Assembly: GCF_035083965.1 (NCBI RefSeq) | Contig: NC_089727.1 | Span: 8,995,501-9,059,500, forward strand | Origin: Branchiostoma lanceolatum | Lineage: Eukaryota; Chordata; Leptocardii; Amphioxiformes; Branchiostomatidae | Direction of reading: 5' to 3' | DNA: 64,000 bases | Shown here: piece after piece, positions 1 to 64,000 of the stretch | Numbering within the stretch: position 1 is the first letter of the stretch | How the letters are laid out: each line of letters begins with the position of its first letter | Notes under the pieces: model-generated | The model's input: the letters and a program-made list of their open reading frames with translations, nothing else | Told to the model about the DNA's origin: nothing | Databases searched by the model: none | Program-made: the position numbers and the translations under genes

Positions 1-540
1 ACTGCTGTACAATCAAATCAATCTGCATTTCATGACAGGTAAAATTGAAGCACCTGGAAAAGGTACGATTTTTTTCTTCCTTTTAGGGACAAGGACAAGG
101 TGTGACAAAGCCAGACTCAGGTACCCGCATGCGTTAGCATGGCTGCCACAACCACGTACACATGCACAGTTTCACGCCGTTTTCCTCCATCTACAGCTAC
201 CAAAACCAAAACACGACTGACAGAAGGGAAGCCTGGACATACCGGGAGCCTCAGCACACACCGCCGCGAGCGAAACTGCGATATAAAGTCTGATTCAGAC
301 CCAAATTTTGGTGGAATCCCCGCGAAAAACGTCCAGGAAGACCTCTTTTCAAGTTGTACTAATTGCGCATGCGTAGCAGGAGAGGATGATGGGAGATGAA
401 TTTTCCAAAATGAAATAATTTCCAAAACAAAAATATTGATGACATAAAAGTACAAAACCTATACACAGATATCAACTAATCTTCAAATACAACATTTCGT
501 AGTTATTCTATATCAATAACATCTATAAAATCATGTACTT
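1..540. other. Upstream flank, no gene recognised
   Basis: No exon with a recognisable product was found here. Short open frames exist on both strands but they overlap each other, match no known family and lack matching splice sites. The stretch is ordinary AT-rich flank next to the VPS37A promoter, with a moderately CpG-containing part around 120-310. Confidence 0.4.
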
Positions 541-666
541 TTTGTTAAGATGACCTATGACCTCTAAGGCTGACTCAGTCTCCTGTGAGAACAGAGAATC
601 GCGGAAGTGAAAGACAAAGTCTTAAGATTCTCGCTTTTCTTAAGGTTTCTAGTGTCTCTGACGAGT
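541..666 (+). promoter_or_regulatory. Probable VPS37A promoter and 5' UTR
   Basis: This is the sequence directly before the VPS37A start codon. It holds an ETS/GABP-like core GCGGAAGTG at 601-609, a type of site common in promoters of housekeeping genes without a TATA box. No TATA box is evident. The transcription start is not fixed by sequence alone; the position is inferred from the start codon at 667. Confidence 0.4.
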
Positions 667-3600
667 ATGTTTAACTTATTCGGACGCTCCAAGCCGCAGA
701 GTAACCTTCCGGCCCCGACAGCGCTACAGCAACAACGTCACAAGCAGATAGAAACTCTGAAAACATTCAACCAAAAGTGAGTGAGCAAAAATATTTCCCT
801 TCTTGCATCATAGGTTTTCTGTTCTACTGACCAATTTTTTACTAGATATACGTGTCATATTTTTCCCCGATGATACAGTATTGTAAGACTGCGAAATAGA
901 TTTCTGTCGAAAATGTACCTCCCAACATAGATGATAGAGAATTTTATAATGATTATGCATGTGAACATTATTTTACATTGATCAGATATGTGAATTATTT
1001 ACTAGAAATATAAAATTTGTATTTGACATGTTTATGTTATATCCGTGATATGATAAAAGAGAATAGCATGACCACTATATCATAATGAATCCTTTTTCCA
1101 ATGGATACCACTTGAAAATCTGTAAAAAGATTTGTGTTTCATTAATTTGTGAAATTGACAAATTATGTCATCACTACAGAAACAATGATACAGAATGAAT
1201 TTCAGTGAATCTACTTTTGTCATTATGTATGATACCAGCAGTTTCCATGCAACTGAAACAATAGTTTCACCAACAACTTGAAATGCGGTTTCCTAATGAG
1301 AAAGAGAAAGTAACACTGGATAACTCGAACTCGAAGCATAAATGAATGTGTTAAGACACCAGTAGTTGATAGGTGAAGCATTAAGATGTTTGTCCAGTGT
1401 ATGACAGTTCATGTAGAGAAGTGCGTGTGTTGTTCCAGTGTGTGTGAGCTGAGGAGAGATGTGGAGTACCGCGTCACCTGTTCCATCAACAATGTCACCA
1501 TCTCTCTCAACATGTAAGTTATTGCTTTTTAACTTATGGTATGGTTTAAGGTTGTAGAATGCAGTATTTATCAATGATTCCCACGGTCAATAGTAGTTCG
1601 GGTATAAAGTAGTGCATCACAGTATGTGAAAAAGCCGTAGAGATTCTTCTGTGCATGTCAGCGAGAGAGAAACTGCTGAATGGTGATTTGTGATTTAATG
1701 AAATTGTAAACACGTAAATTTGCCAACAAAGTCACTACCTTGTAATCATTGTACCGGTAAGTAAATGTCACTGATATTATGTGTCAGTGACTCTATCGTG
1801 TTCAACTGTTCATCTCGTTGACTAGATACATGAATTTGCTTGTTTTGCCAGTTTTTTCTAGTAACGCTGAAGAAGAGTGATGAATATCACTCAAAATGTC
1901 GGGAAGTAATCTCTGTATCTTATCTAGTTGTACTTGTAGAGATTGAATTGTCTTTAAGTATTGTATCATGTACTGTATAGAGAGTTTAGATATTTGTATT
2001 TACCCTTGCAGTCAGCTGCCTCCTGAGTTTCCCAAGGACCGCCCTATCGTGGTGGTCAGTCCGCCACTGCGCCACCCATGGGTCAATGAGCAGATGGTTG
2101 TCACAGGCTGCCCTGGCATCAATTCTGTAAGTTAGCCTAAAAGTCTGGATGGTAGACTACAGGAAATCTGTTCCAGTTGATGTAACAGCAACATTTTGTA
2201 TGTATTTATCCTTTCAATTTATTGGCGACATCCACAGGAGCGAGCCTAGTAGTATACTATTCCGTGCAGTTTGCAAGAATTCCAGGAACTGTACAGTTAT
2301 TTTCTGTGCTGTCCGGGCATGGATAGGACTTGTTTTGACTCTATTCAGGACAAAGGGACAGTTGCATTCCAGAAATATCAAGGAGTAGTTAGCCCAGACC
2401 AGCTGACAGTTTGTAAACAAACAAGATGGCTGCTTCCCGCCAAAAATTGCAAACCTTGTTACTGAGCAAAGAAATGCTGTTTTAAAGGATGCTTTCTGTT
2501 TCTTCAGTTTTCAGTGCATACAGATCTAGGACGGGTGATCAGAACTATCATCGATGAATTCAAGAACAACCCACCACAGATCTTACCACCGTAAGTATAG
2601 CACTTTCTTCTTCCATCATCAAAATTTTCACATATTACAGCTTACTACAATACATACATTCATAATCATACTTTAATTGTCGTTCGCCCAGCTGCACTTA
2701 CCCCTAATTAAAGAATCGTACATACTAATAAGTTGGAGCATATATATAGCTTACTAACAGATTTATTATAGTAATGGTTTGAGAAGCAAATGTAGATAAA
2801 CAATCTGATTTGAACAGCAAGAAGTCCTACAGATGTCATATCTTTATAAAATAAATTATTTTTGTAGATGTATGATAATATAGAAAAAAACAGTATTGCA
2901 GATTGTACAGTAATCATTATGGAATATTGTGTAAGCATTTGATATGTCTTGATTATATGAATACTTTTATACGTATTATGTGAATAAAATATACTCATAA
3001 GTAAAATTTCTTATTTTGCAGTGTTTCGGCAGGTGGCCAGCTGCCTTACCCATCGCATCCTCCACAATATATGGGGGCTAGCAGCCCATACCCTACTACT
3101 TCCTACCCCTCCTCCACCAGTAGCTACATGCCTCAGGTTCCCATGCCAACACTGCCCTCTACATCCACTACCACCACTCCTGCACCCAGGCCTGAGCTTC
3201 GTGTGCAAGGGAACTTCTCTGCTATACCAGTAAGTTCTGTTAAAAGCCACAAAAGTACATGTAAAATTGATACCGTTGTAAAGATTTTGTACACTGTTTC
3301 CGTACACAATATACAGTAAGCACTTTTAATACCAACAAGCTTTCAGTCAGTCCTCTGATTGTTTTTAAGTTGGACTGAAGCCTCTGTCATGTGACCTTAA
3401 TGGAAGTGTGATGTCGGCAACAGGTCAAAGGTACCGTCACGTCCGCCCCCCAATTCTGTTGAGGGATGGTTGATGAGGGGTTCAAGGAAAAGGTTGGGCT
3501 GTCTACCAGGCCTGGCTACCCAACCAGGCTACTCTTTCTGGGCCCCCAGGGGTATACATGGGGGTTTGGCCAACTCACCCACAGCTGGGATTACTATTGA

Positions 3601-6560
3601 CCCAGTTTTTCCTTTTGGAAATTCTACTATATGCTAAATCCCCATGCATAGCCTTGAGGCCAAGAAAGGGTAAACTGGCAATGTAGCCAGGCCTGGTAGA
3701 CAGCCCAGCTTTTTCCTTGAATCCGTTGAGGAGCCCAAATGTAGATGGACAGGACAGTCTTTCACTCCTCTTAGGAAGTGCTGGTAAAAGTAATTTGTAC
3801 CACAGATGAACCTTCATTCAATATAAAAGTGACATCAGAATGACAAGTTTCAACTCATTTGATTAATTTCAGCATTTGTACATTTTGTATGTTATATTAT
3901 GAAAAGAGTCGGGTTCTTTTGTATGACATTGGTATGTCAAACATCTTTTTTCTCTCTTTTCAGTTTAAGTACAAGATGCCGGATATTCCTGAATCCTTTG
4001 ATGAAGTCAACTCCCTAAGGTACAGCGTGCCAAGCCCTTCATATGGGATAATGTCTAATCAAAAGGGCAGACACTAATGCATATTATTTATGATATTGTA
4101 TATCAAGCTTGTTCTCAATAGATTGCAAGTACTTGTATAAAGATATTAGCGTGCTCAATGACGTTTTCCAGAGATGATGGTACATGTATGTTAACAGAAT
4201 ATTGCTTCTCTAGTGTTGCTGATCTGAAGGAGCTCCATGACAACGAGACCAAGGTTGTTGACCTGTTCAGCAGCCTGCCCCAGTGTCAGCAGCTTTACCA
4301 GGACAGAGACAAGCTCAATGATGCCACAGAAGAGCTAGCAAGTATGGAAACATTTCTCTTGTCTCTTTCACTTGAAGCTGTTAATACTATGTATAGAGTT
4401 TGTCTTCTCTGTTATGACCAGTGGAAGAGTAGCTCTTCAGAGAGCAAAACTAGTTTTAAACTGCAAATTGCCAACACAAAAATTGGGCAAATTTTTGACT
4501 GATCAGCTTCAGTCTTTGTCAAGCTATGAGCAATCCACTGCTTCTGTGACATCACGTTATGCAGATAGAACATGTGACGCAGTGAGCAGTGGATCATAAG
4601 TTGCAGAAAGTCTATGGTACCCCCCGCCTTGACAAAGACTAGAGCTGATCAGTCGAAAATTTGGGTAAGTCCAATTTGTTTGTGTTGGCAATTTGCAGTT
4701 CAACTTTGATTCAGAATGCAAATATAGATGAACTTTTTTAAGTAAACTGGTTCTAGATCACTTTCACTGTTTCACCTGAAGATTCTGAGTGAACCAACCT
4801 AACTACAAGGCGAATGATACCACCGGGAGTCTGATCAGTATCTGTTTTGATCCATCAGGACAGAACCTGGATAAACAGCCGATGCTGGAGCTGAAGAAGA
4901 AGGAGTTGATAGAGAAGGTGGAGGAACAGAACGAACTGAGGAGGATGTTTGACAAGAGTTCACAGAGACAGAACGACCTCATGGATGTGAGTCACTGTGT
5001 CTTTTGGTTTTAAGTTGTAGATCAGTACAAACTGTGGATACAGGTAAGTAATGAAGTATTAAACAGAACAGCATAGAATAGGACAAGACTGGACAAGGCT
5101 TGGCTCTAATACAACCAATTTAAGGAAATTTATGGTAAATACCAACTGATATGGCAGTGGCATGCTTATAAAATAATTTGTACAATCATGTATGTGTGTG
5201 TTTGAGTTAGTGTGTGTGTCTGTTTGGGGGTGTTGTGTGTGTTAAACTGTGTGTTTGTTTGAATTTGTGAGTGTGTGTGTGTGTGTGTGCATGCTATAAA
5301 TGTGCATGCTTATGGGGAGTGACCCACGGTAAAAATAATATCATTGTTATTGGTCATATATGGTACATTTATTGTGTATTTAACATGTATTGTGTATTTT
5401 ACAGTGTATTGTGTATTGAACATGTATTGTGTATTTGTACAAATAGTGTTGGCCTACAAAATCTTCCTGTAAGCTCCAAACATAAATCACTCAGTTGCTG
5501 AATATTTCTACTAGACAGGTACAATCCTGTACATATTTGTAGGAACAAGAAATTGTACTGACTTTTTTATGAATTGTTCTTTTTGCAGCAATTTAAGCCA
5601 GCCATGATCCAGGCCAACCTGAAGGTAGCAGCACAGCAGGCAGAGGAGGAGTCAGATGTCATAGCAGAGGACTTCTTGGAGGGCAAGACAGAAATAGACG
5701 AATTTCTACAGAAATTCATGGAAAAAAGAGTGGTAGGTGGCTGAGGAAATGTTCTTTCTTAACTGTTTTGTAGGATGTTATTCCTATTCCTCTCTGTGTT
5801 TAGGCCATACAGATTTGGTTATATGACATCCTCTGTATAGCCCGAAACTGATGTGAACATGAGTAGAAAGAAAAGTTGGGCAAAAACATTTACCTTCATT
5901 ATGAAATAAAGTGGTCAGGAAGGTTGAACAAATGACTGAACACCAAAGTTGTGCATGGATGTCATCCATATGATCAAGTCAGAGTGGTCTTAATACATGT
6001 AAGTTGCCATGTTGTATGTGAAATAAATGATTGTGCTATTCTATTCCTTTTGTAAAGTTAGTGGCCACAAAAACTATACAGTCTTGTACATTATATGGGG
6101 TCGTTGTGAGCCAAGAAAATATGGACAGACATTTTCCAACGCCAATTTCTTCCCAAGACTGAGGTGAAAATGAGTACCTAGCTTTGGTTAGGGACGTCCT
6201 CTGGATGGGACATAAATCCGGAGGTCCTATTTTTTAAGAGAGCCACACTTTGAGACGTTACAGAACCCACCACACTTACATGTACATGTATTCATAAGAG
6301 TAGGGGTTCATCCCAATGTGAGTGGATCAAACCTTACAATCCAGTCTTACGCAGCTTGTACTTACTGCCTGTACAAAACCGGTATTTTATGCCTTGATGC
6401 AGTTTACCGGTGATACAAATGAATAAGATTTAAAAACAAAAATATGTGCTGAAATTGAATCTCTCTTCTGTTTCAGCTGTGCCATATCCGCCATGCAAAA
6501 GAAGAGAAGTATCAACAGCTGATGGCCAACAGACCGCTCAGATCAACAATGACAATGTAG
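667..6560 (+). CDS. VPS37A: VPS37A, ESCRT-I subunit
   Basis: Subunit of ESCRT-I, which sorts ubiquitinated membrane cargo into multivesicular bodies at endosomes. Ten coding exons: 667-776, 1439-1513, 2012-2126, 2508-2590, 3022-3229, 3964-4019, 4214-4341, 4859-4986, 5589-5732, 6477-6560. They join in frame to 376 residues with stop TAG at 6558-6560; human VPS37A is about 397. Exons 2-4 encode the UEV-like domain, with the motifs DVEYRV, INNVTISLNI, LPPEFPKDRP and DLGRVI, which align closely with human. Exon 5 is a Pro/Ser/Thr-rich linker, as in the family. Exons 7-10 encode the helical Mod(r) domain (DLKELHDNETKVVDLF to the C-terminus) that packs against TSG101 and VPS28. The start is the first ATG and gives MFNLFGRSKPQ, similar in style to the human N-terminus. 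Exon 6 is the least certain. The presence of the UEV domain separates VPS37A from VPS37B, C and D. Confidence 0.93.
3481..3721. mobile_element. MITE-like inverted repeat
   Basis: Arms of about 39 bp at 3481-3519 and 3683-3721 are inverted copies of each other (arm starts TTCAAGGAAAA, then GGGCTGTCTACCAGGCCTGG). It sits in the VPS37A intron between exons 5 and 6, has no open frame, and is best read as a non-autonomous DNA transposon remnant. Target duplication was not resolved. Confidence 0.65.
4459..4700. mobile_element. MITE with about 65-bp terminal inverted repeats
   Basis: Left end AACTGCAAATTGCCAACACA is mirrored at the right end (TGTGTTGGCAATTTGCAGTT). The inversion extends through CTGATCAGCT and AGTCTTTGTCAAG, so each arm is about 65 bp with few mismatches. 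It lies in the VPS37A intron after exon 7. The sequence before it (about 4400-4450) resembles 13278-13325, so it seems to abut an older repeat. Confidence 0.75.
5190..5290. repeat. GT-rich simple repeat
   Basis: A purine-pyrimidine alternating GT-rich stretch, with the clearest (GT)n run near 5271-5289. It is in the VPS37A intron between exons 8 and 9. The open frames across it are artefacts of low complexity. Confidence 0.8.
5800..5992. mobile_element. Family A MITE (GGCCA...GGATGACATCC ends)
   Basis: The left end TTAGGCCATACAG and the inverted right end TTAAGACCACTCTGAC match in inverted orientation, and the subterminal motif ATGACATCC is present on both sides. The core AGTGGTCAGGAAGGTTGAAC is shared with copies at 8.9, 32.9 and 62.5 kb. 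It is non-coding and lies in the last VPS37A intron. Confidence 0.7.
6145..6245 (+). repeat. SINE-like 3' fragment
   Basis: The sequence GAAAATGAGTACCTAGCTTTGGTTAGGGACGTCC with the following AAATCCGGAGGTCC matches the 3' half of the SINE-like copies at 24.3 and 56.4 kb. The tRNA-like head is missing, so this is a truncated copy. Confidence 0.55.
6300..6420. repeat. Uninterrupted copy of the repeat split at 31.65 and 33.03 kb
   Basis: The motifs GTGAGTGGATCAAACC, ACGCAGCTTGTACTTA, CTGTACAAAACCGG and GCAGTTTACCGGT occur in order here. The same series occurs at 31650-31700 and 33030-33080, where a transposon separates the halves. This copy shows the unbroken arrangement. Confidence 0.55.
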
Positions 6561-7590
6561 CATACACACTTTACCACTCTGTGAACATGTTGAGAGACAT
6601 TGGGGTCAGAATCACACAAATGTACATGTCTGTCACTGTCACTGACATTCCTAATTGTTTTTGAATGTATTATAAGTAATAATCAGAAAAGAAAGGTTCT
6701 ACAGAAAGATTACTTTTGAACCAGGGACACCTTTGATATTCTGTAAGATTTTAACAGTCTTGATATGCATGTGTGATGGCGATATGGCTATATTGATTAG
6801 AGGTGGGAAAATCAGCCATTTTTGAAAAGTGTTGCCTTTGGAATCCTTTTTAACAGCAACACTCTGCTATAACATGAAACCGATGGAGATGCTTTGGTGA
6901 CTTAGTTGTAAGATGCCTAAGCAATGCTTTGGAATCCAATACCAACATCACAAACTTAAAAGGTAAAACGCATAATGCTTTCTAACTGCACAGTAATTTC
7001 TTTTCAGTTACTTTAGAAACACTCCCTGAAATCATACTATTATTAGACTATTTACCTTTTTGTTATCTAATGTATACTAAGCTCTGACTACATTTGCATT
7101 TAATTTTTTTTCTCCATTTCATTAACTGTATATATTGCTTTGAAATGTATTAAGTGCAATATGAAGCTTTTTCAAACGAAATGGACAAAATGATAGTTTG
7201 TGCACTGTGAACAATTTTCATTTTTAAAATATGAATGTCTGTAAAATGTTGTATTCTTGTGTTTAGAATAGATCTAGACGTCTAGGAGATCAGTATACAC
7301 TGTATTGACAGTGATTAACAGATTGGGGGTATTCTTGTTTAAATGTAACCACTTTATTTCAAAACAAAATTGTGAAGACATTTTTTGCAGTAGCACTGTT
7401 CCAATGTTCCTTGTGGTGTTATGTAACACAAATTACTTTAAAAAGAAGCCGGACAATATGGAAAGTAAGCTATGCCATGGAACATAGTACATGTACATGT
7501 ATTTTATTTGAGAAAAAACAATATGTACATAGAACATACTGTACTTGTAAAGGTGGCAATGGACAAAATAAACTTGTACAGAAATGAAGG
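6561..7590 (+). other. VPS37A 3' UTR with poly(A) signal
   Basis: Non-coding AT-rich sequence after the VPS37A stop. The only canonical AATAAA found on this strand is at 7567-7572, so the transcript probably ends near 7585-7595, giving a 3' UTR of about 1 kb. This is inferred from the signal only. Confidence 0.5.
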
Positions 7591-7619
7591 TCTTCTTTGC
7601 CACATTATTTTACCATTAT

Positions 7620-8479
7620 TTGGCAACATTGTATAAGGTAGTTTATTGGTAGAGCATAGAGCAATGCTTGGAAAACTGTTCAGGACATTTTTTCTTCATA
7701 TTGATTTTTAACTGTACAATGTAGTTGCCAATATTTAACATCCTACAAAAATGTATGTTGTCAGGGACACACACATTACACAATGTGAAAGCCCTGAGTT
7801 TAATGAACACATATATGTACTAGCCTTTGTAGGGGCACTGCTTACACATGGAAGAGATAATGCTACATGTATTAGTAACTCTGTAGGCTACTCTTCATTT
7901 CATATGATTTCAAGATGACCACATCTATACAGTTTTTTTTAGAAATTAATGTGGTAAATTTGCTGCCTACAACATTTAACACATGACATTTTCTTGGTCT
8001 AACTCTAAAAAAGCAGCAAATTTGGTGGCAACAAGTAGGGGTGCAGAATCATGACCTCTTTGGAAACAGAGCTATTGTTGCTAGTATGCAAGCTTTCGGG
8101 TTAGCATTGTAAGGACCGCTAGTGTACATATAGGTGTAGGTCCCCAACAGTAGAAGGTCACTTGTGTTTTTACCCATATAACCACAATACAACAATCTTG
8201 GAAGCAATAAGATACTTTACATTGTACACCCAGACAGATATCAAATAACAATGTCACCACCTTTTCAACTAAGTTCTACCTTGGTCTTCTGAGGGAAGGA
8301 AAACCTTCAACCTTAATCTCAACAACGTTAAGTTATAATCAAAACTGTCACATTTAAGAAAATAACATTATTGGATGGAACAAAATCTTGTCACAAAACT
8401 ACCATCTAGGTACTTCCTAATCAACACCATGTATTTCCATCATTTACTCTGTTGCCAGTGTCTAAGGTTGTTGATGTGA
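7620..8479 (-). other. ETFDH 3' UTR, probable
   Basis: Sequence after the ETFDH stop on the minus strand. An AATAAA on that strand lies at 7647-7642, which would place ETFDH cleavage near 7620-7632, only a few tens of bases from the predicted VPS37A end. No coding exon is seen in this stretch. The UTR length of about 850 bases is inferred. Confidence 0.4.
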
Positions 8480-11400
8480 CTACATCCCGTTGTACGCTGG
8501 ACCTCCCCCTGCCTCGGGGGTGACCCAGTTGATGTTCTGACTGGGGTCCTTGATGTCACATGTCTTGCAGTGTACGCAGTTCTGAGCGTTGATCTGTAGT
8601 CTCATTGTCTTGCCATCTTCCATGGGAACATATTCATATACACCTGGTGGAAAAGAGAACAGGGAGTTATGTTACTGTGTACATTCATGTACTGTATATT
8701 ATGCCAAAGAGCTTTGCAACAGAACTGAGTCAGCTTACAGATGTGATACTTGTGGCAGAGACTGCCATTCTCGTATGGGGCTGTTTAGCCTTAGTCGATG
8801 CTGTAGGGCTGTTGTGAATTAGGATTTTACCATGATCAGAACTGACCGACGGAGGCCATATATAATTTTATGCCAAACTGATTTGATTATATGGATGACA
8901 TCCTCTGGGCACTCTAAAACTGATGCAAGCATGCAAAGAAAAAAATTGGACAAAAAAATTGTCTGACTTCATTGTGAAATCTAAGTGGTCAGGAAGGTTG
9001 AACAAATGACTGAACACACGTACAGAACATGGTATACCTGACCAAAACAATATATTCTTTATTTCTGTTCGAACCTCTTTTTCTTTGACTTTGGAAGACC
9101 TTACTCATTTAGTAGCCATTTTCTGATATGTTTTTTTCCCATTTATGGTTTATATCTGCTCATTTTGCAAAGACAAAGTACATCCTGTAGTCAAAATAAA
9201 GGCAAAGAAGATATGAAAGAACAAAAATAGATGTTCAATGTTCCTGACCACGTAATTACATTTCAGAATAGAGGGAACCTTTTCTTTGCATGCTTGCAGC
9301 AATTTCGGGTTGGCCAGAGGATGTCATCTATATAATCAAATCAGTATGGCCTACCAATAATCACCTGAAAAAATTGAGGGGCATTAGCAGAAGAAGAACC
9401 AGTACACTTACCTGCCGGACAGAACCTCTGCTCAGGCCCGTCGTAGATACCCAGGTTTTGATTGACAGGAACTTCGTCGTTCATGAGAGTCAAGTGTGCC
9501 GGCTGGTCCCCCTCGTGGTTGGTGCCGCTCAGGGCGACCGACGACAGCAGGTCGAAACTGATCTTGTTGTCGGGTTTGGGGTACTCGATGGGCGTGCACT
9601 CTGATGCTGGCTTTAACCTCTTGTAGTCTGCACCTAGAGGATTAAGTAGTGTAGGGCTTAGTATGAAACAGGTTAACTTCATGCTATACAATGCAATCAT
9701 AATCTTGTAATTGGCAGTGTGATCATATGTAAGTCTTGAAATATTCAGTGCTTTGTATTTTTCGCAGTCCCTCTCCGACATTAAATATATCTGCAATCAG
9801 TAGGAATAAAAATTACAAAGAAAATTTGTGTCCTCACCCCCGTGAGAGAATGTCCATGGTTCCTTCCCCCTGAAGAGGTAGTAGAAGACTCCAGTGTAGA
9901 GGAGTGTACCATATAGTCCCAGGGGGGAGTGGAATGATGGTCTGACGTTCCGAACACTTTTGATCTCCTTCCACACCCAGCTGTCCTTCATTCTCTGCTC
10001 ATAGTCATCCACAAACACTCCTACAGCGGAATATAAAATAAAATAAAAATTATACACCAAATGTTAGATACAGATGAAATTTTTGCTACCATGAAGACTG
10101 CAAAAGGCAATATACAAATGAAAGGGAAATTATTTGTAACATTTAATGTCACTCTGCAATGGATTTTGTTACGATGCAAATATTTGACCAACAGTCAACA
10201 GTGGCAAGGTGCTGTTGTGGTTAGGTTCTGGGTTCGAATCACTAGCAGGCCCCAATGTTGTGCATTTTCTGCACACAGACCTTTAATTTGATCAGAATCT
10301 TTTGCAAATATTTTCTTTCCTCTAAAAAATTCGGCCCCACTAAAACTACTGATCAAAAAATTTTGTTTCATAATTAAACAATGTCCCAGTAACTCAATGT
10401 CCCAGTAACTCAACTGGGAGCAGCCTCGCATGTGCAGTTGAGCTGCTGGTTCCAATTAGTTGCTAACTACATGTAGGAGGTCCTGGTTCAAATCCTGGCA
10501 AGGGCATCTCAGTTGGGGCTGCACCCGTCTTTCAGAAGGAACGTAAAATGAGAGTCCCGTGTTCAAGGAGGTGCCTCAAGTACATTATAGGGAAGGGCTC
10601 CCTGTAAAAATATACCCTGCTACTGAAACAGCAAGAAGCCACTAGGCATGTGCACTAAAAGGTGAACAACAACAACAACAATGACACACTCACCCTGAGT
10701 TTCAGACTGAAGATTCTCATCTGTAAGTTTATCAAAGATGGCCTCGGCACAGATCATGCCTGACTTCATGGCGTTGTGCGTTCCCTTGATTTTAGGCACG
10801 TTCATGAACCCTGGGCTGCAGCCAATCAGACAACCCCCGGGGAAAGCCAGTTGCGGAATAGACTGTGGAGTAAAATAACATCCAGAATAAAAATGAAGTT
10901 CAACTTTTAAGCAGGCCTTAAAGCATACGTAAAGGTTTTATTTTTTCATAAAAGCATGCTTTACATACTTTACAAATGCTTTACATGTCCTTAAGATCAA
11001 ACTTTGTATACTGAATATTCCAGCCAGATTGATACTGAACCTTGACCCTAAATCATTAAATAGTTTTTGTGCCTAAAATACTAGTATGGAAATGAGTGAG
11101 AAAACACAGATACACAGACAAGCCCAAAACAATACATCACTGAAGTTCACACAATCATATAGTATTGACATACTAGTAGTATTCTTCAAGTAATACTATG
11201 TAGTCATTATATTTGTGCATTTCATGGTACAGAGAATTGAAAAAATATGTAACTGTATGATCTTCATATCACACATGAGTACTATACAACGGTGAAGTCT
11301 TGTGAATGCATTCATTTTCCGGTGGTTTTATTTTGTGGTAGAAGGGAAAGAGAGGTTTTTGTGGCGTTTTAAATTTGCAGTAGAAAAAATGCTGTAGTAC

Positions 11401-14400
11401 AATTATAGTAGTACAAAACACATATTCGCAGTATCTTGATTTTGCAGTAAAAAGTCAACTTGAAAACTACAAAAATAAAACCACCGTGAACATTTCAAGA
11501 TTTACAGTACAGTAGTTACCTGGAACCCTCCCTCGTTGAGGGCCCTGGCCCCGTATGCTATCCTCTTGCCCCCCTCAAATGTGGGCTTGACGGCAGGATG
11601 GTGCTTCCACCTCTGGAACTCCTTAAATGGACTGATGTACGGGTTGCTGTAATCCAGACCAAGCTAGATAAAAAGTAAAATAAGCACATTGTATAACTCA
11701 GAACATCAAACCAAATTGTATTTGATTCATAGTCAAGGAGTAGGAAATGTAGACATGTCTTAAACTAATGTACATGTAAATGACAATACTAGATAATTTT
11801 ACCAAATAGTATTCCTTTAGCTTTTATGGCCTCCATGAATGGAGCTATTCTTTTCGGTGTGTCTGTTTGTTTGTTTGTTTGTTTGTTTGTTTTTCAGCAA
11901 TATGTACATTGTAGTTTCTATATGCTAGCCACGCTCACTTCAGAGTGACAGGAAATAAAGGCCAAGGTTGCCAGGGTGACAGAAAGTGAAGTTCAGAGTT
12001 GCCAGAATTAGTAATTCATCAACAGTTTGTTTTGTTGGCAAAGCCTCTCTAAAGAACCGCAGCAAACTTTGCTTTGCTATAGAAATAAGTGTTTTAGGGC
12101 CCAAAATCACATGTTTGAGGGAAAAAAAAACACTTTCCTGCTTCTTTTTTTTTATTTTTGGGTGTTTTGCAGCAAACTTTGGTGTGCTGTAAGGTTGTTA
12201 CAGTGTAATACTAACCACATAGCCGACAGCGACCAGAGGTTCCCCCTCTCCAAGATGGTAGATGAAAGATCCACCGTACGTCATTCTGTCCTGCAGAGGG
12301 AAAGAGAGAACAACAAAAGTTTGAGCCAGGTTACAAATATACACGTAACTGTAACTGTAAGTTCTTTTACTATTTGCCTCAGTTTTATTACGTGTTAGAA
12401 GGAAAAAGAGCAGCATTTTTTATAAACAATTCTGTAGCTTCAACTGCATTTACTGCTTGTTTTTTCCAAAGCATTTCCAATAGTGATACAATGTATATTG
12501 AAAACGCATATTCGCAGTGTCATGAATTTACAGTGGAGAGGTCAAAGCTAAAAGTATAAGAATAACAATATTATTCCGCAGTGTTTTTAAAGCAATGCAT
12601 CATTATGTGAGTCCCATATAATTATAAAGAAGTGTACTGACTACCGGAAAACAGAAGTCTAGAGTAAAATATATGAAGTAACGACTCACCAATGGCCACC
12701 CCACTGTGTGCTCCACTTTTCCTGGCTTGTGCTGAGCTGGATCAACCTCCCAAAGCTGTGAAAGTGCACAACAATGTTAACAACAAACTGACAACTGCTG
12801 CTAAAAGTCACATCTCAACAAAACTTTACAATACATTGTTTGTTATATAACTCTTTTAGGTTTTAAATTCAGAATGTGTACTGAATTGCTGGCTCTGTGA
12901 GACTGTGCCTAGCATTGCCATGCATGGTACTTAGAACATAGTTTTCGTCTTGACTAAGCATGGAACCAGACAACACTACTATGTTGGGTGTCACAGTACC
13001 GCACAGTCACATATGGCCAGCACTCTGGTACCCTCTCTCTCTGCCAACTTTCTACCAAATGGTGTTGTCTAAATCTCATACAAGGTAGCGTGAGTAGCCT
13101 CTGGAATTAGAAGTTGTGAGTTTGATTCCGGCTGTGCCGCTCACCCTACATGCGAAAAGGGTTGCAGTCCTTAGAACGGGACGTTAAGCCGTGGTCCACT
13201 ATTCATTGTACTTGTCCAAAAGACCTTGGGGAATTTCCCTGGTACAATGAACCTACGAACCTGTACACAGTGTCTGTCTTCTCTGTCACGCCAGTGGAAA
13301 AATAGCTCTTCAGTGAGCTAAACTAGATCGATATCACTTTAATTTTCACTATCACTGTCTAAATCTCACACAGTGTTGAGAACTGTGCCGTTCCGAAACT
13401 GGATCTCAGTGAAAGGAGTGAGCATGAAGATGCTACTTCACACACTGCTGTATACGTAATTATTATTGACCCATTGCCTCACCTCCTTCAGACCAATGGC
13501 GTAGGTCTGAGGTTCACAGTTCTTCCTCAGGTCCAGGTTCTTGTAGAGTTGTTTGGCGAGGTGTCCATGGCAACCCTCGGCAAATATCACCACCTTGGAG
13601 TGGAACTCCATGCCACGCTCAAACGAATCCTTGAGAAGACGGTAGGTAAGGGTAAAGAAGGTCGAACTAGAAGCGTGATGTTTGAGACAAAACATTATAC
13701 TTTTTCAATAAAGTTGAAATAAAGGCTTTGAATTTAACTGAATTGAAAAGAACTTTGCTTTGCTAGCATTACACAAGCTCCCCTACTCTTCATGTGTGTT
13801 GGATCTTTTTGTATGCAGAGGTTTGATGCTTTAGGCTAATGATTGAAGCATAGTTAGGCTACAAGCTAGTGTATCCATATCCAAAAGAATGATTGCCTAA
13901 GAACCGTTGTAATGGGACTCGCACCCTTGCCCTCTGGATAGACAAAATTTGATTCCCATATGATATATAACTAGGCTAGCAAAGCAGCAGTTACCATTAG
14001 TGTCACAAATACAGTTACAACAGTGCAGATAATTGCATTTTTGACAGAAGAATTACCACTCTACTCTTCTTTATAAGAATGGATGCATGATCTTACCTTT
14101 GGCGCTCCATCCTTTCCAATGCCCACATCACTTGTAGCCACACCCTTTACACTGCCATCTTCATGGTACAACACCTAGAGTGGGAGGGACAGAGAATAAG
14201 CATTACTAACAATGCTTGTCAGCTTACTGTACATGCAGAAATGTTGGCGGTTTCAATTTAACGCAAACTTAAAACCACCGCGAAAAGCCATTCCATTGTG
14301 TGACTGTAGCACTACTATTGTTTCAAACCCACTGCGAACACTCCATTTTCTCCCTACCGCGATATCAAATCAACGGGGTCATTTCTGCAATTACAGTATT

Positions 14401-17400
14401 AACAAACTACAAGAATGTACCAAATAAGAAGTAGGTAAAGGCCTTATTGAGGCCCTGGGGGCAGTGGGTAGGTTATCCACTGTGTCTAGGGCACAGCATT
14501 GGAAGGCCCTCTCCTTCCACAACCTTCCCAAGTTAGATAACCTTTTTACACATGGGTGGAGTGAAGAAAGCCTTTCCTAAGGACACAACGTCTAGCCAGG
14601 AATGCCACTTGGCCATTCTAGGCCGCTAACGAAGAATTTCAAACAAATCGTTTTAAAAACGTATCAAAGCTGTTTCTATGCAGGCTAATGTCAAATCTTA
14701 AAACTTCATCGTACTTAGGCCACAGCAAGTAAATTTTATGGATGACATCCTCCGCAGACTCCAAAATTAATGTGATAGGGCAAAAAAAAAACAAGGCGGG
14801 TAAAAAAAAACAAGATTCCTATATTTTCAAATTTTGAGATCATGAATCTTGTTAAACAAGACTTGCGGCAACAAAATATGAAATCACGACCAACAGGTCT
14901 TTTGTTCCTGTATTCAATCAATGACGTTTCATATATAATATAAGACCACCTTGATTCAACAGTAAACATGTCATACCATCATGGGCATTCATATGCAATG
15001 GAACACCTGGGCAGCAACTATATTCAACTGGGTATTCATATGGAACACTGTGTCAACACATGCCATCAAATTCGAGCAATTGAGCCTCAACGTTGCTGGA
15101 TCATATCAAGCAATTGCACAACACAGAGCCTTTGTCGGACATATCATTGGAGGGCAATGAAATGTCGATTTTGTTAGTAGTTCACTTCATTCAAGAACAG
15201 CACATCGGATTTCACGTTGTTGATAATAATAGCACAGAAATTACACACTATATTACAAGTTTGGCATGAGGGCTGCACAGTTTCTTCTTGTAAGTTGGTG
15301 ACGACGAGCAATCTCGTTACAGCTTGCATACACAATAATTGTACAATGCACTTGTACGGAGTTTTCACAATTCTTACATTTTCAAATGCCTTTTTATGGC
15401 ATCTAGAACGTTTTTACGATAGAACTGACTGTAGTTTGCGACAAATTGTATTATTTTCGATATGTTGACCATTGCCGAAGGGTAAAAAAATCTTGTTTTT
15501 TTTTTCAAAATCAGGCGAAAATTAATGAGCGCGCTGATGTCATCCATAAAATTTACTTGCTGTGGCCTTATGACAAATTGCTTTCTGCAACATTATTTAA
15601 ATCATCCCTCTCCAGGGTTTAAAATGGTATGGTCCAACAATGACCTGATCCTGACCTCTGTAACAGGGCATCCTGGGTAGACCTCCACCTCCAGCTCCTC
15701 TGCCTGCTCACCCAGCCACCGTACAAAGTTGCCCAGCCTGACCACGTAGTTCCCAGAGTTGTGCATGGGAAGCCCTGGAACATCAGAATACTGTAAATCT
15801 GGAAACTTTTGTGGTGGTTTTATTTTCTCCTCTTTTACAAATTCATGACACGGCGAGTATGTATTTCCAGTGTACGACTGTACCATAGAATTGTTTCAAC
15901 CACCAATTTAGGACACCACGAAAACCGCCTTTTCTCTCCTACCGTGAAATAAAACCAGCACAAAAGTAAATTAATTTACAGTACATGAACTGAGAATTGC
16001 CCAGGCAAGAATCTACTGTTACTGAGAGGTGGTAACAAAATGCAACTGGTTATCACATATTGAATTGATTTGCTGGTCAATTGAAAGAGATTATCATCAA
16101 TCAATCTTTTGTTATAGGAGGATTGTCAATCATCTATAAGTTTCATCATATGAAAACTAAAGGTTGTAGAAATGTGCATTATTGCCATAACATGGCCTTG
16201 CTTTTCATAGATTTACAAAAATCCTGATTCTATCATTTCTATGTTACCTAGAGCTGTGTACCTAAACAAATTTTAGGTACAGGTACAGGTACACGGGTTA
16301 AGGTACAGGTCCGGACCTGAACCTGTACCTAAACTACTTGTTCGGAAAATGCTAGATTTTCAATAAGGACAAAAGCATGTTTGAACTGGTAAAAACATAA
16401 TATTTGATTGTGCTAGGTATCATTTTCATGAAAACACAGATGAAAATTTGACTCCAGCCATGCAAATGTGTTTTCTGTGCTTTAGAGTGGCTTTAGAGCC
16501 CTGCCACGGTAATTTCATAGTAATTTTATCTGTCAAAGTGGCCATCCCCTGAGTCAGGTCCAGTACCGATACAGCAGGGTCAGGTTTTTTGGACCTGTAC
16601 CTAATTGATTGTACCTGGTACTGTATCGGTACAGTGTACCGGTACACAGCTCTAATGTTACCCCAATCTAAACAATAACTTAATAGGAATAACTGTGCAA
16701 TATAGATCCTCAATATTGTAAAAATGGAACAGAACTGTACTTTAACTAAATAAGAGTTTTTCATATGTAACTATCTACATAATAGCTAAAGGCTTGGCAG
16801 GGCAGGACATCAGAGATTCACATAGTATTACACACCTGGTAAAATGGGAACAGGAATGGCACGCTTTTCAGTCAGAAACATGAACTTGTCCTCTGTAACG
16901 GGCGTATGGAGCGGTGCCTGCAGTAAAGGTGGGCAGAAGCGGGACAGGCAAGCCCTATCAGAACCAAATGCTGCGACAGGTCTTTTCTACTTACCTTTGA
17001 TGTCAAACGCTGTGATGAGATCCAAAGGTGTCAAAGAGTTAGTGAAAGCCCAAGGGGAAGGATGTGTAGGGCTGTTTTTCAGGGAACATTTCTAACAGGC
17101 TTCAAAGTCTTCTAATAAATACCAGAGAGTTAAAATCTGGAGATTTGGAAGATTGATCCATGTTACACTATTTCTGAGAAATATTTGATTCCCGAAATAA
17201 TAAATGACAACACATGATTGCCAAACGTTTAAAAAAGAACGGTTGTCAGATTATTTGAAGGGCAGTGATCAGAGGAGTAAACCAGAGCTAGACTAGGGTG
17301 GATGGTAGGCTAGATGATACAACCATTTAATTCCTTGGACCAATAGATCAATCCTGACTGTCCATCAAAATTAGCAGTTCAACCAATGAGAGATTGGCAA

Positions 17401-20400
17401 CTAGGGGTTTGTCCAATGAGAGAATGGCAATTAGCAGTTCAAAAGTAGCTGGATGTCCATCAAATAGTTGCATTTTGATGGAGGTGGGCGTGGCTATAGG
17501 ATTGGTCTATATATATACACATGTAACTTCATCCCTAAATACATAAAATCCCCTTAGGCTTTCTTGAGAAGGGAATGAAAGCAGCAGTGGTAATGAGGCA
17601 GCAGTGCAGGATTAGGTATGGAAGCAAGCTAGCTTTCCCAAGCCAAGGCCTTCCATACCTACCTGGTAGGATGGGGAGGGGAATCTTGTACTTTTCAGTG
17701 AGTAGATTGCATCTGTCTTCTGTCACTGGAGTATGCAATGGTGCCTGTTATGTTGGAACAATTTTCAGAAAAGGTTTTCAAATCAACATCACCATGATGT
17801 CAAAGTTGTTATTTTTTGTCTCAAACTTTTAGCACCATCCTCAAGATTGAAGGCCTTAGATTATCATATGCTGTAAAGTTTATACATTTAGTGCAAATAA
17901 TCATTATAGGTAGAGTAATATCAGTTAATGTATAACTGACGGTGAAAGACGATAAGGAATAAAATACAGAACAACATTGATGTCATAAACTTATAGCAAT
18001 ATATTGTAATAAAAACAAGCAAGCTATCAGAAATGCCAATGAGTGCTAATATTGGAAGAAACAAGAATTTCATAACTTTTACATTTGCAGCAGGCACTTT
18101 ACAGAGAGGAGTTGTGGTTGCATAATATCATACAGTGTGCTATGAAATTATTTGATTTCATCTGTATCTGTATCTGTATCTATATAGCCGGTACAACCGC
18201 CATTAGGCGTAACACACACACTCATGTATCACCAACAAGGAACAAGTATGTTCTATTTTGATCAATCTATCAATACATTCATCAAATTTTCATTCTTTAC
18301 CTTCTGCATGCAGCCTTTTTCTAGTGTTAGTTAAAATATTACCACTAATATTGAGTAATAATAAAAATGTGCAAAACAAACCATTGACACAGTCAAAACT
18401 GCCCAAGAAGACCATTCAGGGGACCAATAAAATCCGGTCTATGTGAACAGGTGGTCACTATAGACAGGATTCCTTAAAATGTTTGTGTCCATGGAAACAT
18501 TATCTTAGGGACCACAAAATATTTTGTTACATTAGACAGGTAATCCCCATAAATGTAGAGGTGGTTACTTGTACAGGTTTGACTGTAATCATTAGTTGTT
18601 TAATAAGAATAGGTGATTGAAGAGTCTTACTCCTCTGTCCTTCCAGTCTGGTATGAGCTCGTCTAGTGCGTGTGGCTCCAGGCAGGCTCCTGACAATGTG
18701 TGCAGACCTGGGATGGAAGAAACGAACCTCAGTGTAGTTGGCTGTGAATTTTGCAACCATCCACATTGAATAAGCAACAGTACAACACGATTTCAGTTCC
18801 TCAAAGAGCTTCAAACGTGAATGACTAGGTATAGAGGTAAAGCAGTCATCCTCAATTGCTTTATCAAGTAATGGTGGTAATGCAGTGTGGTTTCATTGTG
18901 GCTCGCATTTTTAGCCAAGCACACCGGGTCACCCCTACTCTACTCAATTTGCCAGTTCTTTTACAAGGAGAGGTTTGATGCTTGAGGCTAGGCTTACACC
19001 CAAAGCTCCCTCATACGCAGGGCCGGCAACTTTACGCCACCATCTGAAATGGCACATGCGATAGCGTACATGTCAAAGCTGGGGCCAACCCTAGGATTGA
19101 ACCCTCGCCCATGGATCCATGAAATTTGATCCATATGGCGAAACTATATAATTACACTAACGCTTGCAACATGGGGACATAAAGACATTTAAGCAGCCGT
19201 AAGAACATTGAGCCCGACCATACATCTGCTTGGAGATTGTACTCACCTACTTCCGTAGCCTTTTCCAGTACCAACACCCTGAGTTCCTTGTCCTGCTGCT
19301 GGGCCAACTGTTTCAGTCTGATGGCGGCCGACAGTCCCGCTGGCCCCGCCCCCACAATACACACATCCACCTCATCCGATACTCTCTCCATATCAACATC
19401 TACAAACAGTTTGGAAAAAAAACAGATGTTTGTGAGACTCCCATTCCCTTAATCAATAGACAAACTGATGTCGTCATACCCATAGGGGGTCTATGTAATC
19501 GGGCACATCCATTAAGGATAGTACACGGCCGAACCCTGACCGGTGTCACGGTGCCTGGCATCTTGAGGGCATTCACGTTCCGCAGGCGGCACCTCAAATT
19601 TTCTGCATATCACTAGACAATGTCAATGGCAATTCACCTTTATCACTTGCATTAAATACACAGAAAAAATGGCTTATTTTGTACTTATAATTCTATGGTG
19701 GACGGCTGACCAGCTGTCCATGGACTATACCACAGTGACACTACTTGCAGGAAGTAATAAAGAAAACACATAACAAACAGTAAGAAGAAACTGACCACTC
19801 CATCTGCTGTCCTTGTCTCTCGGCAAAACTGACCAGTGCGTGGTGATCTTGGGAGTGGCGGCATTGTTGGTACAGAAGAGACGCACCCCCGCTCTGGCAA
19901 ACCGGCCAGCTGGAAAAGAATCAACATAGAAGTCAGGCATTTTAAAACTAGAAATAAGTAAATAGAAATGTGGTGTGTACTAGCAAATATGGACAGGTTT
20001 GGGTTCCAGATTAATTATGTCAGGGAAAAATTTAAGTAGGTGATACAATTAGTAGGATTGAACATGATAAGTTATCTATTTAGTACTATTCATGTCAGAA
20101 AGTTATATGTTTCTATTGGAATTTTGCAACTTGGAGGTACTAAAGCGCCAGCTAGTAATCCATGGTGGTACTGCAGCCTTGGAACTGTCTTGTAACCTAT
20201 GGTAAGGCCACACCAACTTAATCTTATGGATGACATCCGCGCGCGCATTGATTTTCGCCTGTTGTCAAAAAAACAAAACAAAAAATCACCTCCTCCAAGG
20301 CTACACGGAACTCCGGAACTTGCCGACTTAGATTGCCGCAAAAGGCTAGCATTGTGCCGGCTTATCGGAAAACTGGGGGTGTATGTGAATTGGTATGCCA

Positions 20401-22519
20401 TCGATGTTGGCTAGGGGGATTTTGCGTTTGCACAGTTGTACGAGAGGATCGCAGTGGCCAGTGAGTATCACCCAAACAATTTGTCACGACCTATCCAGAG
20501 TGGCTCTCACACGTTTCTTTTGCAACAATGAGAGACATGGGAGAGGAATTGAGGGATTGGCAGAGGGATTTGTGAGCGTAAACCATGGAATGCTTAATAT
20601 GTAGTTCAATGCCATGTATGTTGAAACTGCCCTTATGGGTGTATATGAGTATTCTCATCACAGTCATATATCATCCACAGTCCTTGGAGCCAAATACTTT
20701 CTAATAGTATACTTCTTTGGTCGTTCTAGTCAATATATTAAAAATCAATCACTTGCGCTGAGTCTGCTATGATGAACAAGACAACCTACATGTACCTCCT
20801 ACAAATAAACTGTGTTCTGTGGTTCAGTTCGCAATACCAGCTTTGTACTAGTAGTCCTGTGGTTTAGTAGCATTTTTTTTTGCTGGATTTTTCTTTTTTT
20901 CGCCCGCGCGCATTAGTTTTGGGGTCTCCAGAGGATGTCATCCATAAAATCAAGTTGGTGTGGCCTAACCTTTGGAACTTGTAATGCTGAAACCGTAAGT
21001 GATCTTCTGCCCAAGTTATATGGTAAAACCTTGAGTACACGTGTACAAGAGTACAGTTTACATTTTATGTTTACTATCTATCTATGCTACCCCCTTGGTA
21101 CAGTACAAGTATTCCCACAGTTGTGAATAAAGTACATTTGTGTACTACAATTTTAAAACAGAGTTAAGCCTTAAGGGAAAATATGGAAAAATTGTACAAT
21201 CTGAACTAGCTGTATTTTACAGTGTTCTGAGAAACTTTGTGGAACTTTGTCAACATTAAAAAAATGCAAATGCTAATGACTCAAAGCCACACCTCTGACA
21301 CACCCAAAAAATGGACCAATCATTACTTGGGTTCAAAGTCTATATATAACAAACGAATACAAAACTGGTATAACCTGGTTAAAGCCGGTAGGCATACCAT
21401 GGGGGTCTATGTCACTTATTGAATTCTATTGTCTTTGTTACGGTGCTATCAAATATACTTAAATAAATGAATCTTTGGTAGAGTTTATATATGTACTGTA
21501 ATGTAAGAAAGGGTATCCATTTTATGATGTGCCTACTGTAGTATTACTTTTGAATTTGAATCATCAACTTTATTAGAACTTTAAATCATGTAAACTGTAT
21601 CCTCATGTTATACATATTTTGCCTGACCCTTACCTCTTCCCTCATGACCTGAATGAAAAGTGTCCTGCGGGCCGATTTGAGCTTATCATGAATAAACAAA
21701 GGTTTCAACAAACTAATTTTGATATATTCTTTCTTCAATGAATCTTGAACAAAACAACTCTAGAAACAGTTTAATACTGATCTAACTTGGTGATCGGATA
21801 TCCAACATCACGTTTCGTAACGTCATAACAAATATAAGTATAGTCATGTGGGTTGGTTGTGCGTAAATCGTTAAATCTGATCATATGACGGTAAGTATTG
21901 GCAGCTACGTGCAAAAAATACACTCTGAAAATAAATGTGTTTTAAACAAACCACAATATTGGAATTCATTTATCGGGACATCACAAAATATCATTATGAG
22001 GAAATCATTACATAATTTTCCTCTCGAATTTCGAAGGATGTCAGTTTAAATCTTTTAAGTGTATACACAATCTTATGGAATATCATACATATATTAAAAG
22101 ATTTCATATGATCTCGACATGATATTACGTAGCTGGAAGATTCGTCAGATTCATACGAGGAGAAAACAGCCTCATTACCCTACACATTGGGTACCTGCCT
22201 GTGGCACTGGCTGCAAATACACCTGATATTATTATTATATTATAACTTCGAACGAGAGATAATTTTTGGTAACGTTACGTAGCAGACGAAATTTCTGATT
22301 TTGTAACAAAAACTTACTCAGTTACTGGTAAAGTCCTAAAGTTTTAGCGCATTTTCTGCCACAAAACTACAACTAATTCGCTTGAATCTTGCACCAGGCG
22401 TTCTATGAATCTTTAGAATGCGATATATATTATCCTTATGGACTGAGGTTACTGCTATGGACAGTAGAGGACAGAAAGACAAACTCACCTTTCAGCGCAC
22501 TACCAAGTAACGCCGCCAT
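8480..22519 (-). CDS. ETFDH: ETFDH, ETF:ubiquinone oxidoreductase
   Basis: Mitochondrial inner-membrane flavo-iron-sulfur enzyme that passes electrons from ETF to ubiquinone. Exons in transcript order: 22519-22489, 19909-19796, 19399-19247, 18707-18631, 17744-17663 (5A) or 16917-16836 (5B), 15774-15656, 14174-14097, 13629-13483, 12755-12690, 12290-12216, 11663-11520, 10862-10694, 10020-9838, 9633-9412, 8643-8480. With one exon 5 this gives 607 residues (human 617). Residues 1-40 are Arg-rich and lack acidic residues, as in a mitochondrial presequence. GAGPAGL (65-71) is the FAD-binding loop. [16 protein letters not shown] and [16 protein letters not shown] are strongly conserved. The [4Fe-4S] ligands are C551 (FCPAG), C576, C579 and C582 (CVHCKTC). 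The protein ends GGGPAYNGM like human. Two versions of exon 5 are the notable oddity. Confidence 0.96.
8869..9353. mobile_element. Family A MITE copy
   Basis: The left end CTGATTTGATTATATGGATG and the right end (inverse ATACTGATTTGATTATATAG) form terminal inverted repeats. GCATGC boxes are found on both sides, and the family core AGTGGTCAGGAAGGTTGAAC is present. It is in the last ETFDH intron and ends 59 bp from exon 14 (9412-9633). Non-coding. Confidence 0.7.
10195..10290 (+). repeat. tRNA-derived SINE-like fragment
   Basis: It contains GTTGTGGTTAGGTTCTGGGTTCGAATCACTAGC, a B-box-like GGTTCGAATC, followed by the tail CAGGCCCCAATGTTGTGC that is shared with the copy at 56.3 kb. Truncated and internally deleted; in an ETFDH intron. 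Confidence 0.5.
10441..10640 (+). repeat. SINE-like repeat with B-box
   Basis: GGTTCAAATCC at about 10485 fits a Pol III B box, followed by GGCATCTCAGTTGGGGCTGC and CACCCGTCTTTCAGAAGG. I recall such tails from repeats of lancelet and other invertebrate genomes, but did not check this. It lies just beside ETFDH exon 12 (10694-10862). Confidence 0.45.
11301..11512. mobile_element. Family B MITE copy (GGTGGTTTTATTTT / ACTGTAAAT ends)
   Basis: One end reads CCGGTGGTTTTATTTTGTGG and the other has the inverse AAAAATAAAACCACCG, followed by AAGATTTACAGTA. It matches at least six other copies in the window and lies in the ETFDH intron between exons 11 and 12, ending 8 bp from the exon 11 donor side (exon boundary at 11520). 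Confidence 0.7.
11864..11895. repeat. (TTTG)n microsatellite
   Basis: About seven uninterrupted TTTG units, within a repeat that begins GGCCTCCATGAATGGAGC and resembles 52355-52400. Confidence 0.85.
12345..12560. mobile_element. Diverged family B MITE copy
   Basis: It retains CAGTTTTATTACGTGTTAGAAGG at one side and GTCATGAATTTACAGTGGAGAGG at the other, the order seen in intact family B copies. It is eroded compared with the copies at 11.3, 33.3 and 63.1 kb. Confidence 0.45.
13083..13345 (+). repeat. tRNA-derived SINE-like repeat
   Basis: It has AGTTTGATTCCGGCTGTGCCG (B-box-like GTTTGATTCC), then ACGGGACGTTAAGCCGTGGTCC, ending with GCCAGTGGAAAAATAGCTCT, which is shared with 4415-4450. In the ETFDH intron between exons 8 and 9. 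Confidence 0.5.
13765..13990 (-). repeat. Repeat family J copy
   Basis: It shares GCAGAGGTTTGATGCTTTAGGC and a region ending in a GGACTCGCACCCTTGCCC-type motif with 18890-19150, and the GCAGAGGTTTGA part with 45885-46085. On the minus strand this motif resembles a tRNA T-loop, so a tRNA-derived SINE is likely. Confidence 0.4.
14223..14405. mobile_element. Family B MITE copy
   Basis: It contains TTGGCGGTTTCAATTTAACG, AAAACCACCGCGAAAAGCC, and an end CTGCAATTACAGTATTAAC. About 50 bp from ETFDH exon 7 (14097-14174). Confidence 0.5.
14460..14650. repeat. Repeat family K copy
   Basis: The motifs GTTATCCACTGTGTCTAGGGCACAGCATTGGAAGGC and GAGTGAAGAAAGCCTTTCCTAAGGACACAACG recur at 53025-53215 in the VWA3-like gene. 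The nature of the family is unknown, probably SINE-derived. Confidence 0.55.
14715..15570. mobile_element. Family A MITE, 856 bp
   Basis: Left end TTAGGCCACAGCAAGTAAAT with TTTTATGGATGACATCC is matched by the inverted right end TAAGGCCACAGCAAGTAAAT with TTTTATGGATGACATC. The arms run for about 40 bp with very few mismatches, so this is one of the best preserved copies. It lies in an ETFDH intron and ends 86 bp from exon 6. No transposase-like open frame. Confidence 0.85.
15789..15983. mobile_element. Family B MITE beside the ETFDH exon 6 acceptor
   Basis: It starts TACTGTAAATCTGG with GTGGTGGTTTTATTTT and ends AATTAATTTACAGTA, the family ends in inverted orientation. On the minus strand it ends 14 bp before exon 6 (first base 15774), so the branch point and part of the pyrimidine tract must come from the element. 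Confidence 0.75.
16249..16655. mobile_element. MITE with AGAGCTGTGTACC ends
   Basis: Left end TAGAGCTGTGTACC and the inverse of the right end TTAGAGCTGTGTACCGGTAC match. The interior is rich in GGTACAGGTAC and GTACCTGTACC units, including GGTACAGGTCCGGACCTG. It lies in the intron between exon 5B and exon 6 of ETFDH. Confidence 0.7.
16836..16917 (-). CDS. ETFDH: ETFDH alternative exon 5B
   Basis: An 82-nt exon with acceptor TTTACTGCAG and donor GTGTGTAA on the minus strand. It encodes [10 protein letters not shown] followed by [17 protein letters not shown] plus one base. Phase (0 in, 1 out) and length equal those of exon 5A, and it joins in frame to exon 4 (ends at 18631) and to exon 6 (starts at 15774). 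It keeps Phe at the position where human has EDRFGIL, but has Arg-Ala where human and 5A have Tyr-Arg or Tyr-Lys. Confidence 0.9.
17663..17744 (-). CDS. ETFDH: ETFDH alternative exon 5A
   Basis: An 82-nt exon with acceptor AACATAACAG and donor GTAGGTAT on the minus strand. It encodes [10 protein letters not shown] followed by [17 protein letters not shown] plus one base, with the same phase as 5B, which lies 745 bp downstream. Using both exons would add 164 nt and shift the frame, so only one can be used per mRNA. Both copies are intact and similar to the human segment. Confidence 0.9.
18388..18587. mobile_element. Family C MITE (TACAGTCAAACCTGTACAAG ends)
   Basis: Left CAGTCAAAACTGCCCAAGAA and inverted right TACAGTCAAACCTGTACAAG. 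The same element is nearly complete at 61624-61820 and partial at 28177-28335. It ends 44 bp from ETFDH exon 4. I recall similar ends from repeats of other animals (unchecked). Confidence 0.75.
18890..19150 (-). repeat. Repeat family J copy
   Basis: It shares TTTAGCCAAGCACACCGGGTCA and GGAGAGGTTTGATGC with 45950-46020. It ends with GGATTGAACCCTCGCCC, whose complement is a T-loop-like GGTTCAATCC. Probably a tRNA-derived SINE in ETFDH intron 3. Confidence 0.5.
20203..20968. mobile_element. Family A MITE, 766 bp
   Basis: Left TAAGGCCACACCAACTTAAT with CTTATGGATGACATCC and inverted right TTAGGCCACACCAACTTGAT with TTTATGGATGACATCC form the arms. CGCGCGCAT boxes follow on both sides. It lies in ETFDH intron 1. 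The interior carries no recognised gene. Confidence 0.85.
20969..22488. other. ETFDH intron 1, remaining part
   Basis: AT-rich sequence between the family A element and exon 1. No exon, RNA gene or clear repeat was recognised. Confidence 0.4.
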
Positions 22520-22629
22520 TTTTGATTTTGTAAGGTGCCGTAAGTTGGTCCTTACGCAAGGTCATAGTATTTTACGACACCAGTTCTGTAGTAGGATTTT
22601 ACGACAAGCAACGCAAGTCAGGCGGGTCC
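22520..22629. promoter_or_regulatory. Divergent promoter of ETFDH and MRPL44
   Basis: Only 110 bp separate the two start codons, so both promoters and 5' UTRs must overlap here. It holds an extended nuclear-receptor half-site AAGGTCA at 22558-22564 (ERR-type) and two ATTTTACGAC units, one of them imperfect. No TATA box. Both products are mitochondrial, which fits coordinated control, but that is inference. Confidence 0.75.
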
Positions 22630-25062
22630 ATGAGCATGGCGGGCCTCGGTAGAAATTTCATACTTTGTGCCAGAAAATCACTATTATTTCATCGTTCTGT
22701 ACTTAAGTTGACCAGAATACAGACACCACTAGCTACAGAAGTGGTGGTCACACAGGTTAGAGGTACCAAACGATGGGTACGCCCGTATTTACAGACTCTT
22801 GTGAACCGAATCAACCGGGAGAATGAGTTGCTTGGCCCCCTCCCTCCCCAACCAAGGTAGGTCATCAGCAGTGAAATCATTTGCGTGAGCATTTATATAA
22901 TAGGAATGGCTGAAGCTATTGACAGGATACAATATATTCACCTTGAATATTCACCTTGAAGTTCAGCCAGTAGGTACCCATTAAGAGTAATGAGGCTGTG
23001 CCTAGTTGGTGCTAGTAGTGCGCATGATAGTTTCTTTTGTTCGCTTCTTTTTTCTTCCTTCCTTCCTTCCTTTGGAAGACAGGAATATATTCCAAAAATT
23101 TTGTTATTGATAAGATGATCCTGTCAGTTGTGCAGATTTGATCACTATTGACAGGATGATCCTGTCAATAGTGCAATTTAATCTGCTATTGACAGGCTCT
23201 TTTCAGTTGTTTGCAATCAATTATCAAAAGCCAACATATGCCACCAATCTGGGATATAACCCTGCCGAGAGTGCAAGAATTTGTCATTGACAGGATGATC
23301 CTGATTCCTGCCAGTATGCACTTCCTTTGGGAATTTTAAGTATACACTTGTAAATTAGTAACGTTTACATGTTTGTGAAGCAAATGTAATATGTTTTGAT
23401 TCCCATGAAGAAGCATTGACTCAAAATCATAACAAATATGGTGATTGGTTGAAGTTGAAGAGTGACTAATTATTTGTGCCTTTCTAGATCCGCAAAGATC
23501 AACTGGAACTATGACAGTGAACTGTTCGCCTTCGGACCTCGACTGGGAGAGAAGCTGAACCTAAACACACTTCGGGCTGCTTTTACTGACAGGTCATATG
23601 TAGAACAGGTGAGATGAGGGGAGCCTTTGATAACCTATGAACATTCAATGATTCAGGGATTTTTCTAAATAGGGAAAGAGGGGTGCAGTGCCCTCATACT
23701 CAAGTCTAACCATGGGCCCCTCTGACAAGCGTAAAATACAGATTGACCACGGATGCTACTAGGTCACATGTGGCCACAGCCTTCTGTCTGAGCCAATCAC
23801 TGTGGACATATGACTTTCTGCACGTGTGATGTCAGCAATGAGTTTAATATTGTCAGAAGTGAAGGTTGGTGCGACCTGATGAAGATTGCCTCCTTTACTC
23901 CTCTCACAAAGTAGTCCAGTTCAGTATCCAGAATATTAATGCACTCCAACGTCGTAATAGCATTTTCAGTTTGCTTAAAAGTTTGTAAGACTAACATTTG
24001 TTGGTAACTGCAGGAAGAAGAGCGTAGACGAGACCTGGGTCTGCCCCAGGAAGATGTAAAGCTGGACATGCAGGACAACACTCAACTGGCAGAGCAGGGC
24101 TGGGAGGTCACGACTAACTACATCCACAGGTTCCTAAGGGCAGAGTTCCCTCTACTGCCTGATGAGGGAGTCAAGTAAGTAGGAACAATTGTTGCAGTTG
24201 CTTTCTTTTGATCTGTGTTCGGTTTCTTCAAATTCATCGTTTTGCATGTGACATTAGTGGCCGTGGTGGTCGGGTTGTTGATTCAGAATCTAGAGATCGG
24301 GGGTTCGATTCCTTAGCTTCCCCTTGTTGTGCGCTTGAGAAAGGCACAAATTTCCTCACTCTGGTGAAAATGAGTACCTATCAATTCAGTTGGGGACAGC
24401 CTCTCGGCATGCACATTGTTGGTCTATTCACTAGTTAAGTGCCTTCTTTTCCATTGCTTGTGTAGAATTCAAGTGTAGGCTTGTATTACAATCTACTCTT
24501 TTATTTCAGAGCCATTCATGACTACATAACCCAGGAGAACATGTTGGTGTGGATAGCCAAACATCTGGGTATGAAGGACCTCATCCGTTGTGCAACCTTT
24601 CCCGTTCCCCCTTCCGTAACCAAACAAGTATTCCTTGCCATCATCGGCGCTGTGAACCAAGACCAGGGCACGCAGCGAGCGGAGATGTTCGTCCACGATT
24701 TCGTGGTGGCACAGCTCGTTGGGAAGGACGTCAATGCCATGTGGGACGTTGCAAATCCTATGGGCATGTTGGCAGAGATTCTACAGAAGGAAGGAAGGGG
24801 GGAGCCAGAGCCTCGGATCATTAACCAATCAGGGGTTAACACGGTCACGCCCGTGTTCTGCGTAGGAGTGTACAGCGACAAGGAACTGTTAGGAGAGGCG
24901 TCGGGAGACACCATGCCGCTGGCTGTAGAGGAGGCAGCACGGGTAGCTTTAGCTAACATGTTTAAGACCCAGGAGGGCAGGAAGCCACTGGCCCTAGACA
25001 CAAGACTCAAAACTATGGCGGAAATTGCAGGAAAGACCGACTATCTTGAAAACAAGTCATAA
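22630..25062 (+). CDS. MRPL44: MRPL44, mitochondrial ribosomal protein L44
   Basis: Large-subunit mitoribosome protein built from an RNase III-like fold and a double-stranded RNA-binding domain. Four exons: 22630-22856, 23488-23608, 24014-24174, 24510-25062, in frame, 353 residues (human 332). A second ATG at 22636 would start two residues later; the choice is open. Residues 1-60 are basic and lack acidic residues near the N-terminus, as in a mitochondrial presequence. The RNase III-like part includes NTLRAAFTDRSYVEQ and NTQLAEQGWEVTTNYI. At the place where active RNase III has E-x-LGD, this protein has AEQGW, so the catalytic acids are absent, in keeping with a structural role. The C-terminal part VTPVFCVGVYSDKELLGEAS with AVEEAARVALANMF is a dsRNA-binding fold. 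Product identity is firm. Confidence 0.95.
23100..23310. repeat. Palindromic TGACAGGATGATCCTGTCA cluster
   Basis: In MRPL44 intron 1. A 31-nt near-perfect palindrome is centred at 23158 (23143-23173), with related half copies at 23108-23126, 23188-23196 and 23286-23303. It would form a strong hairpin in RNA or a cruciform in DNA. Confidence 0.7.
24251..24430 (+). repeat. tRNA-derived SINE-like copy
   Basis: Head GGCCGTGGTGGTCGGGTTGTTG (A-box-like) and GGGGTTCGATTCC (B box), then a tail GAAAATGAGTACCTATCAATTCAGTTGGGGACAG shared with 6.2 and 56.4 kb. In MRPL44 intron 3, ending about 80 bp before exon 4. Confidence 0.65.
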
Positions 25063-25600
25063 GAATCTTTGAGATCGTCAGATCTTTAGATTAGGTATTC
25101 TAGCAAATGGGAGTGCTTACCACATTTTCAAGCCAATCATAGCTTACCTGATATCAGTTACATACTTTGCAAATATGTCATGCTCTTTCAGTCTGTTGTA
25201 AAATCCATCTGTCATACAGCACATTATATACAATGTATAAAGTCTGTATCTTTGCTGTTGGATCATAATGATGTGTATTACAATTTACATTAGCAAGACA
25301 GAGGAGAGTTTAGATTATAGATGATGAAGATAAAAAAAGTTGTTTCATGGATTTGTGTTGCTCGTTTTTCTTTCATAGGATATATGTTATCAATGAGTCA
25401 AAGTCAAGGACCATGAACAACATGTTTGATTATATACCTTCTGCTGTCCTTAAATTGACATCTCCGTTTCATGGCCCTGGGCCACACTGTGGTGCAATCA
25501 CTGTAGCAGGGGGCTAATCCACTGGCAGTGAAGTGTGTTTAACTTCCATACTGTTTCAGAAGTATGTACCATTTTTATAAAGTCTTTGGTATGACTCAAT
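25063..25600 (+). other. MRPL44 3' UTR and flank
   Basis: AT-rich sequence after the MRPL44 stop. No canonical AATAAA close to the stop was found, so the transcript end is not placed. No gene seen. Confidence 0.35.
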
Positions 25601-25601
25601 G

Positions 25602-25716
25602 CGCCTCTTGTCCAGAGGTATCCTACCTGGGGCTTGAACCCCAGTCCTTCTGGTCCAAGTAATTTTAACCAGATGTGGTGAGAGACAGAAGCGCAGACCA
25701 CTACACCACAGGGACA
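25602..25716 (-). repeat. tRNA-like SINE head
   Basis: On the minus strand: GGGTGTCCCTGTGGTGTAGTGG (A box) and, about 70 bp on, GGGGTTCAAGCCCC (B box). The spacing between the boxes is longer than in a tRNA and no cloverleaf closes, so this is a tRNA-derived repeat and not a gene. Confidence 0.55.
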
Positions 25717-27886
25717 CCCCCCTCTTCCCCTAGAGCTTCACCTTTAACTCCAGAGAACCATCCCTATTCCCAGAACTACCAATAGGAGCTCAGGATTCTT
25801 TATCACTTTTAAAATTCGTCCAATAGGAGCTCAGGATTGTCTCATTCATACACCTGACAGTTAAAAGACAACATTACACAAAATATTGAAAGCACAAAAA
25901 TGTGTATTAAACGGTTTCTCAAACGCACAAGTTAGTGCTGTTGTGTCTATAGTGTGAAACAAACAAGCACATCCCAGCAAGAAAAAAATAAGACAAAATA
26001 AAACTTCACCTATAATTACAAGGCCTTTACCTACTTTAACGGCAATGTTTACATTTAAAGGAAATGTTACCATTTAAAGTACCTATACCAGAAAGGTACT
26101 TCTATACATGTACAAAAGCTTCAATTGTATTAAAAGCACTACATCAACATTTGCAGCGACTTCAATGTATCTACACATATTTCTTTTCCTAACAGATATT
26201 GCCAACATCATTAAATACTACAAATAGGTCTTGATTGTGAAGACAAACCATTGACCAAGCCGGCAATATCTTGTCTTGTGTAGCTAAGGCCACAAACTAA
26301 AATCTTATGTTTTACTTTTATCACAATGTGCAGATTTACACTTTTAATATCTTTAATAACCTGATTTTATCAGGCAACCATGTATTCTACATGTTAAAAT
26401 TTTTGCACAGAACTGTGGCTCTTTGTGATGTCACTGTTTCAAGTTTTCCTTTGAGTATGCTGGTCTTTAATGAACTGAAATGTACCATACCTAGTAAGTC
26501 ATATAAACATGTGTCCACTGCCTCAAAAAGATACAGACATGGTACAACAGTATCATTTACAGAGGCACCGCTGACTACGATACAAATTTGAGTGATTATT
26601 CCTGATTATTAACAACAATTATGTACAGCATCATGGTATGTCCTTAAATACAAGGTATCAGCAATGATTGTGAAAAACTTTGAAGCTAATTTTTTTCTGG
26701 GGTATCAAACCATTGAGCAAAAGAAAAGAGGATGGGAAAGAAACTAGAACATACTGGTAGTGCAAGCAAATACATAATGTTTTCCTTCACATGGTCTTAC
26801 CTAACAAACTACTGCTCTGTTTGTTCTTACTTCAATATATGGTGACCAGCCCATCCAGCTCTGTCCTGCCACTTGCTACAAAATGAAATTGAACACCACA
26901 TGGTGCCTGCTACTTACTAGTACTTTGGCTGTCACCATGGTTACTGGAATCAATGGTGACGAAAGAAAACATAAGAAGATGTAACAAAGCTATGTTTCCC
27001 TTCTGCGAAGGTAAACATAATGACCTGTTGATGCATCTGAATCTAACTATAAGTTTTTTTCCCTTTTTGCTTGATTGTACTTGTTTTAAGGCAAGTATCA
27101 GTGCAGCAATCTAAGATGATTTTTCCCTGAAGTTTGTGAACTAGAAAGCTTTCACATAGGGCTCCAAATTTTCTTATATTGCTGTTTGTATCTTTACTAA
27201 ATATTTACAGAATTTAAAAGGAGACTGCATGGGAACCAAATACATGTATTGTATGTACAAAAAGTGTTGTTTTTATCAGCGATTTAAGAATTTTGATGTG
27301 TAAAAAAAAGTTTGGTCCTCAATACACAAGTATTATACATCTTGGTTGATACTAAGTATCTAAAAAGTTGCTTTTCCTGAATACACTGGGTATTTGAAAT
27401 ACATGTAGTCTGTTGTAAACATTTTAATTCTGCTATTTTGCAATCCAAAAAATCTTAGGTTTTTTTCTTACTCAGCCATACATACAGATTAAAATGCATG
27501 TACATGTACATGTACATCATATAACTACATGTATTTTGATAAACAGAAAGGATAGCATACCATTGTACTACTACATCTAATACCTTTCTATACATTCCTG
27601 CTCAGGTAAATGTATCAAAATGGGTCTTTATCTTAAAATCTCCAATGATGACATTAATTCCAAGGGAACTACTAGGAAGGTTGTTTTCCGAAAAAAGAGA
27701 CATTTCAAAAACAGCTTGTTGGAAAAAAGACACCAGCATATCCAATGATACAAAATGGTCAACTCTTTTAGACTAAGCTTTCAAGTACTTCTCCATGCTT
27801 TGTTCCCCACAAAAAGACTAGTACATAAAGCACAGTTTGAATGTTCTCGGTATGCTGTTCCAAGAGCTGTACTCCCCCCTCCTCCG
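25717..27886. other. Intergenic flank and ZDHHC 3' UTR
   Basis: AT-rich sequence between MRPL44 and the ZDHHC20 stop codon. It includes ACATGTACATGTACATGTAC at about 27497-27516. No coding exon was recognised. Part will be the 3' UTR of the ZDHHC20 gene (minus strand). Confidence 0.4.
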
Positions 27887-30800
27887 CTACGTCTCTGCCT
27901 CTACATGGACTCTGCTGCGTCCAGGGGGTTGAACTGTGGTTAGGGCTGCAGAAAGAAAAAATGTGTCAATCTTCTTATGTGTGACCTCTTATAGACATAA
28001 TCACTACTAACACACACAACTAACAACTATACTGGTAGTACTAGGACTGTTAAGAGTTAGTTTAACATATGATACTGCTATTCGTATTAGCATAGCATAG
28101 CATAAATTACCGTTTAAGTCAGTTTAGCATAACGTAATATTATCTAAAATGCAGTTGGAAAAATACATTTACACATAGTCAAGCCCGCCCAAGAAGACCA
28201 CACAGGGGGATAGTAATATGGACAGGTGGTCAAAATGCTTTGGTCAAAGGTAAAAATTATCTAAGGGAGCACCAAAAGGTGGTCACATTGGCCTGGTGGT
28301 CCTTATGTAGAGGTGGTCACTTGTACATGTTGAAACACATTTAGATACAGACAGATTCTAGTGAAACTTCACACAATGATAGATAAAGAGTTCTTCACCT
28401 GTTTCCCTGTCGCTGATGTCTCCCTCTCCCTCCTCTGCCCAACGCTGTCTGTCGTTCAACAGCTGGTGCGAGTCCTCTGAGGTTCTCCGGGTAGGGAAGC
28501 TCATGCCGTCACCAAAACTACAGGACAGGGGGGAGGGGGGCAATGAGAAATAGTTATCATACAAACCAATACTTTGCACAATGAATGCAGATGGTGATTT
28601 GAGGTAGCACAAAAGAAAATTAACTACATTGTACTGTCCTCTCTCATTCTCTTATGAAGAGCCTCACCCGCAGATTATACAATATGCCCTTGGGAGGCTC
28701 TGCTAAACCAGGCAGAGGTTTCCACTTTTGTGGGGGAGGCCCCTAACCAGCTGTCAGCCTATGAGAGAGTCACATGAATGTTTTCTTTCTCTGATTAGCT
28801 GACAGCTGGATAGAGGCCACGCCCGTAAAAGTAAAGTCCTGCTAAGCCCATTTTAGCAGAGCCTTCTCAAGATATATTTCAATAGGCTTTTCACAGGAGA
28901 ATGGGCCTTTCTATCCAGTTCTAGTTCTGCTGTAACATCATTCTATAACCACTCATTTACACCTTTGGAAACTAGACTACATCTACTGTACTACTTTTCT
29001 TGGGATCATTTTACAATTCCAACTTTCATACTGGTGCCATTACTGAGCAAACATGCTGAGTTTTTTTTTTCTTGCAAACTAATTCCAATGTAGAAATGAT
29101 GAAGATATGACCTCATATTATATGATGAGCTACAGATATTATTGTTCAGTCATGTGTAAGGACCCAAGCCTTCAGAACCCAGTTACATGCCCACCCTTAC
29201 TAAGTAGCACTGAATAGCCGATAGGTTGAATCTAGGCAAGATGCACCCCCATGAAACTCTTTTCTTGCTGTACCCAGTAATTCGTGGCGTACACCCGCTA
29301 GAAGAGAACACTTCTGTAAACCCCACTCAAGCACTCCAGACCACATCTCATTACAGTTTGCAGAAGTGCTCTCAAGATTGGGCACGATTCCTGCAACGCC
29401 ACTCGGATGAGAGATGGTCAGGACTGTTTGCCTTGGCCGCCGCTATATGAGTATTGTTGTAGTTCATCGTATCTAGACATGACTTTTGAGAAGCTACGTA
29501 CTGTGGCTGTGCCGTGTCTGCCTTTGGGTATGCCGCAAAAGGATCGGGTACGGCAAGAATTACCGGGTACAGCAAGAAAGGAGTTTCATGGGGGTGAAAT
29601 AGAAGGGAAAGAGAGGGAGACAGATTTCGTTGTCGCAAGTATCTGGGCAACTCAAATATTTCATACAGTGAGTCAAATAAGTTTGAATAAGTGGAGCTTT
29701 TCTTTACAAGCTCTCAAGTTGACTAACTAGATATGTTTTTATTTCTATTTGGTTATCTTGAATTGCTGACGGGTATTTCATTATTGAGACTTGTCACCAA
29801 AACCTATAAATATGATAGTGGTTTTAGCATATTAGGGTAAATGATAGTGGCAAATTCTGTACACACGCACACTAGAGTATTTTTTTTCCTCAAAATGTTA
29901 CTTCCCTGTTGCATTGCAAACTGCATTCTATGGGCCATGTATGTCTTTTGTTAGCAATGAAAGTAGGCAAATTATGTGTCTTATTTTCAAAGAAAACTAC
30001 ATTGAGCCAGTCCCTCACCACCTATAGGTAAGAACATGGAACATTTAAACAGGTGATGCCAACACTACAAACAGGCGATGAAATGCATGAAACTACATTT
30101 TGATGGTTTGAATTAAAGCGCCAAAGCCAACGCCAAACACACACGCGGAAGAATCACGACATACCCGACGCTATCTGGACTATCGGGGGATTCAGTGGCC
30201 GGGGAATCGGTTGGGGCCGGCTCACTTGGATCGTATTGAACTCGCGTAGGGAACTTCAGCCCATCACCCAGACTACAGCAACGACAACGGAAGGATACAG
30301 TTTATTAGTAATAAACAACATAGGCCACCAAAATTCAGAAGGGGAAGGGGGTGATACAGATACAGTAGACATTGCAACAAGGTAGGGGGAGTAGAAAGCA
30401 TTAAGAACTTATCATACAGAAACAAAATATGATAAATCATAGCTAAGAGATGTTAGAAGGTCAGTAATAAAGAGAAGAGGATTCCATTGGTGTTAATTTT
30501 ATGTTATTATAGCACGTCACTGGAACCTAAGTAATTAGTGCATGTAAGGTCGTGTTTGAATAAGGATCCTGCACATACATGTATTAGTTCTGTTCAAAGA
30601 AGAAATTGTTCGCGATGCACAAGATTCTGATGCAACGTTGACTAGATATGATACTGTGACTAACTTTTTTATGCTAGACAACTCCTTGACATGTTTCATA
30701 CCTAGGTACGTGCTTGTCGTTGTAACCCCCCTTTCCCATGAACAGTGTTAGGTTGGCAGGTCAAAGGTCTATGGCTATTCAGTAACTGTGCCGATTATTG

Positions 30801-33800
30801 AGGTTCTTAAACAATTAAATCTTGGCATAAGGCACTGATTTTATTCACTTCTGTGGGTAACAGCAGGTACTACTTAATATATGTTACTTTTGTGATGTAT
30901 ATATTTAGATACATTCAATACCCCATAAAGAGATTGGGGCTTGCAGTAGATAGGAGGAGTCTCAAAATTCAAATTTAAGGAAAAGAAGAATTGCAGATGT
31001 TCTTGATATTCAGGAGAGGGACAACTGGAACGGTACAAAGAAATGGTGAAGAGGAACAGAAAGGCAGAATAAGGAGGTCTATAGTCCTTCACCTTTGACA
31101 TATAACCCACGATGCATTTCCCTGCACATGCACAATTGTAACCATAAACCTCCGTATTCAACATGAAACACAGCAGCACAGAATGAGGAACACAAGATAC
31201 GAGAATGATGATGATACAGGTGATAAAGATGAACACAATTCAAGACATAGAACAGGACTTCAGGAAAACAGTGCTTTGGAATATAAGATGGCTACACCCA
31301 TGGACTGTGGTCAGAACGAGGGACCATCCATAAGCGCCCCCTACCCACCTGGTGAAGACTGGCAGGAACCATAACCTCCTGTCCTCCCCGAACACTTCCT
31401 TCAGGTTGTTGGATGACCCCAGGTTGAACCCATCCTTGTCAGGACCGTGTCTGAACATGGGGGTTCGGAAGGATTCTAAAGGGGAAGATGGAAGTTTTAA
31501 GTCCTTTCCACATCATACGGTTTACAGGGCGGTGACCATCCCTGTTTCCTTAGCCCATTGGACACACAGCCATGCAAGCATAGATAATATTACAGCATGG
31601 GGCTAGTCTACTGGTGTGGTAAACTTCCATACTCTTTCCCATTGCCTTACCAGTGTGAGTGGCTCAAACCATACAATGTGGTCTTATGCAGTTTGTACTT
31701 GTTGATTTGATTATATGGATGACATCTGCACATGCATCTACATGTATTTCCGTCCGTTTCCACACAAAAAATTTTTCCGACCATACTATAAATCTAACAA
31801 AGCAGCCGCAAAATGGGCAAATATATGCCGTAAATTGCACCCAAAAATATTTCTGCAAATGGATACTAATGAGTAGTGTCGTAGGATGCCTAAGTCAATT
31901 CCAAAGTCAAAGAACAAAAATGAAGAATTTATCATTTGGCAGTGTTTCCGTCAGAGGGGCGTCTTCCCGTCAAATGACGGCCTTAGGTCGCTTTGGACAG
32001 CCTGAACTCAGACATAGGCCGTCCTCTTAAAAAAAAAGACAAACTAAATGCCGAGAAATCTGGAAAAAAATACGAGAGGTCGGCATAATTTCTTTGTTTT
32101 TCTTTGTTACTGCGGGCGTGGGGACGCTCTCTATCATTGGACATTCACACTCTTTTGTTTGTTGCTATTGTGAGGCTTGCGAAGAATCGATGTCGGTGCC
32201 TTTGGCATACGGTGATCTCATTAAAAACCCGTTTTTCAAGACTCAATCGAAGAAAGTCATAGAAGAAAACAAGGAAAAACGTAAACAAAACAAGAATTTC
32301 GCCCGTGCATTTCAGCCTCTACGTCGTGATTTGCCGCGATTCGCCATCATTTCTGACCGTATTCGACACAATATATATTCCTTAGAATGTTTTTCCGTGA
32401 AAATTCTCCATATGTACCGTAGAAAATTCACATACTAGTAGTAAGTCGCTCGCTCGAGTCTCTCGACGAGTCGCAACCTGCTCCGTCCCGGGCCGTCCGC
32501 CATGTTTTTAAGCGCAAAGCTCATTGATATGCAAGGTTCTAAGCGCTGATTGGTCAGCGTCATAAAACCTGTGCTCTGATTGGTTGACGGCAAGATGTCA
32601 TGTGACCACATGGCGGGAAAACCCCTTTTACACTTCAGGCGTTTCTGGTCAATATAGATCGCATTTTGTGACGATTGAAGCAGTATTATAGCGACCTTCG
32701 TAACAAATTGATTTTGAAAAATTAACAAAGTCTTTTCTGATCACAACATTCAGTTACTTTTCCTGGTCAATCAATTTTCGCGGTACGGTCAATTAATTTT
32801 CGCGGTACGGTCAATTAATTTTCGCGGTACGGCCCTCCCCAAGTGGACGGCCTCTCAGTCGCGGTCTGGCGGAAACACTGTCATTTGGTATACGAAACAT
32901 GTGTTTTATTCAACCTTCCTGACCACATAGATTTCAAGATGAAGGCAACTTTTTTTTTAACCAAACTTTTTTTTTTCGCACGCTTGCATCAGTTTTGGGG
33001 TTCCCAGAGGATCTCATCCATATAATCAACTGTACAAAACTGGTGTGTTACACCAAAGGCGGTTTACCGGTTTTACAAACTAAACAAGCAGAACAAACAA
33101 ACATACCTAATGTGGTCCTGTTGCTGAAGACCAAGTACAGGTGATAACCAAACAAGGACACCAGGCTGATTGAAAACATGGCCGCCGCAAAGAACAGGAA
33201 CAAAATATGGAACCTCCCATTTCCAATGGTATCATCCAGTTCTTTCTACAAGACGGCAGTGAGAACTTTGGTCAGAGACAGTTCAAAATTTCAAAGTTGT
33301 CTAAATTTAATGTAAATTCATTAATTTTTGTAGGGACTTAATTTCGCAGTAGAAGGGAAAAGGAAGTTTTTGTGATGTTTTAAGTTCGTAGCTGAAACAA
33401 TAGGCAGTCCAGTAGTAATACATTGGAAATGCATCTTAGCGGTGTAATGAATTTGTGTTGGAGAGGTCACTACGAAAACAAAACCACCGCAAAATTCCAA
33501 GATTTACATTATTTTTTTACCAGTAAGAGAGACCTAAATAAATACTGTTCAAACAAGGAAAGTGTCAAACTTGACACATAAGTACATAGATCCAAAATGC
33601 AGCACGTCGTCAAAAGGCAAAATAGAAAATACATCTTTACAGTAAAACAATACTTACATTCCAGAATTTGACAAAGTACTCCACAGAAGTGCCTGCTACA
33701 TATATACAGTACAGGAGACCGTAGCCCAGGAACAGCACAAAGAACTTGTAGTTGCTGTACCCAACACAGTTGTTCACCCAAGGACAGTGATGATCCATCT

Positions 33801-36800
33801 TAAGTACACACCTGTAAAATACAGAAAACAAATAGTCAGTAAGATACTAAACATGATTTTACATCACATACTGAGTCTCGTCATTGTTTAACTGCAAGAC
33901 AAATGCTGAAGAAAGCTGTATATAGACTGACACTTTTTCACTTCCTTCTTCAACGTATAGAAAGGAAAATGGGCAAAAGCATTGACCCTGGTACTCCTAA
34001 GAACATTTCCTACGAAACCTTAAGACTAAAATGTTAATACATGTCCATGCTGGATTCAGCATGTAGTATACACGTTTTTGTTACCGACGGGATAGAGAAT
34101 GCAATCTGGCAGAATCAGTGATCTTACTGATTGAAATCGTGATCACAATCTCTATTGGCTGAGATTCCGATCATGATCTCTACTGATTGATTCTGCTAGA
34201 TCGCTATCTCTACCCTGATCTAAAGGACATATCCAGTACTTACGTTCCACACATTGAACAATGATGACATCTGTCTGGCTTGATGAGCTGGCAGGGTTCA
34301 CAATATCGGATTGCTGTGAGAAGAAATAACATAACATTAATTTTATAAACACAAAGTCCATGCTTTTGTTCACAGCATTTATGACATAGAAGTTTATGTT
34401 TAACAACAAAAAGTATACCTGTAGTGAGGACACATACACTTTTAAATTTGTGTATTAGAATGATTTTGTTTATCTAAGGTTCTAGAGAGGGCATATATAC
34501 AGGTCAAATTTTCCTTTCTGTTCTCAAATTTCTTTCTTTTTTTTACTTTTCCTTGTATAAAATTGCTCTTGACCCCCAACCCAAATATTTTAGATAAAAT
34601 TCTCCTGACAAACTTCCAAATTTTCAATATACTATTGGCTCCAGCCTTGAGGTGTCACCAAAAATGGACCAGCCCTAAGATGAGTAAAAGATGCTTACAT
34701 CCTCCAATGGTTCTTGTCACCAGGGGCAGGTCCTTGGCCATTTGTGCCAGGTACTGCTGTTGACGGTCTTCTCTGTCTTCATGTTCCAGTCTATCCACAT
34801 CTGCCTTGCTCAAGTAAAACTTGAGTACATGGAAAAGACAATAAATTATCCCTTTCCCTTTTCTTTCTTTTACTGTTTGATTGAATTATCTTTATTTCAG
34901 ACTCAATCATTTCTATAGTAAAATCCAGACATACATAGGAAAAGAACTGCACAATACATTAGAAAACATACAGGTACTCGACATCAAGGCTACGTTCAGA
35001 ACAAAATTCTATTCCTTCCTCTAGTTTGAAAGAGGAAAGCTTCTGGTTGAGTGACAAGGCTCAAGGAATCTTGGGGAAAAGATACCAAAAAGGAAATTCT
35101 ACTGCTTTACAAGGGGGGATTGAAATCAACCTTAACCTTTATCTTCCCAACACCTACCCATGTACCAAATATCATCACAATTCATCCAGAGGGTCTTAAG
35201 TTATTTGTCCTGAGACACAAAAACACAAACACACACCGGGACATACCTACATGAAAGCTATGGAGGTAATTAAAGAAGAGTGATGTCTTGTCTTACCTCC
35301 TGTGCAGGTTTTCCCACGGGAGCAAAGATGGTCTGGTAGTACGACCACACGAATATCAAGAAGAAGACGTGGTACAAGACCAGATACACCACTGGAAGGA
35401 AATAACGCTTCGTAAGTTGCTGACCAAAACAATGACAAAATCGAAACTCATTTTTTCCAGATTTTTTTGTTTCCTAAATTCTCTATGAATTGTCAAAAAA
35501 AGGCATACAGTAAGAAAATTCCAATAAAGAAATACTGATAGACTACATACCTTTCTGTGGTAGGCTTGTGATGGCAACTGTAAAGTAGAAGAAACAATGT
35601 TATTTTTTCTGGAAATCTAAAGTTACCCTTTGCTTTTTAAATGATTCACGGCATATATCATTTGAGAAGTGAAGGGTAACAAAACTAACAATACGCATGT
35701 AATTATGAAATTCACAACCACAAAACATATTTAGTTTCAGAAGCACACTACATAAAAAGCACAGACTGGTTGACCTAGCATTGATGTTCATATACATATC
35801 AGTAACAAGTGCCAATACAAAGATCAAAGCCCTTTGATATTGATTATTTTGTCCGCATTCATTACTGATATTTGCTAACTGCTCCACTGAAACTTGTTCA
35901 TTAGCTTTATTTTATTTTATTTTTATTTTACTACTACACAAATTCTCAAAAACATGACCATAGTCAAGGATATCTGATCTGAATTTGTTGGAAGAATTTC
36001 ACAAAAACATGCACCAACCTCATTTGTCAGTAACACTAGAGCATTTGAAAAGCTGGGAGAATCTAGGCCATGTTTTTGTAGATATCAGACTACTGATGTC
36101 CTTCTTATGTTTCTTCGTGCAATTCTAGCTGAATTATCTGAACTTGATGCTCGAGGAACCTAGGAAAGTTTATGTTGTGCTTTTGACTATGGTTCAGGTT
36201 TTGCTAGGGTCAGCAGGGTAGCTGGAAACTCAACATTTCTTTACTAGCCTAGTAGGTCTGTTCAAAATGTATGAATTGTGAGGAGATCCTGAAGTGAACT
36301 GTTCACAAAGCTTGCTCTAGTCAAAATCTAAGTTCTAACAATGTGATTTCAACAAATACTGTCTTACTTCTTATCAAGTGATTGTCATATAATTTTGCAT
36401 GTATTACAAAATGTAGGTATTCCAACGCTACCGCGAAAATCGTCTACCGCATGGCGATCGGTAAATTTTCTACCATCTTCCCACACCCGCGGTACAAAAA
36501 CTATTCGTTTTTACAGGCAAAGTCACCCATGAAAATAAAGGATATAACTTTCTCTTTCTTGTGATGTGTTTGTTTTGCTTGTAAAATATTTCAAACGCCA
36601 GAAATTTGCCGATGAAAACGGCGCGGCGTAGCGCGCGCGGCCGTGATTAAAAAACATGGCCAATTTCTCTTCCGCCTGCACAGAATGTGACCCTGAGTTC
36701 ATGGCGCAATCGCATCGCCGTCTTAGACCGCAGCAGAATGAAAATGGCGCCATTGGAAAGAGCAGATTACGAGCTTAAAATCGGTACCTGGAACAAAAGG

Positions 36801-39800
36801 AAATTTTAATTTTTTGAGCAGTAAAAGTCGATTTTAAAAAACTCATCGATCTTTAATGATAAAATTTACCACCTAAATTTAATTTTTTCTTCTTGTTCTT
36901 GGTGTCAAATTGACGGCAAGAAACAGGGCTACGTTTTGATGTAATCGACATGTTTATATCATGCACACCGGCGAAGCGGGAGCTACTTATCCCGATGGGG
37001 GTGGCCCTGTGATTGGATGGTCGCGCCGCGCGATCCTGACGCGCGAAATTTGGACCTCTGCGTTCCTCAGAAACAGAAGATTTGTGACTGAAGGGGCACA
37101 ACCAAATCCTTTCTGATGCTTTGGAGCAAGAAATTCCAGGTAAAATATTTTGCAGTATTTTTTATTTATAGGGTTGATAAAATGTATTAATTTTTATTTT
37201 ATTTATGCCTGCCTGAATGTGTGCATGTTTTTTTTGTAGGGCAATGCCAGCAATGTAGTTTCAAAAGCAATTGTTTTAGTCATGAAAACAATGAATAACA
37301 TTACAACTTTAGAGCAGTTTATTTCTTTGTTATTGTGTTATTGGTTATGTGAATCATTGTTTGCCTTGTTCCAAGTCTAAAATACCATTGTGTATTTTGC
37401 AACTTGTTGAACTTGAGGCACCGTGGGCCCCCGGTTAGGGGTCAGCCGGGGAACCTATGCCCAATTTTTCTGAAAATCTTACTAGTGTTCAAGTTTGTCT
37501 CTTTTTGATGAAATATTATTCTGCTTGCCTTGTTCCAAGTTTAAAAATACCATTGTGTATTATTTTCACTTGTTGAACTTGAGGCACCGTGGCCCCCGGA
37601 TAGGGGCCAGCCGAGGAACCTATGCCCAATTTTTTCCCAAAACTCTGACTTTATATGATATTGAACTTTGTCGTTCTTATGAACGAATGCTAATTGCCAC
37701 AAGTAGATAATCACCCTTTGGACTTCACAGGATCACTGAGAGTTACATTAAATGCTATTTAGGAAGTTATAAATTGCCAAGTTGAAAGAAAGTATTCAGG
37801 GATGACATTCATCGCTTACGATTTAAAAAAAAAGAGTCATGACTGCCAGCATGCAGAAGAATCAATGGTTCTTTTCTCCTTGTGAGGTGAAACACTGTTC
37901 TTCTTGTTGAGTCTGGTACAGCGACATCCATGACAATCCCACGTGGTACCCAGATGCAGTCGTTGAAGATGGAATACAAACTGTCTCACTCACATTCTTC
38001 AGTTATAGTCATTTATCTACTTAATCTATTCATTAAGCGAAATGTCCTTGTTGCTGTATCAGAGAGTGAGTCAGTGAGTGAGTGAGTGTATCATGTAGCA
38101 TTTGTTCACATATGATATGTGCCAGTCTGATTCTTTCTTCACAATCATAAGAAAGAAAATTGATATAAATGCAAATCAGTATAGTGATGTTAACAGTCTA
38201 AATATTTGTTTTTCAGGAGGAATACACCACCTTCCAGATGTGTCAGACATAAGAACAGCAGAGAAGAAATTAGTAATACATGACCATGTAGTATCTACTG
38301 AAAAATGTACTAACCCACTTAGGAGTGGGAGATGTTGAATGGTGGAGGACAAAGGTATGGTTGGTGAGTTAACAGTTTAGTTATGCCACCAGTTCAATTA
38401 AGACTTAGTGTTTAAACAGAGGAAAACAATGAAATTATGAATGAAAAGATATAACAGTTGCTAAATGTATGTGTTTAGCAATTACATTGTAGCTTATAGT
38501 TATACATTGTTGTTGTGACTGAACTCTATTGCAATGATGATGATGTCCACTTCTAAAAACATTAATGTTGATGATAGCCATGGATGAGTAGCCATGTTCT
38601 GTAATGTGTACATGGGACTGTCATGATCATCTAACCATGAAAATGATGAAAAGTAAGCTGGTGGTTGCAGTAAGAAGTTGTGTACATTGCATTCTATGGA
38701 TGAACGGAAATATACCTGCAAAAAAATCATAGAAATCTGTGTACAATTTGTATACTTACTGAAGACAGCCTCTGACCTTGAAAAACGTTGACCTTGTCAT
38801 AATAAGTGCAATATTTACATTGTCTAGCTATAGTACAAACATCTGTCATATATTGTGTAAGTGTAAAGTTGCAAGTTGTGGTGATGTGATGATGCAATGT
38901 ATCGTCTACTAATATCAAGTGACATATTCACAGTACGCAAATTCTATATTTGACCTTGACAAAGTTGACCTTGTTATTAAGGTCAACATTCTATGGATAG
39001 AACATATTTGTGAGTAATAAAACATAATGCTGTGTATTGTGGAAAGCCGTGAAGTATGATACTTTGTCGTGCTAGCTACTGCATGTACTGTACTGATAAT
39101 ACTGGCTAAACATCAATGGGTCCGTAACCAAAAATGTGGATTTTTGACCCCAAGTCAATCATTTTGTGAGGAAGTACAGGTGAGGTGGCTAATATTGTGT
39201 GAAAGAACATCTATGGGTGTTGCTATGTTTAAAATATCGGAAGACAGGGGTGTTCCTATAAAAAGATACAGGTGAGTGAACTTTGGAGGATTTTTCCTTC
39301 TCTTGAGGTCAAAGGTCACGGTACCACCTGTAAAATTTATCATGAAAGGCATATTTTCACCCTGTATAAGATTATAATAAAACGACATGAAAGTCCAGAA
39401 CCCTGTGGGATTATTCTATGTAGTACATATTACCAATAAATAACATAAAGTAAGCTTTGCAGCATTTACTTACCTTTCTATTACCTTTTAAAAAAGGTAA
39501 ATTATTCATTTTCACAGTTAATTCCCACGGCCGGCCTTTCTGAGGGCCGATTTTGGCAACTTTGTGGAGCCATATCTCGGCAACCGCTTAACATATTGAC
39601 TTCATTTAAAAAGCATTTTATTTCATTTGATTAGCTCTTTCAGGAAAAGTAAATATCATCAGTGTATCATGTTTTTAAAATTTTGGTTGGAATACCTACA
39701 AAATGTGTATGCCAAGACATTCCAGTATGATGATATAAACAATACGATTCATACATTCACTTCTCCATTGAAATTTTGTGAAAATATGTTTTGCAATGTC

Positions 39801-40980
39801 ATTGATTCTCATTGAAAATTTTGCTACGGTGTGAAATTTCATCCTTGTCAAACACGTTGTTCAAAGTATCCAGGCATGATACTCTTGACATAAATCACAC
39901 GACACATGACTGAATAATAGTGCGTTGGATCACAAATTGATGGCAATTGTCTGATCATACATCTCAGCACTGCGGATATCAAATCTATCCGACTGACACG
40001 AATGACAATCAGGACACATTAGGGGCATTTAAGACTGGATAGACCCTTGCTGATTCTGTCAAAGTGACATACGTTAGCAATTTGGCCAATTTATAGTTTG
40101 AAATGTCACTAGGTCAGAACATAATGCATTTTGCCATTTTGGGCTTTATCACTTCCTGGTCTTGCTATTGTCTACACTTATTTTTCCCCCTTTTCGCCGA
40201 ACAAGGAGACTAATGTAAACATGGCTCAACTCGTTAAACCCCTCTAAGCTAATGTTAAATGTTAAGGAATGCTAAAATGCTAAAACTAGAAATCGAAGAA
40301 GATATCATATAGTATAGTCATACCTCCCGTCTCCATGAAATATATTTTGTTTTTGTGAATTTCTTAATGCCAGAAGTTACTGATCCTTCCCCTTCAATTC
40401 TTCCCTTAATCAATCCCATCTATTTCCCTCTGATTATGGGTCATTCGTCCACTTAAAAAAAAGTTAGGGGTGTCAGCCTGTAATTCTGCAGTACCTGAAA
40501 ATACTGCTAGGGGGTCCAAAATCGTCAGGACTCAGAAGGGAGGTACCTTAACCTTAGATAGAAACCCAGCCTAATCAGTTTTTTTCTTAGATAAATCACT
40601 AAATTTGCTATTTTCAACTAGTACGTTTTACAACACTTACACTATTGGTAGGTAAATCTGAAAAGTTGTCCTATTTTCTGGACGATCGCCACAGGTGTTG
40701 TTGGCAGGTTGTCGTCTGACCCGTGACCAAAATTTTCTGTGTAACAACTGGTCCGACTACACTATAGCTACACAGCCATGAAACGCTCACACAACTTAGT
40801 CGAAATTCCGATCAAAATTCTGACAAAACTAAGGCGCTAGGGAACATGAAACTCCGTGTACTTACACACACACATCTCAACTACATAAGCGTAGTACGAC
40901 CAGAGGACGATGAGGGTTATGAAGACGACTGGAAGCCATTTCATCAGGCGGATGCAGAAGTTCAGCACCGGGTTCGACAT
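27887..40980 (-). CDS. ZDHHC20: ZDHHC20-like palmitoyltransferase
   Basis: Integral membrane S-acyltransferase of the DHHC family, ZDHHC2/15/20 group. Exons: 40980-40866, 35577-35551 (27-nt microexon), 35391-35297, 34819-34699, 34313-34244, 33811-33658, 33242-33107, 31475-31349, 30272-30165, 28517-28399, 27945-27887; 376 residues (human ZDHHC20 365). Start ATG at 40980 gives [19 protein letters not shown] then [13 protein letters not shown], close to human ZDHHC20. The zinc-binding Cys-rich domain ([20 protein letters not shown]) leads to DHHC at 149-152, with C152 as the acyl-carrying nucleophile, then [15 protein letters not shown]. The TTxE motif is T237-T-L-E240. Four membrane spans are expected near 14-34, 48-70, 163-186 and 205-230. 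The motif GDG-FPTR near the C-terminus favours ZDHHC20. The acceptor of exon 7 (33242) was chosen to keep frame. Confidence 0.92.
28177..28335. mobile_element. Family C MITE, partial
   Basis: It carries GCCCGCCCAAGAAGACCACA, GGTGGTCACATTGGCC and TAGAGGTGGTCACTTGTACA like the copy at 61.6 kb, with a central deletion. In the last ZDHHC20 intron. Confidence 0.6.
28399..28517 (-). CDS. ZDHHC20: ZDHHC20 exon 10 ([11 protein letters not shown])
   Basis: Exon with acceptor CCTGTCCTGTAG and donor GTGAAGAA. It begins with an [10 protein letters not shown] motif matching the first motif of exon 9 and enters in the same phase. It continues with acidic sequence ([12 protein letters not shown]). Confidence 0.85.
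28692..28872. mobile_element. MITE-like inverted repeat
   Basis: Arms GGGAGGCTCTGCTAAACC (left) and AGAAGGCTCTGCTAAAATGG (inverse of right), with an inner pair CAGCTGTCAGC / GCTGACAGCTG. In the ZDHHC20 intron between exons 9 and 10. Confidence 0.6.
29243..29597. mobile_element. MITE with about 50-bp inverted ends
   Basis: Left CACCCCCATGAAACTCTTTT and the inverse of the right end CACCCCCATGAAACTCCTTT match. The match continues through CTTGCTGTACCC and GTAATTC. The open frames through it run along the arms and are not genes. Confidence 0.75.
30165..30272 (-). CDS. ZDHHC20: ZDHHC20 exon 9 ([11 protein letters not shown])
   Basis: A 108-nt exon with in-phase and out-phase equal, so it can be skipped without a frame change. 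It begins [10 protein letters not shown], matching human LGDGCSFPTR, then a Pro/Ser/Asp-rich tail. Exon 10 repeats the same opening motif. Confidence 0.88.
31940..32880. mobile_element. Non-autonomous hAT-like element, 941 bp
   Basis: Ends CAGTGTTTCCGTCAGAG and inverse CAGTGTTTCCGCCAGACCG. Flanked by an exact 8-bp direct duplication TCATTTGG at 31932-31939 and 32881-32888. The CAGTG end and the 8-bp duplication are hallmarks of hAT transposons. No transposase was recognised; the open frame at 32094-32438 matches nothing I know. Internally there are three tandem copies of a 23-bp unit at 32763-32832. Confidence 0.85.
32763..32832. repeat. 23-bp unit repeated three times
   Basis: Unit TCAATTAATTTTCGCGGTACGG, first copy with TCAATCAATTTTCGCGG. 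It lies near the right end of the hAT-like element. It could be a subterminal transposase binding array. Confidence 0.75.
33309..33510. mobile_element. Family B MITE copy
   Basis: TGTAAATTCATTAATTTTTG at one end and AAAACCACCGCAAAATTCC with AAGATTTACAT at the other. In the ZDHHC20 intron between exons 6 and 7. Confidence 0.7.
34085..34225. repeat. GAGATC/GATCTC-rich repeat (family I)
   Basis: Repeated AATCTCTATTG, GATCATGATCTCTACTG and CTGCTAGATCGCTATCTC units alternate in both orientations. A similar region is at 62925-63090. It ends 18 bp before ZDHHC20 exon 5 (34244-34313). Confidence 0.5.
36560..37140 (+). promoter_or_regulatory. CpG-rich island inside ZDHHC20 intron 1
   Basis: A CpG-dense stretch (GCGCGGCGTAGCGCGCGCGG near 36621 and CGCGCCGCGCGATCCTGACGCGCG near 37021) with CCAAT-type ATTGG boxes, ending with AGAAATTCCAG before GTAAAA (37140). 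It looks like a promoter plus first exon of a nested plus-strand transcript or an alternative promoter. No protein was recognised. Confidence 0.35.
37362..37650. repeat. 164-bp tandem duplication
   Basis: The unit starting TGCCTTGTTCCAAGT is present at 37362 and again at 37526. Both carry GTTGAACTTGAGGCACCGTGG and GGAACCTATGCCCAATTTTT. Copies differ at scattered positions. Just downstream of the CpG island. Confidence 0.8.
37651..40865. other. ZDHHC20 intron 1, remaining part
   Basis: Mostly AT-rich sequence. Possible splice-like sites occur on the plus strand (acceptor before 38217, donors after 39179 and 39270), but no coherent protein results. A GAGTGAGT run lies near 38066-38090. Confidence 0.35.
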
Positions 40981-41760
40981 TTTGCTGGACTAAACTACCA
41001 CAGTCAGGGGGTGTTCATTCCGTCACTTAAATAACAAATAAATCAGTTTTCACCACAATTCCAAATACAACTTTGCTTTTAAATCTAATCATACAATTGA
41101 ATACCAAAATTAATGGTGTTTTTTTCCAAATATTTATCTATGTGTGAGAAAAATGATACTTCCAAAATATTTCAAGCATAGCAGACAGATGGTATATCCT
41201 GCACAGAAACACATGACGTCCCAAACTGGGTGCAGCTCTACGCAAGTGTGTCTCTCGTAGTGGGTTGCCACTACAGACTCTCTAGTACTGTTATCCCTGT
41301 CTCCCAAACAATTTATATCTTAAACCCAACCCGTTTGTACCGAATTTGAACTCCTGGAGTGAATTTCCGAGGGTAGGGCTTTAATAGTACCCAGTTTTGG
41401 TGACGTATGCTAATTAGGGCGCTGATTGGATTCTTTTCGAAACATAGACCGCATCCAAAATCAAAAGTGATACATTTTTACTATACAATTTGAGCACAAC
41501 AAGGATGTTTTGAATAAAATTGATACAAAAATTAAAGTTGTGATTTAAATGTACTTTGTATTCGTTGATAATATTTGAAGTATAAAACGGTGTTTGGGTA
41601 GTATTTTCTGATAGATCGTTTTATTGGGTTTGGTGTGTTTAGATGCGGTTGTACCCGGGCAACGGGAAGCAGCTCAACACAAAATCCGAACATGGCTGCC
41701 TGACATGTTACGGGTAACCAGTGGCTCCGGGGCATAACACAGCTCCAAGTCGGGTTTTCT
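40981..41760. promoter_or_regulatory. Divergent intergenic region ZDHHC20 / VWA3-like
   Basis: About 800 bp between the ZDHHC20 start (40980, minus) and the non-coding first exon of the VWA3-like gene. Probably holds both promoters. Near the right side are GGGCAACGG (41657-41665) and GTTACGGGTAAC (41707-41718), which resemble RFX X-box half-sites. Confidence 0.5.
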
Positions 41761-41800
41761 CAGTAACCATAAATTTCCCAGTGCCAAATATTAGTGTCTG
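41761..41800 (+). other. Probable 5' non-coding exon of the VWA3-like gene
   Basis: A good donor GTAAGTATAG follows position 41800, and a matching acceptor TTATTTTAG ends at 42276, 25 bp before the start codon. The exon's left edge is unknown; the start shown is arbitrary. Confidence 0.45.
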
Positions 41801-42301
41801 GTAAGTATAGAATGAGTACTTTGCATCCATGCTGTTGTGAATACTCGTTATGGTGTAGATTTGGGGGAAAAGTTGTTTTTAGAGCGGGCAAGCGATCGCG
41901 ATCGTTGCTCTACGCGATCGTTTCTATGTCGGTGGGCGTTTAACATATCGATCAGCTGTGTTTGACGTTATGTCTCAACACAATAATGATTTATTGTTAT
42001 GATACACGTCTATAGACATGATCAATGATATCATTCCTATTTCACAGTTTCTCATCACTAGTTTTGTCTTGAACGCTTTTTGAATGAGGACATTTGTTTT
42101 CAATTTTCTGTTGGAAATACGAGAAGGTGTCGGATATGGATTAGAAACAGATGCTTTGATTTTCGTAATGTATCGGAACATTTACCTGATACGGTGGAAC
42201 ATTAGAAAACCATGCCTTGAATATTTCATCTGGTAGCCCCATCCTCACACATGTCATGTTGTTGTTTTTATTTTAGGAAAGTTTTAGAAAAGAATTTTAA
42301 G

Positions 42302-45300
42302 ATGGCCACGACATTGGATCCGGTGAAGATACAAGCTTGGAGAGAAGGTGAGTTTTGAGTTAGAAATGAAAAGTTTTTCGTTTGTCACCAAAATTAACAT
42401 ATTTTGGCTTTGACTATTGCAGTTGTCAACGAGGTATTCTTTGTCAAACTTGTAATGTTTGAAATCTCTTCAGATCAAAAGGAGAAAAAAAATCAGGTGC
42501 ACAACAATTTATAGCCTTGTATAAAAAATCTCTAATTTTACTGTAAATGCCTTTGAGGTGATGGTGATTTGATTTGTGGAAAAGAAGAAAACGGATCTGC
42601 TTTAAATTCGGGATAGTCCTATATAGTCAGTACTGTACAGTACTGATAGAAACATCGGTCACAGGAAAACCATGGACATAAAACCATCACGAAAATTTTA
42701 AGAAGTAGTCAACTACAGTAAGTTTAGCGATTGTTAAATTCATATCTTAAAGTTTGTACTTTAACATTGCCATTCTAAAGTCAGCATTTTCCCTTCTGTC
42801 ATTCTATAAATGGTTTCCTTTAGTAACTTCCTACATTTACATCTTTGTCACCTATTTCCTTTAAGCCACAGAAACATCTGTAGTACAAAAGTTGTGCAGC
42901 CGTTTTATAATCCTAATTGATTTGCCCTACCTCTCGTTGTTCTCCGATTGTGGCTATGATGAGCACTATTATGCCCATAAATGTCCCGACCCTCTCAGCT
43001 ATTGTCAGGAGTAATCACGCTCTGTTTGCCTGTGTCCTACCAGGTGTCGTGACAGGTAGTCGTGCAAGGTGAACAAAACACAGGTGTATAATGCCAGATG
43101 TTATCCTTCCCCACTTGGGAATTCCATATAACATTTCCTGAATAGTATACTATATAGATGAAGTTTTCAATAGAGAATCTTGAAAAGCTCATGCTTGCAA
43201 AGATTGCTACCATATGTTATTTCAAACCTTAATTGATTGTAGAATACAACAATCATTATATTTCAGCAGCAGATATGATCTCTATTTATAAATTTGTTTT
43301 TCTTAGTTATTTTGATGGCACATACTGTAGCACACCAATCTCTGACATTAGAAATCATTTCTTTTGATTCCCTTGTATAATGAGTTGCATGCATTGCAAG
43401 ACAGGTTGCAAAATTCTTGTCTGGTTTGCTATATATATCATGGGCATGATCAACATAACGTTACTGTTGTTGTTGTCAGCTTTGGTGTTGTATATATTAT
43501 TACCTTCGTCAAGAAGGTTATTCGTTGATGCTTGTCTGTGTGTCTGTTAGTGAACAGAATAAGTCGAGAACGCCTGGATGGTTTGTTGTCGTAGTTGGTG
43601 TGTCAGTGTGTATGTGGGAAATCTGAAGATGATTAGATTTTGGGCGAAGTGCTTTGCATAATTAACGAGAAAAGTGTAAAAATGTGTTATATTGTACGTG
43701 TTGCCGGTGTTGTTTCGAGGGGTCAAGGATAAGTGGTAGGGTTGCCTATTCGTCATGTGGGAGGCAGGAAACTTAATAGTTGGGACAAATTGGCTTGTCA
43801 CCCAAGCTGTCGGCAGTGGTATAAGAAAGCTAGCAGCAGAAAGTGGTGTGGAATTTGGTGTGAGCAGACCAAAATTGGATATACACTGCTTTACATCAGA
43901 AAGAAGAATCAGTAGTGGTGTGTCACAGCATGGGGATAGGACGGTGTTCAGGGTAGGTGGGTTAACCATGTTATATGTAGAAAGGAAGAGGTGATTTATT
44001 AGTATACGTCATACTGTATGGAGGTTCTACATGGAGTATGGATTGCTGAAGAAGTATTTGATGAAGGGTGGATGTAATATATATAGATATCAACTATGCA
44101 AATGAAGACCTCATTTGCATAATTAATGAGAATATACTATAACTCAAGGTGGGCTTGATGGATGGTCATGATTTTTGGTATGTAGATAGTTTACGTGATG
44201 CTTTGTATGATTGGATGATAATTATGGGAATAAGATTCTTATTTGCATAATTATGAGGTAATTTTAAAAACCCGCTGTGTTCCATGATATGACTATCCAA
44301 ATATGTGACATTTGTAACCGAGGAAGATAGGAATGTTGATAGATAGAAAATATGCAAATGTAGGCCTATTTAATTTGCATAATTAATGAGAAAATACTTT
44401 AATTCCATACTAGTAAATAACGGACGGCAATTTCATACTTGTGGCATTTGGAAGTTGTGTGAATGTGAACGCCATTGAATCAATCATGCTAAAAAGGACC
44501 TCATATGCATAATTGATAAATGTTAGCATAACATTCTTTGTTAAGCTCATACTTATGTTATTTGGGTGAAAACGATCAACTGGTATGATTTATAATTGAT
44601 GAGACACACTCCTAATACGTCAGTCATATTTAGGTTAAAATCATTTGGCGAAGGTATGAGGTCGTAGAACTCTTGTTAGCTTTGAGGTCACAAAAAGAGT
44701 TATGAAGAGTTACAAAAGTCATATTGTTGCACTGCAGCCATGGTTTTAATCAAGGTCTTCTTGGATGAAACAGGAAATCATGTTGTTAATCAGGTTCACA
44801 GTAACAGTTATGAATGAAGACATGAGGAAGATATGAATTATGAATGAATTTATGATGTAAACCATGGGTATGTGGGTGTTCTGTGGGTGGTCATATTTGA
44901 TGAACAACAACATCCAAAGATGAAGAATTTCAGTTGATAATAGCACAAATGCAAAACCCTTTTGATCTTGAAGTTCAAACAGGTGGGTGTGGCTGTTATC
45001 CATTGATACTCAAACACTGTTTCACTGTTGTCCCTCAACAGCAAATGAGCTCTATGGTGCCCTGGGAATTTTGCCAGGCACACCCAAGTATGCATATACA
45101 TGTTTTTGCTACCTACTAGTATTTTTACCTCTTGGAAGGAAGTTTGCTTCCGATGAGGGTACTGTTTTTGGGTGTGCTTGTGTGTTTGCACCTATAACTC
45201 AAGATCCTTTTAATGGATTAATATGAATTTTGGAATGATTAATCTGAAGGAGATGGGAGTCATTCTTCAATATTTTAAGTTGACTGTTCGCTTCCTTTCC

Positions 45301-48300
45301 TCAAGACATAGCCGTCAAACCTTATGCTAAGTGACTTTGGGTCAACTTGATATTAGTTAAGTGGTTTGTTGATAAGTGAAACAGGTATTCCTCTTTAGGA
45401 CTGTTGCAGGAGTACTTACCTGGTGAACACCTAGTGAGGATCACCTAGGTGACCTGGCACACCTGTTATCTATTCATAGTGCTGTTGAAACACATTATCT
45501 TATGGTCCTGTCCAATTTGTAAGATAAGTGTTACACCTGTTTCACTTCATAGCTGTCCAAGATTGTGGTTGCTATGCATTGTAAATTATTTGCCCTGGAA
45601 GTGGTTGTTATAATGTTGTATATCAAATAAAGCAAAATCATTTTGTATAGTAACTGTTGATAAATCTGATTAAATCTCTGAAGAGTGAAATAAATCTTGG
45701 TTTGTGTGACATTTAACACCCTTTGTACTTTGACCCTTATATTAGGTTTTATCACCCTTATTTGTGAATGTAAACATGTCGTGTATGTCTAATCAATCAT
45801 TAAGGTCCACAATAGTCTGAAAACAGCACAGATTCAGGTCCTAACAGAATCCATACAGCAGTTATCTAAAGGTAAAGCAGGTGACTTCAAACTGAGGACG
45901 AAGCATGATGCTTTTTCGTTCACTAGTTGCTACAGCTCACATATTTTAGCCAAGCACACTAGGTCAACCCTAATTTTCTCAATAAGGGTGTTGGGTTCTT
46001 TTACATGCAGAGGTTTGACGCCATAAGCTCCCTCAGACGAGGGGTTGCTGGCTTTATGTTCCCATCAAAAAGGATGATGTGACAGTTTTCCAGTCATGTC
46101 TTGAAAACAGTCCAAAATTGTTGACTGAAACTAATGGTATGCTACCATGCTACGAAGGTGACAATCAGCTATGCCTTCTGTTGTTAAAGCAAATACACAT
46201 ACACACCAACTCAAGGATTTTAGACATGTGCTTTTGTAATGATAGACGACTATGAGACCTTTCCTTTCATTTCATTGGTAAATTGTTTTTCTATGTGTTG
46301 GTGACTTCCTTGGTGCCTTGGTACATAACGTATGTTCCAGACAGTCTACTCTTGCTGAATACCTGAGACATTTTGTATTATCCATATCACATTTTAAAAT
46401 TGATTTTTCAAAACTGTTTAAAGTTTTACAATATTGTAAGTACTTCTGAGTACTACTTTTAGCTACTGTAGCCATTCTTAATTTTCCTGTACTTTCATAA
46501 CAGTAACTAAAGATAGGGTTGTTAACAGGTGGTTGTTTTGAGAGCCCGTTTTTCACAATGAAACTTTGTAGTTGTATATAGGGCTGTCTCCAGGACCCGT
46601 CCCTCCGTCCGGGGACAGACATTTTCTTGTTGGAACTGACAAAAATGTCACTAAAAATGACAGATTTTTCCCTAACAATACGTGGGACAGAAAAAATTAC
46701 AGCTAGAACAGACTGTAAATTTCTTTCTTGTGCTGTAAATTTTATAAGGATGTCTAGCTAGTGTAACATTATGATGCCAGACATGTACTTTTATTAATGT
46801 AACCAAATATAGGACTGTTAACAGGTGGTTGTTTTGAGAACCTTTCACAATGGCACTTTGTACATGTAGTTGTAAACAGGGCTGTCTCCAGGAAATTTTC
46901 TTGTTGGAACAGACGAAAATCAACAGCATGGGCTCCCAAACAATTGCGTGGGACGGAAAATAATTCCAAGCTGGAATTCCAGACTGTAACTCTCTTTCTT
47001 GTATGCTAAGTTTTATAGGGATGTCTAGCTAGTCTAACAAGGATTCCTTCCTCAGTAACAACAACATCTAAAGTAGCAACATCATCATTCTGCACATGTA
47101 GTCACTCAATGAAAAATTGTGGTGATCCGCCTTATGCACCATGGTGACGGCAGTGCCTGTCTGCTGACCCACAAAACCCGCCATTGTATTCAGTTGTTAA
47201 GTTCTTAAAGAAAATGCTGGTACAAAGGATTAGCCCTTTTACAGACTGTCTTTTGTGGTTCAAGATTGAAGTTTTCAATGATACTCAAAAACACTCTGAG
47301 AAGTATCATTTATAATATATAATGCACTGATTGGGGTTGACATGATTGTGATTGTTTACATGCACATTATGTCCATCGTTTCACCCTGCAGTTGAAATAG
47401 AATTACACCAAAGAAGCCTCATGCTATTTGTTACATTCAATTTCAGAATGTTCTGTTCTTTTGTTTGTAAACTTTTTCCGGTCATAGTTCTTATGAACTT
47501 ATAACGTTGGGTAACATAAATTCAGGATTTTTCCGATAATGGTTGACTGAAATCAATCTAGCAGAACAATAAACCATCCTTTTTTTCTATAATTCTGTCA
47601 GTATCATGAACTATCTTTGCACTAATCATATATATGGTAGATTTTGTCTCTAGTCGTGCTGACACCATGATATTTCAACTTGAAACTACCGTCCGCTGCA
47701 CGCACAATAACGGTGCTGTCGGACAGGGGGGCACATTAATTCGGGAGAGAAGATTCGTCTTCAATATCTTACCGCTAATCACATTTTATACAGCAGCTAT
47801 TCGTTCCATCCTTGGCTTGAGGAGAGTGCTATGGATATAGACGTGTCCAAGTAAAAAAAATACACGAAAAAACGGCCGTACCGCATACATCAGGCCAGTT
47901 CGGGAACAACCCGTGTGTTGAGTCGGTAGAACTTCACTCAAAGTCGGCCCATCGTCATCATCGGGCAACGTGTAACGTTACATTATTCATGGAAAGTTAG
48001 CTGGATGCCGTAGCAATGGTAATACTACTATGTCCATGTGTTCCTTGTTGTGTTAGGAGCAAACTTTGAGGAAAATATCTTCCTCAGTCCACTATCACAC
48101 GCAGCATTTAGACAAAAAAGTGTTCCTCACAAACCTTTGTCGTCTGCTTGACAACAGGATTCTGGTTAACAATATGGCGGCGGGAAAATACACGTGCCGT
48201 AGGTTGTAGCAACAGAGAGGAGTTTTGATGATTGATCACACTTAGAATCCAGTTGTAGGTTAGCAAAAGAGATTGTAATAAGTTGTCTTATAAATAATTG

Positions 48301-51300
48301 TGTTTAGCAGGCAGGAGATGTGACATTTGTCGTATAAACCAGCGAACAACCGTGCTGGGTGATTCTCCCACGAAGCCCCCAGACTCTGTCAATAAGGGAC
48401 GGAGAGTTTTTGACGTCGCCAACTTCTAATGCATGGTTATCGAAGCTTTTCAGCCAGTGTTCTGAATACGTTAGTCTATCTGCTTTGCATTGCTGGCGTT
48501 ATAACTGATTTTGCATGTAGCACATATCCCTAAATACGCCGTTTTCGAAAAATCGCGAATTTAAGTACCCCGCGAATTTATGTTACCCAACGTTATACTA
48601 GTATTAGGTTTTGTACATAAAGCGTTATAATCATACCTGGCTGTACTAGTCCTGAGTATTACTATTGACTACCTCTGCATACAGATCATCTGGCTGTTTT
48701 GGCCACATTGTTGTGTAAATCATTTACTAAATACTAGCAAAGTACCATAAAAACAGGAAAATAAGCATGATTTTCCCAAATTTAGCATCGCGGTCACAAA
48801 TAATACTATTATTATTATTATTAATAGTGTGATAGCCTGATACATTGAAATGCATTTCCTAGAAACCTGTTGTATTATCAAAATAGGTCAGTCATTATGT
48901 TGGACAAACATGTTTTTTCTAATACACAATCGGTTAATTATCCATGACAGCAAAAAACAGGTTACACAGGTAGACCCACTGTGACCTGTTTTCTTGAGCC
49001 CTGAGTAATTGTATGAGTAACTAAAGCCATTTCTAAATCCTCCTGGTCAAGCAGAATTGTGGTATTATTAATCATCACTATTCACACCAAAAAGAAATAC
49101 AAAACTCTTTGATAAGATAATACAACCTCAGCTTTAAACCTCAAATTACCAATGAATGTAACATCTACTAATTATAAGTTAAACATAATTGGACCAGGTT
49201 ACATAATTCAGCCACCCTGAAAAGATAGTTGTCAAAACAGATCTCCAACCCAACGTCCCCCAGTATAATACACTCCAGGACCTGTATCTAAACTGTGCAT
49301 ACCCTGGGGGTGCTGTACTAGAGATCTCTCAAAGTCAAACCCACCCTTTTTCAAAGTGGCAGATTTTTATAACCTGGCGGGTTAATGTTAGTTGAGGTTA
49401 GATGACATTCAAAAAAAATAAGCAAGATTTTAAGTTAACATTTATCTCTAATACTAGAGGCTTGAATATCTTGTTGGCATTCTCCCATGCAACAGCCAAA
49501 CCCTCCACGTCCCTATCACCCAGATTTATATGATGGTGTGTACTAGTATATCACAGAGGCTTAGTACTCATTGTTGGGCCATTAGATAAGTCTCATGGTA
49601 TATGGATCTCACCATTGGGAAATCAACTCAGGTTTCCAACATGAGTTAATCATATTGTGGACAGTGACAATAGTTCAGAATTGATTATGACAGATTAAAC
49701 CTGCTTCTGAATTGTTAATCCTTTTCAACCTTTCAAATGCCTTGTGGATAAAAAGTATGATATTCCTCTCACATATTAATATCAATTCATGATTTTACTT
49801 TTTTTGCACTATCTGATAATGTCGTGCAGAATTTTTAAGCAATCCATTTTCAACATTTCTGTTAATAAAGTTCAGGTTTGGTTGCACCATGTACAAATGT
49901 AGCTAATAGTCACCAAATGGACATGTACATGTATTACGTAAACATTATTTTTACTTCTCTCCAAGAAAATTTAGAACTTGTGAACTATTTTTTTGGCTTG
50001 TTGTATATGATTGCCAATGTACATTGCATGTGCTTTATGGTGCTGCCTTCTTTTATCTGTGGTACAACAATGCTCACAAGGCAGTATAGGTAAGTGGGTG
50101 AAGTCTGCCATCCCTGATTGTCGTATTTTTCGGACATGTTTACCCCCAGATCCCAAGTTTGACCTGAAACATCACGACCAGCCGCCCAGACTGGACCTGT
50201 ACGATTTCAAGACCACGGTGGACATGAAGGTCGCCATACCGACCCCGCCCAAGTCCACTTGGGAACTGGACGTGACTCCGGCCATCTCCACCCAGAAGTG
50301 GCTGACCATGTACGGGCTCAAGAAGAACAAACTGTCCATGGGTCAGATTCTACCGGCCATTGGCTTCAAGCACAGTGATGGTAAGTCATCAACAGTTACT
50401 GATTACATGTACTTCTGTCCTTGCAGTTCTACATGGAAAGGAAGCAAAAGGTTATAGGCTAGTTCACAGTTTGAAGTGCACATGTGTGGTGTGATGCATT
50501 GTAGGTAATATGTCAAAGTTGAAGGCCCTTCTAACCATTCTTAATGTTTTGCTAGGGACCTTAATGTGCACTTCAAACTGTGAACTAGCTTATTCCGTGT
50601 CTGATATTCCAAAGGGGGAGGGGGAAATTAGAGTGCTGAGGACAAAGGGGGGAAATTCAAGGTCAATTTGATACCCCAGAAAAATTGCATAGTTATCACA
50701 CAAATCTCTTACTTCTTACTTTTTAAGTAAAGTTTCTACCTCGAATTATAACCTGTACATAGATTTCAGCACCAGGGACAGGCACAAGTGACTACCATAC
50801 AAGTTCCTAAATATGATATATGTATCAACAGTACATTATTAGATAAAAAGATATCCTGCAACATTTTCTACAAAAAAGATTAATGATCAAGCTGACTACT
50901 CACGACAGCAGTGAAAGCTGTATCCTCTTTTTTTTACCAGTCCTTGACCGCTTTGAACCACTCAGTGTAAATGTCAGGCATCCATTATTTACCATATTTG
51001 TACCAAAATGTCAGTTCCTGGAGAATAAAAGACTGGAGTGGTTAGTTCCATACGGGTGGAGTTCAAAGTCAACCTTATCCCTGGGGCTATAAACCCCCAT
51101 GATACTGGTTACACAAAGCTGTCATGGCACCAGGAAACAAAGTCGCTCTAAAAGCTTTTTTGCTTGATCCCAGTCCATTGCATGTACATGTAGATAAAAT
51201 GCTGTGCAGGCAACTGATTTCTGTTGTATTTCTGTGATGTGGAATAACAATTCTGGGCAAAGTTCTTTGTACACAACCAAGTGTTAATTATCAAATCCAA

Positions 51301-54300
51301 CATTTTGTTTACTCTCTGTTACCTTCCTCGGGGCAATATACATTGAAGATGGCAGACAATAAAGCTCTGGGTTGTGTACAAAGAACTTTGTTATCTAGTG
51401 ACTTACCAACCTGATGAAACTATTCATGGATAATTCTAATTAACTCTACTGCACTCATTACAACAATGTACAATACAGCAAAACAAAAATAATGTCATTA
51501 CATCCTTAGGCTTGCTTTACTGTTGTCATTTCACTTTTTCATTGTCATATTCAGAATAAAAATTAACCCCCATTAACATTAATCCGCCGGGTCACATAAG
51601 TCCGCCACTTTGAAAAAAAGTGGGTTCAAGAGATCTTTAGTGCAGTACCCCCAGGTATGTACAATTTAGATGTTCAGGAGTGCGTCATACTAGGGCACGT
51701 TGGGTTGGAGATCTGTTTGGATGCATCTTTTCAGGTTGGAGGAATTATGTATACCCTGGTGGATTTATGTTTAACTTTAGTAGAAGTTACATAGAGATTG
51801 AGTAGCCTTACCTTTATATCAAAAGTCTGCCTACCAAAGACAATATACTTGAAATACATGCATTTTGTATGTTTTTATTGAGATCCAAACCTGTTTAGTT
51901 TGGCCGCTAACAGAAGTATTCTTACCTGACAGACTATGATTATTCTCTGAAGAAGCCAGTCAGTTCCAGGTATGGAGAGGGGCTGTTCCAGAGGTTCCCA
52001 AGAAAAGACGGCAAAACATTCAATGTAAGTCAACTTCCCTATGGACATCTTTGCTCCTTTTGGATTGCAAAAAGCATATTTTTTTACAAATATCATAACA
52101 TGAAATCTAATACAAGTACTATATCTATTGTATGCATTGCTGAATACTAGATGTTGAGTGCAAAGGTCTCAAAATAAAAATGCACCAAACCTTTCAAATC
52201 TTTTAAATCTAAAATAAGTATGGAAAAAAACTTAACCTCATTAAAAGAGTGGTTTTCTCCAAATTTGATTTTTTTTGGTTCACTATAGATTGTCACAAAA
52301 CAAGGCACAAAAGCTTCTGAATTAGAAGTGTACTACTGAATTGTTTTTGATAGTTACCTCCATGAAAAATGGAGGTATTGTTTTAGGTATGTCTGTGTGA
52401 GTCTTTGTGTGTGTTTGTGCTTCCAAAACTTAAAGCATATAACTTAAGAGGGTCTGAAAGGATAGTGATGATATTTACGTTAGGTCTTGGGAAAACAAAG
52501 ATCAAGTTGGATTTTGGGCCCCCTGTGGTGGCTTTCCTTGTTGTAACTGACTTCTATTTACTTCTTAACATAGGTGACTGTAGGCAAAGACAAGTTAAAA
52601 CAGATCGAGAGCAGGCTGATGCAGGCTATCACCCTGTACAAGAGGAGGCTGGAGTGGTTAACGTCCGAGAGCCGGCGCACGTTCGGAGTCATCCAGGAGC
52701 ACTGTGTGGTCCTCGTACTGGACATCAAGACGATGGATCCCGCGGAGTTTGAAATCTGCAGGGACATCATCAGAAGGGTCATCAATGAACAGATAGCAAA
52801 TGTCGCCAAGTTCAACCTCATCAGGTGAGATAGAATTTTATCTTGTGAACGTGAAAGGCCGCAGCTATCCATTCGCCTGGTTCTCGTATTCAGAAAGATA
52901 ATGCTGAACTAGAAAATTAACATGAAAACAGAATCCCATGGCCTCCCATCACCTTTTTCAAAATGCATAAATTCAGAACGAAAACATAAGAGTGCAAATA
53001 TATTTTAGACATGAAGCCATGTTATCCACTGTGTTTAGGGCACGGTATTGGAAGGCAGAGCCCCTCTCTCTCCTTCCACTGCGTTTCACCTCATCAACCA
53101 AAGTCAGGTATCAATTTTTACACCTGAGTTGAGTGAAGAAAGTACCTTTCCTAAGGACACAATGCCTATAGCTAGAGATAGCTTCTTGAGCTCGTGTCTG
53201 CTAGCCTAGCCATTCAGCCATTTTTGTCCACAATTCTAACAGAGATAGTGGTGTATGTATCTTTGAGAACAACATGCTAACTACCCAAATGTCTGTGTAA
53301 CTCTTTCAGAGCCCAGGAAGACCTGAGCGTGTGGCAGCCTGACGGAGCCATCCCGTACTCTGCGGAGAGCCGACTGTCGGCGCTGACGTGGCTGGAACAG
53401 ATCGACAGGATGGTGGGACGGTCCAAGACTTCAACTGTCGAGTCTGTCATCAGGGCCATGAACGATCCTAACGTGAGTACAATGAAGTGATTGATATCAT
53501 ATCCTCTATTGTATTGTAATGAATGAGTACTTAGTCATGTACCATTCAAAAAATAGAACAAAATATCATTATTCTATAGAAACGGCTTGTAGGTATGCCT
53601 TAGCGAATGAACACCATTTCTAGTAGGTTGATGCTATATAAATATACACAGTGTATATTATTACTCCATTGTAACCATACAATGAAGCTTGATCAAAATC
53701 ACTAGTACTGTTAACCTTGAAATGTTCCTAGTTGTTACACTTTTGCTGCATTCACTGTGATCTCTGTGAACATATGTCTCCAATATACTGTACTACAGAA
53801 TTGGTTTATCCGTTAACTGCAAAGCCACTCATTCTGCCTTCTGTGAAATTATGTCCCGGGAAAATAAATTTTACAGTTATTTGTTTGTTTGTTTATTTTC
53901 ATTTATCCAGGGGGTTACATATCGCCTGTAATGGTGTTTTTCAATGTGCCCTGGGAGGCAATCCCTACATTGTTCAAACTTGAATACATACATGTAAGAT
54001 AACAAAAATAACACAAACTGTAATCAAATAATAATACAAGGTAAACTTAACTAAATGCTTCGAAATACTAACTTGTTACAACTGATTTCAAATGACAAAA
54101 TGAATAAAACAATAATATAACATAATATGACATAGAAAAACAATGGAATAACGTCAGAAAAGAAAGTTACTGTACCTAGTACCTGTGTTTATTGTACTAT
54201 TTTCTAATTCCCTGGTACAGGCAGAAGCAGTGTACTTGTTCTATGAGGGGGACCTGTCTAACGACACCCAGCATCTCCTGAGGCAGAAGCTGGTGGGACA

Positions 54301-57300
54301 CCGATACCCTCTCCACATTGTCTCCTTCAACGCCACCAGTGAACACACCACACGTTTCCTCAGGGACCTCACCAAACTCACAGGAGGAAGGTCAGTCGGT
54401 GGTTCACTTGTATCTATCTAATTACCGGAATACACCAGAAATACACTGGAATACGCATAGAGAAGGGTGAAATCTACCAAAATACAGAATGCTTTGATAA
54501 GTAAAAATTGCAAGTAGCTATATTTGGTATAGAATAAAGATATTGCTAGAAACAAGAAATTGCTAGAAAATATTGGGATATTGCAGCCTGCCACCATGCA
54601 TTTACTGTCTACAATGTTTGTTTAGTGGGGTCTGTCTAATTAGCACATAATGATCTAACCATAGTTCATCAAAGTATACTGTATTTCAGTAGATTTCACC
54701 CTTCTTTATGTGTATTCCGGTGTAGTCTCGTGTATTCCGGTAAATGATTGAACTGATTTACCTTGGATGAGGGTATTGAAGCTATTATGATTGTAGTCTT
54801 TTGAATTATGAATTACTGTTGGACATTTGTGATGACCAATGTCGTTCTACTTTAGATTTCATGCCTTCACCCTTCGGGAGGGCAGGACACCGATTGGTGG
54901 AGTTCCACCTGGCGCAGGAGTGCGACCTGAGGTCATTGAACTGTTTGAAGAGCTTGAGGAGGCCAGGAACACCCTGGCAGAGGTGCAGGTGCTGATCCAG
55001 GAGGCACCTGATCCCAAGACACAGATGGGTAAGTCTTTAACTTAAGATGCTGTAAAATAACTTTCCGGTGGTTTTATTTTTATGGTAGAAGGGAAAAGGA
55101 AGTTTTTGCTGTGTTTTGAATTTGTAGTTGAAACAATACTGTTTATAGTAGTAATACATTGAGAACACATATCTAAAGTGAATTTTTAGTGGAGAGGTCA
55201 CCATGAAAATAAAACCACTGCAAAAGTTTCAAGAGTCACAGTAGTTTTTTTGGGTCAATTATTGCACTTTCACCATCATATAAAAGAACATTTACTAATT
55301 AAAGAGAAAACAAAATAAAAATAAACAACAAAAGTAAAATATATACCACTAATCAGAATGCACAATACATGTATTGAAAAATGATATATATGTGTAAAAC
55401 AATTTTGAAGAGACTGAATGCAAATCATGTCAATGAATTTCTCTTTGCACAACAAAGCCAATCATAAACTAATGATCTGACAATCACATGATAGTCAATA
55501 ATCTACACTTAAGCATGAAACTAGAAATAAGAATGCCTAATGATTTAATCAGATCAAATGACTCCCATTATCTAACTTGAAATAGCAACATATTATTCCT
55601 AACATTAAGAATGGTTTCCAACTTAACTCTGATAAGTACTTTAAAGATAAATTCCTTCAAGAAGATTTGATCTCTATGCAAATTACACAACATTGTCCAA
55701 AACCATAATTGTTTTTTTCTTTCTAATTAGCACCACTTTCTGGAACATCACATTGCACCATCTCTTAAAATGATTTAAAGTAGGGCTATCCACATTGCAA
55801 TAGTTCAGCACATTGTAGGTCCTGTCCTTTGTGCTGAATGAGCCCTAACACCACTGTTATTCTATCAATGCCTTTCTATGGAAGCTGAAGCATATAGGAG
55901 AGGCAAAGAAAGAGGTATGGGAGCACAATGTTACTTATGTGTCATATTCCCATAAGCTAAACTTGTTTGTGTCATAATATGTATTAATGTAGCAATAGGT
56001 TTATCATATCTCATAATGCTATGTTTTTCCTAATGCCTTCTAATGAAAGTGGAGGCACAAAAAAGAAAGGGAAATGGTAAGAAAATATTTGAATATCTTG
56101 CACTGTGACCTAACTGTATATGTCTGATGATACTAAAAACTCATCAATATAGACTGAAATGGATAAACCAAGGTAGCAATTGTTGACACTTGAAACTATC
56201 CCATTCTTTCCAATATTTGAGAATTCTGCCAATTACCATTATATCCATTAATTGTGGATTCTACCTAGAGGCCTTTGCAATGAGATGAATTGCAAACATG
56301 TGTCAAGGTGGTCTTGTGGTTAGGATTGTTGACTTAGAATCTAAAGGTTCTGGTTCGAATCCTTAGCAGACCCCAATGTTGTGCCCTTAGAAAAAGGGCA
56401 CTTTACACTTATTTCATCACTCTATTCAGAGAAAAATAAATACCTAGCTTTAGTTAGGGACGTACTTTCAGATTGGACGTAAAGCCAGAGGTCCCACGTT
56501 TGAAGAAAGCCACTCAAAAAGTCGTGTTCGATGAAAGCCATTCAAAAAGCCAGAAATAGAACTGCTCTTGTAGGAGGTTTAAAAGCTCACGTTGCCTCGA
56601 GCATATGCTAATGACAGTTGTCAAAGACATGTGACCATCATAGATAGCTGTTTGATGATACTGCTTTGATTTACCTTTCGGCAGAAGATCTTTGTAGTCT
56701 GTCGCTAGTAACTATAATGGAAAATGTAGCCTGTAGCTTATCAGGTCATTGACCTACATGTAACAGTAATAGCGCTTCTACAATAGAGCAATCGGCTAGA
56801 AACAACTCTAATTTATTCCGAATGAAATGAAGTAGTGATTATGGCGTTATCATCCCTAATATCTCCCCTAAAAACATTTCTGGGTTTTGACTTTGTATCC
56901 TTCCATCACTTGTATCCTTGAAACAGCCTTGAATATTACGTGCAAAGGTGAATCTGTTCTTGACATGCAAAGCTTTAAGTATAGAGCCAGCATGCTTCCC
57001 AGATGAATGGAAATCTACTCTAATGAGAGAGTGCCTTCCCATTGCCCATAGCAACTGTCAATCACTCTGTGTAGCCCTGATTAACTCCTGGGGTCGACTG
57101 ACAGTGTAGTACATGTTGTTGACATCAATTGAACATGGCAGCCAAGAAAACAGTCAGATGGTTTGATCAAGGTGAAAGAAGACAGTTTTTCTATACTTGT
57201 TAGATAATTGATAGGTTGTACTCTGAGCATATAGTAAAGTACAGCTAGCAATTATGGTAAGAAGCCAATTTGCAACAGAGTTTTCTGTTTAAGACTTAAC

Positions 57301-60300
57301 CTACATTAACATTAATCTGCCACTTAGAAAAATAGTGTGTTTGAGAGATCTCTAGTGTAGAAACCCCCAGGTATGCACAGTTTAGATATATAGTAATTCA
57401 TTATATACTGTGGGACGTTGGGTTGGAGATATGTTTGAATGTATCTTTTCAGGGTGGCGGAATTATATATCCTGGTGGAATTATGTTAGTAGATCTTAGA
57501 TTTTAGCGTACAAATTGTTATACAGACCTCGATCCTGTATACGTGGCAGTCTTTCCGTGACCTTATCAATGAATTAACAACTGAACCGCACAGCCTGAAG
57601 AAATGACCTTTCAGATAATGATCCTGGGTTTTTCTCTTGTTTATTTCAGCCACAGTAAAGCCGAGACCTAAAGTGAAGAGTGAACAGTACATGGGATCAA
57701 AAGAGTGGTTGGAGGTAAGATTGTGAAAATAACCTTTTGATCTGGTCCATTCTATACTTCATTTATTTATTTTATTTATTCTTTAACTCAGGCCAAGGGC
57801 CCATATAAAAAAAAGGAACTACAGAGACAATACACAAACATCTACGATCTGACTTCACCATATGTCAGATAGAATTTATGTTATAATATTTGCATGCAAA
57901 TGTACATGTAAAGTTGGTGTTCCAAACATATTCCTGGCATTCTGCTTGAATATTCTTTTTTCAAACATTACTTCCAATTGTTACTACATTGTATGAACTC
58001 CCCCTCAAACATTTATAAGATGATTACTTTAAAAGAGTCTTATGAACTCTAATGAACCCTATTGCAAGTATCTTTGAAAAAGAACACTTGTGTGTGAATC
58101 AGAAATATTGCCATCTATCAATAATAGAATACTCTATTGATTTTCATAGCCAGCAGATTCATATGTGAAAGCGAATTATATCAAAATCCTTTTTTCGCTT
58201 TGGCTTGGCCTTTGACAAAAGACCACCCAATGACCACTCCTACTATACTCAATAGTTATGAATAATTGATTAGTAGTGGATTTGATGATCTTATCTGGGA
58301 GTAGATCTAAGTATATAGTATAAAGAACACAGCTGAGACATTTGCCTCAGGTGCATGCCATCACATGTAAGCAATAGGCAACCCCAATTCAATACACTGG
58401 TTGTCAGCTAGGGTCTAGGAAAGAAAATGCTGTGTGTCCAGTTATATTACCATATTTTTGCCACTGAAATTCCTATAAATATCTGTTCACATTGATGATT
58501 AAGACTTATCCTCATTCTTCCGTAGTCCTGTAATCTTGACTAATTTGCTTGAAAATAAAATGGTACCAAATATGAATTCCAAATGTTTGGGCATCTTTGA
58601 AAACCAAGACTGCTTATTCATATTACTTTTCCATAGATAATTGTAAGCTATTTATTTTCTTCTACTCCTTTATAATCTTAACACGTCTGATTGTGTTGTA
58701 ACATTATGGTTTGTTTGCTAGAATTATGGCATTGATGCCAGGAGAATGGACTTCTATGATGTGATCTCTGGCTGCTGCTTCAAACACAGCGATGGGGTGG
58801 TGGAGCTTAAAAAGAAACCAGGAGACCCCCACTCACAAACCGATGCTGTAAGTTGGACTTCAAGAATTGATATTACTGTACATACATTGTACTTCTTTAT
58901 ATCTTGCTGCAGAGATTCTTAGTACCCTTGTGTGCCTGTTACATGAGTTTCATGATGATAAGATTAAAGCTATATGCACTTTGGCTGTTGTGTTATAGTT
59001 GTAATTGTTATGCTCTGATGTTCTAATACTCCTTCATATCCCACTGCTGCCACCATGTTTTGCTCTGTGTGCCATTCATAGCCATTAAAGGACACTATAA
59101 AACATATTTTCGAGGTGACTCAGAATCTTGTATAATGCTAGTTTTATGAGGTATGGTGGAGTGATACAAGTTACTTAGGAGTCATTCAAGTTTCATAGGT
59201 TACAATCAACGTGCCTGATGATAAAGTAGTATGTAGGTGACAGTTTATATGCCTGATGAGAAAAGTAGTGCAGATGCTGTTATTGTCTAACTTGAATATA
59301 TAACAGTTGTATAATCTGGACTATTTTATCCCATGTTCCAGAGCTTGCATGGATGCATGGTTTCCACATGTCGTGTAATCTCTATTTTTCCCTTTTGGTG
59401 CATAGAGCAGCATGAATCATTGAAAACTCTGAAAATATGCTCTAAAATTAAGTGTGATATAGTTCACAAAAATTTGTTTCAGTACTAGTGTTAGAACTAG
59501 ATATTTCAGAAACCTCTTGTGTTCCTATTTTTGTGTGTGGTGCTTTTACATTTTTCAATAAAATTTAGCTTCTTCAGTATTTTTTGCACTGGTTACATAG
59601 GCAGCAATGTAGAAGCACATTTAGAGTGATTCTTTTGATCAATGGTCAAAGATAAATGTGTATGATTTGTTTTGTTTCAGGACACAAAAAACAAGCTGAT
59701 CAATGCAAAGTACTGCGACCGTTTCGCCCACACCAACTGGAAGGATGGGTCCGTGGTACATGTACACGTGACTCCCGAGTTCCACAGGCACTATGAACAG
59801 AGAGTCAACACTGTGGTACAACAGGTTCAAAGAAGGTAATGTACAATCTTGTTGTGTGTGTATAGATTCCATTTGAAGGAGATTGCATTTTGAAATCGTA
59901 AAAAAATTGCTGATTTTGCTGACAAATTACGAAGAGAAATACTTGAATTTATGTACTAGTATATTAAATTGTCTTCTAACTTACCAACACAGCATTTTCT
60001 GTGGGATGGCTTGTTGCAAATGAATGTTATGACAGCCTATAATACATAACAATGCTGTGAAGAAAAAAAAGCTGTCATTTTTGGCCATTTTAAATCGTTA
60101 CATTTTCCTTAAAAATAATGTATTCATGAAAAATCAGGTAAACTATTTTGATCTAATATTAGCACATTTCACCGAAAAATAGTCACACATCTTTCAAGGA
60201 TCAGCAATGATTCATGACTACTTAAACTGCTGTTGTTTGCAGGATTGACTGGTTGCGGGAGGGGAGTCGTGAACTGTTTGGAACAGTTATAGAGGAACAG

Positions 60301-63300
60301 GTGTACCTGCTGATTGACACCTCAGAGTCCATGAGGGATAGGCTCCCCTTCGTCAAAGAGAAGCTTTTCCAACTCATGCAGGTAAAAACATCCTATTTCA
60401 CTTTTTTTCCCATAGGCATCTTCTGTAGATAAAACTGTACATCTTGAAACGATTGTATTATATGCAATGAATGCAGCTGCAAGACGTTTTGACGACTGCA
60501 GTTGCAGAGAATGTGAAGTAGTAAATGTACATGTAGTAGATATTTGTTTTGTGATGGTAATACAAAACCGATACAGTTACTCTCACAGTTCGGCTGCTTT
60601 TGTTGCAATAACCCGCATTTGCATTTCCATAGGAACAATTGAGACACAAAGCCAAGTTCAACATTGTGAAGTTCGACACCCGGGCCATCCCCTGGCGTGA
60701 CCGCCTAGCGGACGTGAACGAACAGAACCTGGAGAACGCGTGGCAGTGGGTGAAGGGTCTGACGGCGGGCGGAACCACGAACACACTCGCTTCCATCAGA
60801 CTAGCACTGGCTGATCACAACACACACGCTATCTACCTGCTAACAGATGGCAGGCCAGATCAGGTGGGAACAGTGTTTCTTTGTTTCTCACTGCAGCTGT
60901 GACAATTGGTCTAATAAATCTTGAAACTTTTGCTGTGGTTTTACTTTCATAGTTTTTATATTGACCACCCCACCACGAATATGTGTCTCTAAAGTATTAC
61001 TATTCTACTGCAGAAAAATTGTTTCAACTGCAAATTTTGAAACACTGCAAAAATCTTCTTTTCCCACCACGTACCGTAAAATTAAACCACTGAAAGCAAA
61101 TGAATTTACAGTAACTTCTTTGTATTGCTTGCAATCTTTGCCGAAAGCGTAGATGACTTAACTTAAAAGTGCATTTGGTTATATATGTCTTCAGAATTAG
61201 AATGGTACATTTGTACTTTTTGTTGCACATTCACAATTAGAAAAGAGTATTTTTTTCCAAATGAAGTTGGATTTCCTTGTAGAATTCCTTTTTTGCCAAT
61301 TATGATTTTCCAAGTTGAACATAGATGATTTTGCAGCTGGGAGAGTAAACCAATGTTCTTGTGTGTTTCCAGCTGCCCAAGACAATCCTGGCGCAGGTGC
61401 AGCTGCACCCCCAGGTGCCCATTCACACCATCTCCTTCAACTGTGACGATATTGAGGCCAACCGCTTCCTGGCACAGATGTCACATGACACCAACGGGAG
61501 ATACCACTACTACTCCACTGACGGGAGGGACCCAGAGGGACCAGAACCTTTTGAGGTGAGATTTGTTCAAACCGACTGATTTTGGTCTTTGTTGTCTCGA
61601 GTTTTAGAACGATGAAAGAAATCTACAGTCAAAACTGCCCAAGAAGACCACTCACAGGAACGATAAAATCTGGTCTATCTGGACAGTTGGTCACAATAGA
61701 CAGGATTCTTACTACTTGTGTCAATGGGAAAAATTATCTAAGGGGCCATCAAAAAGTGGTCACATTGGCCAGGGGGTCCCTATGTATGTAGAGGTGGTCA
61801 CTTGTACAGGTTTGACTGTATTTTCTTAAACACTGATTTCTATGCTTGACATGTTTATCATGAATTGACTTGACTCTTCTTTCCCCTCTTTCATGCTTAC
61901 TGAAAAGTATCAGACAAAAGGAAAAGTGGCCTTTGATAAAGAGCCAGTGGTACAGAAGCAATTTCTTGTACTCACGTTTTCCACCATCACAAGTTAGAAA
62001 ATAGTCACTATGATAAACAAATCATTTTTGTTTTTTTTGAGGCTCAATTTTAGTTCTGTAAAATAAACAGAACTACCATGGATGTGTATATCCCAAGCAG
62101 CACTATTCGCCTCTGTAAACCGCAAACATAAACCTTAAAGAACAGCTTACTTGCACCATGATGCTGAAACACAACCTTTCCCTGTCCCTGGTGCTGAACC
62201 CACGATGTTGGTAACACTTGCCTTCCTTTACAATGTGTATGCTGTAGGGGGCAAGCGAGATGTTATCATAAATACTCCTGTACATGCATGTAGGGCATGC
62301 ACACTGTGTCTTATTTGGTGTATGCTGTCATGGTAATGATTTGGCTTGCCCGTGCAATACCCAGAGTTCACCATTTTTTCCAGGATGCAAAAGGTTCTGC
62401 AATATGGCCTATTTAATGTTTCTGTTAGTTGTCAAGGCACTTTATCAGGAACATAAGCTCCTCATTTTACACTTTCTACTGGTGCCATGGGAACTTGTTA
62501 CCTTTGTGACTTGTTCTGTGTGTTCCGTTATTTGTTCAACCTTCCTGGCCACTTAGATTTCATAATAAAGGCAACTTTTTGGGGGCCAAATTTTTTCCCC
62601 CACATGTTCACTTTTGGGGTGCCATTTATATCAGTATTGCCTAATGTTGACAAACAAATGGTGTGATACATTTCTTGTACTCCTGTTCTGCCTCACAGAG
62701 TGAGGATATCCAGCTGCTGAAACAGGAGATAGAACGGGCCAAGAGTGACCTGGCCAAGGTGGCCCAGCTCAGGGACGAGTGTGCAATGTTGGACTGGAAG
62801 AACTCAGGCAGCAAGGCTATCAGGTCAGAGGATGGCTTATTTCTTATCTCCTGAAGTTTGCTGGCACTCACTATGAAATGTCTTTCTATCAGAATTTTAG
62901 ACTATAAATATATATGTTTCAGAGATTGCAGATTTGGCAGAACCAGTCATTCTACCAGTAGAGATCCCAATTGGAGTCCCTGTTGACTCGGAATCTCTAC
63001 TGGTAAAATCGCCAACTGTACTAGACTGACAGAGATCCTGAACACAATCTCTGTCGATACAGACTCTGATCCCAATCTCTATATTTAATAGATGTTTCAT
63101 AATGACCCTTGAGTTTAGGGTCAAGTACTGTAAATTCGTTTAATTTTGTGGGAGTTTTATTTTGCGTTAGTTGGGATAAGGACGTTTTTGTGGTGTTTTA
63201 AGTTCATGGTAAAAGAAATCTGTAGTACAGTTACTGTAGCCACTGAAATACATTGGAAACGCATCTGTTGTGTCTTAAATTCATGGTGAAGAGGTCTCCA

Positions 63301-63737
63301 CAAAAACTGTGAAAATAAGACTGCAGTAAATGTTGTACGATTTACAGTATGCAAACTCTTTATCAGCCATCTGAAGGCAACAAGGAACCTCTAGTGAAAA
63401 CAGTTGCTTGACTTACACCTGTGTTATTGTGCATACAGGAACCAGCGACCAGACTCCGCCTCCACCAGCTCCAGTAAGTCTCACCACTCCCGGTCCTCCT
63501 CAGGCCCCACCCCTCCCTCCACCCACCGTCCCTCCTCCGCCCCCTCACACCGCAGACCCATGACAGCCCTGGGGTTCTCCCACACCACCCCCAGCCACAC
63601 CCCCAGGTCTACTCCACGCCCGAGGACAGCCAACGGTTCCCGCAGCCCGGCGCACGCCGCTCACAGCCACGTCCGACACACACCACGTAGGCCCAGGAGT
63701 AGGACCTCTGATCTGCAGAAGAAGCCTCTATTTGCAG
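42302..63737 (+). CDS. VWA3A/VWA3B-like protein, 3' end beyond window
   Basis: Von Willebrand A-domain protein of the VWA3 type, a family linked by expression to motile cilia; A or B is not decided. Coding exons: 42302-42347, 50150-50380, 51933-52024, 52574-52824, 53310-53472, 54221-54390, 54856-55028, 57650-57714, 58722-58847, 59681-59835, 60243-60381, 60633-60863, 61373-61555, 62699-62823, 63439-63737, all in phase, 816 residues so far and open at the last donor (63738). Start MATTLDPVKIQAWRE. Two modules follow: WLTMYG...FKHSDG (about 64-93) with VWA1 (about 165-330), and WLENYG...FKHSDG (about 395-423) with VWA2 (about 508-680). VWA2 has a full MIDAS: D516-T-S518-E-S520, GGTT, and LTDG. 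VWA1 has D173-I-K-T-M instead. Residues from 680 are helical, then a Ser/Pro/His/Arg-rich tail. Confidence 0.9.
42538..42725. mobile_element. Diverged family B MITE copy
   Basis: TTTACTGTAAATGCC at the left and AAAACCATCACGAAAATTTT then CTACAGTA at the right, as in other family B copies. In intron 1 of the VWA3-like gene. Confidence 0.45.
43495..44560. repeat. Degenerate repeat with octamer motifs
   Basis: It begins TTACCTTCGTCAAGAAGGTTATT and contains units of about 130 bp, each with TTTGCATAATTAATGAG or a close variant (near 43655, 44113, 44241, 44373 and 44507). Exact octamers ATGCAAAT or ATTTGCAT are at 44096-44103, 44113-44120, 44241-44248, 44352-44359 and 44373-44380. In intron 1 of the VWA3-like gene. 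Confidence 0.6.
45885..46085 (-). repeat. Repeat family J copy
   Basis: TTTTAGCCAAGCACACTAGGTCA and GCAGAGGTTTGACGCCATAAGCTCCCTCAGACG are shared with 18900-19020. Confidence 0.5.
46500..47040. repeat. Tandem duplication, about 270-bp units
   Basis: GTTAACAGGTGGTTGTTTTGAGA, GGGCTGTCTCCAGGA, TTTTCTTGTTGGAAC and GGATGTCTAGCTAGT occur in the same order at 46528-46770 and 46817-47040. Diverged copies with small insertions. Confidence 0.7.
47502..48595. mobile_element. 1.1-kb element with TAACGTTGGGTAACATAAAT ends
   Basis: The left end TAACGTTGGGTAACATAAAT (47502) is the exact inverse of the right end (through 48595). The interior is more CpG-rich than the surroundings. A 68-codon frame at 47634-47840 has no recognisable domain. 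Non-autonomous DNA transposon in intron 1 of the VWA3-like gene. Confidence 0.75.
49176..49398. mobile_element. Family H MITE copy
   Basis: Ends AACATAATTGGACCAGG and the inverse of GGCGGGTTAATGTTAGTTG, with TCTCCAACCCAACGTCCCCC inside. Opposite orientation to the copies at 51.6 and 57.3 kb. Confidence 0.65.
50454..50593. mobile_element. MITE, 140 bp, long inverted ends
   Basis: Left ATAGGCTAGTTCACAGTTTG with AAGTGCACAT and the inverse of the right end ATAAGCTAGTTCACAGTTTG with AAGTGCACAT differ at one base. It starts 74 bp after exon 2 of the VWA3-like gene. Confidence 0.8.
51256..51398. mobile_element. Small inverted-repeat element
   Basis: CAAAGTTCTTTGTACACAACC (left) is inverted at the right end (GGTTGTGTACAAAGAACTTTG). 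Each arm is also partly palindromic (AAAGTTCTTT). Confidence 0.65.
51572..51777. mobile_element. Family H MITE copy
   Basis: Left TTAACATTAATCCGCCGGGT and the inverse of the right end TTAAACATAAATCCACCAGG. Core CACGTTGGGTTGGAGATCTG is shared with the other family H copies. Confidence 0.65.
53020..53220. repeat. Repeat family K copy
   Basis: GTTATCCACTGTGTTTAGGGCACGG and CCTTTCCTAAGGACACAATG match 14473-14600. It lies about 90 bp before exon 5 of the VWA3-like gene. Confidence 0.55.
54421..54744. mobile_element. MITE, 324 bp, ATTACCGGAATACAC ends
   Basis: Left ATTACCGGAATACACCAGAA and the inverse of the right end ATTTACCGGAATACACGAGA. The arms also share AGAAGGGTGAAATCTAC about 45 bp inside, so they run about 60 bp. 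It begins 30 bp after exon 6 of the VWA3-like gene. Confidence 0.8.
55050..55244. mobile_element. Family B MITE copy
   Basis: TTCCGGTGGTTTTATTTTTA at the left and AAAATAAAACCACTGCAAAAG with TCACAGTAG at the right. It starts about 20 bp after the donor of exon 7 of the VWA3-like gene. Confidence 0.65.
55245..56300. other. Intron 7 of the VWA3-like gene, plain part
   Basis: AT-rich intron sequence with no exon, RNA gene or clear repeat recognised. Confidence 0.35.
56305..56520 (+). repeat. tRNA-derived SINE-like copy, most complete
   Basis: Head GGTGGTCTTGTGGTTAGGATTG (A-box-like), then GGTTCTGGTTCGAATCCTTAG (B box), tail CCCCAATGTTGTGCCC and TTAGTTAGGGACG. It unites the partial copies at 6.2, 10.2 and 24.3 kb into one family. 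Confidence 0.7.
57301..57494. mobile_element. Family H MITE copy
   Basis: CTACATTAACATTAATCTGCC at the left and the inverse of CCTGGTGGAATTATGTTAG at the right; core GGGACGTTGGGTTGGAGAT. Ends about 155 bp before exon 8 of the VWA3-like gene. Confidence 0.65.
60915..61115. mobile_element. Family B MITE copy
   Basis: TGCTGTGGTTTTACTTTCATAG at the left and GTACCGTAAAATTAAACCAC with AATGAATTTACAGTAA at the right. In the intron between exons 12 and 13 of the VWA3-like gene. Confidence 0.65.
61624..61820. mobile_element. Family C MITE, nearly complete
   Basis: Left TACAGTCAAAACTGCCCAAG and the inverse of the right end TACAGTCAAACCTGTACAAG. Repeated GGTGGTCAC and GGTCTATCTGGACAG units inside. In the intron between exons 13 and 14 of the VWA3-like gene. 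Confidence 0.8.
62525..62635. mobile_element. Truncated family A MITE
   Basis: TTTGTTCAACCTTCCTGGCCACTTAGATTTC and TTTTGGGGTGCC match the internal and subterminal parts of family A, but terminal repeats are missing. About 60 bp before exon 14 of the VWA3-like gene. Confidence 0.5.
62925..63090. repeat. GAGATC-rich repeat (family I)
   Basis: Alternating CCAGTAGAGATCCC, GGAATCTCTACTGG, GACAGAGATCCTG and CAATCTCTGTCG units, inverted relative to each other, as at 34.1 kb. Confidence 0.5.
63126..63349. mobile_element. Family B MITE copy, well preserved
   Basis: Left TACTGTAAATTCGTTTAATT with TTGTGGGAGTTTTATTTTGC and right GAAAATAAGACTGCAGTAAA with ACGATTTACAGTA. Ends about 90 bp before exon 15 of the VWA3-like gene. 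Confidence 0.7.
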
Positions 63738-64000
63738 GTATGTTTTCCCTGTTAATCTTCTCCCTGCAGCCTAACCAATAAGGAATTGGGTGCCAAACAG
63801 CTACTTTAGAGTGCTAAAGGTTAAAGAAATGTTTTGTCAAAAGTGCCAAAAGTTCATATTTATCATAAAGCTACATGTATAACAGAGCATTATGGGTAAG
63901 GGAGTGAAGTTTGATTCCCTTGTCACCTTCGTGTACTGATTTATTGTTTTTCGAGTGTCTGTTTGTGTGCATTTTCACACTTATTTCCACATGCTAGGCA

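Follow-up and report, generated by a model that had tools for sequence, protein, structure and literature searches.

Two alternative versions of a predicted membrane-facing hairpin exon in the ETFDH gene of the lancelet Branchiostoma lanceolatum

ETFDH (ETF-ubiquinone oxidoreductase) feeds the quinone pool with electrons released when fatty acids and amino acids are oxidised, and faults in the human enzyme lead to MADD. Reading of a lancelet sequence had raised the question of whether a single gene may supply two forms of this enzyme by choosing between two versions of one exon. The window examined, a stretch of 64,000 nucleotides of Branchiostoma lanceolatum contig NC_089727.1, carries the whole coding region on the reverse strand (8480..22519, start codon at 22519 and stop codon at 8480), with 15 coding exon positions, the fifth of which is occupied twice. 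That the gene is ETFDH is established by full-length homology and fold. The protein built with the first version (form A) matched the pig structure 2gmh_A over residues 27-607 with 1066.7 bits, and that built with the second (form B) was 73% identical over 96% of its length to an ape protein of 617 aa (P0056).

On the reverse strand, constant exon 4 (18631..18707), which ends in WKDRG and has the donor GTAAGA, is followed by exon 5A (17663..17744), an intron of 745 nt (16918..17662), exon 5B (16836..16917) and constant exon 6 (15656..15774), which continues with LPMHNSGNY after a split Gly codon. As originally predicted, the two versions are intact exons of 82 nt, each preceded by AG and followed by GT, entered in phase 0 and left in phase 1, and each encodes a peptide of 27 aa; the predicted spacing of 745 nt and the junctions at 18631, 17744 or 16917, 17663 or 16836, and 15774 all agreed with the gene model. 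When the window was searched by tblastn with the 5A peptide, its second site was 5B (2.9e-11; next-best match, 0.12). Of the 14 exon peptides searched in this way at E<1e-3 (exons 2-15, exon 1 being left out as too short at about 10 aa), only that of exon 5 had a second place in the window. On these sequence comparisons, chance is excluded as the source of the likeness between 5A and 5B.

The reading frame was then considered against the criteria for mutually exclusive pairs used in PMC5740500. The two are adjacent internal exons of equal length and the same frame, they are homologous (20 of 27 residues identical) and both free of stop codons, and both obey the GT-AG rule, with donors CAG/GTAGGT and CAG/GTGTGT. 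Inclusion of either one alone gives a full enzyme of 607 aa, as had been claimed. Inclusion of both causes the frame to be lost, with a predicted stop after 168 aa, and such unproductive double inclusion is a common, although not required, property of these pairs; the gene model also places a stop after 173 aa when neither exon is used. In their layout 5A and 5B thus have everything expected of mutually exclusive exons, from which we infer that the choice between them is one of mutually exclusive splicing and that two hairpin forms of ETFDH are probably available to the cell. Every mature mRNA would then carry exactly one of the two exons, and messages including both, or skipping both, would be eliminated on account of their early stops.

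In PMC5740500 and PMC7969005, mutually exclusive exons arising by tandem duplication are described for two other mitochondrial proteins, SLC25A3 and OGDH (exons 4a/4b). As proposed for ETFDH, two homologous adjacent exons are present, one is picked and one part of the protein is altered; the gene and the function, however, are different. For OGDH, exclusion is attributed there to distant branch points, which lie no more than about 50 nt from the donor upstream, whereas the ETFDH intron is 745 nt long. The 5B acceptor (16918..16937, reverse strand; pyrimidine fraction 0.76) has its nearest upstream AG at 37 nt, and because the AG-free stretch is this short, its branch point probably lies near 5B. 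Given both the intron length and this last AG, a device of the OGDH type would seem unlikely. Two other exclusion devices were considered and not supported. Incompatibility of U2 and U12 splice sites was set aside as the donors of exons 4, 5A and 5B are all U2-like GT when compared with the U12 consensus. Competing RNA structures of the docking and selector kind were set aside because no intron duplex rose above shuffled sequence: each of three intron pairs, those of the 745-nt intron with its neighbours on either side among them, paired more weakly than the mean of its own 30 shuffles in a coarse test of long-range duplex energy only. No inverted repeats of at least 20 nt were found within the 745-nt intron.

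Comparison of the two exons pointed to an old event. They differ at 26 of 82 bases (56 identical), distributed over the three codon positions as 6, 5 and 15, and the peptides do differ, at 7 of 27 residues and not at the roughly eight first counted. Divergence was estimated as dS 2.39 and dN 0.22. In runs of random substitution a mean of 15.5 residue changes was obtained, and none of 20,000 runs gave seven or fewer. The sequences flanking 5A and 5B are unrelated. Because so many base differences accompany so few residue differences, and the flanks are unrelated, the duplication appears to be old and both copies constrained; the sequence evidence supports strong purifying selection acting jointly on the two.

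It could nevertheless be argued that 5B alone is used appreciably, and that 5A, seldom included or in decay, is a duplicate with no function of its own. Three residues of 5A are nearly absent from the 120 homologues listed of 7,998 matches: residue 137 is Cys in 5A and Phe in all 120, Lys145 occurs in none and Asn138 in one. The enzyme as a whole is like ordinary animal ETFDH; it is in Cys137 and Lys145 that form A departs from every one of the 120. Such rare residues could reflect loosened constraint, and since the Cys codon TGC is one base from the Phe codon TTC, a base error at residue 137 is also possible. The 5A acceptor (17745..17764, reverse strand) has a pyrimidine fraction of 0.47 over -20..-4, and none of the other acceptors in the set of 14 (those of exons 2-14, counting both 5A and 5B) has a lower one. 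In the reading that we prefer, with both exons in use, this weak tract would place 5A under regulation and leave 5B as the default exon. Against decay, a copy drifting freely at a dS of about 2.4 would be expected to show a dN near or above 1, and 0.22 was observed; 5A has also kept its frame, its length, its AG and its GT, and its donor matches the consensus at 8 of 9 bases. Disuse of 5A is therefore considered rather unlikely.

The sole close relative found, P0001, is 95% identical overall, is named an 'isoform' and carries a 5B-like segment. This segment speaks for disuse of 5A, and the relative was also counted in favour of two alternative exons. Of the proposed check for both exons in a second species, the 5B half was supported, while a 5A-like version was not found. 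None was seen in the 277 proteins whose segment is complete, out of 332 gathered (120 listed of 184 and 120 listed of 614 in two targeted searches, and 120 listed of 7,998 matches), and Cys at residue 137 was present in none of the 277. This absence is not decisive because clustering at 90% identity hides isoforms. The P0001 segment is itself of a third sequence type. Ala145 is found only in P0001 and one other of the 120 listed homologues (of 7,998 matches), and P0001 differs from the lancelet protein at 5 of 27 residues in the 5B segment, as against 26 of 580 in the rest of its length (Fisher p = 0.009, a single post hoc comparison with one relative). The window was therefore searched by tblastn for a third copy of exon 5, including one of the P0001 type, and none was found there. 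P0001 is most simply taken as a changed 5B orthologue.

Alternatively, the extra exon might act mainly as a poison exon, setting the amount of enzyme through unstable mRNA, with the difference in protein being secondary. The stops after 168 aa (both exons) and 173 aa (neither) do fall early in the message. A poison exon, however, has no need of a conserved peptide, whereas 5A and 5B keep 20 of 27 residues and third-position changes dominate; this explanation is accordingly judged quite improbable.

What the exchange would alter was approached through structure. A model of P0001, for which 2gmh was the closest structure in the PDB, has predicted strands at 134-140 and 145-147, so that exon 5 is predicted to encode one beta-hairpin, around residues 134-148. 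The exon 5 segment aligns with pig mature Phe114-Leu131, a surface segment reportedly assigned to membrane contact in the pig ETF-QO structure work. Human Phe147, given in the original prediction as the start of the stretch, is contained in it (residue 147 of P0056, 114 of the pig chain). In the open-licence literature searched on the membrane role of ETFDH, no statement about this hairpin was found.

Membrane affinity was compared as five-residue Wimley-White sums and then over all windows of 5 and 7, the window 136-140 having first been picked post hoc, with 136-148 and the whole segment alongside. The first strand of form B (FMFL) is strongly membrane-loving and that of form A (CNLL) weak, while the second strand of form A (YKIPL) is the more membrane-loving. 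For windows starting at residues 134-137, all 120 listed homologues (of 7,998 matches) were more membrane-loving than 5A, and at 144-148 just 4 of the 120 were so; 5B followed the opposite trend in the same comparison. Over 136-148 the two forms were close by Wimley-White (2.65 and 2.28) and apart by Kyte-Doolittle (-4.5 and 3.7). The strand-wise contrast, together with the predicted hairpin, fits the original idea that a switch here could tune membrane docking or quinone access. The swap would exchange a hairpin around 134-148 believed to be seated in the membrane near the quinone entrance, and since affinity shifts between the strands from one form to the other, it may adjust how deeply or at what angle the enzyme docks, or how it exchanges quinone, and leave the chemistry of FAD and the iron-sulphur cluster as it is. 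An old tandem duplication, with exclusive use of the copies and a hairpin swap tuning docking or quinone exchange, is on the whole the explanation that we regard as probable.

A quinone switch tied to rhodoquinone was also considered. In PMC7434440, COQ2 of nematodes, molluscs and annelids is described as making such a switch through equal-length mutually exclusive exons (6a/6e), and like ETFDH it is a quinone-linked mitochondrial enzyme; COQ2, however, changes its substrate and hence the quinone made, in rhodoquinone animals only, whereas ETFDH uses quinone. Rhodoquinone-dependent metabolism in C. elegans requires ETFDH (PMC8659336), but the mutually exclusive exons mentioned in that paper are those of coq-2. 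PMC7434440 describes rhodoquinone in nematodes, flatworms, molluscs and annelids only, and PMC12403961, which also contains the term, uses Branchiostoma for synteny and composition. Lancelet residue 448, mapped here onto a 'helminth' quinone-pocket residue, is Phe, but so it is in 96 of the 120 listed homologues (of 7,998 matches; 20 Cys, 3 Ala and 1 Tyr), and as the commonest state it is uninformative on rhodoquinone. The link was thus not supported, and is held to be very improbable. Lancelet genomes are highly polymorphic, but an assembly artefact setting two alleles or gene copies side by side deserves almost no credence, as 56/82 identity and unrelated flanks far exceed allelic difference and the remaining exon peptides searched each had one place in the window.

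A mutually exclusive choice affecting contact between protein and membrane is described in PMC9882654 for KRAS 4A/4B. KRAS, however, swaps its last exon, a membrane-targeting tail (exon 4A having been suggested to derive from NRAS), whereas ETFDH would swap an internal folded hairpin. No report of a second ETFDH exon 5, or of ETFDH splicing of this sort, was found in the open-licence literature, in agreement with the original prediction.

By analogy with the COQ2 isoforms of worms, one lancelet gene might give two ETFDH enzymes differing only in the membrane or quinone hairpin and shifting with oxygen or fuel state. Form A, where a thiol replaces the invariant Phe, would then serve a different pool of quinone, run backwards or be subject to redox control; this bolder proposal is an unlikely one. 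The meeting of the ETFDH hairpin with the membrane and the exchange of quinone are hard to probe if mutation is the only means. Two hairpins supplied by nature, one of them without the Phe of all 120 listed homologues, would be a ready experiment on the residues for docking and quinone exchange and, if the mutually exclusive reading is true, would represent control of beta-oxidation at the level of splicing in a chordate.

Reconstruction of ETFDH one exon after another, with acceptors, donors and phase verified, yielded a complete ETF-ubiquinone oxidoreductase (ETF-QO) at 22519 to 8480 on the minus strand, in which residues 27-607 of the lancelet protein match the porcine structure chain 2gmh_A (1066.7 bits). 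The fifth of its 15 coding positions is present in duplicate, as exon 5A (17744-17663, minus strand) and exon 5B (16917-16836, minus strand). Both are 82 nt long, preceded by AG and entered in phase 0, and left in phase 1 with GT following, confirming the original prediction of two intact exons with equal phases and good splice sites. Its claim that either exon gives a full 607-residue enzyme while both together lose the frame held as well: the protein is 607 aa long with 5A alone or 5B alone, joining the two brings a stop after 168 aa, and skipping both brings one after 173 aa. When the window was searched with the 5A peptide, 5B was found at E = 2.9e-11, with the runner-up place at 0.12 and no third copy of exon 5. 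A scan of 15000-19500 for AG-to-GT/GC stretches of 76-88 nt gave high scores for 5A and 5B only, and searches with the 14 peptides of exons 2-15 at E<1e-3 found a second place for exon 5 only.

Two ETFDH introns hold elements at 14717-15568 and 20196-20975; their terminal inverted repeats measure 33 nt (perfect) and 43 nt (88%), and the elements have the motif TTATGGATGACATC in common. They resemble members of a single family of non-autonomous DNA transposons, and related fragments lie near 5957-5986, 8867-8958 and 9278-9352. Adjoining ETFDH on the opposite strand is the gene for the mitochondrial ribosomal protein mL44, one exon of which lies in an open frame at 24466-25059 (plus strand; Pfam RM44_endonuclase 9.7e-14, DSRM_MRPL44 8.8e-08). 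A weak Mod(r) match at 4122-4499 (plus strand) scored 23.3 bits, below the Pfam cut-off of 30.1, and two imperfect tandem copies of a roughly 260-300 bp unit were seen at 46485-46767 and 46781-47038.

Exons 5A and 5B differ at 26 of 82 bases (6, 5 and 15 at codon positions 1, 2 and 3), with a Nei-Gojobori dS of 2.39, which is near saturation and rough, and a dN of 0.22. Their peptides differ as predicted, though at seven residues and not about eight, whereas random simulation of 26 substitutions gave a mean of 15.5 residue changes and seven or fewer in 0 of 20,000 runs. Comparison of the flanks, setting aside the intron common to both sets, gave short matches only. Given this combination, the sequences indicate an old duplication with both copies held by selection; free drift of one copy would be expected to give a dN of about 1.2 (its share of dS), well above that observed. 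A database relative, P0001 (named 'PREDICTED ... mitochondrial-like isoform', 13 member sequences), is 95% identical over its full length and was taken to be the protein of another lancelet. Its segment, APIHTPVTEDLFYFLTEKRALRVPILP, is 5B-like and has Ala145 in common with 5B; of its 31 residue differences from the form B protein, 5 fall inside the 27-residue segment (Fisher p = 0.009). No 5A-like segment was found among 277 complete segments, which says little, because isoforms from a single species would be collapsed by clustering at 90%. Judged by sequence, 5A and 5B are a real, old and constrained tandem exon pair.

Each mRNA very probably includes just one of the two exons. Frame incongruity is sufficient alone to make double inclusion and double skipping unproductive. 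A steric limit appears less likely as an exclusion device, the intron between 5A and 5B being 745 nt long and the AG 37 nt upstream of 5B suggesting a branch point probably near 5B. Intron-intron pairing around the exons was no stronger than in shuffled sequence, and both donors are U2-like, fitting the consensus at 8/9 (5A) and 7/9 (5B) bases. The pyrimidine content of the 5A acceptor (0.47) was the lowest among 14 acceptors scored and that of 5B was 0.76, suggesting that 5B would be the default exon and 5A the regulated one. At 16995-17009 (minus strand), inside the 5A-5B intron, a consensus-like acceptor and donor were noted by eye around a 15-nt stretch (CGTTTGACATCAAAG, preceded by cag and followed by gtaagt), possibly a decoy or micro-exon and possibly chance.

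Systems of this kind are well known, SLC25A3 (PMC5740500) and OGDH (PMC7969005) being mitochondrial proteins described with mutually exclusive exons; the 5A/5B pair qualifies under the sequence criteria for predicting such exons in PMC5740500. In the open-licence literature searched by title and abstract start, no mutually exclusive exons were described in ETFDH, ETF-QO or electron transfer flavoprotein; none in ETFDH appeared among the matches listed for amphioxus, Branchiostoma or tandem exon duplication, and ETFDH was absent from the text of two surveys of human exon pairs. This agrees with the prediction that such splicing had not been reported, and as far as searched the tandem pair is new in ETFDH.

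Residue 448, in exon 13 (10020-9838), is by our own mapping the quinone-pocket Phe. A pocket Phe in ETFDH has been put forward as specific to rhodoquinone users (PMC8659336), and a COQ2 exon pair is described by which worms, molluscs and annelids select ubiquinone or rhodoquinone (PMC7434440). This residue was rejected as evidence for a rhodoquinone link: the lancelet has Phe, but so do 96 of the 120 homologues listed from 7,998 database matches, corals, arthropods and echinoderms included. Cys occupies the position in 20 of the 120, all 19 named ones being vertebrates, so that the Phe/Cys difference may have arisen inside the vertebrates and not be a rhodoquinone trait.

In an AlphaFold2 model of P0001 (37 sequences; mean pLDDT 79.3, with blocks of 121-150 at 94, 91 and 87), whose top PDB match was 2gmh (TM-score 0.89 by query length, 74% identity), strands were placed at 134-140 and 145-147, so that exon 5 covers one predicted beta-hairpin. 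The segment aligned to pig chain positions 114-131, human-numbered Phe147 being the same residue as position 114, which bears out its predicted identity with the stretch of human Phe147 and pig Phe114-Leu131. The equivalent hairpin reportedly touches the membrane in a 2006 study of the pig structure. Docking-based work has a hydrophobic quinone-binding domain anchored at the inner membrane (PMC10896730).

Residue 137 is Cys in 5A and Phe in 120/120 listed homologues; in a broader collection of 332 proteins, of which 277 had the whole segment, Phe was counted 245 times and Cys 0. At residue 145, the Lys of 5A occurs in 0/120 (Arg in 111/120) and the Ala of 5B in 2/120, P0001 being one, while at residue 138 Asn (5A) occurs in 1/120 and Met (5B) in 0/120. 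Membrane affinity was scored against the same 120 with Wimley-White interface values in five-residue windows. All 120 were more membrane-loving than 5A in windows starting at 134 to 137, and only 4 in window 144-148; 5B showed the opposite pattern, outscored by only 16 in window 136-140 and 5 in 137-141 but by 83 in 144-148. Sums over residues 136-148 were close (5A 2.65, 5B 2.28). The choice between 5A and 5B very probably swaps one predicted hairpin of the ETFDH quinone domain, and on this simple additive scale the swap would shift the sticky face between the two hairpin strands, and so would alter the tilt or depth of the hairpin, leaving its total grip unchanged.
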